From NCBI GenBank assembly GCA_913063835.1, contig CAJXZV010000005.1:1-48064 (forward strand): a stretch of 48,064 nt of DNA, in the 5' to 3' direction. Below the pieces are notes generated by a model that was given only the letters and a program-made list of their open reading frames with translations, searched no databases and was not told where the DNA came from. The position numbers and the translations under genes are program-made. Below, piece by piece: positions 1 to 48,064 of the stretch. Source of the stretch: an uncultured Eubacteriales bacterium. Lineage in GTDB: Bacteria; Bacillota; Sulfobacillia; UBA995; UBA9673. Each line of letters starts with the position of its first letter. Position 1 is the first letter of the stretch.

Positions 1-12
1 CGCGCCGCGCGG

Positions 13-825
13 GTGCGCGCGGCCGCCCGCCGCTGGTCCCCCCACCTCAGCGCTGCCGCGGGCGTGGTCATAGTCCTCGTCTGCGTCCATCTCATCCGCC
101 AGGGCCTCCTGGTCCCGGCCCCCGTCTCCCTGGGGCCGCCTCCTCCGGTGGAGACGGAGGCCTCGGCGGAGCCCGCCGCGGGCGCGGACGGCGGGACGGC
201 GGCTGAGGCGGACGACGCCGGGGCCGAAGGGGGCGGACAGGTCCCTGCCGCCGGGTCCGGGGGCGGAGGCGCCGACGGCGCCGGGGCCGCCGCGGTACCG
301 GAGGGGCCCCCACCGGCTGAGGCCGGTCCTTCCGAGGACGCCGGGCGCCCGGCGGCCGACCGTCCGGTGACGGACCTCGAAGGAGAGTCTTCGGTGACCC
401 TCGGCCCGACGTCCCGGGGGGAGTGTCTCAGGGCCCTGGCGCCGCCGGCCCCGGGCCGCGTGGTGCGGGGGTGGGGCTTCCACTACTCGCCGGTCTTCGC
501 CGACTCGCGCTACCACCCCGGGGTCGACATCGCCCTCAAGGACGGTGACCGGGTCCGGGCGGCCTTCGGCGGCATCGTGACCGAGGCCTCGACGACACCC
601 TGGTTCGGCGGGAGGGTGAGGATAAGCCACGGCTTCGGGGTGGAGACGGTCTACAGCCACCTGGGGACCGTGCTGGTCCATGAGGGACAGGAGGTCCAGA
701 AAGGTGAAGTCGTCGGGCTGGCCGGCCCCCCCGGGCTGACAGAGGCCGACCTCGGCGTCCACCTGCATTACGAGATACGGGTAGAGGGGGAGTCGATAGA
801 CCCAGAGCCTTACCTGGGCGGCTGA
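13..825 (+). CDS. spoIIQ: SpoIIQ-like membrane-anchored M23 (LytM) peptidase
   Basis: One N-terminal membrane segment (about residues 14-33) is followed by a long Ala/Gly/Pro/Glu-rich linker (about 35-135) and a C-terminal M23/LytM domain (about 148-268). The domain keeps the HxGxD motif (H168, D172), the YSH motif (H217) and the HxH motif (H250, H252), so the zinc site looks complete. In the sporulation family SpoIIQ is made in the forespore, faces the intermembrane space and binds SpoIIIAH across the engulfing membranes. The assignment to SpoIIQ rather than another LytM protein rests on the next genes, spoIIID and mbl, because this neighbourhood is conserved in spore formers. The start is the first GTG in the window. 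The frame is open to the left edge, so the true start may lie outside. The DNA-level repetitiveness of the linker is typical of high-GC disordered regions. Confidence 0.82.
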   Translation: MRAAARRWSPHLSAAAGVVIVLVCVHLIRQGLLVPAPVSLGPPPPVETEASAEPAAGADGGTAAEADDAGAEGGGQVPAAGSGGGGADGAGAAAVPEGPPPAEAGPSEDAGRPAADRPVTDLEGESSVTLGPTSRGECLRALAPPAPGRVVRGWGFHYSPVFADSRYHPGVDIALKDGDRVRAAFGGIVTEASTTPWFGGRVRISHGFGVETVYSHLGTVLVHEGQEVQKGEVVGLAGPPGLTEADLGVHLHYEIRVEGESIDPEPYLGG

Positions 826-834
826 ACCCCCCAG

Positions 835-865
835 GCATTTTTGGCCTCCCGCGCGGCATATGGAT
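835..865 (+). promoter_or_regulatory. candidate sigma-E-type promoter for spoIIID
   Basis: GCATTTT at 835-841 resembles the sigma-E -35 element. It is followed by 15 bases and then CATATGGAT at 857-865, whose first four bases match the sigma-E -10 element. Sigma-E control of spoIIID is established in B. subtilis. The -10 match is only partial, so this is a candidate. If it is right, transcription starts near 870 and the ATG at 860 cannot be the start codon, which agrees with the TTG start chosen at 899. Confidence 0.4.
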
Positions 866-898
866 TCACCAGCCGCCGGCGAAGGGGGGCCTCCCAGC

Positions 899-1153
899 TT
901 GAAGGACTACATCCGGGACCGGGTCCTCGAGGTGGCCCGCTACATCGTCGAGAACCGAGCCACGGTGAGGGACGCCGCCCGCCGCTTCGACGTGAGCAAG
1001 AGCACGGTCCACAAGGACGTCACGGAAAGGCTCCGGAAGATCAACCCCGCTCTGGCCCGCAGTGTGGACCGGGTGCTCCAGACGAACAAGGCCGAGCGGC
1101 ACATAAGGGGAGGTCAGGCCACACGGCGGAGATACCGGACGATGGGCTCCTGA
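899..1153 (+). CDS. spoIIID: SpoIIID, sporulation transcriptional regulator
   Basis: SpoIIID is a small DNA-binding protein of the mother cell that activates and represses many sigma-E-dependent genes. The sequence contains the helix-turn-helix core VSKSTVHKD, then TERL, INP and RHxRGGxAT, all hallmarks of the family. A TTG start at 899 is preceded by GAAGGGGGG at 881-889 with a 9-base spacer and gives an 84-residue protein beginning MKDYI, close to the family start. The upstream in-frame ATG at 860 has no ribosome binding site, adds 13 unconserved residues and lies in the candidate promoter. mbl follows 173 bases downstream, as in Bacillus. Confidence 0.95.
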   Translation: MKDYIRDRVLEVARYIVENRATVRDAARRFDVSKSTVHKDVTERLRKINPALARSVDRVLQTNKAERHIRGGQATRRRYRTMGS

Positions 1154-1326
1154 AAGGCCGTGCCTCGCCCGACCCGATATCGGAGACGCCGTCCCGGCCC
1201 CGCGGTCCCGGCCGGCCGCCGGGGCCGCTCTCGTTTGACGGGCCTCACCGGAGGAAAAGCCCCAGGCGCGGGCGAATAGTCTTGACATAATCGGTCGGGA
1301 GGTCCGCGGGGTCCGGGGGGAGTCCT

Positions 1327-2373
1327 ATGCTGGGCTTGGCCACCGACATCGGTATCGACCTCGGGACGGCCACCTCTCTTGTCTACGTCAAGGGCAAGGG
1401 GGTGGTGCTCAACGAGCCGTCGGTCGTCGCCCTGGAGCAGGAGACCTCCCGGGTCGTGGCCATCGGTGAGGAGGCCCGGCGGATGCTGGGCCGGACGCCG
1501 GGCAACATCGTGGCCGTGAAGCCCCTGCGTGACGGGGTCATCGCCAGCTTCGAACTCACCGAGAGGATGCTCAGGCACTTCATCTCCAAGGTCTGCGGGA
1601 GACGGATGCTCTTCCATCCCCGCGTCGCGGTCTGCGTCCCCTCGGGGATAACCTCTGTCGAGCGCCGGGCGGTCATCGACGCGTGCCTCCAGGCCGGCGC
1701 GAGGCGCTGTTTCCTCATCGAGGAGCCCCTGGCGGCGGCCATCGGTGCGGGCGTCGACTTCAGCCAGCCGTCCGGGGCGATGGTCGTGGACATCGGAGGG
1801 GGCACGACAGACGTGGCCGTCCTTTCCATGGGGCAGGTGGTCGTGAGCCGGTCGGTCCGGGTGGCCGGGAACGAGTGTGACGAGGCCATCACCCGCTATG
1901 TCCGCACCCAGTTCGGCGTTGTCATCGGAGAGCGGACGGCGGAGGAGATCAAGATCGAGGCCGGCACGGCCTGGCCGCGCTCCGTGCGGCGCAGTGTGGA
2001 GGTCCGCGGCCGCGACCTGGCCACCGGCCTGCCCAAGACCGTCACCATCACCTCCGGTCAGGTCCATGCGGCCATCAAGGAGACGCTCGAGACCATCGTC
2101 CACGCCGTGCGGGCGGTCCTCGAGCAGACACCGCCCGAGTTGGCCGCGGACATCATCGACAAGGGTATCGTCCTGACGGGGGGCGGGGCTCTCCTGCACG
2201 GTCTCGAGCGCTACCTCTCCCAGGAGACCGGGGTGGCCGTGCATCTCGTGGACGACCCGGTGACCTGTGTGGTGAGGGGCACCGGCCTCGCCCTCGAGAG
2301 CCTCGGGTCCCCCCAGACCCGTGTCTCCCCGTTCTGGCCTGCAGGCTCGACCCTAGGCGGCTCCTCCCCCTGA
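1327..2373 (+). CDS. mbl: MreB/Mbl-family actin-like cell-shape protein
   Basis: This is a 348-residue bacterial actin homologue. It forms membrane-bound filaments that guide the elongation machinery for peptidoglycan synthesis. The phosphate-1 loop (DIGIDLGTA), the phosphate-2 motif (DIGGGTTDVAV) and the adenosine motif (LTGGGALL) are all present, and the length matches MreB, Mbl and MreBH. Its place directly after spoIIID favours Mbl, since spoIIID-mbl is conserved in spore formers, whereas mreB usually sits with mreC and mreD. The ATG has a GGGGGGAG ribosome binding site ending a few bases upstream. The last 15 residues or so are Pro/Ser/Gly-rich and less conserved. A TTGACA at 1282 was considered as its promoter but no -10 follows at usual spacing. 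Confidence 0.93.
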   Translation: MLGLATDIGIDLGTATSLVYVKGKGVVLNEPSVVALEQETSRVVAIGEEARRMLGRTPGNIVAVKPLRDGVIASFELTERMLRHFISKVCGRRMLFHPRVAVCVPSGITSVERRAVIDACLQAGARRCFLIEEPLAAAIGAGVDFSQPSGAMVVDIGGGTTDVAVLSMGQVVVSRSVRVAGNECDEAITRYVRTQFGVVIGERTAEEIKIEAGTAWPRSVRRSVEVRGRDLATGLPKTVTITSGQVHAAIKETLETIVHAVRAVLEQTPPELAADIIDKGIVLTGGGALLHGLERYLSQETGVAVHLVDDPVTCVVRGTGLALESLGSPQTRVSPFWPAGSTLGGSSP

Positions 2374-2408
2374 GCCCCGCCGGGCCGGTCGGTCGGGTCG
2401 GGTCTCTG

Positions 2409-2438
2409 TTGACACCTCGCGACGTCCTGCCTTACACT
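2409..2438 (+). promoter_or_regulatory. sigma-A-type promoter of the SAM riboswitch transcript
   Basis: TTGACA at 2409-2414 is a perfect -35 element. TACACT at 2433-2438 matches the -10 element at 4 of 6 positions with an 18-base spacer. Transcription would begin near 2445, about 25 bases before the riboswitch. A second TTGACA at 2453 has no usable -10 element and would start inside the aptamer. Confidence 0.65.
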
Positions 2439-2469
2439 ACTCTTGGCCCTGTTTGACAACCTATAGCTC

Positions 2470-2583
2470 GACTCATCAAGAGCTGGTGGAGGGACGGGCC
2501 CGATGAAACCCGGCAACCGGCTCCCGGTCGCCCCGGGAGCAGCGGTGCCAATTCCCGCAGGCGTCCATCCTGAGAGATGAGTT
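2470..2583 (+). promoter_or_regulatory. SAM-I (S-box) riboswitch
   Basis: The region has the conserved S-box core: the P1 strand ACTCATC (2471-2477), then AAGAG, GGTGGAGGGAC, CCGATGAAACCCGGCAACC (kink-turn and pseudoknot region), GGTGCCAATTCC and GAGAGATGAG. P1 closes with GATGAGT at 2576-2582. S-box aptamers bind S-adenosylmethionine and turn off methionine genes. GATGAG (2576-2581) can instead pair with CTCATC (2592-2597) in the 5' arm of the terminator. This gives the expected switch: with SAM bound P1 forms and the terminator folds; without SAM the antiterminator forms. Confidence 0.97.
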
Positions 2584-2587
2584 ATCG

Positions 2588-2618
2588 AGACCTCATCCAG
2601 CGGTGGATGAGGTCTTTT
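2588..2618 (+). terminator. intrinsic terminator (expression platform of the SAM riboswitch)
   Basis: A perfect 12-bp stem, AGACCTCATCCA (2588-2599) with TGGATGAGGTCT (2604-2615), encloses a GCGG loop and runs into TTTT. It directly follows the SAM aptamer, and its 5' arm shares CTCATC with the antiterminator pairing, so it acts as the regulated off-switch for the methionine genes downstream. Confidence 0.95.
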
Positions 2619-2656
2619 CGATTTTGAGGCTCGCCTTGGAGGGGAGGTGACCGTGG

Positions 2657-3871
2657 TTGCCCGAGGCTCCCGACCGGCCGGCTGTGCCCTTCAGCCCGAG
2701 GCTGGCCGTGACGGGCATCGGAAGCCTGCCTCACCTGTCGGCGGACGAGGGTGCGGCCGACGTGGTCGCCCTGTGCCCCGACTTCCCCTACTGGCCCCAG
2801 TTCCCCCGTCTCTCCGCGGCCGAGGACATGTACAGGCAGTTCTCAAGGGGACTGCCCGGCGTCCGCCTGGAGCCGACCGGCAGGGCCGGAGGGGGTCCCG
2901 CCGTTCGGTGGCGCCGCGACGAGCAAGTCCAGGCCGAGCTCGAGAGAGTCTACACCGACGTCCTCGAGGCGGAGGAGGCGCAAGGCGGCGGCCCCGGGGG
3001 GAGCGACCGGGCGGAGGGAGGGACTCCGGAGGGCGCGGACGGGGTCCTCGAGCGGTGGGCCCTCGGGCCCCATGAGGCCTGCGGACTGGCCGCCCTGGAG
3101 CGGGCCTTGGAACGGGCCCGCCGAGAGGGGGCCGCGGGCGGTCGCCCGCCGGTCGTCCCCGTGGGGTTGAAGGGTCAGACGACGGGCCCGGTCAGCCTCG
3201 GGCTGACCGTCAAGGACGACAGCGGCCGGGCCCTGCTCTACGAGGAGGACCTGATGGACGGGGTCGTCAGGGGGCTCGCCCTCCGGGCCCGATGGCAGGA
3301 GGCCTGGCTCCGGGAGACAGCCGGGAGGTTGACGGGCGGGGACGCTGACCCGCAGGTGCTCCTCTCCGTGGACGAACCGTACCTGGGGACGTTCGGCTCC
3401 GCCTACTTCCCCTACACCCCGGAGGTCGTCGCCGGCTACCTCGAGGTCTTCGACGAGGCCCTCGACGCCGTGTGGGGTGTGCACTGCTGTGACAACACGG
3501 ACTGGGAGTTCATCCTGAGCTCCCCGGTGAGGTTCGTCTCCTTCGACGCCTACGCCCACGGCTCCAGGGTGGTGCTGTATCCGAAGGCGGTCAAGGACTT
3601 CCTGGCGGCGGGTAAGGTCCTGCTCTGGGGTATCGTCCCGACAGACCCGGACCGCCTCGGGTCGGAGGACGCCGAGAGCCTGGCAAGGCGGTGCCTGGGC
3701 CTCCTCGAGACCCTGGTCGGCCGCGGGGTCCCGGAGGACAGCCTGGTGCGGCAGTCTATGGTCACGCCAGCCTGCGGCCTGGCCGGACTGTCCGTGGAGG
3801 AGGCCCGAAGGGCGATGCGCCTGGCAGTCGATGTCTCGAGGATTTTGCGTTGTCAATGTGGCGACATATAG
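2657..3871 (+). CDS. single-domain MetE-like (cobalamin-independent-type) methionine synthase homologue
   Basis: The 404-residue protein corresponds to the catalytic C-terminal barrel of MetE and lacks the N-terminal half of the roughly 750-residue enzyme. Zinc ligands of the family are visible as HCC (H276, C278) and TPACGL (C373), and an active-site acid lies in VDEPY. Family members transfer a methyl group to homocysteine, but short forms generally do not use methyl-folate directly and may take it from a corrinoid protein. Control by the SAM-I riboswitch and the metK gene 72 bases downstream support a methionine role. The TTG start has GGGGAGGTG 8 bases upstream. Residues about 107-130 form a Gly/Glu-rich insertion. 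A related UROD-like methyltransferase activity cannot be ruled out. Confidence 0.8.
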   Translation: MPEAPDRPAVPFSPRLAVTGIGSLPHLSADEGAADVVALCPDFPYWPQFPRLSAAEDMYRQFSRGLPGVRLEPTGRAGGGPAVRWRRDEQVQAELERVYTDVLEAEEAQGGGPGGSDRAEGGTPEGADGVLERWALGPHEACGLAALERALERARREGAAGGRPPVVPVGLKGQTTGPVSLGLTVKDDSGRALLYEEDLMDGVVRGLALRARWQEAWLRETAGRLTGGDADPQVLLSVDEPYLGTFGSAYFPYTPEVVAGYLEVFDEALDAVWGVHCCDNTDWEFILSSPVRFVSFDAYAHGSRVVLYPKAVKDFLAAGKVLLWGIVPTDPDRLGSEDAESLARRCLGLLETLVGRGVPEDSLVRQSMVTPACGLAGLSVEEARRAMRLAVDVSRILRCQCGDI

Positions 3872-3943
3872 CAGACAGGAGCAGGCGAGAACGTAAGACC
3901 GGAAGACAAGAACACAGACACAGTCGATCAGGGGGGGATGTGC

Positions 3944-5134
3944 ATGACCCGTGAGCCCCGGGCCAACCGGAACTACCTCTTCACGTCCGAGTCGGTGACC
4001 GAGGGGCATCCCGACAAGATGGCCGACACCATCTCCGACGCCGTCGTCGACGCCCTGCTGTCACAGGACCCCTACGCGAGGGTCGCCTGTGAGACTCTGC
4101 TGACGAGGGGCATGGTGCTCGTCGCCGGCGAGGTGTCGACCACCGGGTGGGCGGACATCAGGCACCTCATCCGGGAGACCGTGCGCGACATCGGGTACGT
4201 CCGGGCGAAGTTCGGGTTCGACGCGGAGACCTGCGGCGTGCTCGTCGCCATCGATGAGCAGTCCCCGGACATCTTCGAGAGCGTCTATCGCGGCGACAGG
4301 GACGAGGTGTCCGAACTCGGCGCCGGGGACCAGGGGATGATGTTCGGCTTCGCCTGTCGCGAGACCACCACCCTCATGCCGATGCCGATCCACCTCGCCC
4401 ACCGCATCGCTCAGCGGCTGGCGGAGGTCCGGAAGAAGCGGGAGGTGGACTACCTCCGCCCCGACGGCAAGACCCAGGTCACCGTGGAGTACGTCGACGG
4501 GGCCCCCGTCAGGGTCGACACCGTGGTGGTCTCGGCCCAGCACCACGAGGATGTCTCGCGCGAGACCATGGAGCGGGACATCATCGAGAAGGTCATCCGC
4601 CCGGTCGTGCCGGCCGGGATGCTGGACGAGAAGACCCGCTACCTCATCACGCCCTCGGCGCGGTTCGTCATCGGGGGCCCACAGGCGGACACGGGCCTCA
4701 CGGGACGGAAGGTGATGGTGGACACCTACGGAGGCTACGCGCGGCACGGGGGAGGCGCCCTGTCCGGAAAGGACCCGACCAAGGTGGACCGGACGGGAGC
4801 CTACGGGGCGCGGTACGTGGCCAAGAACATCGTCGCCGCGGGCCTGGCCGACCGGTGCGAGGTCCAGGTGGCCTATGCCATCGGCGTGGCCGAGCCCGTC
4901 TCCCTGAGTCTGGTCACCGAGGGGACGGCCGTCGTGCCCGAGGACCGTATCCTGGAGGCCGTACGGCAGGTCTTCGACCTCCGTCCCGGCGCCCTCATCC
5001 GCGACCTCGACCTCAGGCGTCCCATCTACAAGGCTGTGGCGGCCTACGGCCACTTCGGCCGGGAGGACCTCGACCTGCCGTGGGAGCGGACCGACCGCGC
5101 GGATGAACTCAGGCGAGCGGCCGGTCTGGATTAG
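3944..5134 (+). CDS. metK: S-adenosylmethionine synthetase (MetK)
   Basis: MetK makes SAM from methionine and ATP in the cytoplasm. The 396-residue length fits the family. Signatures include TEGHPDK near the N terminus (ATP/Mg), GAGDQG in the middle, and [15 protein letters not shown] (the usual GGGAFSGKD loop with Leu for Phe). The second ATG at 3944 is chosen because the G-run 3931-3937 lies 6 bases upstream; the ATG at 3938 abuts it. With the MetE-like gene before it and no promoter or terminator in the 72-base gap, metK is probably in the SAM-riboswitch transcript, giving product feedback on both steps. Confidence 0.97.
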
Positions 5135-5205
5135 GCCTGACAGCGGAATCCCCGCGCCCGGCGCATATCAATCAGTGTCCGGACCCGCCGGGTGGAGGGG
5201 TGAGC

Positions 5206-5775
5206 TTGACGGCCTGGCCCGATTGGCTCGTCTGGTTCCTGGCTCTCTACGGGCTGTGCCTCCTGGCCGTCGGGGCCTGGGAGTTCCTGCGGGAGACCGC
5301 GGCGCGGCGGAAGAGCCCGGCCCCGGCCGTCAGCCTGCTCGTGGTGGTCAGGAACGAGGAGGCCCTCGTCGAGGGGGCCGTCCGCCGCTTCATCGCCCGC
5401 CACGGCCCTCCGGGCCGCCGTCGGCCGGTGTACGAGCTGGTCCTCGTCGACGACCGTTCGACGGACGACACGCCGCTCATCCTCCGCAAGTTGGAACGGG
5501 AGTACCCGGGCTTCGTCAGGGTCGCGACCGTGGAACGGGGCGCGGGGGAAGAGGTCTCACCGGTCAGGGTCGGGGTCGGACTCTGCCGGGGGGAGGTGCT
5601 CGTGGGCGTGGACCTCCAGGACCTCGACAGCCCCGGCCTTCTCGCCGACTCCTTCCGGGACCGGGGTCAGGGGCCGTCGGCCTCCTTCCTCCGCCGGCGG
5701 GGTCGGGGTTCGGTCCGGGGGCGGGCCGACCGGATCCCGGCTCTCCGGCGCGAGAGGATATGCCGCTTCCAATAG
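5206..5775 (+). CDS. short membrane-anchored GT2-like glycosyltransferase
   Basis: An N-terminal membrane helix (about residues 8-27) is followed by a GT-A-type start: AVSLLVVVRNEE, then ELVLVDDRSTDDT, the usual nucleotide-sugar binding features of family 2 glycosyltransferases. The protein then ends after about 190 residues with an Arg-rich tail. The DxD and acceptor regions of full GT2 enzymes are not clear (VDLQDLD is the nearest). It may be a reduced or non-catalytic family member, or a decayed copy. A TTG at 5206 has GGTGGAGGGG 5 bases upstream; a GTG at 5200 overlaps that ribosome binding site. The substrate is unknown. Confidence 0.6.
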   Translation: MTAWPDWLVWFLALYGLCLLAVGAWEFLRETAARRKSPAPAVSLLVVVRNEEALVEGAVRRFIARHGPPGRRRPVYELVLVDDRSTDDTPLILRKLEREYPGFVRVATVERGAGEEVSPVRVGVGLCRGEVLVGVDLQDLDSPGLLADSFRDRGQGPSASFLRRRGRGSVRGRADRIPALRRERICRFQ

Positions 5776-5831
5776 AGAAGCAAAGTCCGGCCACACTGCT
5801 GTTGCGGGGCGGGCGGGAGTTTCACCCGGAG

Positions 5832-5859
5832 AGGCGCCTTCCCCGAGGGGTAGCCGCCT
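5832..5859 (+). promoter_or_regulatory. hairpin covering the ribosome binding site of the GGDEF gene
   Basis: AGGCG (5832-5836) can pair with CGCCT (5855-5859) and CCCC (5841-5844) with GGGG (5847-5850). The GGGG is the Shine-Dalgarno core and CGCCT directly precedes the ATG at 5860. A fold of this kind would limit translation. Whether it is regulated, or only a result of high GC, cannot be told here. Confidence 0.35.
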
Positions 5860-7578
5860 ATGTCTTCGGAGGCAGCGAGAAGACGTGCCTTCCTGCAGAC
5901 GCTGTCCCTGGTCGTTGTAGGGGTGCCCGGCCTGGCGGCCATCATCTGGTTCACCCCCGTGACTCTGAGAGAGGCGGACGCGGTCCTGCTCGTCTTCATC
6001 GCCATGGGCATCGTTTCGGAGTGGGCCCACGTCCCCCTGGCGCGCGGGGCCATCTCTCTCTCCTACGCCGTCGTCCTTCCGGCTTTCGTCCTCTACGGCC
6101 CCGGAGGGGCCATCCTCTGCGAGGTCGTCGGCTACCTCGTGGGCCACGCGCTCATCGACACCAGGGGATGGCGGGTCAAGCTGTTCAACGTGGCGCAGTA
6201 CGCCGTCACCTGTGCCGCCGCCGCTCTGGCCTTCGAGCTGGCCGGAGGTGTCAGGACCTTCCGCCTGGCCGGCTCCGACCTTCTGGCCCTCATGGTCTTC
6301 ACCCTCGTCTACTTCGCCGTCAACCACGTCCTTGTCGGCCTGTGGCTGACCTTCAGTCACCCGGAGGAGAGCGCACGGGTCATCTGGGAGGACCCCGCCA
6401 AGTGGGAGGGGCTGACCTACCTCATCACCGGGCCGCTCGGGATCGCGTTCATCATGCTCTACTCGGCCCAGGGGCTCGAAGTGGCCTTGGCCCTCTTCGT
6501 CGTCTCCCTGGCGGCCGCGTTCGTCTTCAGGTTCGCCCTCCAGCTCGAGAGGCGGAACCATGAGCTGAGGACGCTCTACGAGGCCGCTCAGGAGCTGTCG
6601 TGCGAGCTCGACCTGGACGGGGTCAAAGGCAGGGTCCTCGAGGCGGCGCGCCGGCTGGCTCCCTCGGACATCGCCGTCCTCGTCCTGTGGGACGACCTGG
6701 ACCGGGTCCTGCGGTGCTCGGCCGCCGTCCCCGAGGGCAGCCGTGTCGAGGGGAAGTGCTGTCGCCTTGGAGAGGGCGTCATCGGGCGCGTCGCGGAGCG
6801 GAAGGTCGTGGAGGTCGTCGACCGGCCTGACGGTGACCGGACGGACGACGGGCTCGGAGACCTGGAGGCCCGGTCCCTGGTCGTGGTGCCCCTGACCGCC
6901 GAAGGGAACCTGGTGGGGGTGCTCGTCCTGGGGGCCGACGAGGCCGGGCGCTACACCGAGGAGCACGTCCGTCTCCTGACCATCTTCGCCGGTCAGGCGG
7001 GGGCGGCTCTGAGTCGGGCTGTCCGCTACCAGGAGACCTGCCAGATGGCCATCACCGACTCCAGGACCGGGGTTTACAACTATCGCTTCTTCTACGAACG
7101 GCTCGTCGACGAGATGCGGCGGCACAGGAGCAAGAACAAACCTCTCTCAGTCATCTTCCTGGACCTCGACCACCTCAAGGACATAAACGACCAGTTCGGG
7201 CACCAGGTCGGTGACGAGGTGCTCGCCCAGGTGGCTTCCCTGATCGCGGCCAACGTGCGCGAGACGGACGAGGTCGCACGCTACGGAGGCGAGGAGTTCG
7301 TCGTCCTCCTGCCCGGGGCCACCGGCGAGATGTCCGTGGCCGTCGCCGAGCGCATCCGGGGGGCAGTGGAAGGTCATGACTTCGCCACCCGGTTCGACCT
7401 GGAGCCGGTCAGGGTGACCGTCACCGCCGGTGTCGCCACCTATCCTGAGCACGCGACAGAACCGGAGGAGCTCATCTTGCGGGCCGACGAGGCCATGTAC
7501 CAGGGGAAGCGCAGGGGCCGCAACCGTGTCTCCCTCTACACCCCGGTCGAGACCGCGTGCGAACCGGGGCAGGCATGA
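5860..7578 (+). CDS. membrane GAF-GGDEF diguanylate cyclase
   Basis: The 572-residue protein has an N-terminal polytopic membrane domain (about residues 10-225, six or seven helices), a GAF domain (about 235-385) and a C-terminal GGDEF domain (about 400-560). GGEEF at 476-480 is an active variant of the signature, and RETD at 467-470 lies exactly five residues before it, as in the RxxD inhibitory site, so product feedback is expected. It should make cyclic di-GMP from two GTP. The membrane domain resembles that of the HD-GYP protein at 13888-15342 (shared SYAV, LFN-AQ and AVN segments), so both may sense the same signal. The stop overlaps or abuts the recD2 start, suggesting translational coupling. 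Confidence 0.93.
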   Translation: MSSEAARRRAFLQTLSLVVVGVPGLAAIIWFTPVTLREADAVLLVFIAMGIVSEWAHVPLARGAISLSYAVVLPAFVLYGPGGAILCEVVGYLVGHALIDTRGWRVKLFNVAQYAVTCAAAALAFELAGGVRTFRLAGSDLLALMVFTLVYFAVNHVLVGLWLTFSHPEESARVIWEDPAKWEGLTYLITGPLGIAFIMLYSAQGLEVALALFVVSLAAAFVFRFALQLERRNHELRTLYEAAQELSCELDLDGVKGRVLEAARRLAPSDIAVLVLWDDLDRVLRCSAAVPEGSRVEGKCCRLGEGVIGRVAERKVVEVVDRPDGDRTDDGLGDLEARSLVVVPLTAEGNLVGVLVLGADEAGRYTEEHVRLLTIFAGQAGAALSRAVRYQETCQMAITDSRTGVYNYRFFYERLVDEMRRHRSKNKPLSVIFLDLDHLKDINDQFGHQVGDEVLAQVASLIAANVRETDEVARYGGEEFVVLLPGATGEMSVAVAERIRGAVEGHDFATRFDLEPVRVTVTAGVATYPEHATEPEELILRADEAMYQGKRRGRNRVSLYTPVETACEPGQA

Positions 7579-7580
7579 CC

Positions 7581-9779
7581 ATGTCCGTCATCCTGGAAGG
7601 CACCCTCGAGCGGGTGACGTACTACAACGAGGCGAACGGCTACATGGTCGGCAGGCTCAGGCTCGCGCCCCGGGGGGGTCGGGCCGCCCTGGTCACCTTT
7701 GTCGGCCACCTCCCCCCGCTCAAGCCGGGTGAGAGTCTCCGGCTCGAGGGGGAGTGGGTCGACCACCCGGAGTACGGCCGGCAGTTCAAGGTCTCCTCCC
7801 ACCAGGTCCTGGTCCCGCACACGCTCGACGGGATCGAGAAGTACCTCGCCTCAGGCCTTATCAAAGGGGTCGGCCCGGCGACGGCCAGGAGGCTGGTCAA
7901 GCGCTTCGGGAAGGACACCCTCCGCGTCCTCGAAGAGGAACCGCACCGGCTGACCGAGGTCGACGGCATCGGCCCGCACAGGGCCAGGGCCATCGCCGAG
8001 GCCTTCGCCCGGCAGAAGGACGTCAAGGAGGTCATGCTTTTCCTTCAGTCCGTCGGCATCAGCCCCTCCCTGGCCGTCCGCATCCACCGCCACTACGGGA
8101 AGGACGCCGTCGCCGCCTTGAGGGAGAACCCCTACCGTCTGGCCGACGATGTCTTCGGCATCGGCTTCCGCACGGCCGACCGTATCGCCCTGCAGATGGG
8201 GGTTCCCGCGACCTCTCCCAACCGGCTCAGAGCCGGACTCCGCTACGCCCTCCGGGAGATGGCTCAGGACGGCCACGTGTTCGCGCCGAGGGAGCGGCTT
8301 GAGCGCGCGGTGGCCGGCACGCTTGACGTGGACGTCGACCTGGTCGCCGCGGAGACCGACAGGCTGGCTGAGGAAGGTCCCCTCCGGGTGGAGCGCTTCG
8401 AGGAAGGTGAGGCCGTCTATCTCGCCCCCCTTCACCGGGCCGAGTGTTCCGTGGCCGCAAGACTGCGGGACCTGCTCGACACCGGACGGGGAGAGTGCCC
8501 TCCGAGTCCGGAGGAGGTGTCGGCCGCGGCCGCCGAGGCGGGCATCGAGCTCTCGCCCGAGCAGAGGGACGCCGTGAGCGAGGCGCTCTGCCGGGGGGTC
8601 CTCATCATCACCGGCGGGCCCGGCACAGGCAAGACGACCATCATCAACAGCCTCCTTCGGCTCTGCCGGGCGAGGGGTCTCGACGTCATCCTGACCGCCC
8701 CCACGGGGCGCGCCGCCAGGAGGATGACGGAGGCCACGGGCCACGAGGCCCGGACCATCCACCGGACCCTGGAGGTCGGCTTCTCGCCGACCGGCGGCCT
8801 CGAGTTCCAGCGCAACGAGGACAACCCCCTCGAAGCCGACCTCGTGGTCGTCGACGAGGCCTCGATGGTCGACCTTGTGCTGATGCACCACCTTCTGAGG
8901 GCCGTCCGGCCTCCCACGAGGCTGGTCCTCGTCGGCGACGTGGACCAGCTCCCCGCGGTCGGGCCGGGGGCTGTGCTGCGCGACCTCATCGGCTCGGGGG
9001 TCCTGCCCGTGGTCAGGCTCACCCGCATCTTCCGGCAGGCCGGCGAGAGCCTCATCGTCCTCAACGCCCATCGCATCAACCGCGGCGAGATGCCCGTGCT
9101 GAACGAGAAGGACCGGGACTTCTTCTTCATCGAGCAGTCCGACCCGGCGGAGATCCTGGAGACGGTGGTCTCCCTGTGCTCCAGGCGCCTTCCTCAGCGT
9201 CTCGTCGAGATGGGGATGTCGCCCGACCCTCTGGCCGACATCCAGGTCATCACCCCTATGCGCCGGACGCTCATCGGGGTCGACAACCTGAACCTGGAAC
9301 TGCAAAAGGTCCTGAACCCGCCCCGCTGGGGGAAGGCCGAGATCTCCGTGGGAGGTAGAATCCTCAGGACCGGCGACAAGGTGATGCAGATACGGAACAA
9401 CTACACCAAGGAGGTCTCCAACGGCGACATCGGCATCATCCGGGCCGTGGACCGTGAGACAGGCCAGGTCGCCGTGGCCTTTCCCGGGGAGCTCGGGCCC
9501 CGGGACGTGATCTACGAGGGCGAGGAGCTGGACGAACTCGTCCTGTCTTACGCCACCACCGTCCACAAGAGCCAGGGGAGCGAGTACCCCGTCGTCGTCA
9601 TGCCCGTTTCGACCCAGCACTACGTGATGCTCCAGCGGCACCTTCTCTACACGGCGGTCACGAGGGCCAAGAAACTGGTCGTGCTGGTGGGGACCAAGAA
9701 GGCCCTCGCCATCGCGGTCAGGAACAACCGGGTCGAGGCGAGGTTCTCGCGCCTCGCCCAGCGCCTCAGAAGCCCGTGA
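7581..9779 (+). CDS. recD2: RecD2-type DNA helicase
   Basis: RecD2 is a 5'-3' superfamily 1B helicase found outside RecBCD and involved in replication and repair. The 732-residue protein starts in the family manner (LEGTLERVTYYNEANGY), has helix-hairpin-helix-like segments (GIGPHRARAIAEAF and the preceding copy), Walker A GGPGTGKT (about 345-352), Walker B VVDEASMVD, VGDVDQLP and the late motif TVHKSQGSEY. Candidate starts are ATG 7575, overlapping the previous stop as ATGA, and ATG 7581. The latter is preferred because GGGGCAGG sits 7 bases upstream. comFC follows with a GTGA overlap. In B. subtilis another helicase gene, comFA, occupies the position before comFC. Confidence 0.95.
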   Translation: MSVILEGTLERVTYYNEANGYMVGRLRLAPRGGRAALVTFVGHLPPLKPGESLRLEGEWVDHPEYGRQFKVSSHQVLVPHTLDGIEKYLASGLIKGVGPATARRLVKRFGKDTLRVLEEEPHRLTEVDGIGPHRARAIAEAFARQKDVKEVMLFLQSVGISPSLAVRIHRHYGKDAVAALRENPYRLADDVFGIGFRTADRIALQMGVPATSPNRLRAGLRYALREMAQDGHVFAPRERLERAVAGTLDVDVDLVAAETDRLAEEGPLRVERFEEGEAVYLAPLHRAECSVAARLRDLLDTGRGECPPSPEEVSAAAAEAGIELSPEQRDAVSEALCRGVLIITGGPGTGKTTIINSLLRLCRARGLDVILTAPTGRAARRMTEATGHEARTIHRTLEVGFSPTGGLEFQRNEDNPLEADLVVVDEASMVDLVLMHHLLRAVRPPTRLVLVGDVDQLPAVGPGAVLRDLIGSGVLPVVRLTRIFRQAGESLIVLNAHRINRGEMPVLNEKDRDFFFIEQSDPAEILETVVSLCSRRLPQRLVEMGMSPDPLADIQVITPMRRTLIGVDNLNLELQKVLNPPRWGKAEISVGGRILRTGDKVMQIRNNYTKEVSNGDIGIIRAVDRETGQVAVAFPGELGPRDVIYEGEELDELVLSYATTVHKSQGSEYPVVVMPVSTQHYVMLQRHLLYTAVTRAKKLVVLVGTKKALAIAVRNNRVEARFSRLAQRLRSP

Positions 9780-10498
9780 GGTCCGGACGTCTGGGGCGTC
9801 TCGGCCGGGCTGTCGTCGACTTCTTCTTCCCGGAAGAGGTCTGTGCCGTCTGCGCGGGACCTCTGCCGCCGCCGTCGGTCTGGGAGCCCGAGGCGTGTCC
9901 GGACTGTCTCGACGACATCTTCCGCCGCCTGGAGGCCGCCCCGGCCCCGGTCCTCTCGAGCCCTTCAGCCGTCCACCTGGACGGTGTGGTGACGGCCGGG
10001 GTGTACGAGGGAGCCCTCCGCCGGGCCGTCCTGAGACTCAAGGACGCACCCGACCGTCGCCTGGCGGGGTTCCTGGCCCGTCTGATGGCCGAACAGTTGG
10101 GTCGGGTCTGGCGGCCGGCGGGCCGGCCGACGGTGGTTCCCGTGCCCCTGCACCCGTCACGCCGCGTCCAGAGAGGTTTCAACCAGGCGGAGCTCCTGGC
10201 CGGGGAACTGGTCCGCCTCGCCGGCTTCCCGGCACAGGTCACGGCCTGCGAGCGCGTCCGGGACACCCCCCAACAGAGTGGCCTTGACCGGTGGGCCAGG
10301 TCGATGAGCCTCATCGGAGCCTTCCGGGTCCGCGAGACCGCCTGGGTGACCGGACGGACGGTCCTCGTCGTGGACGATGTGGTCACCACCGGAGCGACGG
10401 CCGGGGAGCTGGCCCGGGTCTTGAAGGCCGCCGGGGCCCGGGAGGTCTGGTGTGCGGCCGCGGCCGGGGTGCACCCGTCTCACACTTCCGAAAGTTGA
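9776..10498 (+). CDS. comFC: ComFC-family phosphoribosyltransferase-like competence protein
   Basis: The 240-residue protein has an N-terminal Cys4 zinc-finger (VCAVC and CPDC, residues about 21-44) and a C-terminal phosphoribosyltransferase domain with the PRPP motif VLVVDDVVTTGAT (about residues 197-209). Family members assist DNA uptake in natural transformation; their reaction is not firmly established. The GTG start overlaps the recD2 stop as GTGA, so translation is coupled. Its place before the cold-shock gene and hpf follows the comF-hpf-secA order of B. subtilis. No ComFA or ComFB is seen beside it. Confidence 0.9.
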   Translation: MRSGRLGRLGRAVVDFFFPEEVCAVCAGPLPPPSVWEPEACPDCLDDIFRRLEAAPAPVLSSPSAVHLDGVVTAGVYEGALRRAVLRLKDAPDRRLAGFLARLMAEQLGRVWRPAGRPTVVPVPLHPSRRVQRGFNQAELLAGELVRLAGFPAQVTACERVRDTPQQSGLDRWARSMSLIGAFRVRETAWVTGRTVLVVDDVVTTGATAGELARVLKAAGAREVWCAAAAGVHPSHTSES

Positions 10499-10523
10499 CA
10501 ACCGCAGGGGCGGGTGTTATAGT
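10495..10523 (+). promoter_or_regulatory. strong sigma-A-type promoter of the cold-shock gene
   Basis: A perfect TTGACA (10495-10500) and TATAGT (10518-10523, 5 of 6 matches) are separated by 17 bases. The -35 overlaps the comFC stop region. Transcription would begin near 10530 and give a leader of about 50 bases before the GTG at 10579. Confidence 0.85.
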
Positions 10524-10578
10524 GGGGAGGATGTCGGCGCACGCTGCCGACCAGTAACCTCTAGGAGGAATGGATAAA

Positions 10579-10794
10579 GTGCAAGGTAGGGTCAAGTGGT
10601 TCAACCCCGAGAAGGGGTACGGCTTCATCGAGAGGGAGGACGGCGGCGGCGACGTCTTCGTTCACTTCTCGGCCATCCAGATGGACGGCTTCAAGACCCT
10701 CAACGAGGGTGAGCAGGTGGAGTTCGAGATTGTTGAAGGTGCCCGCGGTCCGCAGGCGGCGAACGTCGTCCGGCTCGGCACCTCCACTTTCTGA
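10579..10794 (+). CDS. csp: CspA-family cold-shock protein
   Basis: The 71-residue single-domain nucleic-acid chaperone binds single-stranded RNA and DNA. RNP1 (KGYGFIE) and RNP2 (VFVHFS) are intact and the start MQGRVKWFN is the family norm. This start is the GTG at 10579, 10 bases after AGGAGG (10563-10568). The in-frame ATG at 10570 is only one base from AGGAGG and is unlikely. The gene is probably monocistronic, with a strong promoter before it and an intrinsic terminator after it. Confidence 0.95.
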
Positions 10795-10809
10795 GACCTA
10801 CCGCCAACG

Positions 10810-10839
10810 ACCCCCGGCGTCGTCCGGCGCCGGGGGTTT
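10810..10839 (+). terminator. intrinsic terminator after the cold-shock gene
   Basis: CCCCCGGCG (10811-10819) and CGCCGGGGG (10828-10836) form a perfect 9-bp stem with an 8-base loop, followed by TTTCTCATTT. It separates the cold-shock gene from hpf. Confidence 0.85.
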
Positions 10840-10870
10840 CTCATTTGTGCCTCCCGCCGCGGGCGCCAGC

Positions 10871-10899
10871 ACAGGATTTGGCACCCGACAGCGGAATAC
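10871..10899 (+). promoter_or_regulatory. sigma-H-type promoter of hpf
   Basis: ACAGGATTT (10871-10879) and GCGGAATAC (10891-10899) match the sigma-H consensus RnAGGAwWW and RnnGAATww at every fixed position with the preferred 11-base gap. Transcription would start near 10905, about 65 bases before the hpf start. In B. subtilis hpf (yvyD) is also transcribed by sigma-H. This is a sequence match, not a mapped start. Confidence 0.75.
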
Positions 10900-10969
10900 T
10901 ACTTCTTGTGGACGCGTGTGACGCGGACGCGGCTCGAACCGCTCACAGTCCGCGGAGGGAGTGAGCCGA

Positions 10970-11494
10970 GTGAAGATCGATCTGACGGCGAAGAACCTCG
11001 AGGTGAGCGATGACCTGCGGCGGCACATAGAGAAGAAGCTCGCCAAGATAGAGAAGTACTTCGAGAAAGGCGTTCCGGCGCAGGTGGTGCTGAAGGGGGA
11101 GAAGGACCGTCAGATCGTCGAGATAACCCTGCCGTTCAACGGGATGTTCGTCCGGGGCGAGGAGGCCACGTCAGACATCTACGCCTCGGTCAACCTGGCC
11201 GTCGAGAAGATAGAGCGGCAGATAGTGAAGTACCGGACAAGGTTCCAGCGGCGGAAGCGGGAAGCGCGCCAGACGGCCAGGGCCGTGCCTTCCCCGGAAC
11301 AGGTCGAGGATGACGAGCCGCGTATCGTCAGGGTCAAGCGGTTCAGCATGAAGCCCATGCTGGCCGAAGAGGCGGTGCTCCAGATGAACCTTCTGGGGCA
11401 TGACTTCTACGTCTTCATCAGCGCCGACACCGAGCAGGTCGCCGTGGTCTACCGGCGCAGGGACGGCAACTACGGCCTCATCGAGCCGGAGTAG
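10970..11494 (+). CDS. hpf: long-form ribosome hibernation promoting factor
   Basis: HPF binds the 30S decoding centre and, in its long form, pairs 70S ribosomes into inactive 100S dimers in stationary phase. The 174-residue protein has the N-terminal S30AE domain (about 1-100) and the C-terminal dimerisation domain (about 118-174) with RVKRFSMKPM, EEAVLQMNLLGHDFYVF and VVYRRxDGNYGLIEP. The GTG at 10970 has GGAGGG 10 bases upstream; the in-frame GTG at 10961 is one base from that site. The sigma-H-type promoter ahead fits entry into stationary phase. secA lies a few genes downstream, as in Bacillus. Confidence 0.96.
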   Translation: MKIDLTAKNLEVSDDLRRHIEKKLAKIEKYFEKGVPAQVVLKGEKDRQIVEITLPFNGMFVRGEEATSDIYASVNLAVEKIERQIVKYRTRFQRRKREARQTARAVPSPEQVEDDEPRIVRVKRFSMKPMLAEEAVLQMNLLGHDFYVFISADTEQVAVVYRRRDGNYGLIEPE

Positions 11495-11511
11495 CCTCCG
11501 GGGAGCGGCTC

Positions 11512-12750
11512 ATGCCGGCGAGGACAGGTGTTGTCGTCTTCGAGGGAGGTCACCGCAACCTCACGGGGGCCGGAGCTCTCTTCGCCCGGGTCCGGCGCTG
11601 GACCACCCTCGACACCCTCGAGAAGTTCATGGCCCGGCCTGAGGTCGATGTGGTCATCCTGGCCACCGACTCCACTTCCCTGGCGGCTGAAGCGAGGAAG
11701 GCCGGGGCGGAGGTCACGCTAACGGGTCCCGACTTCCACTTCGGCCGGGTCCTCTCAGACCTTGTGAAGGACCACCGCCTCGAACGGGTGGCCTTCCTGG
11801 GGGGCGGCTCCGTCCCGCTCCTCCGTTCGGAGGAGCTGTCCTCCCTCTTCGAGCTCGCCACCCCGGGCGAACGGGTCCTCGTGTCCAACAACGTCCAGTC
11901 ACCGGACATCCTGGCCGTGGGGACGGTGCGGGACCTGGACCTTCTGGCTCGGGCCGCGACGGACAACGGGGCCCTCTTCGCCCTCTGTGACGCCGGGTAC
12001 GAGCGGCGTCTCCTGCCGGACACCTCGACGACGGGTTTCGACCTCGACACGCCGGCGGACATCCTTTTCCTGGCCTATGAGGCCAGGCGGCGGGCGGCGT
12101 TCGGCGAGGGGCCGCGGCCGGGGAGCCGGGGGGGACGTCCGGCGGGGTCCCCGCCGAGCCGCGAAGCGGCTCGGCCTCCCACCCCGGCCCCTGTTCCGTT
12201 GGGGCCACGCACGGCGGCCGGGCTGGCCGGCCTGGACCTCGACCTTTCCGTTCTCGAGCGGGCGGTCGAGGTGCTGGCCGGAGACTACCTGACCGTGACG
12301 CTCATCGGCCGCGTTTCGGGCGGGACCATGAACCACCTCAACGCAAACCTTCACGTCCGCCTGCGGGTCTTCTCCGAGGAGCGCGGGATGAAGGCCCTCG
12401 GCCTCATCGACCGTGGCGAGGTGAAGAGCCTCATCGGCGCCGTCGTTCAGGACATGGGCCTTGACTATCTGGTGAGGCGGCTCCAGGAGATGTCGGACGC
12501 CGTCTTCTGGGACACCCGGGTCGTGATGGCCCACCTGGGACGCTGGCCGGAAGAAGACGACCGGTTCGAGGCCGACCTGGGCCGGTGGGATGAGGTGAAA
12601 GACCCCGAACTGCGGCGTCTCACCCGCATGGTCAGGGAGACCCGCATACCTGTCGTCGTCGGGGGACACTCGGTGGTCTCCGGCGGGCTCCGCCTCCTGG
12701 TGGACGGACTGCTCGAGGAGGGGCGGGTGCCGCCGGGCGACAGGCCTTGA
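11512..12750 (+). CDS. putative nucleotidyltransferase-fold protein with extra C-terminal domain
   Basis: Not recognised as a named protein. Residues 1-190 look like a GT-A/NTP-transferase fold: VDVVILATDS, FHFGRVLSDLV, VAFLGGGSVPLL and GFDLDTPADI, the last resembling the end motif of MobA- and CofC-like enzymes. The usual LAGGxSxRMG nucleotide loop is absent; VVFEGGHRNLTGAG may replace it. A Pro/Arg-rich linker (about 200-235) joins a second, mostly helical domain (about 240-410) ending in IPVVVGGHSVVSGGLR. It starts 17 bases after hpf with GGGGAG upstream, so it is probably co-transcribed with hpf. Its biochemical role is unknown. Confidence 0.5.
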   Translation: MPARTGVVVFEGGHRNLTGAGALFARVRRWTTLDTLEKFMARPEVDVVILATDSTSLAAEARKAGAEVTLTGPDFHFGRVLSDLVKDHRLERVAFLGGGSVPLLRSEELSSLFELATPGERVLVSNNVQSPDILAVGTVRDLDLLARAATDNGALFALCDAGYERRLLPDTSTTGFDLDTPADILFLAYEARRRAAFGEGPRPGSRGGRPAGSPPSREAARPPTPAPVPLGPRTAAGLAGLDLDLSVLERAVEVLAGDYLTVTLIGRVSGGTMNHLNANLHVRLRVFSEERGMKALGLIDRGEVKSLIGAVVQDMGLDYLVRRLQEMSDAVFWDTRVVMAHLGRWPEEDDRFEADLGRWDEVKDPELRRLTRMVRETRIPVVVGGHSVVSGGLRLLVDGLLEEGRVPPGDRP

Positions 12751-12762
12751 CCGAGGAGGATA

Positions 12763-12786
12763 ATGGCAGACCGCAGAGAAGCCTGA
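12763..12786 (+). other. seven-codon mini-ORF with strong ribosome binding site (possible leader)
   Basis: GAGGAGG (12753-12759) precedes an ATG that reads MADRREA and stops at 12786. CGAGGAG (12752-12758) is perfectly complementary to CTCCTCG (12806-12812), so this ribosome binding site can be folded away. It sits in the 98-base gap before the gene at 12849. A leader function is speculation; the strong site without a long frame is the observation. Confidence 0.25.
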
Positions 12787-12848
12787 CTTGCCCCTCACGG
12801 CAGGGCTCCTCGATGCGGAGAGCGGGCCGGTTGCAGGGAGAACGGACC

Positions 12849-13583
12849 ATGTCAAGAGGTGACGTGTTCAGAGCCGAGCCGGAGGTGAACAGGAGCCTAA
12901 CAGAGTACGAGGAGGCCATTCGACAGGTGAGAGGCGTGACGGCCGCGCGGGTCGTGGCCGACTCACGCGGGGCCATCTCGGAGATTCACGTCCTGGCGGG
13001 TCCAGGCCGCGGCCCCAAGCAGATCGTCCGGGACATCGAGTCGTCGCTCATGGCGCGGTTCGGACTGTCCGTGGACCACAAGAAGATAAGTGTGGCCCAG
13101 GTGGGTGAGACGGCGGCGACTCTCATGTCCTGGGGCACGGGACGGATTCGGCTCCTCAACGTCTCCTACACTGTCACCTCCACCGAAGCCGAGGCAGAGG
13201 TCGAGATCGAATTCGACGATGTCGTCCACCGCGGGAGGGCCTCAGGACCGGCCTCGACGGTCAACCGCCTGCGTGTTGCGGCCGAGGCCACCCTTCGTGC
13301 GGTGGAGGAGTACCTCGACTCCGACCATCGGTTCGCCCTCGACGATGTCTCGGTCATCGACCTCAGGTGGAGGAAGGTCGTCCTGACGATGCTGTCGGTC
13401 CTCGGCCCCGGGGGTGAAGAGGTTTTGATTGGCACCTCGCTTCTGAGGGTCAACGAAGCCGAGGCCGTGGCGAGGTCCGTGCTCGACGCCTTGAACCGGC
13501 GCTTCACCGTCCTCCTGAGAAAGAGCGCCCCGTGTGACAGGACCGAGAGTCCGGGGCCTGGTGACGATCAAGCGCGAACCTGA
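12849..13583 (+). CDS. conserved hypothetical protein of unknown function
   Basis: The 244-residue soluble protein has no recognised catalytic motif. It begins with a segment predicting a beta-alpha-beta fold (RGVTAARVVADSRG, then EIHVLAGPGRGPKQIVRDIE). Later it has two segments, EVEIEFDDVVHRGRASG with RLRVAAEATLRAVEEYL and VVLTMLSVL with EAEAVARSVLDALNRRF, that look like two halves of a small strand-helix repeat, faintly like amino-acid-binding regulatory domains. That likeness is only by eye. ATG 12849 has AGGGAG 8 bases upstream. A longer reading from TTG 12747 overlaps the previous stop but adds 34 residues of unconserved look. Confidence 0.6.
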   Translation: MSRGDVFRAEPEVNRSLTEYEEAIRQVRGVTAARVVADSRGAISEIHVLAGPGRGPKQIVRDIESSLMARFGLSVDHKKISVAQVGETAATLMSWGTGRIRLLNVSYTVTSTEAEAEVEIEFDDVVHRGRASGPASTVNRLRVAAEATLRAVEEYLDSDHRFALDDVSVIDLRWRKVVLTMLSVLGPGGEEVLIGTSLLRVNEAEAVARSVLDALNRRFTVLLRKSAPCDRTESPGPGDDQART

Positions 13584-13756
13584 AAGAGCTCGCGGTCAAG
13601 GTTGGGACCGGCGTCGGACGCCGATCACGGCTCAGCATACCTCGACGTTCAGCGAGTGAGCGGAGTTCGAGAGGAGCGGACACCCGGAAGTGGAGCGGTC
13701 AGCCCCGTCCGACCTAGAGGACCGGACGGGAGCCCATCCGCGGGGAGGTCGTTCCG
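13584..13756 (+). other. unassigned, structured part of a 304-base intergenic gap
   Basis: The gap between 13583 and 13888 holds several self-complementary stretches: CGGCG/CGCCG near 13612-13626, CCCGTCCG pairing with CGGACGGG near 13707-13731, and GGCGCC/GGCGCC near 13847-13862. No known riboswitch, T-box or RNA gene was recognised and no clear sigma-A promoter is seen. The right part contains the small ORF at 13757. Confidence 0.3.
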
Positions 13757-13837
13757 GTGTCCAAGCTGATGAAGGTCTTGTTCGCCCTCCTGGCCCTGCT
13801 CCTAGCCGGCGGCGCGAGCGTGCAGTGGAGCGGCTGA
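13757..13837 (+). CDS. small hydrophobic peptide, 26 residues
   Basis: A GTG at 13757 with a near-ideal ribosome binding site (GGGGAGGT, 13742-13749, 7-base spacing) reads a 26-residue peptide: MSKLMK, then a hydrophobic run of about 15 residues (VLFALLALLLAGGAS), then VQWSG. It looks like a small single-helix membrane protein or a bare signal peptide. The gene lies 50 bases before the HD-GYP gene and could be co-transcribed with it. No homologue is known to me. Function is not proposed. Confidence 0.45.
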   Translation: MSKLMKVLFALLALLLAGGASVQWSG

Positions 13838-13887
13838 CGTCTTGACGGCGCCTTCCGGCGCCGGTCCCACATGAGAGGAGCAGTGGA

Positions 13888-15342
13888 GTGCCCGGCCGAA
13901 TCTCCGCCAGTCTCGACTTCGTGGCGAGGGCCTACGTTCTTTCCGTCATCCTGGCCGGGGCCTTCATCCTGGGGTGGCTCCGTCCCGAGCTCGGTCAGGG
14001 GTCATGGCCTGAAACCCTGGTCTTCGGGCTCCTGATTTTCTTGGCCGAGGCGATGCCGGTGAGGATACCGCGCCGGCGTGATACCGTATCGGTCAGCTAC
14101 GCCGTGATTTACGCGGCCATCCTGCTGTTTACGCTCCCCGCGGCCGTGTGGCTCGCGGCCCTCGCGAGCGTCCGGGTCATGGACCTGACCGGGAAGGTCC
14201 CCATCAGGGCCGTGCTCTTCAACCGGGCGCAGATGGCCCTGTCGGCCGCGGCGGCCGGGCTGGCCTTCGCCCGTCTCGGCGGGACCCCCGGCCAGGTCGA
14301 GGTCCTGCCGGACCTCTGGGCCCTGCTGGGCGCCGCCGGAGCCTACGCCGCCGTCAACATCTTCACCGTGGTCACGGTCATGGCCCTCACCCGGAGGCTC
14401 TCCTTCTGGAGCGTCTACAGCAAGGACTTCCGGTGGCTCATCCCCCATTACGTGGCTCTCACCCCCCTGGGCATCCTCATCGCCGTCGTCTACGGCGAGT
14501 TGGGCCTCACCGGTGTGCTTCTGCTGTTCGTCCCCCTGGTCGTGGCCAGGTACTCCCTCCAGCTCTACGTCCAGATACGGGACGCCTACCTGGCCACCAT
14601 CCGGGCGATGGTGGCGGCCGTGGAAGCAAGGGACCCCTACACCGCCGGTCACTCCGGCCGGGTGGCGCGGTACACGGCGGCCGCGGCCCGGAAGCTCAAC
14701 CTCTCCGAGGACCTGGTGGAACGGCTGGAGTACGCCGCATGGCTCCACGACATCGGCAAACTCGCCGTCCCCGACCGCATCCTCCGGAAGAAGGGCAGGC
14801 TCACGGATGATGAGTGGCACCTCATGCGCCAGCACCCCCGCACAGGGGCCGGCATCCTGAAGGAGATAGACCTCCTCGGGCGGGACGTCGACATCATCCT
14901 GCACCACCACGAACGTTACGACGGTCAGGGCTACCCCGACTTCCTGAGCGGCCAGGAGATTCCTCTCGGAGCGCGACTCATCGCCATCGCCGACGCCTTC
15001 GAAGCCATGACCTCCGAACGCCCCTATCGGCCGCGCCCCCTCACCCGGGAGGAGGCCTTCGCGGAGCTCGAGGCCCAGGCCGGCCGCCAGTTCGACCCGG
15101 CCCTGGTCAAGGTCTTCATCGAGGCCGTGCAGGACCTTCCGGTGGCCGAGGAGGAGCCGGAGGTCGTGGTTCCCTTCGTGCCTCTCCGGGCCTCCGGCGG
15201 CCAGGAGGCCTACGGGCAGGCGGCGGCCGCCGCCGAGGTGTGCGAGGCCGCCGAGGTGCGCGAAGCCGCCGGCCCGGAGGAGCCCCCGGAGGATGCGCCG
15301 CGGCCGAGGGGGACGGGCGGGCCCGGGTCACAGGGCGGGTGA
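13888..15342 (+). CDS. membrane HD-GYP domain protein (predicted cyclic di-GMP phosphodiesterase)
   Basis: The 484-residue protein has a polytopic N-terminal membrane domain (about residues 15-230) and an HD-GYP domain (about 240-430). The HD pair is at about 287-288 (LHDIGKL), HHE at about 340-342 (HHERYDGQGYP) and GYP at 348-350, so the metal site and signature are complete; such enzymes hydrolyse cyclic di-GMP. A Glu/Ala-rich tail (about 440-484) is probably disordered. The membrane domain matches that of the diguanylate cyclase at 5860-7578 in helix layout and local sequence. The GTG start has GAGAGGAG about 10 bases upstream. A DUF5317 gene follows after 9 bases. Confidence 0.93.
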   Translation: MPGRISASLDFVARAYVLSVILAGAFILGWLRPELGQGSWPETLVFGLLIFLAEAMPVRIPRRRDTVSVSYAVIYAAILLFTLPAAVWLAALASVRVMDLTGKVPIRAVLFNRAQMALSAAAAGLAFARLGGTPGQVEVLPDLWALLGAAGAYAAVNIFTVVTVMALTRRLSFWSVYSKDFRWLIPHYVALTPLGILIAVVYGELGLTGVLLLFVPLVVARYSLQLYVQIRDAYLATIRAMVAAVEARDPYTAGHSGRVARYTAAAARKLNLSEDLVERLEYAAWLHDIGKLAVPDRILRKKGRLTDDEWHLMRQHPRTGAGILKEIDLLGRDVDIILHHHERYDGQGYPDFLSGQEIPLGARLIAIADAFEAMTSERPYRPRPLTREEAFAELEAQAGRQFDPALVKVFIEAVQDLPVAEEEPEVVVPFVPLRASGGQEAYGQAAAAAEVCEAAEVREAAGPEEPPEDAPRPRGTGGPGSQGG

Positions 15343-15351
15343 GAAGACAAC

Positions 15352-15918
15352 ATGTTCCTGTTCGTGGTCGTGTTCTCCGTCGGTGTCGCTCTCCTGCGGG
15401 GCGGACGCGTGGAGCGACTGGCCGACTTCCCGTTCAAGCACGTGTGGCTGGTTTTCGCGGCCTTCGGGGTGCAGGTCTTCCTGCGCCCGCCGGTCGCCGG
15501 CGGCGACATGGAGTGGGTGCGGGCCGCCGCGCCGTATATCTACCCCTCCGCATACTACATGTTGCTCCTGTGCTTCGTTCTCAACCGCCGCGCGCCCGGG
15601 GCCGGATGGCTCGCAGGCGGGGCCCTGGCCAACCTTGCGGTCATCACGGCCAACGGCGGCAAGATGCCTGTCGACGGGGAGATTCTCCTGCGGCTCGGAC
15701 AGGTCGAGATCTACGAGGCGCTCGCCTCGGGGAGGAGTCTGACCCACGAGCTCCTCACGTCCGAGACCCGCCTGCCCTGGCTGGCCGACTGCCTCCAGGG
15801 GACGCCTCCCTTCCCGAACCCGAGCGTGTTCAGTGTCGGGGACGTCCTCCTGGCCGTGGGGGTCTTCATCCTGGTCCAGGCGACCATGGTCGCTCGGCCC
15901 GGCGCTGTCCGCCAGTGA
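15352..15918 (+). CDS. DUF5317 family membrane protein
   Basis: The 188-residue protein has about five membrane helices and the family-type segments NGGKMPVDG and VFSVGDVLLAVGVFILVQ, on which the DUF5317 call rests. Its function is unknown. It begins 9 bases after the HD-GYP stop, so the two are surely co-transcribed. A shared role with that protein, for example as a partner in its membrane signalling, is inference. The ribosome binding site before ATG 15352 is weak (GGTGAGAAG), which fits coupling to the gene before it. Confidence 0.8.
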   Translation: MFLFVVVFSVGVALLRGGRVERLADFPFKHVWLVFAAFGVQVFLRPPVAGGDMEWVRAAAPYIYPSAYYMLLLCFVLNRRAPGAGWLAGGALANLAVITANGGKMPVDGEILLRLGQVEIYEALASGRSLTHELLTSETRLPWLADCLQGTPPFPNPSVFSVGDVLLAVGVFILVQATMVARPGAVRQ

Positions 15919-15957
15919 TGGTTCAGGTGACCCGACCTTCAGCCTCAAAGGTTCTCG

Positions 15958-15986
15958 TTGCCCCGGTGGGTCCGGAGTGGTAGAAT
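15958..15986 (+). promoter_or_regulatory. sigma-A-type promoter of secA-prfB
   Basis: TTGCCC (15958-15963) and TAGAAT (15981-15986, 5 of 6 matches) are spaced by 17 bases. Transcription would begin at about 15993, right before the hairpin at 15994-16016. Confidence 0.65.
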
Positions 15987-15993
15987 CCGAGCG

Positions 15994-16016
15994 AGGGAAA
16001 GTCGTCGGCTTTCCCT
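15994..16016 (+). promoter_or_regulatory. hairpin at the 5' end of the secA leader
   Basis: AGGGAAAG (15994-16001) and CTTTCCCT (16009-16016) form a perfect 8-bp stem with a 7-base loop, followed by TATCTTTG. It lies at the expected 5' end of the secA transcript and could stabilise it. It could also serve as a weak terminator for the DUF5317 unit. Confidence 0.5.
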
Positions 16017-16049
16017 TATCTTTGTCTCGCTCTCACGGAGTTGTTCCCC

Positions 16050-18719
16050 TTGCTGAAAGGCCTGGCAAGAATGGTTCTGGGCGACTTCAACGCCCGGCAG
16101 CTCAAGCGCATAGGGGCCGTCGTCGCGAGGTGCAACGAGCTCGAGCCGTCGGTGAGGGCCCTGGACGATGTTGCCCTGGCCGCGAAGACGGCCGAGTTCA
16201 AGCACAGGCTCGACCGCGGGGAGAGCCTCGACGACCTTCTGCCCGAAGCCTTCGCCGTGGTGCGGGAAGCCGCGAGACGCACCATCGACATGCGTCACTT
16301 CGATGTCCAGCTCATGGGCGGCGTCGTGCTCCACGAGGGCAACATCGCCGAGATGAAGACGGGCGAGGGCAAGACTCTCGTGGCCACTCTCCCGCTCTAC
16401 CTGAACGCCCTGACGGGCCGGGGCGTCCATCTCGTGACGGTGAACGACTACCTGGCCAAGCGGGACGCGGAGTGGATGGGCCCGGTCTACCGGTTCCTGG
16501 GGCTCGAGGTCGGGGTCATCGTCCACGGCCTCGACTTCTCCCAGCGGCGGGCCGCCTACCGGGCCGACATCACCTACGGGACGAACAACGAGATGGGGTT
16601 CGACTATCTCAGGGACAACATGGTCACGTCCCTCGACAACATCGTTCAGCGCGAGCTCAACTACGCCATCATCGACGAGGTCGACAGCATCCTCATCGAC
16701 GAGGCCCGGACCCCGCTCATCATCTCCGGACCCAGCGACAAGCCGACCGAGCTCTACTACCGCTTCGCGGATATCGTCCGCAGGCTCAAGCCCGAGCGGG
16801 ATTACACGGTGGACGAGAAGGCCCAGACCGTCACTCCGACCGAGGAGGGCGTCCGCCGGGTCGAGAGGGCCCTCGGGGTGAAGAACCTCTTCAACGTGAA
16901 GAACGTCGACCTCTCCCACTACCTCCTGAACGCCCTCAAGGCCCACGTCCTGATGAAGGCCGACCGTGACTATGTCGTGAAGGACGGCAAGGTCATCATC
17001 GTCGACGAGTTCACGGGTCGGCTGATGTTCGGCCGCCGCTACAGCGACGGCCTGCACCAGGCGATAGAGGCCAAGGAAAGGGTCAGGATCGAGCGGGAGA
17101 GCCGCACCCTGGCCACTATAACCATCCAGAACTACTTCCGGATGTACAAGAAGCTCGCCGGGATGACGGGGACGGCCCTCACCGAGGAGGAGGAGTTCCG
17201 CAAGATATACGGGATGGACGTCATCGTCATCCCGACGAACAAGCCCCTCATCCGGAAGGAGTACCCCGATGTCGTCTACACCACCGAGAAGGCGAAGTTC
17301 GACGCGGTGGTGGAGGAGATCGTGGACTGCCACAGGCGGGGCCAACCCGTCCTGGTCGGGACCGTCTCCATCGAGAAGTCCGAACGCCTCTCACGCCTCC
17401 TCGAGAAGAGGGGCGTGCCGCACCAGGTCCTGAACGCCAAGCACCACGAGAAGGAAGCGCAGATCATCGCCCTCGCCGGGCAGAAGGGCGCCGTCACCAT
17501 CGCCACCAACATGGCCGGGCGCGGCACGGACATCGTGCTCGGCGAGGGGGTCGCCGAGCTGGGGGGCCTCCACGTCATCGGCACCGAGAGGCACGAGGCC
17601 CGGCGCATCGACAACCAGCTCCGCGGCCGCTCCGGCCGCCAGGGGGACCCGGGGAGCTCGAGGTTCTACGTCTCCCTCGAGGACGACCTCATGCGGCTTT
17701 TCGGGTCGGACCTCCTGGCCGGCATCTTCGAGCGCCTGGGTGTGGACGAGACGACGCCCATCGAGAGTCCCATGGTGGCGAGGGCCATCGAGCGGGCGCA
17801 GAAGCGGGTCGAAAGCCGCAACTTCGAGATAAGGCGGCACGTGCTGCAGTACGACGACGTCATCAACAAGCAACGCGAGATCATTTACAGGCAGAGGCGC
17901 GAGGTCCTGAAGGGTGAGGGACTCCGCGACCAGGTCATGGAGATGCTCAGGAGCCTGGTCGAGCGCCTGGTGGACACCTACTGTCCCGCCTCCCTGCACC
18001 CCGAGGAGTGGGACCTGCAGGGACTCGCCGAGCAGGTGGGTCTCATCTACCGCGAGCCCGCCGAGGTGACGGCCGCGGAGCTCCAGAAGGCGGCGTGGGG
18101 CGACGAGGAACCCGGTTTCGGGCGGCACCGTGAGGAGGCCCGCCGCAGGCTGGTGACGGAGCTCTTCTCGCGTGGCGAGAGGTGCTACGAGCGACGCGAG
18201 GCGGAGCACGGGCCGGAGCTGATGCGCGCGCTGGAGAAGCTCGTCATGCTCAGTGTCGTGGACGAGAAGTGGATGGCCCATCTCGACGCCATGGTCGACC
18301 TTCGCGAAGGGGTGGGACTGCGGGCCTACGGCCAGCGGGACCCGCTGACAGAGTACAAGCTCGAGGCGTTCGAGATGTTCAACGAGATGATAAGCTCGAT
18401 TCAGGAAGAGATAGTGAGGAGGATGTTCAAGGTCCGGGTCGAGGGGAAGGTGGAGATGCCCGTCGAACACCGGGGACAGGCGGTGAAGGCCGAGGCTCCG
18501 GGGTTGGCGGTGGGGGCTCCCGCGGCCGTGCCAGCGGGTGCGGTCGGAGGTGCAGCGGCCGGAGGCGCGGCGCCCGGCGGGGCACCTGCGGGCCCCGTGC
18601 GCCCGGGGGGACGGGCCAGGATGCCTGTCGTCAAGCCCAAGAAGGTGGGACGGAACGACCCGTGCCCGTGCGGCAGCGGCAAGAAGTACAAGAAATGCTG
18701 TGGAGGTAGCGCGTCTTGA
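16050..18719 (+). CDS. secA: SecA preprotein translocase ATPase
   Basis: SecA drives secreted proteins through SecYEG. The 889-residue protein has Walker [24 protein letters not shown] (DEAD-like), [35 protein letters not shown] and the C-terminal zinc motif [13 protein letters not shown] that contacts SecB-like partners and ribosomes. A long Ala/Gly/Pro linker (about residues 805-860) precedes the zinc motif. The TTG at 16050 (MLKGLARM) is preferred because GGAG lies 9 bases upstream and it matches the family start. The TTG at 16041 abuts that site. prfB starts with a TTGA overlap at the stop, an arrangement also conserved in Bacillus. Confidence 0.97.
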
Positions 18720-19871
18720 CCTACGACGAGCTCAGGCGTGAGCTTGAGGAGATGGAGAAGAGGTTCGCGGAACTGAGGGATTCACTTTGACGTCGCGGAC
18801 CTGGAGCGCCGCCTGACCGAGCTGAACGAGGCCATGGCCAGGCCCGGTTTCTGGGACGACCAGGAGAGGGCCCAGGCCGTGACACGGGAAGCCGGCGCGG
18901 TGGAGAGGACGCTCCAGACCCTGCGTCAGGTGGAGGACCTCTGCGAGGAGCTCCGGGTGGCCGTCGAGCTGGGAGGGGAGGAGCAGGACGAGGCCCTGGC
19001 AAGGGAAGGGGAGAGCCTTCTCAACCGGGCCCGTCAGGCGCTCGACACCCTGGAGACGGCGACCTTCCTCGACGGGGAGTACGACGACCACAACGCCATC
19101 CTGAGTCTCCACGCCGGGGCCGGCGGGACGGACGCCCAGGACTGGGTGGAGATGCTCGCCCGGATGTACGCCCGTTGGGCGGAGGACCAGGGTTTCCGGG
19201 TGGAGGTCCTGGACCGGCTGGAGGGCGAGGAGGCCGGCCTCAAGAGCCTGACCATGCTCATCGAAGGGCCCTACGCCTACGGCCTCTGCCGTTCGGAGCA
19301 CGGCGTCCACCGGCTCGTGCGCATCTCGCCTTTCGATGCCTCGGGGCGGAGGCACACTTCGTTCGCTTCGGTCGACGTCGTCCCGGACATCAAGGACACG
19401 ACGGAGATAGAGATCGACCCTGAAGACCTGCGCATCGACACCTACCGCTCCGGCGGGGCCGGAGGCCAGCACGTCAACAAGACCGACTCGGCCGTCCGCA
19501 TCACACACCTGCCCACAGGCATCGTCGTCACCTGCCAGAACGAGCGGTCCCAGCACGCGAACCGGGAGACGGCCATGCGGATTCTGAAATCCCGTCTCCT
19601 CAAGCTTCGCGAAGAGGAGCGCCTGAAGGAGCTGGCCGAGATCCGCGGCGAGCAGCTCGACATCGCCTGGGGCAGCCAGATCCGCTCCTACGTCTTCCAG
19701 CCCTACACGATGGTCAAGGACCACCGTACGGGCGAAGAGACGGGCGACGTCGGAGCGGTCATGGACGGGCGTCTCGGGCCCTTCATAAAGGCCTACCTCA
19801 CCTGGAAGGCCTCCCTCGGCCGGCGCGGCCACAGGAACGAGACGCGGGGGAAGGAGAAGGAGGGGGCCTAA
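18716..19871 (+). CDS. prfB: peptide chain release factor 2 with programmed +1 frameshift
   Basis: RF2 releases peptides at UGA and UAA. The first 24 codons run from TTG 18716 (GGAGGT 8 bases upstream) to an in-frame TGA at 18788-18790. Slippage on CTT (18785-18787) past T18788 continues at GAC 18789 and gives a protein of about 384 residues. The CTTTGAC slip site and an upstream GAGGGA (18775-18780) are the classical autoregulatory elements. The SPF anticodon-like motif (SPFDASG) and GGQ ([10 protein letters not shown]) are intact. The product is join 18716-18787, 18789-19871. Reading it from ATG 18834 alone would lose the N-terminal domain. The Lys/Glu-rich tail after about residue 370 looks non-essential. 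Confidence 0.96.
18775..18791 (+). promoter_or_regulatory. RF2 programmed frameshift site
   Basis: GAGGGA (stimulatory Shine-Dalgarno-like element), TTCA, then CTT TGA C. Low RF2 slows termination at TGA and favours the +1 shift, so RF2 controls its own level. The element layout matches that of E. coli and B. subtilis prfB. Confidence 0.93.
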
Positions 19872-19898
19872 CGAAGCGAAACAGGGAGGTGACAGCCG

Positions 19899-20606
19899 GT
19901 GCTCAGGCGCCTGGCCGTGGTCGTCCTCATCGTCTTCGTCGTCCTGGCCGCGCTCTCCGAACTCGTCCTGCCCGGCATCCTGGCCCGCAGCGTCGAGGCG
20001 GCCCTGGAAGCCACTTTCGGCCCCCCGGCCGAACACGATGTGAGGCTGGCCTCCCGTCCGGCCGTCAAGATGCTCCTCGGCCGTTTCGACGAGGTCGAGG
20101 TGACGTCGACGAACGTCCAGACATCGACCCTGGTTCTCGAGAGCCTGGCCGTCACACTGCATGACGCGTCGGTCGACCTGAAGGCCCTGCTTTCCGAGGG
20201 CGAACTCGAGGTGAGCCGCAGCGCCCGCTCGCGGGTGACCATAACCATCACCGAGCGCAACCTCGAGGAATACCTCGCGGCGAACGTCCCGGAGTTCAGG
20301 GAGCCGCGCGTCCTCATCACGAGCGATGTCGCCGCCTTTTCCGGCTACGTGACCGTGCTGGGTCGGGACTTCGTGTTCACGCTGTCGGGCAGGTTCGTTC
20401 TCAGGGACGAGAGCACCGTCGGCTTCGACATCACAGGGTTCACGGTGGACGACGTCGGCGTGCCCGGGGAGTTCCTCGAGAAGTGGCTCGACGTTCTCGG
20501 CGAGCCGGACCTCTCCATCGACCTGGCAGGGTTCCCCCTGCCGCTCAAGGGGACCGAGGTGACCCAGGAGGAAGGGCGCGTGATCATCGAGGCGACCGCC
20601 GACTGA
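19899..20606 (+). CDS. DUF2993 (LmeA-like) secreted or anchored lipid-binding protein
   Basis: The 235-residue protein begins with a membrane or signal segment (about residues 4-24), then LPGILARSVEAAL and a beta-rich region typical of DUF2993. LmeA, the studied mycobacterial member, is a periplasmic phospholipid-binding protein involved in lipomannan maturation. The likely setting here is the outer face of the membrane. GTG 19899 has GGGAGGTG 7 bases upstream. It starts 27 bases after prfB and precedes the tandem DUF5693 gene, so it may begin the surface-polysaccharide block. Confidence 0.72.
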   Translation: MLRRLAVVVLIVFVVLAALSELVLPGILARSVEAALEATFGPPAEHDVRLASRPAVKMLLGRFDEVEVTSTNVQTSTLVLESLAVTLHDASVDLKALLSEGELEVSRSARSRVTITITERNLEEYLAANVPEFREPRVLITSDVAAFSGYVTVLGRDFVFTLSGRFVLRDESTVGFDITGFTVDDVGVPGEFLEKWLDVLGEPDLSIDLAGFPLPLKGTEVTQEEGRVIIEATAD

Positions 20607-20671
20607 GCGGCAGAACACGCCCGGCCCGTCCGGGGTCCGTCCCTCAGCCCCTGTGAAAGGAAAGACGCGAC

Positions 20672-23600
20672 TTGACCATCCACCGGTCCCTCCGGTCGGT
20701 CCCGGCGCTGGTGCTGGCCCTGGCCCTTGCCGCGTCGGTAGGGAGCCTCCTCGCCACCGGCGGCCTCCGCGCGGACCCGTCACCCGTCGAGGTCGCCGTG
20801 TCGTGGCGGACCGTCGAGGGGCAGAGCCGGGAACGGGGTCTTGACCCGGAAGAGACGCTGAAGACGCTGGCGGCGGCCGGGGTCACGGCCCTGGTCGTTG
20901 AAGAGCGGACCGTCGAGGACCTCGCCGCCACCGGGGACATAGTCGTTCTCAAGGGGGCCGACGTCGGGCGGGCCGAGGCCCGCTTCCCCGGGCTGGCCGC
21001 CTGGCGGGCCCGGAGCCCCGGTGTCCCCGTGACCGTTTTCGTCACGGGCGACCCGTCCCTGGCCGGATGGCTCCACGACCGGACCCTGGTCCGCTTCGGG
21101 GCGGACCGCGTCACCCTGTTCCGCGCCACGGCCGGCGCGGGCAGGGGCGCGGACGACGGTGCGAAGGCCGACGCCGACACCGCGGTCGACGTCTTTGGCG
21201 TGGCCGTCCGCGGTTCGCTTCCCTCCTACGCCCGCATAGGCCTTTACCCACCCGACCTCGAGGCGGCCGGGCGGGCGGGGTTGAGGATAGTCGTCCAGCT
21301 CCAGAACCCGCGCGAGGAACCCGGCCTCTCCCTGGAGGCGGCGCTCCGGCCGGCCACGGCCTCTCCCGCCCGGTCGGACCTTGTGGCCGTCATGTTCGAC
21401 GGCGGCGAGGTCTGGGGCTACGGCCTTCCCGGGGGGCCGGCCGAAGCCGGGAGGCAGGCGGCGGGCCTCGGCCTCCCGCTGGCGGTCGACCCCGCGCACC
21501 TGCCGGCCGGCCTTTACCCGTACGCCGAGGCGGCCGGGTGGCGGGTCATCAAGCTCCAGACCGTCTGGAGCACGGGGCGTCCGGAGCTCTTCGCCGAGGG
21601 CGTGGTCGAGAGAGGGTCGCCTCTTCTCGTCGTCATGCCCGGCCTGTGGCACCGTTTCCGGGACGACCCGGCCTGGCCGGACGGCCTCGCCCGGGCCCTT
21701 ACCGCCTTCAGGGCCGGGCTCGCCGAGCACGGGCTCGACTTCGGCCCGCCGCGTCCGGTCTCCGCGGCGCGGCCGCCGCTCGTCCTGAGTGTCGCGGTCG
21801 GCTGGGGCGTCCTCCTCTGGTCCTTCGTGACATGGTCAGGCCTCACCGACGGACTCATCCCCGAGGCTCTCCTTTCCGGCGGGCCCCGAGGCTCGCCGGA
21901 GCGGTTCCGCCGCCGCCTCCTGTCGGCGGGAGGCGCCGTCCTCGGGGCGGCGGCCGCCGCTCTTCCCTGGCTTCTCTCCTCTGCCTTGCGCCTCGTCACC
22001 CTGCAGGGGTTGATCCTGCTCGGCTCGGTGTCGTTCCCGGTGGGGGCCCTTCATCAGGCCCTGAGGACCTGGACCGACCCGCGGTCGGCCCAGGTCGCCC
22101 GAACCGGGCCGGGCGAGGGCACGGGGCCAGGCGAAGGCCGCGGACCGGCCGCCGGGTCCAAGCTGGCGGCCGCGGCCTGGGTCACGGTGAGGGCGGCCCT
22201 GACGGTCCTGGCCGGAGGTGTCCTCGTGCGGGCTCTCGGGTGTGGGCCCGAGTTCCTCGTGAGGGCCGTCCAGATGCCGGGAACGAAGGCGAGTCTCCTC
22301 GCCGGCCCGGTCCTGGCCCTCCTTATCCTCTGGCTCCTGCTGGAGGGGCGCCGAGGCCCCCGCGCCCCGGGGCCGGCCGTGCGTCTGGCGGCCTTCCTCG
22401 AGCGCCCGCTGACCGTCGGAGCGGTGGCCTCGGTGCTGACGGTGGGCTTCGTCGTCTTCATCTACCTCAGCCGCAGTGGGAACTTCCCCCTGATACCCGT
22501 CAGCGACCTCGAGTTCGAGTGGAGGAGCCGGCTGGCGGACCTCTTCTCGGTCAGGCCGAGGACGAAGGAGTTCCTCCTCGGCTATCCCGCCCTTCTTCTC
22601 GGCTCCTGGCTCGGGCCGCCGGCCCTGAGGCGGGGGTGGGGGTTCGTCCTGGCCGCCCTCGGGGGTGTCGCGGCCTCCTCGGTCCTCAACACCTTCGTTC
22701 ACCTGCACATCCCGGCCGCGGTCTCCGCGGGGCGGACCCTTGTCGGCCTCGGCCTAGGCCTGGCTGTCGGTCTTCTGGCGGTCCTTCTGCTGGAGGGTCT
22801 CGGAAGGCTCCGGCCGCCGGCCGTCTCCGGGAGGAAGGTCGTCACGTGTGTCTCCCTCCTCCTGACACTGGCGGGGCTGGGGTTCACGGCCGCCAACTTG
22901 CCGGCGGCCGTCCTGCCGCACGTCGGCGCCGCCCCGGTCGAGCTCACCCTCGACCTCGGCGACCTGTGGCGCGCGGTCGGCGGGGACGGGCACGCCGTCG
23001 GCGCCGCTCTCGAGGAGCTCGGCCGGGCGGGCCTCACCTCGGTGGCCCTCGGCGAGACGACCCTGGGCGCTCTGACGGCGGGCGGCGTGCCTGAGAGACC
23101 CTGGTCCGTGACGCTGGTCGGAGGTCGTGACCTCCAGGCCCGGGTCTGGCTGGGCGAGGCCGGCCCTCTGGAGCGGGCCGTGGCCCGGACGCCCGGCTTC
23201 GACGGCGCCGGGAGCGTCCTGTTCCTTCCCGCCGGGTCCCCGGCCCGGGACATCCTCGGACGGCTGGCCGCGAGCGCCGGGGACCGGTTCCGGGAGCTCG
23301 TCAGGGTGGGTTCCACCGTCGTCGTCACCACGCCTTACCCTCCGCACCTGGCCCGAGAGGTCGGTCTCGGCTTTCTCCCCTCTGAAGCCGGAGCGAGGCT
23401 GGCCCCCGCCGCGGGGAGCGGCCTCCTCGTCGTCCCCCGGCCGCGCAACCCCCATGGCGGGGACCCGGAGGTCCTGGCCGCACGCCTCGACGAACTGCGG
23501 GAGGTCCTGGACACCCTTAAGCTCGACTGGTCGACGGTGGTGTTCGAGGGACCGGAGGTCGGCGGGTATCCCGACGCCGTGGGCGGCGTCCTGACCGTCC

Positions 23601-24661
23601 TCCGGGAGAGGGGGCTCGTTCCAGGGTTCATCCTCGACCCTCACCGCCCCGGGTACGTCGGGCAGGCCGGGACGGTCGAGGCCGCCCGCAGGGCGGGGTA
23701 CCGCTTCGCGGCCGTCCTTCCGGTCGTGGCCGGCGAAGGCCCGGCCCGGGAGACCGCCGCCCGGGCGGCCGGGCGCGGGGCGAGCCTGGTCTACCTCAGA
23801 CTGCCGGAGAGGGGTGCTGTCCCGGTTGGGTTCATCGGCGGGCTGTCGGCGGCTCTGGCGGAGAAGGGTGTCCCTCCGGGTCGGGCGGCGACCGGCAGAC
23901 CGTTCCTGCTCGTCCCGGGAGGGGCGGCCGAAGGTCCCTGGCTGGAGGCGGGTCTCACCCTGGCGCTGGTCGGACTCCCCTGGGCCGGTGCGGCCCTCCT
24001 GCAGAGGGCCCTCCGGGAGCGGCGGCTGTCTTGCCGGGGCGCGGCCTCCCGGCCGGCGGGCGCGGCCTGCCTCGCGTCGGCGGCTCTGTGGCCCTTGGGC
24101 CTCTCACTCCTCGGAGGTCTGGCGGCCCGCGCCTTCCTCGGCGACGCTGAGGTCCTCCTCGGACTGCGTCCCGTCGACCTCCGACCGGTCCAGCCGTTCC
24201 TGCCGCTCGCGTCGGCGGGGGCCGCGCTGGTCACGCTGGAGCCGTGGGGGAGCGGCCCGGCGGCGGAGCCGTCGAGGTGGTGGCGCAAGGCGGTGACACC
24301 GGCGCTCGGGCTCGTGCTGGCCGTCGCGGCCGCGACCGGGTGGGCCGTCACGGCCGTCTGGGGAGGGGTCGGCGCCGCGGTCGCGGGCACGGTGGTCCTG
24401 GGCCTGTCGCTCGCGGCGGCCGGAGTCCCGGGCGAGACCTCGGTCCGGAGGGCGAGGGCGCTCGGAGGGGCGGCCGCGGAGGGGACCGTAGGGATGGCCG
24501 GCGCGGCGGCGGCTTTCGCCGGGTCCGGGTTGGCCTTCTACGTGGCCCGTCTCACCGGCACGGCGGCGCCCGCGGCGCTCGGGGCGGCGGCGGCCCTCAT
24601 GGTCGCCGGCCTGTCAGGAGTTCGGCGGCCAGCTCGTTGTTCATCCGAGCCCTCCGCCTGA
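20672..24661 (+). CDS. giant polytopic protein with two tandem DUF5693-like units
   Basis: The 1329-residue protein is about twice the usual DUF5693 length. Unit 1: a signal/anchor helix (about 13-32), an extracytoplasmic region (about 38-365), then helices (about 370-715) with the DUF5693 core RSG at 601, PRTKEFL near 629-635 and GYP at 637-639. Unit 2: another anchor helix (about 723-748), a second extracytoplasmic region (about 753-1090; LTSVALGETTLGALTAGG recalls unit 1) and C-terminal helices that lack the RSG/GYP core. The function of DUF5693 is unknown. The TTG start has GAAAGGAAAG upstream. The gene converges on csaB and the two coding ends overlap by 65 bases. A role in cell-wall polymer assembly is inferred from neighbours and from the GT26 fusion at 29159. 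Confidence 0.8.
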   Translation: MTIHRSLRSVPALVLALALAASVGSLLATGGLRADPSPVEVAVSWRTVEGQSRERGLDPEETLKTLAAAGVTALVVEERTVEDLAATGDIVVLKGADVGRAEARFPGLAAWRARSPGVPVTVFVTGDPSLAGWLHDRTLVRFGADRVTLFRATAGAGRGADDGAKADADTAVDVFGVAVRGSLPSYARIGLYPPDLEAAGRAGLRIVVQLQNPREEPGLSLEAALRPATASPARSDLVAVMFDGGEVWGYGLPGGPAEAGRQAAGLGLPLAVDPAHLPAGLYPYAEAAGWRVIKLQTVWSTGRPELFAEGVVERGSPLLVVMPGLWHRFRDDPAWPDGLARALTAFRAGLAEHGLDFGPPRPVSAARPPLVLSVAVGWGVLLWSFVTWSGLTDGLIPEALLSGGPRGSPERFRRRLLSAGGAVLGAAAAALPWLLSSALRLVTLQGLILLGSVSFPVGALHQALRTWTDPRSAQVARTGPGEGTGPGEGRGPAAGSKLAAAAWVTVRAALTVLAGGVLVRALGCGPEFLVRAVQMPGTKASLLAGPVLALLILWLLLEGRRGPRAPGPAVRLAAFLERPLTVGAVASVLTVGFVVFIYLSRSGNFPLIPVSDLEFEWRSRLADLFSVRPRTKEFLLGYPALLLGSWLGPPALRRGWGFVLAALGGVAASSVLNTFVHLHIPAAVSAGRTLVGLGLGLAVGLLAVLLLEGLGRLRPPAVSGRKVVTCVSLLLTLAGLGFTAANLPAAVLPHVGAAPVELTLDLGDLWRAVGGDGHAVGAALEELGRAGLTSVALGETTLGALTAGGVPERPWSVTLVGGRDLQARVWLGEAGPLERAVARTPGFDGAGSVLFLPAGSPARDILGRLAASAGDRFRELVRVGSTVVVTTPYPPHLAREVGLGFLPSEAGARLAPAAGSGLLVVPRPRNPHGGDPEVLAARLDELREVLDTLKLDWSTVVFEGPEVGGYPDAVGGVLTVLRERGLVPGFILDPHRPGYVGQAGTVEAARRAGYRFAAVLPVVAGEGPARETAARAAGRGASLVYLRLPERGAVPVGFIGGLSAALAEKGVPPGRAATGRPFLLVPGGAAEGPWLEAGLTLALVGLPWAGAALLQRALRERRLSCRGAASRPAGAACLASAALWPLGLSLLGGLAARAFLGDAEVLLGLRPVDLRPVQPFLPLASAGAALVTLEPWGSGPAAEPSRWWRKAVTPALGLVLAVAAATGWAVTAVWGGVGAAVAGTVVLGLSLAAAGVPGETSVRRARALGGAAAEGTVGMAGAAAAFAGSGLAFYVARLTGTAAPAALGAAAALMVAGLSGVRRPARCSSEPSA

Positions 24662-25712
24662 GTTCGGCCACGGCCTCCTTGAGGCGGGCCGCCCGGGCGT
24701 CGTAGTCGGCCTCGACATCGTTTATGGCCAGGAGGATGTCCTCTGTCTGCGCCTTCTCGACCGGTCCCACCGACACCTGGCCTGTCTGGGCGAGGAACTC
24801 GTCCACCTTCGGGTCGTAGACCAGGCCGATGCCCGGCACCCCGCCCACGGCGGCGAAGATGAGCGGATGGAGCCGCATGCTGAGGACCCACCTGAAGTGC
24901 CCGAGGAGGGCGACCGTCTCCCGTGCCGCGTAGAAGTTCCGGACGAGGTGGCTCGGGTGCTTCATCAGTCCCTGGACCCGCTGAGCCGCATCCAGGTCGA
25001 GGTCGCGGTGGACGGGGAGGAAGACCACCCCGTAGCCGAGCTTGCCGGCGATGTAGTCGGCCGCGCGGGCCACGGCCGGCCCGAGGCGGTCGGTCTGGCG
25101 CCACGGTCTGACGACGATGCCGACGAAGGGGGGGCGGTCGGCCTTCGTGAGGTCGGGGAGCCCCTCTTCCCTGCAGATGGCTGCGACACTGGCCGGAGGG
25201 GCCGGGTCGACGGCGAAGGCCGTGTCGGCCGTCTCGACGATGCGGGGACGGGTCACCCCGAGCTCGGCGAGGAACTCCCGCGAGGAGGGTCCGCGGACGG
25301 TGATAAGTGAGACCTGGTCGAGGACCCAGCGGGTGATGAGCCGGTTCAGGGGGCGGTCGATGGGGCCGATCCCGTTCGCGTAGAGCATGACCTTCTTGCC
25401 CCGGCGGACGGCGGCAAGGATGATGGCCAGGTAGTACCAGAGGGACCGGCTGCTGGTCACGTCCTGGAGGAGGCTCCCGCCGCCGCTGATGAGCATGTCG
25501 CAGGTCTGTATCTCCCGGAGGATCCTCCGCGGGTCGGTCCTCTTGACGGCCCGGATGTCGTGGCGGACGGCGGTGACCTCGGGGCGGCTTGAGAGGACGG
25601 TGATCTCCACTCCGGGCACGGCGTTCCGCAGGCCGGCGACGGCCGTCTCGAGGATGGCCTCGTCGCCCCAGTTGTCGAAGCCGTAGTATCCCGAGATGAC
25701 TACCTTGGGCAT
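24597..25712 (-). CDS. csaB: CsaB polysaccharide pyruvyltransferase
   Basis: CsaB adds a pyruvyl ketal to a secondary cell-wall polysaccharide, creating the ligand for SLH-domain S-layer proteins. The 371-residue protein has the family start GYYGFDNWGDEAILE, SGGGSLLQD, LYANGIGPID and a C-terminal part with RLHPLIFAAVGGVP and GLVYDPKV. The start at 25712 has GGAGGTGG a few bases upstream, and its first 13 bases overlap the end of the ligase gene. It is the last gene of the leftward operon. Its C terminus overlaps the end of the tandem DUF5693 gene on the opposite strand. No SLH protein is in this window. Confidence 0.92.
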   Translation of the reverse strand: MPKVVISGYYGFDNWGDEAILETAVAGLRNAVPGVEITVLSSRPEVTAVRHDIRAVKRTDPRRILREIQTCDMLISGGGSLLQDVTSSRSLWYYLAIILAAVRRGKKVMLYANGIGPIDRPLNRLITRWVLDQVSLITVRGPSSREFLAELGVTRPRIVETADTAFAVDPAPPASVAAICREEGLPDLTKADRPPFVGIVVRPWRQTDRLGPAVARAADYIAGKLGYGVVFLPVHRDLDLDAAQRVQGLMKHPSHLVRNFYAARETVALLGHFRWVLSMRLHPLIFAAVGGVPGIGLVYDPKVDEFLAQTGQVSVGPVEKAQTEDILLAINDVEADYDARAARLKEAVAELRRRARMNNELAAELLTGRRP

Positions 25713-27301
25713 GGTCCACCTCCGCTCGCCGGCACCGGGCGGCCGGGCCGGGTCTCGTTCTCCAGGGCGGCCCGGGCCGCGGTGGCGAGGCCCAGGACGA
25801 ACCATATGAGGAGGATGGGGCGCGGGAGGTAGAAGATGGGCTCGGCCAGCCCGAAGGCCAGGCTGGCCAGCACGGCGGCCGCCGCTCCGGCCAGGAGGGA
25901 ACCGGCGGGGCGGACCCTCGCCCGGCCCGACAGCCGGACGGCCCAGCCGATGGGCCGGAGGAGGACCCAGTGGACCGCGGCGAAGCCGATGACCCCCAGC
26001 TCGATGAGGGTCTGGAGATAGTGGCTGTGGGCGTGGAAGGCGAAGCGTCCTTCTATGGCGTACTGCGGGTAGATCGTCGTGAAGGCCCGCCAGCTCAGAC
26101 CCAGGCCGGAGTACCAGAAGTCCCCGACCATCCGGAGCGAGGCCTCCCAGACGCGCACGCGGTGCACGGCCGTCGGGTCGTCGAACCGGGTGAGGGTGGC
26201 GGCGCGCGAGAGGACGACGTCGGGGGCGATGACCAGGGCCGCCAGGGCGGCAAGGAGGCCGACGGCGAGGATGCGGCGGTCGCGCACCACCCCTAGGAAG
26301 AGGACGGCCACGCCGAACCCGAACCATCCCGCCCGGGACAGAGTGAGGACGAGAGCGAGGCCGGCCGTGATCACCCCGAGTCCGACGACGACCCGGACCT
26401 TCCTGCTCCCGGCCGCCCACAGGACGGCGGCCAGGAGCGGTCCGGCCAGGAGGAGGTGCAGGGCGAAGACGTTCGGGTTCCCCCAGAAGGCGAAGACGCG
26501 CGTCCCCATCTCGGGGAAGAAGCCGGCGCCGATCCAGGCCCTCTCTGCCGGTACGTGGACGGCCACCTGGTAAAGGCCATAGAGTCCGCTGAGGACGGCC
26601 GAGAGCCCGAAGGCCAGGGCGGCACGGGTGAGGTCCTCCGCCCGGCGGAGCAGGCTGGTGGTCGCCCAGTAGAGGCCGAACCCGAGGGCCCACACCGCCA
26701 GGTAGCGGAGGCTCCCGGTGGGGGCCACCGACGTGGCGGTGGCGGCCACGAGCAGACCGGCGAGAAGGGCCAGGGCCGGGTCCGACCGCTCTCGGAGTTC
26801 GCGGGTGAGGTCAGCCGCGAAGAGGCCGGGCCGCCAGGAGGCCGCCGCCAGGCGGCGGGCGGCGGTGGAGAGGACGACCGCGGCGGCCGTTGCCAGGGCG
26901 AGGATGTCGCCGGCGAGCGGCGCGACGGTCAGGAAGGCGTACAGGCCCATCTGGGGGCTTGCGGCGGCGACCGCGACGGTGAGGGCGGCGGCCAGGACGC
27001 GGGCGGCGGGTCCGCCGGAGAGGTTGAAGGCCCAGGCGTCAAGGAGGGCCAGCGAGACGAGGCCGGGGACGACAAGGCTCACCCCCCGGGCGGCGGACGC
27101 ACCGGCGGGAAGCCACACGGCTCTCGCCAGCGAGCCCACCCAGCTCTCCTCCCAGGCGGTGAGGGCCGGACGGAGAAGGCCGGACTGCGCGCTCCGGCGG
27201 ACGAAGGCCGCGGCCCGGCCGACGACGCTCCCGTCCCAGGCCGACCGAAGGACCGCCATGGGCGGCGGAGAAGTCCCGGCCGTAGCGTGCGCCGTCGTCA
27301 C
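25700..27301 (-). CDS. O-antigen-ligase (Wzy_C) type membrane protein
   Basis: The 533-residue protein has 10 or more membrane helices. The Wzy_C features are visible: TLSRAGWFGFGVAVL in the core and the large extracellular loop with FHAHSHYLQTLIELGVIGF. Family members ligate or polymerise undecaprenyl-linked glycans at the outer face of the membrane. The GTG start overlaps the DUF4330 stop as GTGA, with GAGGAGGT 6 bases upstream; its own end overlaps the csaB start by 13 bases. It probably polymerises or transfers the polymer that CsaB modifies. Confidence 0.9.
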   Translation of the reverse strand: MTTAHATAGTSPPPMAVLRSAWDGSVVGRAAAFVRRSAQSGLLRPALTAWEESWVGSLARAVWLPAGASAARGVSLVVPGLVSLALLDAWAFNLSGGPAARVLAAALTVAVAAASPQMGLYAFLTVAPLAGDILALATAAAVVLSTAARRLAAASWRPGLFAADLTRELRERSDPALALLAGLLVAATATSVAPTGSLRYLAVWALGFGLYWATTSLLRRAEDLTRAALAFGLSAVLSGLYGLYQVAVHVPAERAWIGAGFFPEMGTRVFAFWGNPNVFALHLLLAGPLLAAVLWAAGSRKVRVVVGLGVITAGLALVLTLSRAGWFGFGVAVLFLGVVRDRRILAVGLLAALAALVIAPDVVLSRAATLTRFDDPTAVHRVRVWEASLRMVGDFWYSGLGLSWRAFTTIYPQYAIEGRFAFHAHSHYLQTLIELGVIGFAAVHWVLLRPIGWAVRLSGRARVRPAGSLLAGAAAAVLASLAFGLAEPIFYLPRPILLIWFVLGLATAARAALENETRPGRPVPASGGGPCPR

Positions 27302-27792
27302 CCTCCGACCTCCTCTATCCCGACGATGGTCGCCTTGAAGCGGAAGAGGCGCCCCGAGAGCGGCAGTTCTATGCCTATCTTGGTGTCGCGCCCGCCGACG
27401 GTGATTGCGTTGGGGCCGACCACACCCTCGGCCCGGACGACGATGTAGAGGTCATAGCGGCCGGGGACCTCGGCCATGACGATCTGCCCGGCCGCGGTGG
27501 CCACAGGTTCGCGGTGGGGTTCCGCCCACTTCTCGACCACCACCCCCAGCGGGATCTGGGACTCGTAGCCGGCCACGTTCTCCCCGACCGCCACGGCGTC
27601 CACGGACGGCTGGCGGACGTCGGCGACCTCGAAGGTGAGGAGGATGGTGCGGGTCTCGGCGAGACCCTGCTCCTCGACCCTGAGAAGCCTGTGGGTCCCG
27701 GCCGCGGCCGCGACGACGACGGCGAGGACGACCAGGAGGTTGACGACGTTGAAGCGGCCCAGGAGACGGCCGTGGCTGTCAATGAGAGACAT
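27298..27792 (-). CDS. DUF4330 membrane-anchored protein
   Basis: The 164-residue protein has one N-terminal helix (about residues 16-34) after a short start (SLIDSHGRLLGRFNVVNLLV), then a beta-rich extracytoplasmic domain with GENVAGYESQIPLG and GPNAITVGGRDTKIGIELPL, which fits DUF4330. The function is unknown, but the family often lies in exopolysaccharide loci. The ATG at 27792 has GGAGGGAGCAGG upstream and its start overlaps the end of the GT4 gene by 14 bases; an upstream in-frame ATG at 27831 lacks such a site. Confidence 0.75.
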   Translation of the reverse strand: MSLIDSHGRLLGRFNVVNLLVVLAVVVAAAAGTHRLLRVEEQGLAETRTILLTFEVADVRQPSVDAVAVGENVAGYESQIPLGVVVEKWAEPHREPVATAAGQIVMAEVPGRYDLYIVVRAEGVVGPNAITVGGRDTKIGIELPLSGRLFRFKATIVGIEEVGG

Positions 27793-28924
27793 CGGTCCTG
27801 CTCCCTCCGTCCGGTCCGTCAAGGAGCTCACGGTAGACTTCGAGACACGTCTCGGCCATCACCGCCGGTGTGAAATGGCGGCGGCCGTGCTCGTAGAGGT
27901 TCTCTCCCAGCTTCTTCCGGAGCGCGGGGTCGCCGAGGAGGCGGTCCAGGCGCTCCCCGAACCCGTCGACATCTCCCGGCTCGAAGAGGAGGCCTGTCTC
28001 ACCGTCGATGATGAGCTCCGGCACCCCGCCGACGTTGGAGCTGACGGTGGCAAGGCTCCAGCGGGCACCTTCGAGCAGGGCGTAAGGCAAGGTCTCGCTG
28101 AACGACGTGAGGGTGTTGATGTCAAGGACCGAGAAGACGTCGTCGGAGTCTTCCACATGTCCGAGGAAATGGGTCCTCGAGCCGAGACCCAGCCTCAGGG
28201 CCATACGTTCCAGAGCGGCGCGGATGCGGCCCTCGCCGACGACGAGGAAGTGCGCCCTGGGGTGCCTGGACGCGACCTTCGCCGCCCCGCCGAGGAAGAC
28301 TTCGTGGCACTTGACCGGATGCAGGCGGGCCACGATGCCGACGATGACCGCGTCCGACGGCACCGGCAGGCCCAGAGCCGCAAGGGCCGCCCCCCTCGGC
28401 CGGGGCCGGGGCCGCGAGAAGTCGATGCCGTTCTTGAGCGGCCTGATGAGGGCCCGGGGGACGCCGAGCTGGATGACCGAGGGCTCCACCCCGATGCCGA
28501 CCAGGTAGCGGTCGAAGCGCCGGAGCGCCCAGGCGTTCAGCCGGGAAAAGAACAGGTTCTTCAAGAACTCGCCGGAGAAGTCCTTGCGGTAATCGCTGTG
28601 GACGGTGGTCACCAGAGGCCGGCCGAGACCGGGGCGGGCCAGCACGGCGAGGACGTTCGCCCGCGGGCCGTGGCAGTGGACGATGTCGAAACCGCGTCCC
28701 AGGACGAACCGGCGCAGGCGGCCGACGGCGCCGAGGTCGTACCGGGTCACCTGGCCGAGGCAGTGGACATCGAGGCCTATCCTCCGCGCCTCTTCCAGGA
28801 AAGGACCGTCGGTGAAACATCCCAACGTCACGTCGATGCGCCGCGAGAGCTCCAGAAGAAGGGTGAAGATGTGGGTCTTCGCCCCGCCGTAATCCGTTCC
28901 GCTCGCCAGGTGGAGAATCTTCAA
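27779..28924 (-). CDS. GT4-family glycosyltransferase
   Basis: The 381-residue GT-B enzyme has the N-terminal loop GTDYGGAKTH, DIVHCHGPRANVLA, LKNGID, a second Rossmann domain from about residue 190 (IVGIVARLHPVKCHE) and the EX7E motif (SETLPYALLE). It is retaining and cytoplasmic, acting on the inner face of the membrane with an unknown nucleotide sugar. A TTG start at 28924 reads MKILHLASG; AGGCGG lies about 11 bases upstream. It is the first gene of the leftward operon GT4, DUF4330, ligase, csaB, all with overlapping ends. Confidence 0.93.
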   Translation of the reverse strand: MKILHLASGTDYGGAKTHIFTLLLELSRRIDVTLGCFTDGPFLEEARRIGLDVHCLGQVTRYDLGAVGRLRRFVLGRGFDIVHCHGPRANVLAVLARPGLGRPLVTTVHSDYRKDFSGEFLKNLFFSRLNAWALRRFDRYLVGIGVEPSVIQLGVPRALIRPLKNGIDFSRPRPRPRGAALAALGLPVPSDAVIVGIVARLHPVKCHEVFLGGAAKVASRHPRAHFLVVGEGRIRAALERMALRLGLGSRTHFLGHVEDSDDVFSVLDINTLTSFSETLPYALLEGARWSLATVSSNVGGVPELIIDGETGLLFEPGDVDGFGERLDRLLGDPALRKKLGENLYEHGRRHFTPAVMAETCLEVYRELLDGPDGGSRTDVSH

Positions 28925-29158
28925 GCAGACAGCCGCCTTTTCTCCGGTGCTTCGGGCACGGCCTCCTGCACCGCACTCCGGTTCTGACCGAGCTTTATCT
29001 TACAGCAAAGCGCGTGGAACCCTCTAGATAAGTGCTGGATTCCGGCCGGGAGGGCAGGATTTGCGGGCCGCATCATTGAACGACAGGCCGGGCTCGGGCC
29101 CGGGCCTCTGCATCCACCTCCCCCGGAGACTTGACGCCTGTCTGGAGGGCCGTCGAAG
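28925..29158. promoter_or_regulatory. divergent intergenic region between the two polysaccharide units
   Basis: These 234 bases lie between the leftward GT4 start and the rightward DUF5693-GT26 start, so promoters for both must be here or nearby. The AT-richest part (28990-29035) contains TTACAG and TAGATA with a 19-base gap on the + strand, too weak to call. No convincing -35/-10 pair was found on either strand. Confidence 0.4.
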
Positions 29159-31768
29159 GTGCGCAAGGTCTTATGTATCCTCCTCGCCGTGGCGACCGCG
29201 GCCTCGGTCGCGGCGCTCCTGCCGCGTGCGGCCTACGACCGGGCTCAGGGCGACAGGGTCGAACTCGTCGCCGGACTCGGGCGGATCGTCGGCCTCGCTG
29301 ACAGGCAGGGTCTTCCGGCCCGGGCCGTTCTCGAGGACTTCCGTCGGGCCGGCCTCACCTCCGTCTCCGCCACGCCGGAGGAGCTGGCGCGGCTGGAGGC
29401 TGAAAGGGGGCCGCTCCTCGCGGGCGGCGGGGTTCTCATATGGTCACCCGTTCTCCACGGGTCGACAGGGCAGTCCGCCGCGGACGTCGAGGCTGTCCTG
29501 CGGGAGGTCGCGGTGATGCGGGACGCCGGGGTCCCGACCGGTACGGTCCTCCTGGACGGGGACGCCGTGCCGGGTTTCCCGGCTTCACTCGAGGTCACCG
29601 CCGCCGGGCTCCGGGACCTGGGGCTCCCGCTCGGTCTTGTCGAGGACCCCAGCCAGTTGGGTTATGTCCCCTTGGCGGGGACGGCCGACCTGGCGGCGCT
29701 TCTCGACTACTCGCTCCTGCGCGTCTACCGGCCGCCCGCCTCCCTCCTCGAATCTCCGCCGCGGCTGGCGGAGAAGGTCGCGCGTTCGGTCAAGGAGCGC
29801 AGTCTCCGTGTGGTCCGGCTCGACCTCTTCGCCTTCTACAGCGAGCCCCCGGCCGCGTGGATGACCGGGCCGGCCGGTGAGGAGGGGCTCCTGGCGGCCA
29901 ATCTGCATTATGTCAAACAGGTCAGGGAGAGGCTGGAGGCGGCCGGCTTCGAGGTCGGACCGGCGGCCGGGCCGCCGCATCCGTTCCGGGCCTCTCCGGT
30001 CCTGCTCGCGGCCATCGCCCTCGGCCCCTGGGTGGTGAGCGCGGCCCTTTTAGACCTCGCGGTCCAGGGAAGGCTCGGGCGGCGGAGGGGCGGCCGGCTG
30101 GCGGTCCTGCTGGCAGGGTCCGCGGCGGCCGGGTGCGTCCTCCTTGCGGCGACCCGCCTTCCCGGGGCGTTGCCTCTGGTGCAGAAGCTCGTGGCCCTCT
30201 GGGCCGCTCTTGTCTACCCGGCCCTGGCCGGGGTCTGGCTCGTGAGGCGCTGGGGGGCCTTGGGGGAAGGGGCGGCACGCCCCACCTGGTCTGCGGTCCT
30301 CGGTGAGGTCCTGGCCGCTGCCGTGCTGGCGCTTGTCGGAGGGGCCGCCGTGGCCGGGGCCATGTCCGACGTGAGGTTCGCGGTGGAGATGGAGTACTTC
30401 CGCGGGGTGAAGCTGTCTTATGTCGTCCCGCCGGCCGTGGTCCTGCTGGCCTCCCTGTGGTTCGCGGCTCCGCCCCACCGCCGGACGCTGTCCGGGGTCC
30501 GGGAGGCGGTCCGGAGGTTCGGCCGGATGCTGACCGGTGAGGTCCGGCTCAGGCACGTGGCCGCCGGACTCGTCCTCGCGCTCGTGCTCGTCGTCTACGT
30601 CGGGCGTTCGGGAGACCAGCCGTGGCTCCCTGTGAGTTCCGTCGAGGTCGCGGCGAGGACGTGGCTCGACCGCACCTTCCACGCCCAACCGCGGCTGAAG
30701 GAGTTCCTGGTCGGCTATCCGTCTGTCATGCTCGGCTCGTACCTCGCCCGGACCCGACGTCGGAGGTGGCTCCCCCTCTGGGGTGCGGCGGGGACGGTCG
30801 GCCTCGTCAGCGTGGTCAACTCGTTCGAGCACGTCAGGACGCCGGTGGCCCTGACGCTGACACGCACGGTGAACGGGGCCCTGCTGGGCCTTGTTGTCGG
30901 GTCGGTCGCCGTTCTGGCCGCCGCGGCCCTCGTCAGGGGCCGGTCTGCGGAAGGTCCGGGGCGGGGTGCGGCCGCGGCGGGCGGGTCCGTCCCGCCGTCG
31001 GGCGGGACGGTCGACATCCTGGGGGTCGGCGTGAGCCGCCTGACCTTCGAGGAGGCCGTCGCCCGGGCCGCCAGGCTGGTGCGTGAGGCCGGCTCGTCCG
31101 GCGAGGCCCGGCTCATCTTCACCCCCAATCCGGAGATGCTCTACCGGGCGGCACGGGACCCCGGGTTCGCGGCCGAGCTCGGCTCGGCCGACATGCTGGT
31201 CGCTGACGGGGTGGGTGTCGTCTGGGCCTCGCGCGTCCTCGGTGCAGCGCTCCCCGAGCGCGTGTCAGGCGTGGACCTCCTGACCCGCCTCATGGAGAAG
31301 GGCGGCGAGGTGCACGGCGACCGCCCCTTGCGTATCTTCCTCCTCGGGTCTCACCCCGGGGTCGCCGAGGAGGCGGCGGCCAGGATGACGGAACGCTACG
31401 ACGGGGTCTCGGTGGTGGGCTGGCACCACGGGTACTTCTCGCCGGAGGAGGAGGCCGGGGTCCTTTCCGCGGTGCGCCGGGCCCGTCCCGACCTCCTTGT
31501 CGTCGGTCTGGGGAGTCCCAGGCAGGAGAAGTGGCTCGTCCGGCACAGGGCGGCCCTCGGGGGGATGGCGGCCGTGGGAGTCGGGGGGGCGCTGGACGTG
31601 CTCTCGGGAAGGACCCGGCGCGCCCCGGCCTGGCTGCGCCGCCTCGGGCTCGAATGGGTCTACCGGATACTGAGCCAGCCGCGCGCCCGGCTCGGACGGG
31701 TCCCGGCCCTGGCGGGGTTCGTCGTGGAGGTCTTCCGCGCCCGCCTCGCGCGGGGCCGAGCCCTTTGA
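29159..31768 (+). CDS. DUF5693 domain fused to WecG/TagA (GT26) glycosyltransferase
   Basis: The 869-residue protein has a signal/anchor helix (about 4-22), an extracytoplasmic region (about 30-270), a polytopic part (about 285-600) with the DUF5693 core RSG at 483-485, PRLKEFL and GYP at 519-521, then a complete GT26 domain (about 616-869). The GT26 part has FTPNPEMLYRA, ADGVGVVWA (D683, matching the catalytic Asp of TagA) and LGSPRQEKW (784-792). TagA/WecG enzymes add ManNAc-type sugars to undecaprenyl-PP-GlcNAc on the inner membrane face. The fusion ties DUF5693 physically to lipid-linked glycan synthesis. The GTG start has GGAGGG 10 bases upstream. No frameshift or stop separates the two parts. 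Confidence 0.9.
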   Translation: MRKVLCILLAVATAASVAALLPRAAYDRAQGDRVELVAGLGRIVGLADRQGLPARAVLEDFRRAGLTSVSATPEELARLEAERGPLLAGGGVLIWSPVLHGSTGQSAADVEAVLREVAVMRDAGVPTGTVLLDGDAVPGFPASLEVTAAGLRDLGLPLGLVEDPSQLGYVPLAGTADLAALLDYSLLRVYRPPASLLESPPRLAEKVARSVKERSLRVVRLDLFAFYSEPPAAWMTGPAGEEGLLAANLHYVKQVRERLEAAGFEVGPAAGPPHPFRASPVLLAAIALGPWVVSAALLDLAVQGRLGRRRGGRLAVLLAGSAAAGCVLLAATRLPGALPLVQKLVALWAALVYPALAGVWLVRRWGALGEGAARPTWSAVLGEVLAAAVLALVGGAAVAGAMSDVRFAVEMEYFRGVKLSYVVPPAVVLLASLWFAAPPHRRTLSGVREAVRRFGRMLTGEVRLRHVAAGLVLALVLVVYVGRSGDQPWLPVSSVEVAARTWLDRTFHAQPRLKEFLVGYPSVMLGSYLARTRRRRWLPLWGAAGTVGLVSVVNSFEHVRTPVALTLTRTVNGALLGLVVGSVAVLAAAALVRGRSAEGPGRGAAAAGGSVPPSGGTVDILGVGVSRLTFEEAVARAARLVREAGSSGEARLIFTPNPEMLYRAARDPGFAAELGSADMLVADGVGVVWASRVLGAALPERVSGVDLLTRLMEKGGEVHGDRPLRIFLLGSHPGVAEEAAARMTERYDGVSVVGWHHGYFSPEEEAGVLSAVRRARPDLLVVGLGSPRQEKWLVRHRAALGGMAAVGVGGALDVLSGRTRRAPAWLRRLGLEWVYRILSQPRARLGRVPALAGFVVEVFRARLARGRAL

Positions 31769-31784
31769 ACCTGAATCGGGAGGA

Positions 31785-32705
31785 ATGGCGTTGGACCTGA
31801 AGACAGCCGGCAGGGTCACCCTGGGCCCGCGGGAGCTGGCCGCGACGGCGGCCAGGGTGAGAAGACACATCGTGGAGACCATCGGCCGGGCCGGGTCGGG
31901 CCATCCGGGAGGGTCCCTGTCCGCGGCCGACATCCTCGTCGCCCTTTACTTCGGGGGAGTGATGAACGTCGACCCCTCCAGGCCGCGCTGGCCCGGGCGC
32001 GACCGCCTCGTGCTCTCCAAGGGACACGCGGCGCCGGCCCTCTACGCCGTTCTGGCCGAGCGCGGGTTCTTCCCCGTGGAGGACCTCGCCGGACTGCGGA
32101 ACATCGACTCCCATCTCCAGGGACACCCGGACATGAAAGGCACGCCCGGGGTGGACGCCTCCACCGGCTCCCTCGGGCAGGGGCTGTCCTTCGCCGTAGG
32201 GCTCGCCCTGGCCGGCAAGCTCGACCGGGCCCCGTGGAGGGTCTACGTCGTCCTCGGGGACGGCGAGGTCCAGGAGGGCCAGATATGGGAGGCGGCCATG
32301 GCGGCGGCCCACTACCGGCTGGACAATCTCACCGCCTACCTCGACCACAACGGCCTGCAGATCGACGGGCGGGTCGAGGACGTCATGTCGATCAGCCCGG
32401 TCGCCGCCAAATGGCAGGCCTTCGGCTGGCACGTCATCGAGGTCGACGGGCACGACATGGACCGGATCCTCGGGGCCACCGCCGAGGCGGCCGAGGTGAA
32501 GGGCAGGCCGACGATGGTCGTCGCCCGCACGGTAAAAGGGCGGGGGGTCAGTTTCATGGAGAACCGGGCCGAGTGGCACGGCAAGGCCCCGACACCCGAC
32601 CAGCTCGCGGAGGCCATGCGCGAGCTCGGCGCCGCCGACGCGGGCGGCCCGGCGGAGGGCGGCGATAGCGGCGCCGGAGAACGAGGGGAGGAGGACGGGC
32701 AGTGA
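31785..32705 (+). CDS. transketolase, N-terminal (thiamine-diphosphate) subunit
   Basis: The 306-residue protein covers the ThDP-binding half of transketolase. GSGHPGGSLSA, SKGHAAPALYA, STGSLGQGLS and the ThDP motif GDGEVQEGQIWE...DHN are present. With the next gene it forms a split enzyme that moves two-carbon units between sugar phosphates. ATG 31785 is one base after GGGAGG; the in-frame TTG at 31791, 7 bases from that site, may be the real start. The C-terminal 25 residues are Gly/Glu-rich. It starts 16 bases after the DUF5693-GT26 gene, so the transcripts may be linked. Confidence 0.92.
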   Translation: MALDLKTAGRVTLGPRELAATAARVRRHIVETIGRAGSGHPGGSLSAADILVALYFGGVMNVDPSRPRWPGRDRLVLSKGHAAPALYAVLAERGFFPVEDLAGLRNIDSHLQGHPDMKGTPGVDASTGSLGQGLSFAVGLALAGKLDRAPWRVYVVLGDGEVQEGQIWEAAMAAAHYRLDNLTAYLDHNGLQIDGRVEDVMSISPVAAKWQAFGWHVIEVDGHDMDRILGATAEAAEVKGRPTMVVARTVKGRGVSFMENRAEWHGKAPTPDQLAEAMRELGAADAGGPAEGGDSGAGERGEEDGQ

Positions 32706-33733
32706 GCACGACACGCGGCGGGTCGGGGGACGGAAGCCGCCCCCGGCCTGAGGGCATGACCCGGGTTCAGACCGCCGCCCAGGCCGAGGCCGTCGCCACC
32801 AGGGAGGCCTACGGCCGGGCCCTCGTCGAGGTGGGCCGCAGGCGCCCGGAGGTGGTCGTCCTCGACGCCGACCTCTCCGGCTCGACCAAGACGGCCCTTT
32901 TCGCGAGGGAGTTCCCTGACCGGTTCTTCAACATGGGCATCGCCGAGGCCAACCTCATCGGGGTGGCGGCCGGCCTGGCTGCGGCGGGGAAGATCCCGTT
33001 CGCCAGCACCTTCGCCGTCTTCGCACCCGGGCGGGTCTACGACCAGCTCAGGGTGTCGGTGGCCTACGCGGACCTCGGCGTGAAGGTCGCCGCCACCCAC
33101 GCCGGCCTCAGCGTGGGCGAGGACGGCGCCACCCACCAGGCCCTCGAGGACATCGCCCTGACGAGGGTCCTCCCGAATATGACCGTGATCGTCCCCGCGG
33201 ACGCCAGTGAGACAAGGGCCGCCGTCCATGCGGCGGCCGACCACCCCGGCCCCGTCTACCTGAGGCTCGGGCGTGCTCCGGTCCCGGTCATCTACCCCGA
33301 GGACCACTCCTTCACCATCGGCCGCTGGGACGTGCTGAAGGAAGGACGGGACCTCACCCTCATCGCCTGCGGGCTGATGGTCGACGTGTGCCTCCAGGCC
33401 GCGGTGGCCCTGGCGGGCGAGGGCGTCCTCGCCGGGGTTGTGAACGCCTCCACGCTGAAGCCTCTCGACACGTCGACCCTTCTCGAAGTCGCCCGCCGGA
33501 CGGGAGCCATCGTGACCGCCGAGGAGCACAGTGTCATCGGGGGCCTCGGCTCGGCCGTGACGGAGTTCCTCGCCGGGGAGCATCCCGTCCCTGTCGTCAG
33601 GGTCGGCGTGGGCGACCGCTTCGGCCGTTCGGGGACACCGGCGGAGCTGCTGGCCGCCTACGGGCTCACCCCCGACGATGTCCGCCGGGCGGCGGCGAAG
33701 GCCCTGGCCCTGAAGAGCAGGGGCCCATCCTGA
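32702..33733 (+). CDS. transketolase, C-terminal (pyrimidine-binding) subunit
   Basis: The 343-residue protein supplies the pyrimidine and C-terminal domains of transketolase. DADLSGSTKT, FFNMGIAEANLIGVAAGLA (with the conserved Glu that activates ThDP), STFAVFAPGR and TAEEHSVIGGLGSAV are characteristic. A GTG start overlaps the previous stop as GTGA, giving coupled synthesis of the two subunits. A possible internal start is ATG 32756; the first 18 residues look unconserved. Split transketolases of this type are common in Bacillota and archaea. DXS is excluded by the short two-gene form. Confidence 0.92.
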   Translation: MSTTRGGSGDGSRPRPEGMTRVQTAAQAEAVATREAYGRALVEVGRRRPEVVVLDADLSGSTKTALFAREFPDRFFNMGIAEANLIGVAAGLAAAGKIPFASTFAVFAPGRVYDQLRVSVAYADLGVKVAATHAGLSVGEDGATHQALEDIALTRVLPNMTVIVPADASETRAAVHAAADHPGPVYLRLGRAPVPVIYPEDHSFTIGRWDVLKEGRDLTLIACGLMVDVCLQAAVALAGEGVLAGVVNASTLKPLDTSTLLEVARRTGAIVTAEEHSVIGGLGSAVTEFLAGEHPVPVVRVGVGDRFGRSGTPAELLAAYGLTPDDVRRAAAKALALKSRGPS

Positions 33734-34116
33734 CCCCGGCCGCGGGCCGGCGCCCCGCCGCCCGGTGAGCCGGCGGCAGGCAGGTCTCGCCCGGGTGACC
33801 CGGCCGGTCGTCACGGACCGTCACCGCCCGACATTTCCCGGGGAAGTCCCCGCCATTTTCCACCAGGTGTAGATTTACATCGGAATCGGTCCCAACCGGC
33901 AGGATATTGCCCCATCCTGTCGAAGACGGACCCACCACAGACAGAGCCGCGGGTCGACATAAGCCTGGAAGCGGCCCCTTCGGACAACCCTGCTGCGCAT
34001 CGGGGAGGCATCGGTTCTCGTCTTTATTTAGGATTTAGGTTCCTTGTTCCGGCTGTTTGCCTTGCGCTCAGGCCGGGCGCCGGCCTGGGGCCCTCTCCAG
34101 CGCGGGGGGAGTCGTC
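33734..34116 (+). other. 383-base intergenic region before ftsE
   Basis: The left part is GC-rich with short inverted repeats (33740-33780). The middle is less GC-rich and contains TGTA-N4-TACA (33868-33879) and CAGGAT-N8-ATCCTG (33900-33919), two perfect operator-like palindromes 20 bases apart. An AT-rich stretch follows (34020-34045). A promoter for the ftsE operon is expected here, but no good -35/-10 pair was found. No RNA family was recognised. Confidence 0.35.
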
Positions 34117-34806
34117 GTGATCGAGTTCTACAACGTCGACATGACGTATCCGAACGGGACCACCGCCCTCAGGGGTGTCACGCTGTCTGTGGCCAAGGGC
34201 GAGTTCCTCTTCGTGGTGGGGCCGAGCGGGGCGGGCAAGTCCACCCTCGTCAGGCTGATCTACCGCGACCTGGTTCCCACGAGCGGCTTCGTCTTCGTCA
34301 ACGGTGTCAACCTCGCAAAGCTCCGGCCCAAGACGGTGCCCTACCTCCGTCGGCACATCGGTGTGGTCTTCCAGGACTTCAAGCTCCTTCCCCGCAAGAC
34401 GGCCTACGAGAACGTCGCCTTCGCCATGCGGGCCGTAGGCGCCAGCGCGAGGGAGATCTCCCGCCGGGTGCCGGCGACGTTCGAGCTCGTCGGCCTGGCC
34501 GGCAAGGAGGACGCGTACCCTTCCGAGCTGTCCGGCGGTGAGCAGCAGCGGGTGGCCCTGGCCCGGGCCATCGCCAACCACCCCTTGGTCCTGGTGGCCG
34601 ACGAACCGACCGGCAACCTCGACCCGGCGACCTCCAGGGGTATCCTCCAGCTCCTCTTCGAGATAAACCGCCGGGGGACGACCGTCCTGATGGCGACCCA
34701 CGCCAAGGCGCTCGTCGACAGCGCTCGACGCAGGGTCGTCGCCCTCGACCGGGGCCGCATCGTGCGGGACGCCGAACGCGGCACCTACGAGGCCCTGAGG
34801 GCCTGA
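34117..34806 (+). CDS. ftsE: cell-division ABC transporter ATPase FtsE
   Basis: FtsE is the cytoplasmic ATPase of FtsEX, which activates peptidoglycan hydrolases through the membrane. Walker A GPSGAGKS, the LSGGEQQR signature, Walker B VLVADEPT and the GVVFQDFKLL Q-loop are intact. The GTG at 34117 (MIEFYNVDMTYP) has GGGGGGAG 5 bases upstream and gives 229 residues, the usual length. An upstream extension to 34057 is not conserved. ftsX follows after 19 bases. Confidence 0.96.
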   Translation: MIEFYNVDMTYPNGTTALRGVTLSVAKGEFLFVVGPSGAGKSTLVRLIYRDLVPTSGFVFVNGVNLAKLRPKTVPYLRRHIGVVFQDFKLLPRKTAYENVAFAMRAVGASAREISRRVPATFELVGLAGKEDAYPSELSGGEQQRVALARAIANHPLVLVADEPTGNLDPATSRGILQLLFEINRRGTTVLMATHAKALVDSARRRVVALDRGRIVRDAERGTYEALRA

Positions 34807-34825
34807 GAGAGGGGGATAGAGGAAG

Positions 34826-35707
34826 ATGGGAGCGGGTGCGGCCGTCGGTGAGGCCTTGAAGAGCCTCAGACGGAACGGGCTCATGAGCGCGGCCTCCGTC
34901 GCCACGGTGGCCGTCTCCCTTTTCATCCTCTCCGTCTTCCTCCTGGCCGCCCTGAACCTCGACAACCTGGCGCGGACCATCGAATCCCAGCTCGAGGTCA
35001 GGCTCTACCTCGCGGAGGGGCTCGACGACGCGGCTCTGGAAGACCTGAGGTCCCGGCTCCTCGCCCTCTCGGGAGTCACCGAAGTGCTCTTCGTCTCCAA
35101 GGAGCAGGCCCTGAACGACCTCAAGGAGCAGCTCGGCGACAGGTACTCCCATCTCCTCGAGGGGGTCGAGGAGATGAACCCCCTGCGGGACTCCTTCAGG
35201 GTCTTCACCCTCGGCCCGGCCTGGGTCGACTCTGTGGCGGCCGCCGCGGCGGAACTCGACGGGGTGGAGAACGTCGGTTACACCCATGACCTTGTCCAGC
35301 GGCTCCTTCGTCTCACCAACGCCCTGCGCCTCGGCGGTCTCACGCTGGTCGGACTCATGGTCCTGGCCACCGTGCTGGTTATCTCGAACACGGTCCGCCT
35401 GACCATCCTCGCCCGCAGTGAGGAGATTTACATAATGCGTCTCGTCGGGGCCACCGACTGGTTCATAAGGTGGCCCTTCTTGCTGGAAGGCATGTTCCTC
35501 GGCATCGCCGGCGCTCTCGTGGCGGGGGTGGTGGCCTGGCAGGGCTACTCCTGGGCTGTCGGGTGGGTCTACCGCTCCATCCCCTTCATGCCGGTGGTAC
35601 CTGTCTACCCCCTCGCCTGGCGGCTCGGACTGGTCCTCGTCGCCGTCGGCGGGGTCGTCGGCGCTCTCGGCAGCCTGCTGTCGATGAGGAGGTTCCTGCG
35701 AGCGTGA
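34826..35707 (+). CDS. ftsX: cell-division ABC transporter permease FtsX
   Basis: The 293-residue protein has four membrane helices (about 20-45, 170-195, 215-240 and 265-288) with the extracytoplasmic domain between helices 1 and 2 (about 50-165) that contacts the hydrolase partner. The start ALKSLRRNGLMSAASV and RLVGATDWFIRWPFLLEG are family signatures. The stop overlaps the next gene's GTG as GTGA, directly coupling FtsX to the EnvC-like hydrolase, its likely partner. Confidence 0.95.
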   Translation: MGAGAAVGEALKSLRRNGLMSAASVATVAVSLFILSVFLLAALNLDNLARTIESQLEVRLYLAEGLDDAALEDLRSRLLALSGVTEVLFVSKEQALNDLKEQLGDRYSHLLEGVEEMNPLRDSFRVFTLGPAWVDSVAAAAAELDGVENVGYTHDLVQRLLRLTNALRLGGLTLVGLMVLATVLVISNTVRLTILARSEEIYIMRLVGATDWFIRWPFLLEGMFLGIAGALVAGVVAWQGYSWAVGWVYRSIPFMPVVPVYPLAWRLGLVLVAVGGVVGALGSLLSMRRFLRA

Positions 35708-36888
35708 AGACGAGAGTGAGAGCGGCCGCCGCCCTGTGTCTCTTCCTGGCCCTGCTCGGGGTCCTCCCCGCCTCTCTGTTGCCACTGCCCGGGTCTGCGG
35801 ACCGAGACGCGCGGGCCAGGGCCGGCCAGCTTGAGGAGCTCCAGGAGGAGCTCGAGCGGACCCGGAGGCTCATCGAGGAGAAGCAGGCCGAGTTCGAGAG
35901 GCTCCAGTCCCAGGAGCGCTCTGTGACCGGAGAGCTGGCCCGGATCGGGCGGGAGCTCGATATCCTCCAGGGTGAACTCTCGGACCTCGAGAGCCGGATA
36001 GCCCGGACCGAAGAGTCCATCGATGAGACCGCGGCGGAGATAGCCGACGCCCAGGCCAGGCTCGACGTCCGTACCGACCTCATGCTCAGGCGCGTGCGGG
36101 CCCTGGCCGAGGTGGGTTATGTCCACTACCTGGAGGTCCTTCTCGGGTCCAGGAGCTTCGCCGACTTCCTCGGCAGGTTCGAGTTCCTGCGGCAGATCCT
36201 GGTGGCCGACGTCGAGCTCTTCGACCAGATAAACGAAGAGAAGCGTCAGCTGGAGCAGAAAAAGGCCTACCTCGAGGAGCAGAGGTCGGAGCTTGTCGCC
36301 CTGCGCGCCGAGACCTCGGCCCGGCGGGCGGCCATCGCCCAGCGGAAGCAGGCCAGCGAGCGGATACTGAACGACATCCGGAGGAGCAAGGAGGCCACCG
36401 CTCAGGCCCTGGATGAGCTCGAGGAGATGTCCGAGAGGCTCGCCCGGCTCATCGTGGAGATCCAGCGGGCCCGCCAGCAGTCCGGGGAGATACCCCTCTT
36501 CGCCTGGCCGCTCGACGGGAGGATCATCATCACCTCCGGTTTCGGGATGCGCTACCATCCCATCCTGAAAGAGTGGCGCCCGCATCACGGCATCGACCTC
36601 GCCGCCCCGATGGGGACCCCCGTCAAGGCCTCTGCGGCCGGGACGGTCATCCTGGCCAGCTGGGCGGGCGGCTACGGCCGCTGCATCATCATCGACCACG
36701 GGGGGTACGCCTCGACCCTTTACGCCCATCTGAGTGGCTACAGGGTCTCCATAAACGACTTCGTCGCCCAGGGGGCCGTCATCGGCTACGTCGGCTCGAC
36801 CGGGTACAGCACAGGCCCCCATCTGCACTTCGAGATCCGGCTGCACGGTGAGCCGAAGGACCCGCTCGATTTCCTTCCGCAACGCTGA
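35704..36888 (+). CDS. EnvC-like coiled-coil M23 murein hydrolase
   Basis: The 394-residue protein has a signal peptide (about 1-30), a long coiled coil (about 35-255) and a C-terminal M23 domain (about 275-390). H294, D298 and H375 form the zinc set (HxGxD and HLHFE), and H373 is the catalytic partner, so it should be an active endopeptidase, unlike EnvC itself, which is degenerate. The coiled coil is the part that binds FtsX in EnvC/PcsB-type proteins. The GTG at 35704 overlaps the ftsX stop, with GAGGAGG about 9 bases upstream. It is secreted and acts at the septum or side wall under FtsEX control. Confidence 0.93.
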   Translation: MKTRVRAAAALCLFLALLGVLPASLLPLPGSADRDARARAGQLEELQEELERTRRLIEEKQAEFERLQSQERSVTGELARIGRELDILQGELSDLESRIARTEESIDETAAEIADAQARLDVRTDLMLRRVRALAEVGYVHYLEVLLGSRSFADFLGRFEFLRQILVADVELFDQINEEKRQLEQKKAYLEEQRSELVALRAETSARRAAIAQRKQASERILNDIRRSKEATAQALDELEEMSERLARLIVEIQRARQQSGEIPLFAWPLDGRIIITSGFGMRYHPILKEWRPHHGIDLAAPMGTPVKASAAGTVILASWAGGYGRCIIIDHGGYASTLYAHLSGYRVSINDFVAQGAVIGYVGSTGYSTGPHLHFEIRLHGEPKDPLDFLPQR

Positions 36889-37079
36889 GGCGTCATGGGC
36901 CTTCCTACCGGCAGGACCCCGGCCGCCGGCATTGAACTCCGCATAGCGCGGCGGGTTGCCGGTGTCGGACCCACCCGGAAACCCCCGAACAGAACGCCTG
37001 CCGGCCGGAACGCGTCGTCACGGGCGACCTGTGTCCCGAACGGCGGCCGCCCGGCCGGGCGGTGAAAGGGGATGCCCTC

Positions 37080-38339
37080 TTGAAGCGCAGCCGCGTCATC
37101 CTGACCGTCATCGTCCTGCTGGTGGTCACGAACCTGGTCACCTACTCCCTCGCCACAGGCATGGTCCCCTGGCTCGGACTGCGCTGGGGAGCCGGCCTGT
37201 TCCGGCCGGGGTCGGACGCGGATTTCGCCCGGCTGTACCACCAGTACCGTGTCCTCATGACGAAGTACGTCGATGAACTTGACGGCCACGAGCTCATCGA
37301 GGGTGCGCTTCACGGGATGGCCGACGCTGTCGGCGACCCGTACACCTACTACATGGACCCGCAGGAATACGAGGAGTTCGACCTGCCCCTTTCGGGTGAG
37401 TACGTCGGGGTCGGGATGACCGTCGAGCAGGTCGGCGATTACGTCACCGTGGTCCTGCCCTTCCCCGACAGCCCCGCCGAGCGGGCCGGCCTCCGCCCAC
37501 GGGACCGTATCGTCGGTGTCGACGGGAAGGATGTCGTGGGCGTCCCCCTCGACATCGTCGCCAGGCTCATCAGGGGTGAAGAGGGCACACCGGTCGTCCT
37601 GACCGTCCTCCGCGGCGAGGGGGAGGCCGAGGTCCGCTTCGACGTGACCCTCATCCGCGAGCGCATCGTCATCCAGAGCGCTAAGGGGAAGATGCTCTAC
37701 CCCGACGAGGGGCTGGGCTACATCCAGATCACCGACTTCAGCCGCAAGACCCCGGGGCAGTTCGACACCGCCCTAGCCGAGCTCAGGGCCCAGGGGCTCA
37801 AGGGTCTCGTCCTCGACCTCCGGAACAACGGGGGCGGTTATCTGGACGAGTGCGTCACCATAGCCCGGCGGTTCATCGCCGAGGGGACCATCCTCTACCG
37901 CGTGGGGCGGGACGGAGAACCGAGGCCTGTGGAGGCGGCGGGTGGAGAGGGTATCGGAGTGCCGGTCGTCGTCCTCATCAACGAGTGGACGGCCAGCGCC
38001 GCCGAGATCCTCGCCGGGGCCATCAGGGACAACGGGGTGGGGGTCCTTGTCGGGGTCACGAGCTTCGGAAAGGGGACGGTCCAGACCCCCTTCGACATGG
38101 GAGGCGGGTCGGTCCTCCGTCTGACCACCGAGCGCTGGCTGAGGCCTAACAAGGAGCAGATTGCGGACGAGGGCATCGAGCCCGACACCGTCGTGAGCCT
38201 GCCGGTCGTGGACGAGACCGAGTCCGCGTCCTTCTGGGAAGGCTTCACCTGGAGCGACCCCGAGGACCCGCGCGACACCCAGCTCCGGAGGGCGGTGGAG
38301 CTCCTGCGCCAGGCCCTCGGTGAGGACGGGGGCAGCTAG
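37080..38339 (+). CDS. ctpB: CtpB-like S41 (C-terminal processing) serine peptidase with PDZ domain
   Basis: The 419-residue protein has an N-terminal helix (about 6-26), a PDZ domain (about 95-185) and an S41 peptidase domain. The catalytic pair is S306 (TASAAEI) and K331 (SFGKGT). CtpB acts outside the membrane; in B. subtilis it cleaves SpoIVFA to trigger sigma-K activation. Whether this one does so or serves the FtsEX/wall system is open. A TTG at 37080 with AAAGGGGA 7 bases upstream is preferred over GTG 37062. The gene lies between the FtsEX-EnvC unit and the PDZ membrane protein, the same place as ctpB in B. subtilis. Confidence 0.92.
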   Translation: MKRSRVILTVIVLLVVTNLVTYSLATGMVPWLGLRWGAGLFRPGSDADFARLYHQYRVLMTKYVDELDGHELIEGALHGMADAVGDPYTYYMDPQEYEEFDLPLSGEYVGVGMTVEQVGDYVTVVLPFPDSPAERAGLRPRDRIVGVDGKDVVGVPLDIVARLIRGEEGTPVVLTVLRGEGEAEVRFDVTLIRERIVIQSAKGKMLYPDEGLGYIQITDFSRKTPGQFDTALAELRAQGLKGLVLDLRNNGGGYLDECVTIARRFIAEGTILYRVGRDGEPRPVEAAGGEGIGVPVVVLINEWTASAAEILAGAIRDNGVGVLVGVTSFGKGTVQTPFDMGGGSVLRLTTERWLRPNKEQIADEGIEPDTVVSLPVVDETESASFWEGFTWSDPEDPRDTQLRRAVELLRQALGEDGGS

Positions 38340-38342
38340 AGC

Positions 38343-39680
38343 TTGTCGTTCCCCTTCTTGGAGATCGCCCGGAGCGTCCTGGAGACGGCGCCGCAGGTCG
38401 CCTGGAACCCCGCCACGGGGGTCCGCTTCCTGTTCTACTGGGCCATAACGCTCCTGGTCTACAGCCAGTACGCCAGGACGGCCCGCCTCCAGAAGGAGCT
38501 TTACGGGACGGTCCTGACTTCCCCGTTCGGCCAGACCCTTGCCTCCATCCTCCAGGGAGTCGTCGTGGGGGCCGTCGGCAGCTTCGTCATGACCTTCATC
38601 GGTGTCGCCTTCCTTCCCGACGGGGGCGGCCTCGTCTGGCTCATGCCCACGGCCTTGGCCCTCATGCTCATCAACGTCAGGCTGATGTGCTTCTCCTACG
38701 CCGGGGGTCTCCTGGCTCTGAGCTACCTCCTCTTCGGGTTCCCCAAGGTCAGCATCCCGCCGCTGATGGCCCTCGTGGCCGTCCTGCACCTCATGGAGAG
38801 CCTGCTCATCCTCCTCGACGGTTCGGCGGGGGCGACCCCGGTGTACCTCCAGAGGAGGGGCCGCACCGTGGGTGCCTTCTACCTGCAGCGCGCCTGGTCC
38901 GTCCCTGTCGCCCTGCTCATCCTTGCCGTCATCTCCCCCGCGGCGGCCAAGGAAGGGATAGCCATGCCCGACTGGTGGCCCGTCCTGCGGACGGCGCCGG
39001 AGATCCTGGCCCACCCCGGAGCCGTGTTCTTCCCCCACGCCCTTCCGGCGGCCCTGGGCTACGGGGAGGTGGCCCTCACGTCCCCGCCGGGGCTCAAGGC
39101 CCGGCGCACGGCCGTCAACCTGGCTCTCTACAGCCTCACCCTCCTCGCCCTTTCGGTCGCGGCCACGCGGGTCCCCCTCCTGCTGTGGGTGACCGCTCTG
39201 TTCGCGCCCCTGGGGCACGAGGCCGTCGTGCGCCTCGAGAACCGGCGGGAGTCTGCCGGCCGGCCCTACTTCATCCCGCCGGGTGAGGGTCTGATGGTCC
39301 TCGACGTCGTGCCGGGGACGCCGGCCGAGCGCCTCGGCCTCGGGCCCGGATGGGTCATCACCGAGGTCGGCGGGAGGCCGGTGACCGGGCGGGCGGAGCT
39401 GGAGGAGGCTCTGACCCTGGCCCGGGCCTCCGGCCGCCTGTATCTCACGGTGCGGCCCCCGCGCCCGAGCGGAGACTCCGGTCCGACCGAGGAGGGGCCC
39501 GACGGCTGGGACGGCACGCGCGGCCACACCTTTTCGTGCCCCTTCGGCCCGGGCTCCGTCCTCGGGGTCATCCCGGTGCCGGAGCCCGGAGACCGCGTCG
39601 TCGTGGAGCTGGCGGGCGCCGGCCCCCTGGGCGGCCTCGCCCGGAGGCTGGCGGGCCGCTCCGGGAGCGGCGGGTCCTGA
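38343..39680 (+). CDS. MinJ-like polytopic membrane protein with C-terminal PDZ domain
   Basis: The 445-residue protein has about eight membrane helices (residues 25-300) and a PDZ domain (about 315-375: GLMVLDVVPGTPAERLGL, WVITEVGGRPV). MinJ of B. subtilis has this layout, bridges DivIVA and MinD at division sites, and its gene lies between ctpB and uvrB, as here. The match is by architecture and order rather than clear sequence identity. A TTG start follows the ctpB stop by 3 bases. The last 70 residues are Gly/Pro-rich and unassigned. Confidence 0.75.
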   Translation: MSFPFLEIARSVLETAPQVAWNPATGVRFLFYWAITLLVYSQYARTARLQKELYGTVLTSPFGQTLASILQGVVVGAVGSFVMTFIGVAFLPDGGGLVWLMPTALALMLINVRLMCFSYAGGLLALSYLLFGFPKVSIPPLMALVAVLHLMESLLILLDGSAGATPVYLQRRGRTVGAFYLQRAWSVPVALLILAVISPAAAKEGIAMPDWWPVLRTAPEILAHPGAVFFPHALPAALGYGEVALTSPPGLKARRTAVNLALYSLTLLALSVAATRVPLLLWVTALFAPLGHEAVVRLENRRESAGRPYFIPPGEGLMVLDVVPGTPAERLGLGPGWVITEVGGRPVTGRAELEEALTLARASGRLYLTVRPPRPSGDSGPTEEGPDGWDGTRGHTFSCPFGPGSVLGVIPVPEPGDRVVVELAGAGPLGGLARRLAGRSGSGGS

Positions 39681-39700
39681 CAGGGGAGGAGCGCTCGGAG

Positions 39701-41998
39701 ATGAAGTCGTTCTTCCGTCCGCAAGGGTGCGCCGTCGTCGGCGCGTCCCGCGACCCGGCCAAGCCGGGCCACCAGATTCTGAGGAGCATGCTTGACGCCG
39801 GGTTCCCGGCCGACCGCCTCCATCCGGTCAACCCGCGGGAGACGGAGATCGCCGGCCTCCGGGCCTACCCCGACCTCGTCTCCGTCCCGGGCACGGTCGA
39901 GATGGCCGTCCTCATGGTCCCGGAGAGGGCCCTCGACGCTGTCCTGGCCGACGTCAGGGCTAGGGCCCGGACCAGGGGGGACCTCAGGGCCCTGGTCGTG
40001 GCGTCGGGCGGGTACGCCGAGACCGGGACGGAGGAGGGGCGGAGCCGCCAGGAGCGTCTGGTGCGGACGGCCCGCGAGGCGGGCGTCAGGGTCATAGGGC
40101 CCAACTGCATCGGGGTCATCGACACCCGGTCGGGGGTCGACACCACCTTCCTGCACGGTGTCGTCCACCGCCCGGGCTGCATCGCCTTCGTGTCCCAGAG
40201 CGGGGCGGTCGGCGCCTGGTTCACCCAGATGCTCTCTTCGGAGCCGGAGCCGGTGGGGTTCAGCAAGCTCGTCAGCCTCGGCAACATGGCCGACGTCAGC
40301 ATGGGGGAGGTCCTCGACTACCTCCGCGATGACCCGGAGACGGCCGTGGTCGGGGTGTATCTCGAGGGTGTCCCGCGCCCGCGTGCGCTCCTCAGGTCTC
40401 TGGCGGCCCTGTCCGAGGAGAAGCCTGTCGTGGTTCTGAAGACGGGGCGGAGCGAGGCCGGGGGCCAGGCGGCCACCTCGCACACGGGTGCTCTGGCCGG
40501 ACCCGACCGGGTCTGGGACGGCGCCCTGCGGCAGGCGGGGGCCCTCAGGGTCGAGACCATGGAGGACTTCGTGGACGTCCTGCGGGTTCTGGCCGACCGG
40601 ACCGGCCGCCGCCCTGACGGCTCCGCCCGGCCCGACCTTCCCAGACCGCCCCTCAGGGTGTTCGTGGTCACCCATGCCGGGGGACCCGGAGTGTACGCCA
40701 TGGACGCCCTGGCCCGGCACGGAGGGCTCCTCGTCCCGGCCCGCGTGTCGGCCGAGACCCGTCGGCGCCTGGCCGACGTCGTTCCCCCTTACTCCTCCGT
40801 CTGCCGCCCGGAGGGGCACGTGGACATGACCGCCTCGGCGACCCCCGAGCAGCACGCCGCTGTCGTCTCCCTGGTCCTCGAGGACCCGGGTGTCGACGCC
40901 CTCGTCACCCTGGACCTGCCGACGAGGTTCCTGACCGACACCGCCGTGGCCGAGGCCCTGGCCGGGGCCTGGTCCGGGTCGGCGCCCGGCAAGGTCTTCC
41001 TTCCGGTCATCATGCACGGCCGGTGGAGCGCTGCGGGGAGGGCCGTCCTGCAGAGGGCCGGTCTCACGGCTCTGGCCGGTCCCGACCGGGCCGCCGCCGT
41101 GCTGGCCGCTCTGGCACGCCTGGCCGCGCTGGACCAGGGGGTGCGGGCCGGACAGGGCGAGGACGGCGTCGAGGCCCGGGTGGGGGACGGAAGGACGGAC
41201 GCCTTTCCGGAGCCTCCTGCGCCCGAGAGGCCGCCGGCCCCTCAGGCGGAGGGCCCGCCAGGTGAAGGGCCTTCGGGGCGCGCCGGCCGCACTCTCAGCG
41301 AGGCCGAGTCCGCGGCCCTTCTCCGGACGGCAGGGGTCACCTTCGCGCCCTTCAGGGTCGCCGCGTCGGCCGACGAGGTCCTGCGGGCAGCCGAGGAAGT
41401 CGGCTACCCCGTCGTCCTCAAGCTGTGTTCGGCCTTCATCCCGCACAAGGCCGCCGCCGGAGTGGTCCGGCTGGACCTCCGGGGACCCGAGGACCTCGCC
41501 AGGGCCGTCGCCGAAGTGGCCGCCCGCGCCGAGGAACTGCTCGGACCGGAGCGCCGCCCGGAAGGCTTCCTCGTCCAGCGGCAGGTCCCGCCCGGGCTCG
41601 AGGTCATCGTGGGCGGCCTGTGGGACCCGCTCTTCGGGCCGGTGGTGGCCACGGGGGCGGGGGGCACCCGGGTCGGCCTCGACTCACCGCTCCTCTTCCG
41701 CCTGGCCCCCCTGACGGGGGAGGAGGCCGCGGGGCTCGCCCGGGAGGTCCTCGCGGAGCTGGGCGTGGAGGAGGACAGGGCCGACCTGGAGGCCCTGGCC
41801 GGCGTCATCCGCGGGATGGCTTCTCTCCTCGCCTCGAGACCGGACATCGTCGAGGCCGACCTGAACCCGGTCGTGCTCCACCGGCCCGGGGAAGGCGCCG
41901 TGGCTGTGGACGCCCTGGTCATACTGGCGGAGAGCGGGCCCCGCGAGAGGGCCGGGGGCGGCGATCGGGCCCCGCGAAGCAGCCGCCCGCCGGCCTGA
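39701..41998 (+). CDS. ADP-forming acyl-CoA synthetase (fused alpha-beta)
   Basis: The 765-residue protein joins a CoA-binding domain (about 5-130: [14 protein letters not shown]), a succinyl-CoA-ligase-like domain with the active-site His (H261 in TSHTGALAG) and a C-terminal ATP-grasp domain (about 530-745: [24 protein letters not shown]). Such enzymes convert acetyl-CoA or other acyl-CoA, ADP and phosphate to the acid, CoA and ATP. A Pro/Glu/Gly-rich linker (about 480-525) separates the halves. The ATG at 39701 has GGGGAGGAG upstream. Related PAT-type fusions are acetyltransferases, but no GNAT domain is present here. The acyl substrate is unknown. Confidence 0.9.
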
Positions 41999-42014
41999 CG
42001 ACCTGAGGAGGCGG

Positions 42015-44012
42015 GTGAGCGGGATGGGTCTCTTCAAGCTGAGAGCGGAGTTCGAGCCCAAGGGAGACCAACCCAAGGCCATCGAGGAGATAACGCGGGC
42101 CTTCGAGGCGGGTGAGACCCAGGTCGTCCTGCTGGGGGCGACGGGGACGGGCAAGACTCTCACCGCGGCCCACGTCATCGCCAGGCTCGACCGCCCGACC
42201 CTCGTCATCTCCCACAACAAGACCCTGGCCGCCCAGTTGGCGGGCGAGTTCAAGGAGTTCTTCCCGGAGAACGCCGTCGAGTACTTCGTCAGCTACTACG
42301 ACTACTACCAGCCGGAGGCCTACATCCCCCAGTCCGACACCTACATCGAGAAGGACACCCTGCTGAACGAGGAGATCGACAAGCTCCGCCACTCGGCGAC
42401 GAGCGCCCTCTTCGAGCGCCGGGACGTCATCGTCGTCGCCAGCGTGTCCTGCATCTATGGCCTGGGCTCGCCGGAGGATTACCGCGACCTGGTGGTCTCG
42501 CTGAGGCGCGGGATGGTTAAAGACCGCGACGAGGTCCTGCGGAAGCTGGTGGAGATACAGTACGAGCGCAACGACGTCGACTTCACCCGGGGCACCTTCC
42601 GGGTGCGCGGGGACACCCTCGACATCTACCCGGCCTCCTACACGGAGAAGGCCGTCCGGGTCGAGTTCTTCGGTGACGAGGTCGAGCGCATCTCAGAGGT
42701 GGACGTCCTCACGGGAAGGGTCCTGGCCGAGCGCGACCACGTCCTCATCTTCCCGGCCAGCCACTACGTCACCGCCGAGCAGAAGATACGGCGTGCCTGC
42801 GAGGCCATCGAGGCCGAGCTCGAGGAGCGGCTCAGAGAGCTCCGCAGCCGGGACCGGCTGGTGGAGGCCCAGCGCCTGGAGCAGAGGACCCGCTACGACC
42901 TTGAGATGCTGCGGGAGGTCGGCTACTGCCCGGGGGTCGAGAACTACTCGCGCCATCTCACCGGCCGGGCTCCGGGGGAGCCCCCCTACACCCTCATCGA
43001 CTTCTTCCCGCCCGACCTGCTCATCGTCATCGACGAGTCGCACCAGACGATACCGCAGATAAGGGCGATGTACGCGGGGGACCGGAGCCGCAAGGAGACC
43101 CTTGTCGAGTACGGCTTCCGCCTTCCCTCGGCCCTCGACAACCGGCCCCTGACCTTCGAGGAGTTCGAGCAGCGGGCCAAGCGGGTCCTCTACACGTCGG
43201 CGACTCCGGGCCCCTACGAGCTTGAGCGGGCGCGCCGGGAGGGGCGCGTGGTCGAGCAGATCGTGCGCCCGACGGGCCTCCTGGACCCGGAGGTGGTCGT
43301 GCGGCCCACCGTGGACCAGGTCGAGGACCTGGTGGTCGAGGCCAGGAAGACGGTCGCCAAGGGAGAGAGGGTGCTCGTCACCACCCTCACCAAGAGGATG
43401 GCCGAGGACCTCACCGACTACCTGAGGGAGATGGGCTTCAAGGCCCGCTACCTCCATTCGGAAGTGGACGCTCTCGAGCGGATGGCCATCATCCGCGATC
43501 TCCGGCTCGGGGTGTTCGATATCCTGGTCGGCATCAACCTCCTCCGGGAGGGGCTCGACCTTCCCGAGGTCTCGCTCGTGGCCATCCTGGACGCCGACAA
43601 GGAGGGCTACCTGCGCTCAGAGACGGCCCTCATCCAGACCATCGGTCGGGCCGCGCGCAACGTCAACGGGCGGGTCATCATGTACGCCGACACCGTCACC
43701 GGGTCCATGAGGAGGGCCATCGACGAGACCGAGCGCCGGCGCGCCATCCAGGCCGAGTTCAACCGGGAGCACGGCATAACGCCCGAGTCGGTCCGCAAGG
43801 CCGTGCGCGACCTGCTGGCCGCCACCCACCCGGTGGTGAAGGAGCCGGCCGAACTGCCTGAAGACCCCAGGTCCCTGAGCCGGAAGGAACTGGCCGAATG
43901 GGTCGAGCGGATAGAGAAGGAGATGAAGAAGGCCGCCCGGGACCTGGAGTACGAGCGGGCCGCCCAGCTCCGCGACCTCCTTTTCGAGCTGCGGGCGGCG
44001 CAGACGAGATGA
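42015..44012 (+). CDS. uvrB: UvrB excinuclease subunit
   Basis: UvrB verifies damage loaded by UvrA and recruits UvrC. Walker A GATGTGKT, the beta-hairpin region [51 protein letters not shown] and the C-terminal UVR motif ([14 protein letters not shown]) are complete. Length is 662-665 residues, depending on GTG 42015 or ATG 42024; the ribosome binding site GAGGAGG (42005-42011) is 3 or 12 bases away, so the start is uncertain. No LexA box lies in front, and it follows the synthetase gene by 16 bases. The stop overlaps the next start as ATGA. uvrA is 2.2 kb away with its own promoter. Confidence 0.97.
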
Positions 44013-44953
44013 AAGCCCGGAAGGCGTCCGGCGGCGCCGGTAGGGAGGCTCCCCCGCGTCCGCTCCTGGCCGCCAACCTCTCTCCCCAGCTCATAGAGAT
44101 CCTCGAGGGGAGTGAGGAGCCGCACGCTGCGGGGGGCGAAGCGAAGACCGCCCGCGTCCAGGCGGTGAAGATACCGAGCGGCTCGAGCCGGGAGGCGAGG
44201 GACCGGGAGATAGTGCTAGCCCGTTCCCTGGGGCTGACGGTCGTATTGCACTTCTGGGGCCAGCCTCTTTCCGTGGGCTCGGAGAGCCTGATGGACCGGC
44301 TCGACCTGGAGGACATAGCCGGAGCCGTCCGGGCGAGCGGGACCCCCAGCCTGCAGTCACACCTTTTCATCACCCCAGAGGAGGCCCGGGGCGTGGCCTC
44401 ACCGGACCGGCAGACCCCACGCGAGCGGCAGGCTCTTCTTGACCGGGTGACGGCCAACGTGGCCGGCCTCATGTCCTGGCTCGGTACGGGGGCCTGCCCG
44501 GAGCTCAGCGAGAGCGACCTCCTCATCGAGAACGGTATCTGGTGGGGAACGGCCGTCCGCCCGACGCGGCCCGGCAGCCTGCGGTGCGTGGTCGAGCCCG
44601 ATTTCATCCGCGAGGTGGTGGAGTCCACCGGCTGCGGGTTCCTGCTCGACGTGAGTCACGCCTACATAGCTTCTTTCTATCTCGGGCTTTCCTTCGAGGA
44701 GTACATCGATGGCCTGCCGCTCGGCGCCGTGCGCGAGGTCCACATCAACGCACCGGCCTGGGTGGACGGGGTCCTCCGGGACCGGCACCTTCCGGTGGGG
44801 ACCGACGACCTTCGGCGGCTTCGGGCCGTACTCGCGCGGACCCGACCCGAGCGCGTGACCTACGAGTACGGGACCATGGACCCCGCCAACGCCTGGCGGT
44901 CACGGCGGGAGGACCTCGAGCGGGGCCTCGGGCTCATCGCGGGCCTCCTGTAA
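44009..44953 (+). CDS. DUF692/MNIO-like metal-dependent TIM-barrel protein
   Basis: The 314-residue protein fits the DUF692 (multinuclear non-heme iron oxidative enzyme) pattern: [14 protein letters not shown] (H81), LQSHL (H118), LLIENG (E174), [12 protein letters not shown] (D214, H217), VREVHINAP (H245), DRH (D258, H260) and TYEYG (E286). These are in the right order for a complete metal site. Known members modify Cys or Asp/Asn residues of peptides, with a partner protein and a short precursor. Neither is visible next to this gene. ATG 44009 overlaps the uvrB stop (ATGA). A xylose-isomerase-like or UV-endonuclease barrel is an alternative, suggested only by the uvrB neighbour. The function is unproven. 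Confidence 0.68.
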
Positions 44954-45053
44954 ACATTTCTCCCCAGACGGCCTCAGGCGGGAGGAGTTCGTCGAGAGCT
45001 GGCAAAGTCTTCCAGTCGACGCGGACACCCTGAAGTGAAGGGAGGTGTCATCC

Positions 45054-45935
45054 GTGACCAGGACTCTCAAACTCCTGCTCGCCCTCGTGGTCTCGGTCGC
45101 GCTGCTCGCGGCCACCACCGTCCAGGCGGCCCCGGTGGGCCGCGGTGGAGTGACGCCGGCCGACATCCCCTGGAACAAACATCCCTTGCCGAAGACCACG
45201 GCGTCCTTCCAGGCCACCCCCGCGGGCAAAGCCGGTACCACCAGCACGGCGGCGAAGCTCGCCCTCATCATCGGCATCTCCGATTACTCGGGCGACAGCA
45301 GCGACCTCGAGTACTGTGACGATGACGCCCTCGAGGTCTACAACACACTGATTGCGGAATACGGTTACACGTCGTCAGACATCACGCTCCTGCTTGACTC
45401 TGACGCCACTCACGCCAACATCTTGGCCGGCATCGACTGGCTGATTGCCAACGCCGGGCCCGACACCCACGTGGTCTTCTACTACAGCGGGCACGGCAGC
45501 CGCTCGACCCGGGACGCCGACGGCGACGCCGAACGCAGAGACGAGTGCATCATCCCCTGGGAGCTGTCGCGGCTCTGGGACGGTGAACTCGCCGCGAAGT
45601 TCGCCGAGCTGGCGTCGGGCTACGTGTGGATCGCCTTCGACTCCTGCTACAGCGGTGGCATGACCGACATCGCCGACGCCGCGCCCGCCGGCAAGGTGGT
45701 CACCATGGCCTGTAAGGAGAAGCAGTACTCCTACGAGTCGAGCTCGATCGAGCACGGCTACTTCACCTGGCTGATGGTGGAGAGGGGTATGCGCCTCGGT
45801 GAGGGCGACGCTGACGGCGACGGTGTCGTCACGGTGGAGGAGGCCTTCGCCTTCTGTGAGGCCAACATCGACGACTACATCCGGCAACAGGACCCGGTGA
45901 TGGACGACGGTTTCGCCGGCGAACTGGTGCCGTAG
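45054..45935 (+). CDS. secreted metacaspase-like (C14) cysteine protease with EF-hand-type loop
   Basis: The 293-residue protein has a signal peptide (about 1-27, ending VQA before AP), a Pro/Thr-rich stretch and a caspase-like p20 domain. The catalytic pair is H147 (YYSGHGS) and C198 (FDSCYSGG). LIIGISDYSGDSSDL is the family start. Near the C terminus DADGDGVVTVEE (252-263) is a canonical EF-hand calcium loop. Metacaspases cut after Arg or Lys and are often calcium-dependent. The GTG at 45054 has GGGAGG 8 bases upstream; the GTG at 45045 overlaps that site. No inhibitor, receptor or defence partner is nearby, so its target is unknown. Confidence 0.9.
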   Translation: MTRTLKLLLALVVSVALLAATTVQAAPVGRGGVTPADIPWNKHPLPKTTASFQATPAGKAGTTSTAAKLALIIGISDYSGDSSDLEYCDDDALEVYNTLIAEYGYTSSDITLLLDSDATHANILAGIDWLIANAGPDTHVVFYYSGHGSRSTRDADGDAERRDECIIPWELSRLWDGELAAKFAELASGYVWIAFDSCYSGGMTDIADAAPAGKVVTMACKEKQYSYESSSIEHGYFTWLMVERGMRLGEGDADGDGVVTVEEAFAFCEANIDDYIRQQDPVMDDGFAGELVP

Positions 45936-45962
45936 GGAGGGCGACGGCGAAGTCTCCGGGCA

Positions 45963-46035
45963 GCCGACCCGGCCGCGGTCCGACCCGGCCTGAACGCGAA
46001 GGGGCCGGCCGGGCGGCCGGGTCGGCGCTTTCTCT
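45963..46035 (+). terminator. large GC-rich terminator after the metacaspase gene
   Basis: GCCGACCCGGCCG (45963-45975) is perfectly complementary to CGGCCGGGTCGGC (46014-46026) and is followed by GCTTTCTCT. A second copy of CCGACCCGGCC at 45980-45990 can pair with the same 3' arm, giving two alternative stems. It probably ends the synthetase-uvrB-metacaspase transcript. The T-tract is short. Confidence 0.6.
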
Positions 46036-46074
46036 GCGCGGGGGAGAGCTCCGGTCTGCGACGACAGCGGCCCC

Positions 46075-46104
46075 TTGACCGAACCTATGTTCGCCTGGTA
46101 GCAT
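46075..46104 (+). promoter_or_regulatory. SOS-controlled uvrA promoter with LexA box
   Basis: TTGACC (46075-46080) and TAGCAT (46099-46104) form a sigma-A-type promoter with an 18-base spacer. CGAACCTATGTTCG (46080-46093) lies between them and is a perfect CGAAC-N4-GTTCG palindrome, the LexA (DinR) box of Bacillota. LexA bound there would block RNA polymerase until DNA damage occurs. Confidence 0.88.
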
Positions 46105-46185
46105 CCAGGGCGGGAACTGCATGGCCGGTCGGAGCCTCGGCGCCGGCACGGGTCGTGACCTTCGGAGCCTCCTTCGGGGAGCCGG

Positions 46186-46194
46186 TGATATAAT
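46186..46194 (+). promoter_or_regulatory. extended -10 promoter before uvrA
   Basis: TGATATAAT is a perfect extended -10 element (TGnTATAAT). No good -35 lies 17 bases upstream. Transcription would start near 46201, 44 bases before uvrA, outside the LexA box, and could supply constitutive uvrA. Confidence 0.6.
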
Positions 46195-46244
46195 AGGTTT
46201 TACGACCCACTGCGCCAGACTCGGATTCCTTCGGGGGAGCCAGC

Positions 46245-48064
46245 GTGTCGAAAGAGGCCATCATCGTCCGCGGTGCGCGTCAACACAACCTCAAGAACAT
46301 CGACGTCGTCATCCCGCGCGACAAGCTCGTCGTCATAACGGGAGTCTCCGGTTCCGGCAAGACCTCGCTGGCGCTGGACACCATCTACGCCGAAGGCCAG
46401 CGCCGGTACGTGGAGTCGCTCTCGGCCTACGCCCGCCAGTTCCTCGGCCAGATGGACAAGCCCGACGTGGACTACATCGAGGGCCTGTCCCCGGCCATCT
46501 GCATCGACCAGAGGGCCGGCGGGCGCAACCCCCGCTCGACGGTGGCCACCGTCACCGAGATATACGACTATATGCGCCTCCTCTGGGCCAGGGTCGGACT
46601 CCCGCACTGCCCCCGGTGCGGTCGCCCCATCACCCAGCAGACCATCGAACAGATGGTGGACCGGGTCATGACCCTTCCGCAGGGCACGAGGATCCTCGTG
46701 CTGGCCCCCCTCGTCCGCGGCCGCAAGGGTGAGCACCAGAAGGTCTTCGAGGACATCCGCAAGGCAGGCTACGTGCGGGCGAGAGTGGACGGTGAGGTGA
46801 TGGGGCTCGACGACCCCATCGAGCTCGACAAGTACCGCCGGCACACCATCGAGGCCGTCGTCGACCGGTTCACGGTGCGCCCGGGGGCCGAGGTCCGCCT
46901 GGCCGACTCCCTGGAGACGGCCGTGGAGTTCTCCGGGGGGCTGGCCGTGGTCGCGCCGGTCGAGGGAGGCGCACCGAGGGCATCCGTTGCGGGCGAGGAT
47001 GGGGAGGCCCGGGACCGTGCGGGCGACCGTGCCGGCGGTCCGCACGGGACCGCGCAGGACGGCGGAGGGCGGGGCGCCCGGTCTCCCTTGGATGAAATCC
47101 TCTTCAGCCAGAACTACGCCTGTCCCGAGTGCGGCGTCAGCCTGGAGGAGCTCCAGCCGAGGATGTTCTCCTTCAACAGCCCGTTCGGTGCCTGCCTGGC
47201 GTGTGACGGCCTCGGAGTCAAGATGGAGTTCGACCCGGACCTCATCATCCCCGACCGCCGGAGGTCCATCGACGACGGGGCCGTCGTCCCCTGGGCCCCG
47301 CGGGGTTCCGGCAGCACATACTACGCCCAGAAACTCCAGGCGCTGGCCGACCACTTCGGGTTCTCGACGAGCGTCCCGATAGGCGAGCTCGACCCGCGCT
47401 TCATCGACATGATCCTCTACGGAGCCGGGGACGAGAAGATACTCTTCCGCTACGAGAACCCCTTCGGGCGGGTGAGGGTGTACGAGACCCGGTTCGAGGG
47501 GGTCATCCCCAACCTCGAACGCCGCTACCGGGAGACCACCAGCGACACGGCCAGGGCCGAGATGGAGGAGTTCATGTCGACCTCCCCTTGCCCCGCCTGC
47601 CGCGGGGCGCGGCTCCGGCCGGAGAGCCTGGCCGTGACGGTCGGCGGCAAGTCCATCGCCGAGGTGGCGGCGATGTCGGTGAAGGAGGCCCTGGCTTTCT
47701 TCCGGAACCTGCGCCTCCCGGTCAAGGAGGCCATGATCTCGCGCCAGGTCCTCAAGGAGATCTCCAGCCGCCTCGGGTTCCTGGTCGACGTGGGCCTCGA
47801 CTATCTGACCCTCGACCGGCAGGCCGGGACCCTTTCCGGTGGGGAGGCCCAGCGCATCCGCCTGGCGACGCAGATAGGTTCAGGCCTGGTGGGCGTCCTC
47901 TACATCCTCGACGAACCGAGCGTCGGCCTTCACCAGCGCGACAACCACCGCCTGCTGGAGACCTTGAAGAACCTGCGCGACCTCGGCAACACGCTCATCC
48001 TCGTCGAGCACGACGAGGAGGCCATGTGGGCGGCCGACCACATCATCGACATGGGCCCCGGGGC
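46245..48064 (+). CDS. uvrA: UvrA excinuclease subunit (partial, runs off the right edge)
   Basis: UvrA is the ATP-binding damage sensor that loads UvrB. About 606 residues are present: Walker [10 protein letters not shown], the zinc-finger cysteines of the insertion (CPRCGRP and [19 protein letters not shown]), the first [12 protein letters not shown] signature and [11 protein letters not shown]. The GTG at 46245 has GGGGGAG about 6 bases upstream. Residues about 242-282 form a Gly/Ala/Asp/Arg-rich insertion before the zinc region, unlike the compact family form. The second ATPase half lies beyond the window. Confidence 0.97.

Follow-up and report, generated by a model that had tools for sequence, protein, structure and literature searches.

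A single reading frame in the DNA of an uncultured Eubacteriales bacterium joins DUF5693, a widespread membrane protein family without an assigned function, to a TagA-type GT26 glycosyltransferase. Together with comparisons across bacteria, analysis of the whole 48,064-nucleotide stretch (hereafter the window) identifies DUF5693 as a core gene of secondary cell wall polymer (SCWP) loci, and its membership in the SCWP pathway is near certain. We cautiously favour the interpretation that DUF5693 polymerises lipid-linked ManNAc-GlcNAc repeats, as a Wzy-like polymerase built on a different fold; ligation or flipping by DUF5693 is less likely than polymerisation. Our literature search found no paper naming DUF5693, nor biochemical or genetic data on it. 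The features of the window are listed in Table 1.

Table 1. Features of the window and of the fusion protein, with coordinates counted from the first nucleotide of the window.
Feature	Coordinates	Strand	Details
Second DUF5693 protein	20672..24661	+	1329 aa; one full unit with conserved motifs and a second, partial, barrel-only match
csaB, polysaccharide pyruvyl transferase	24597..25679	-	PF04230, 143.7 bits
Wzy_C (O-antigen polymerase/ligase clan) membrane protein	25700..27301	-	PF04932, 67.2 bits
DUF4330 protein	27298..27831	-	PF14221, 92.2 bits
GT4-type glycosyltransferase	27779..28924	-	PF00534/PF13692
DUF5693-TagA fusion gene	29159..31768	+	869 aa; GTG start; one uninterrupted frame
Predicted N-terminal transmembrane anchor	29162..29245	+	Residues 2-29; AlphaFold2 model
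Predicted extracytoplasmic TIM-barrel-like domain	29255..29821	+	Residues about 33-221; shortened compared with relatives; AlphaFold2 and Foldseek
Predicted nine-helix membrane core	29996..30946	+	Residues about 280-596; AlphaFold2 and topology count
Conserved segment, predicted outer face	30602..30721	+	R483, G485, E496, R500, R512, K514, E515, G519 and P521, invariant in 76 aligned DUF5693 proteins
NSFEHVRTP motif, predicted outer face	30818..30844	+	Residues 554-562, with H558 and P562; conservation alignment
Flexible linker between the two domains	30953..30988	+	Residues 599-610; sole segment with pLDDT < 50
TagA-type GT26 domain	30989..31765	+	Pfam, TIGR, Foldseek and active-site residue alignment

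The fusion protein matches DUF5693 (Pfam PF18949) with 340.9 bits against a gathering score of 29, in two stretches of which the best covers residues 103-590, and Glyco_tran_WecG (PF03808) with 199.7 bits against a cut-off of 27.4, at residues 677-843. The Pfam scan detected nothing besides DUF5693 and GT26, and thus no MOP-superfamily profile. This agrees with the initial annotation, which had described DUF5693 and a complete GT26 enzyme in one frame, and the motifs that it named lie where it placed them: GRSG starts at residue 482, KEFLVGYP lies inside QPRLKEFLVGYP (from 510), the catalytic aspartate is D683 and SPRQEKW starts at 786. FRGVK starts at 414 and NSFEHVRTP at 554. The initial annotation had also raised the possibility that a sequencing error joined two neighbouring genes, and the source genome is indeed in 181 contigs. 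However, the full-length fusion, at 57% identity and with the same gene order, is also present in two separately assembled genera from the window's family, G001 and G002 (named loci L033 and L032, respectively). This refutes an assembly or sequencing artefact, which can be excluded in practice. Fusions of DUF5693 and TagA look rare across bacteria.

The closest solved structure to the C-terminal domain is TagA of Thermoanaerobacter italicus (Foldseek; PDB 7MPK/7N41/5WB4), and the match to 7MPK has an E-value of 2e-12, a TM-score of 0.95 by target length and 35% identity. The catalytic and appendage residues reported for this enzyme (T37, N39, D65, R83, Q167, E168, R214, R221, and R224; PMC6493773) are kept in all nine cases, as T655, N657, D683, R701, Q789, E790, R836, R844, and R847 of the fusion in our alignment. 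The GT26 half exceeds the cut-off of TIGR00696 (148.8 bits vs 69) and misses that of the NCBIfam TarA equivalog (162 bits vs 350). Judged by these profiles it is a member of the TagA/TarA superfamily, not a strict TarA equivalog, and because it misses the latter cut-off we can only infer its exact sugar. Known TagA is a free, membrane-associated protein, whereas the GT26 domain here is covalently attached to DUF5693 behind the last transmembrane helix.

AlphaFold2 models of the fusion (mean pLDDT 91.5) and of a separate DUF5693 protein from Veillonella magna (pLDDT 90.7) agree on an N-terminal anchor, a TIM-barrel-like domain and, after it, a bundle-forming set of nine transmembrane helices. 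If the N-terminus is inside, the predicted topology places the barrel outside and the C-terminus inside, where TagA must be. The fused DUF5693 lacks about 95 extracytoplasmic residues present in most relatives; it is a shortened member of the family, still far above the Pfam cut-off, and it keeps all of the conserved family residues of the membrane core (G416, K418, R483, G485, E496, R500, R512, K514, E515, G519, P521, H558, and R569). In an alignment of 76 DUF5693 proteins, of which about 39 are independent at 60% identity, the predicted inner loops of the membrane half contain no residue conserved at 90% or more. The predicted topology assigns the conserved FRGVK, RSG, E-R, RPRxKEFLxGxP and H...P elements to outer loops or to helices, where most sit close to the outer end. 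This suggests that DUF5693 has its working site on the outer face. Foldseek matched the barrel part to TIM barrels only, and its search of the DUF5693 part against the PDB returned only non-significant matches, again mostly TIM barrels, with no solved fold for the membrane part and no MurJ-like structure among the matches listed.

The initial annotation tied DUF5693, through the fusion, to lipid-linked polymer synthesis and suggested a genome survey as a check; the survey bore this out by an association with both csaB and GT26. DUF5693 adjoins csaB in 20/20 loci of a phylum survey, which were picked from listed high-scoring matches and are not a strictly random sample. Across 300 genomes, a CsaB match was found in 177 of the 181 DUF5693 carriers and in 83 of the 119 non-carriers (Fisher 2e-12), and SLH domains in 175/181 and 84/119, respectively (Fisher 1e-10), neither test being corrected for phylogeny. 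Among the control genomes that carry DUF5693 are those of Thermus composti, Deinobacterium chartae, and Thermotoga maritima, each of which has SLH and CsaB matches as well. We also collected 80 named loci from Negativicutes, Halanaerobium, Sporomusa, Thermoanaerobacterium, Atribacterota, Margulisbacteria, and others. Nearly all of them have DUF5693 directly before csaB, often overlapping it; counting the window, csaB is present in 73 of 81 loci, and many of the remaining loci end at a contig edge. The main genetic partner of DUF5693 is csaB; only some lineages have GT26 adjoining the cluster.

CsaB is not an obligatory partner: genus g96, which gave no CsaB match and in which SLH matches were absent from two of the three genomes sampled, carries DUF5693 within an operon of teichoic-acid-like type (TagO, TagB/F-like, DUF5693, and TagA). 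Locus L112 (G103:C1:2294000-2312000, positions 2715-12609, minus strand), from a genus without a CsaB match, is a teichoic-acid-like operon of TagO, TagB/F-like, DUF5693, TagA, nucleotidyltransferase and Fe-ADH genes. The g96 operon suggests that the common denominator of DUF5693 loci is the lipid-linked ManNAc-GlcNAc unit and not its pyruvylation. In Veillonella (L041, L058, L063, and others), secA, DUF5693, and csaB are kept together. OmpM of Negativicutes has been reported to bind polyaminated peptidoglycan and not a pyruvylated SCWP (PMC10628300), and the retention of these three genes suggests that Negativicutes may still make a pyruvylated polymer. A protein of 280-290 aa with 4-6 transmembrane helices recurs after TagA, at DUF5693 and Wzy_C loci alike (L154, L155, L128, L161, L162, L172, and L176); the one copy scanned, from L161, belongs to the YitT family (PF02588/PF10035).

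The SCWP locus of Paenibacillus alvei connects these observations to an experimentally studied pathway. The published csaB cloning primer (PMC6030368) matches G608 exactly, all seven of the published SCWP-locus primers tested match L125 with 0 mismatches, and their spacings in L125 (1072, 1065, and 2037 bp) are identical to the RT-PCR product sizes in the literature. The gene that overlaps csaB upstream in L125 is DUF5693 (660 bits). We therefore identify DUF5693 as P. alvei orf1 (PAV_RS07430), which has been counted among the "two ORFs of unknown function" in this locus (PMC6801904). In the P. alvei locus (orf1-csaB-tagA-tagO), DUF5693 directly precedes csaB and tagA as a separate gene, whereas the window has a single gene for DUF5693 and TagA, with an inverted csaB upstream of it. 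P. alvei CsaB acts on the lipid-linked disaccharide (PMC6030368, PMC6801904), and a one-pot reaction of MnaA, TagA and CsaB has been published. Mutants deleted for tagO, tagA or csaB were not obtainable in P. alvei (PMC6801904). The steps that follow are said to "remain elusive" (PMC6801904), and SCWP polymerisation and ligation have been called "remaining challenging open questions" (PMC6030368).

The window, G001, and G002 share a gene order of DUF5693 (1.3 k aa), followed on the opposite strand by csaB, Wzy_C, DUF4330, and GT4, and then by DUF5693-TagA, transketolase, and ftsEX on the strand of the first gene; a long DUF5693 protein like the 1329-aa one of the window occurs in L032 and L033. 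Both the sister order and G003, a genome from the window's own family, have the unfused arrangement DUF5693-DUF5693-csaB-TagA. The three fused genera lack this inner csaB and have another csaB, inverted upstream within a GT4-DUF4330-Wzy_C-csaB block that resembles the block of DUF5693-less lineages. This arrangement is suggestive of a fusion that probably arose through loss of the csaB between DUF5693 and TagA. In our CsaB tree, the window csaB groups with Wzy_C-type csaB genes (support 88/91), while an AU test against a single clade joining it with the sister order was borderline (p 0.058); the tree is thus only suggestive of an acquired csaB block. TagA (GT26) and CsaB are themselves fused in several lineages (L110:3130-4809, L131:7094-8932, L140, and L177), another sign of physical coupling between these steps.

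The step that DUF5693 carries out can be approached through the genes that take its place. Among 52 loci picked from listed matches, 19 of the 32 without DUF5693 have a Wzy_C gene no more than four genes away from csaB, as against one of the 20 with DUF5693 (Fisher 8e-5). Counted by family, the difference is 10/18 vs 1/14 (p 0.0075). Several gene identities in this comparison come from small HMMs built here, with representatives checked against Pfam. The remaining 13 of the 32 DUF5693-less loci have no Wzy_C within four genes of csaB, and the window lineage has both DUF5693 and Wzy_C by csaB, which shows that neither gene strictly excludes the other. Both arrangements occur within genus g174: G275 carries an operon of csaB, MurJ, DUF5693, TagO, and LCP, and G207 carries Wzy_C-DUF4330-GT4-csaB with a MurJ gene nearby. 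DUF5693 resembles the Wzy_C proteins, including the WpaA/WpaB proteins, in its proximity to csaB, place in the pathway, multi-spanning form and expected outer-face function. It is proposed only to work like members of the Wzy/WaaL clan, to which it has no detectable sequence relation. We rejected DUF5693 as a distant Wzy_C protein, since profile comparison gave no signal (hhalign probability 1.8%). To our knowledge, Wzy/WaaL proteins, unlike DUF5693, have no large extracytoplasmic TIM barrel.

Several functions remain to be weighed for such a protein. DUF5693 is rather unlikely to be a WaaL/WpaA-like ligase that transfers completed SCWP chains, or individual repeats, to a wall acceptor or to a lipid-linked linkage unit. 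The conserved residues on the predicted outer face would suit this function, as would the alternation with Wzy_C, a clan of ligases as well as polymerases, and WpaA/WpaB have been proposed as both polymerase and ligase (PMC6030368). However, genes of the LCP family, the known wall ligases, lie by csaB and DUF5693 in two genomes of family f54, and pyruvylation takes place on the lipid-linked repeat, so that polymerisation comes afterwards (PMC6030368, PMC6801904) and a polymerase would still be required. A flippase or translocation partner that takes the lipid-linked disaccharide outward, close to the initial suggestion that DUF5693 moves the glycan, appears improbable. DUF5693 is a polytopic membrane protein present in nearly every locus, and many loci have no other recognised flippase gene adjoining it. 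The large extracytoplasmic barrel and the outward position of the conserved residues in the predicted topology argue against this function, as do the MurJ-family flippase genes that adjoin csaB or DUF5693 in checked representatives of several families, with or without DUF5693, and the finding that Wzy_C is its usual alternative.

Still less probable is a non-catalytic scaffold or regulator that groups TagA, CsaB, and export enzymes, with the fusion merely tethering TagA to the membrane. Fusions between pathway partners recur (GT26-CsaB) and TagA activity requires membrane contact (PMC6493773), but strictly conserved charged residues that cluster on one face fit an active or binding site better. 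With flipping accounted for by the MurJ family and wall attachment by LCP proteins, chain building is the step left for DUF5693, which is the polymerase reading that we favour. One point against this reading is that in the teichoic-acid-like operon of g96, which has no csaB, polymerisation might be cytoplasmic.

Under the polymerase reading, the fusion gene would encode a two-ended machine of the SCWP pathway. Its cytoplasmic TagA end, with conserved catalytic residues, would add ManNAc to GlcNAc-PP-lipid, after which CsaB would place a pyruvate ketal on the ManNAc of the lipid-linked disaccharide, as shown for P. alvei. A MurJ/Wzx-type flippase would turn the disaccharide outward, and DUF5693, with a putative outer-face active site under the TIM-barrel cap, would join the repeats into a polymer that LCP enzymes would attach to peptidoglycan and that SLH domains would bind there. 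The fusion would thereby bring the pathway's first committed enzyme next to its final lipid-linked step. This order reverses the one first proposed, in which GT26 extends a glycan presented by DUF5693: TagA would make the disaccharide in the cytoplasm and DUF5693 would probably use it later, on the outer face.

More tentatively, DUF5693 could be the founding family of a group of polymerases for lipid-linked glycans that combine a membrane fold not seen before with an extracytoplasmic TIM barrel. It could thus be the hitherto missing SCWP polymerase in bacteria that anchor SLH proteins, in monoderms (P. alvei) and possibly also in diderm lineages with SLH-type outer-membrane tethers. If this is true, the window shows a DUF5693 polymerase hard-wired to the first committed enzyme of its pathway, and a widespread family without a function gains a concrete role in the polymerisation step of SCWP synthesis. 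The identity of DUF5693 with orf1, next to csaB in P. alvei, for which TagA and CsaB have been reconstituted, allows the question to be tested directly. A polymer strung together outside the membrane in this way would give the cell wall an anchor for surface proteins or for the outer membrane.
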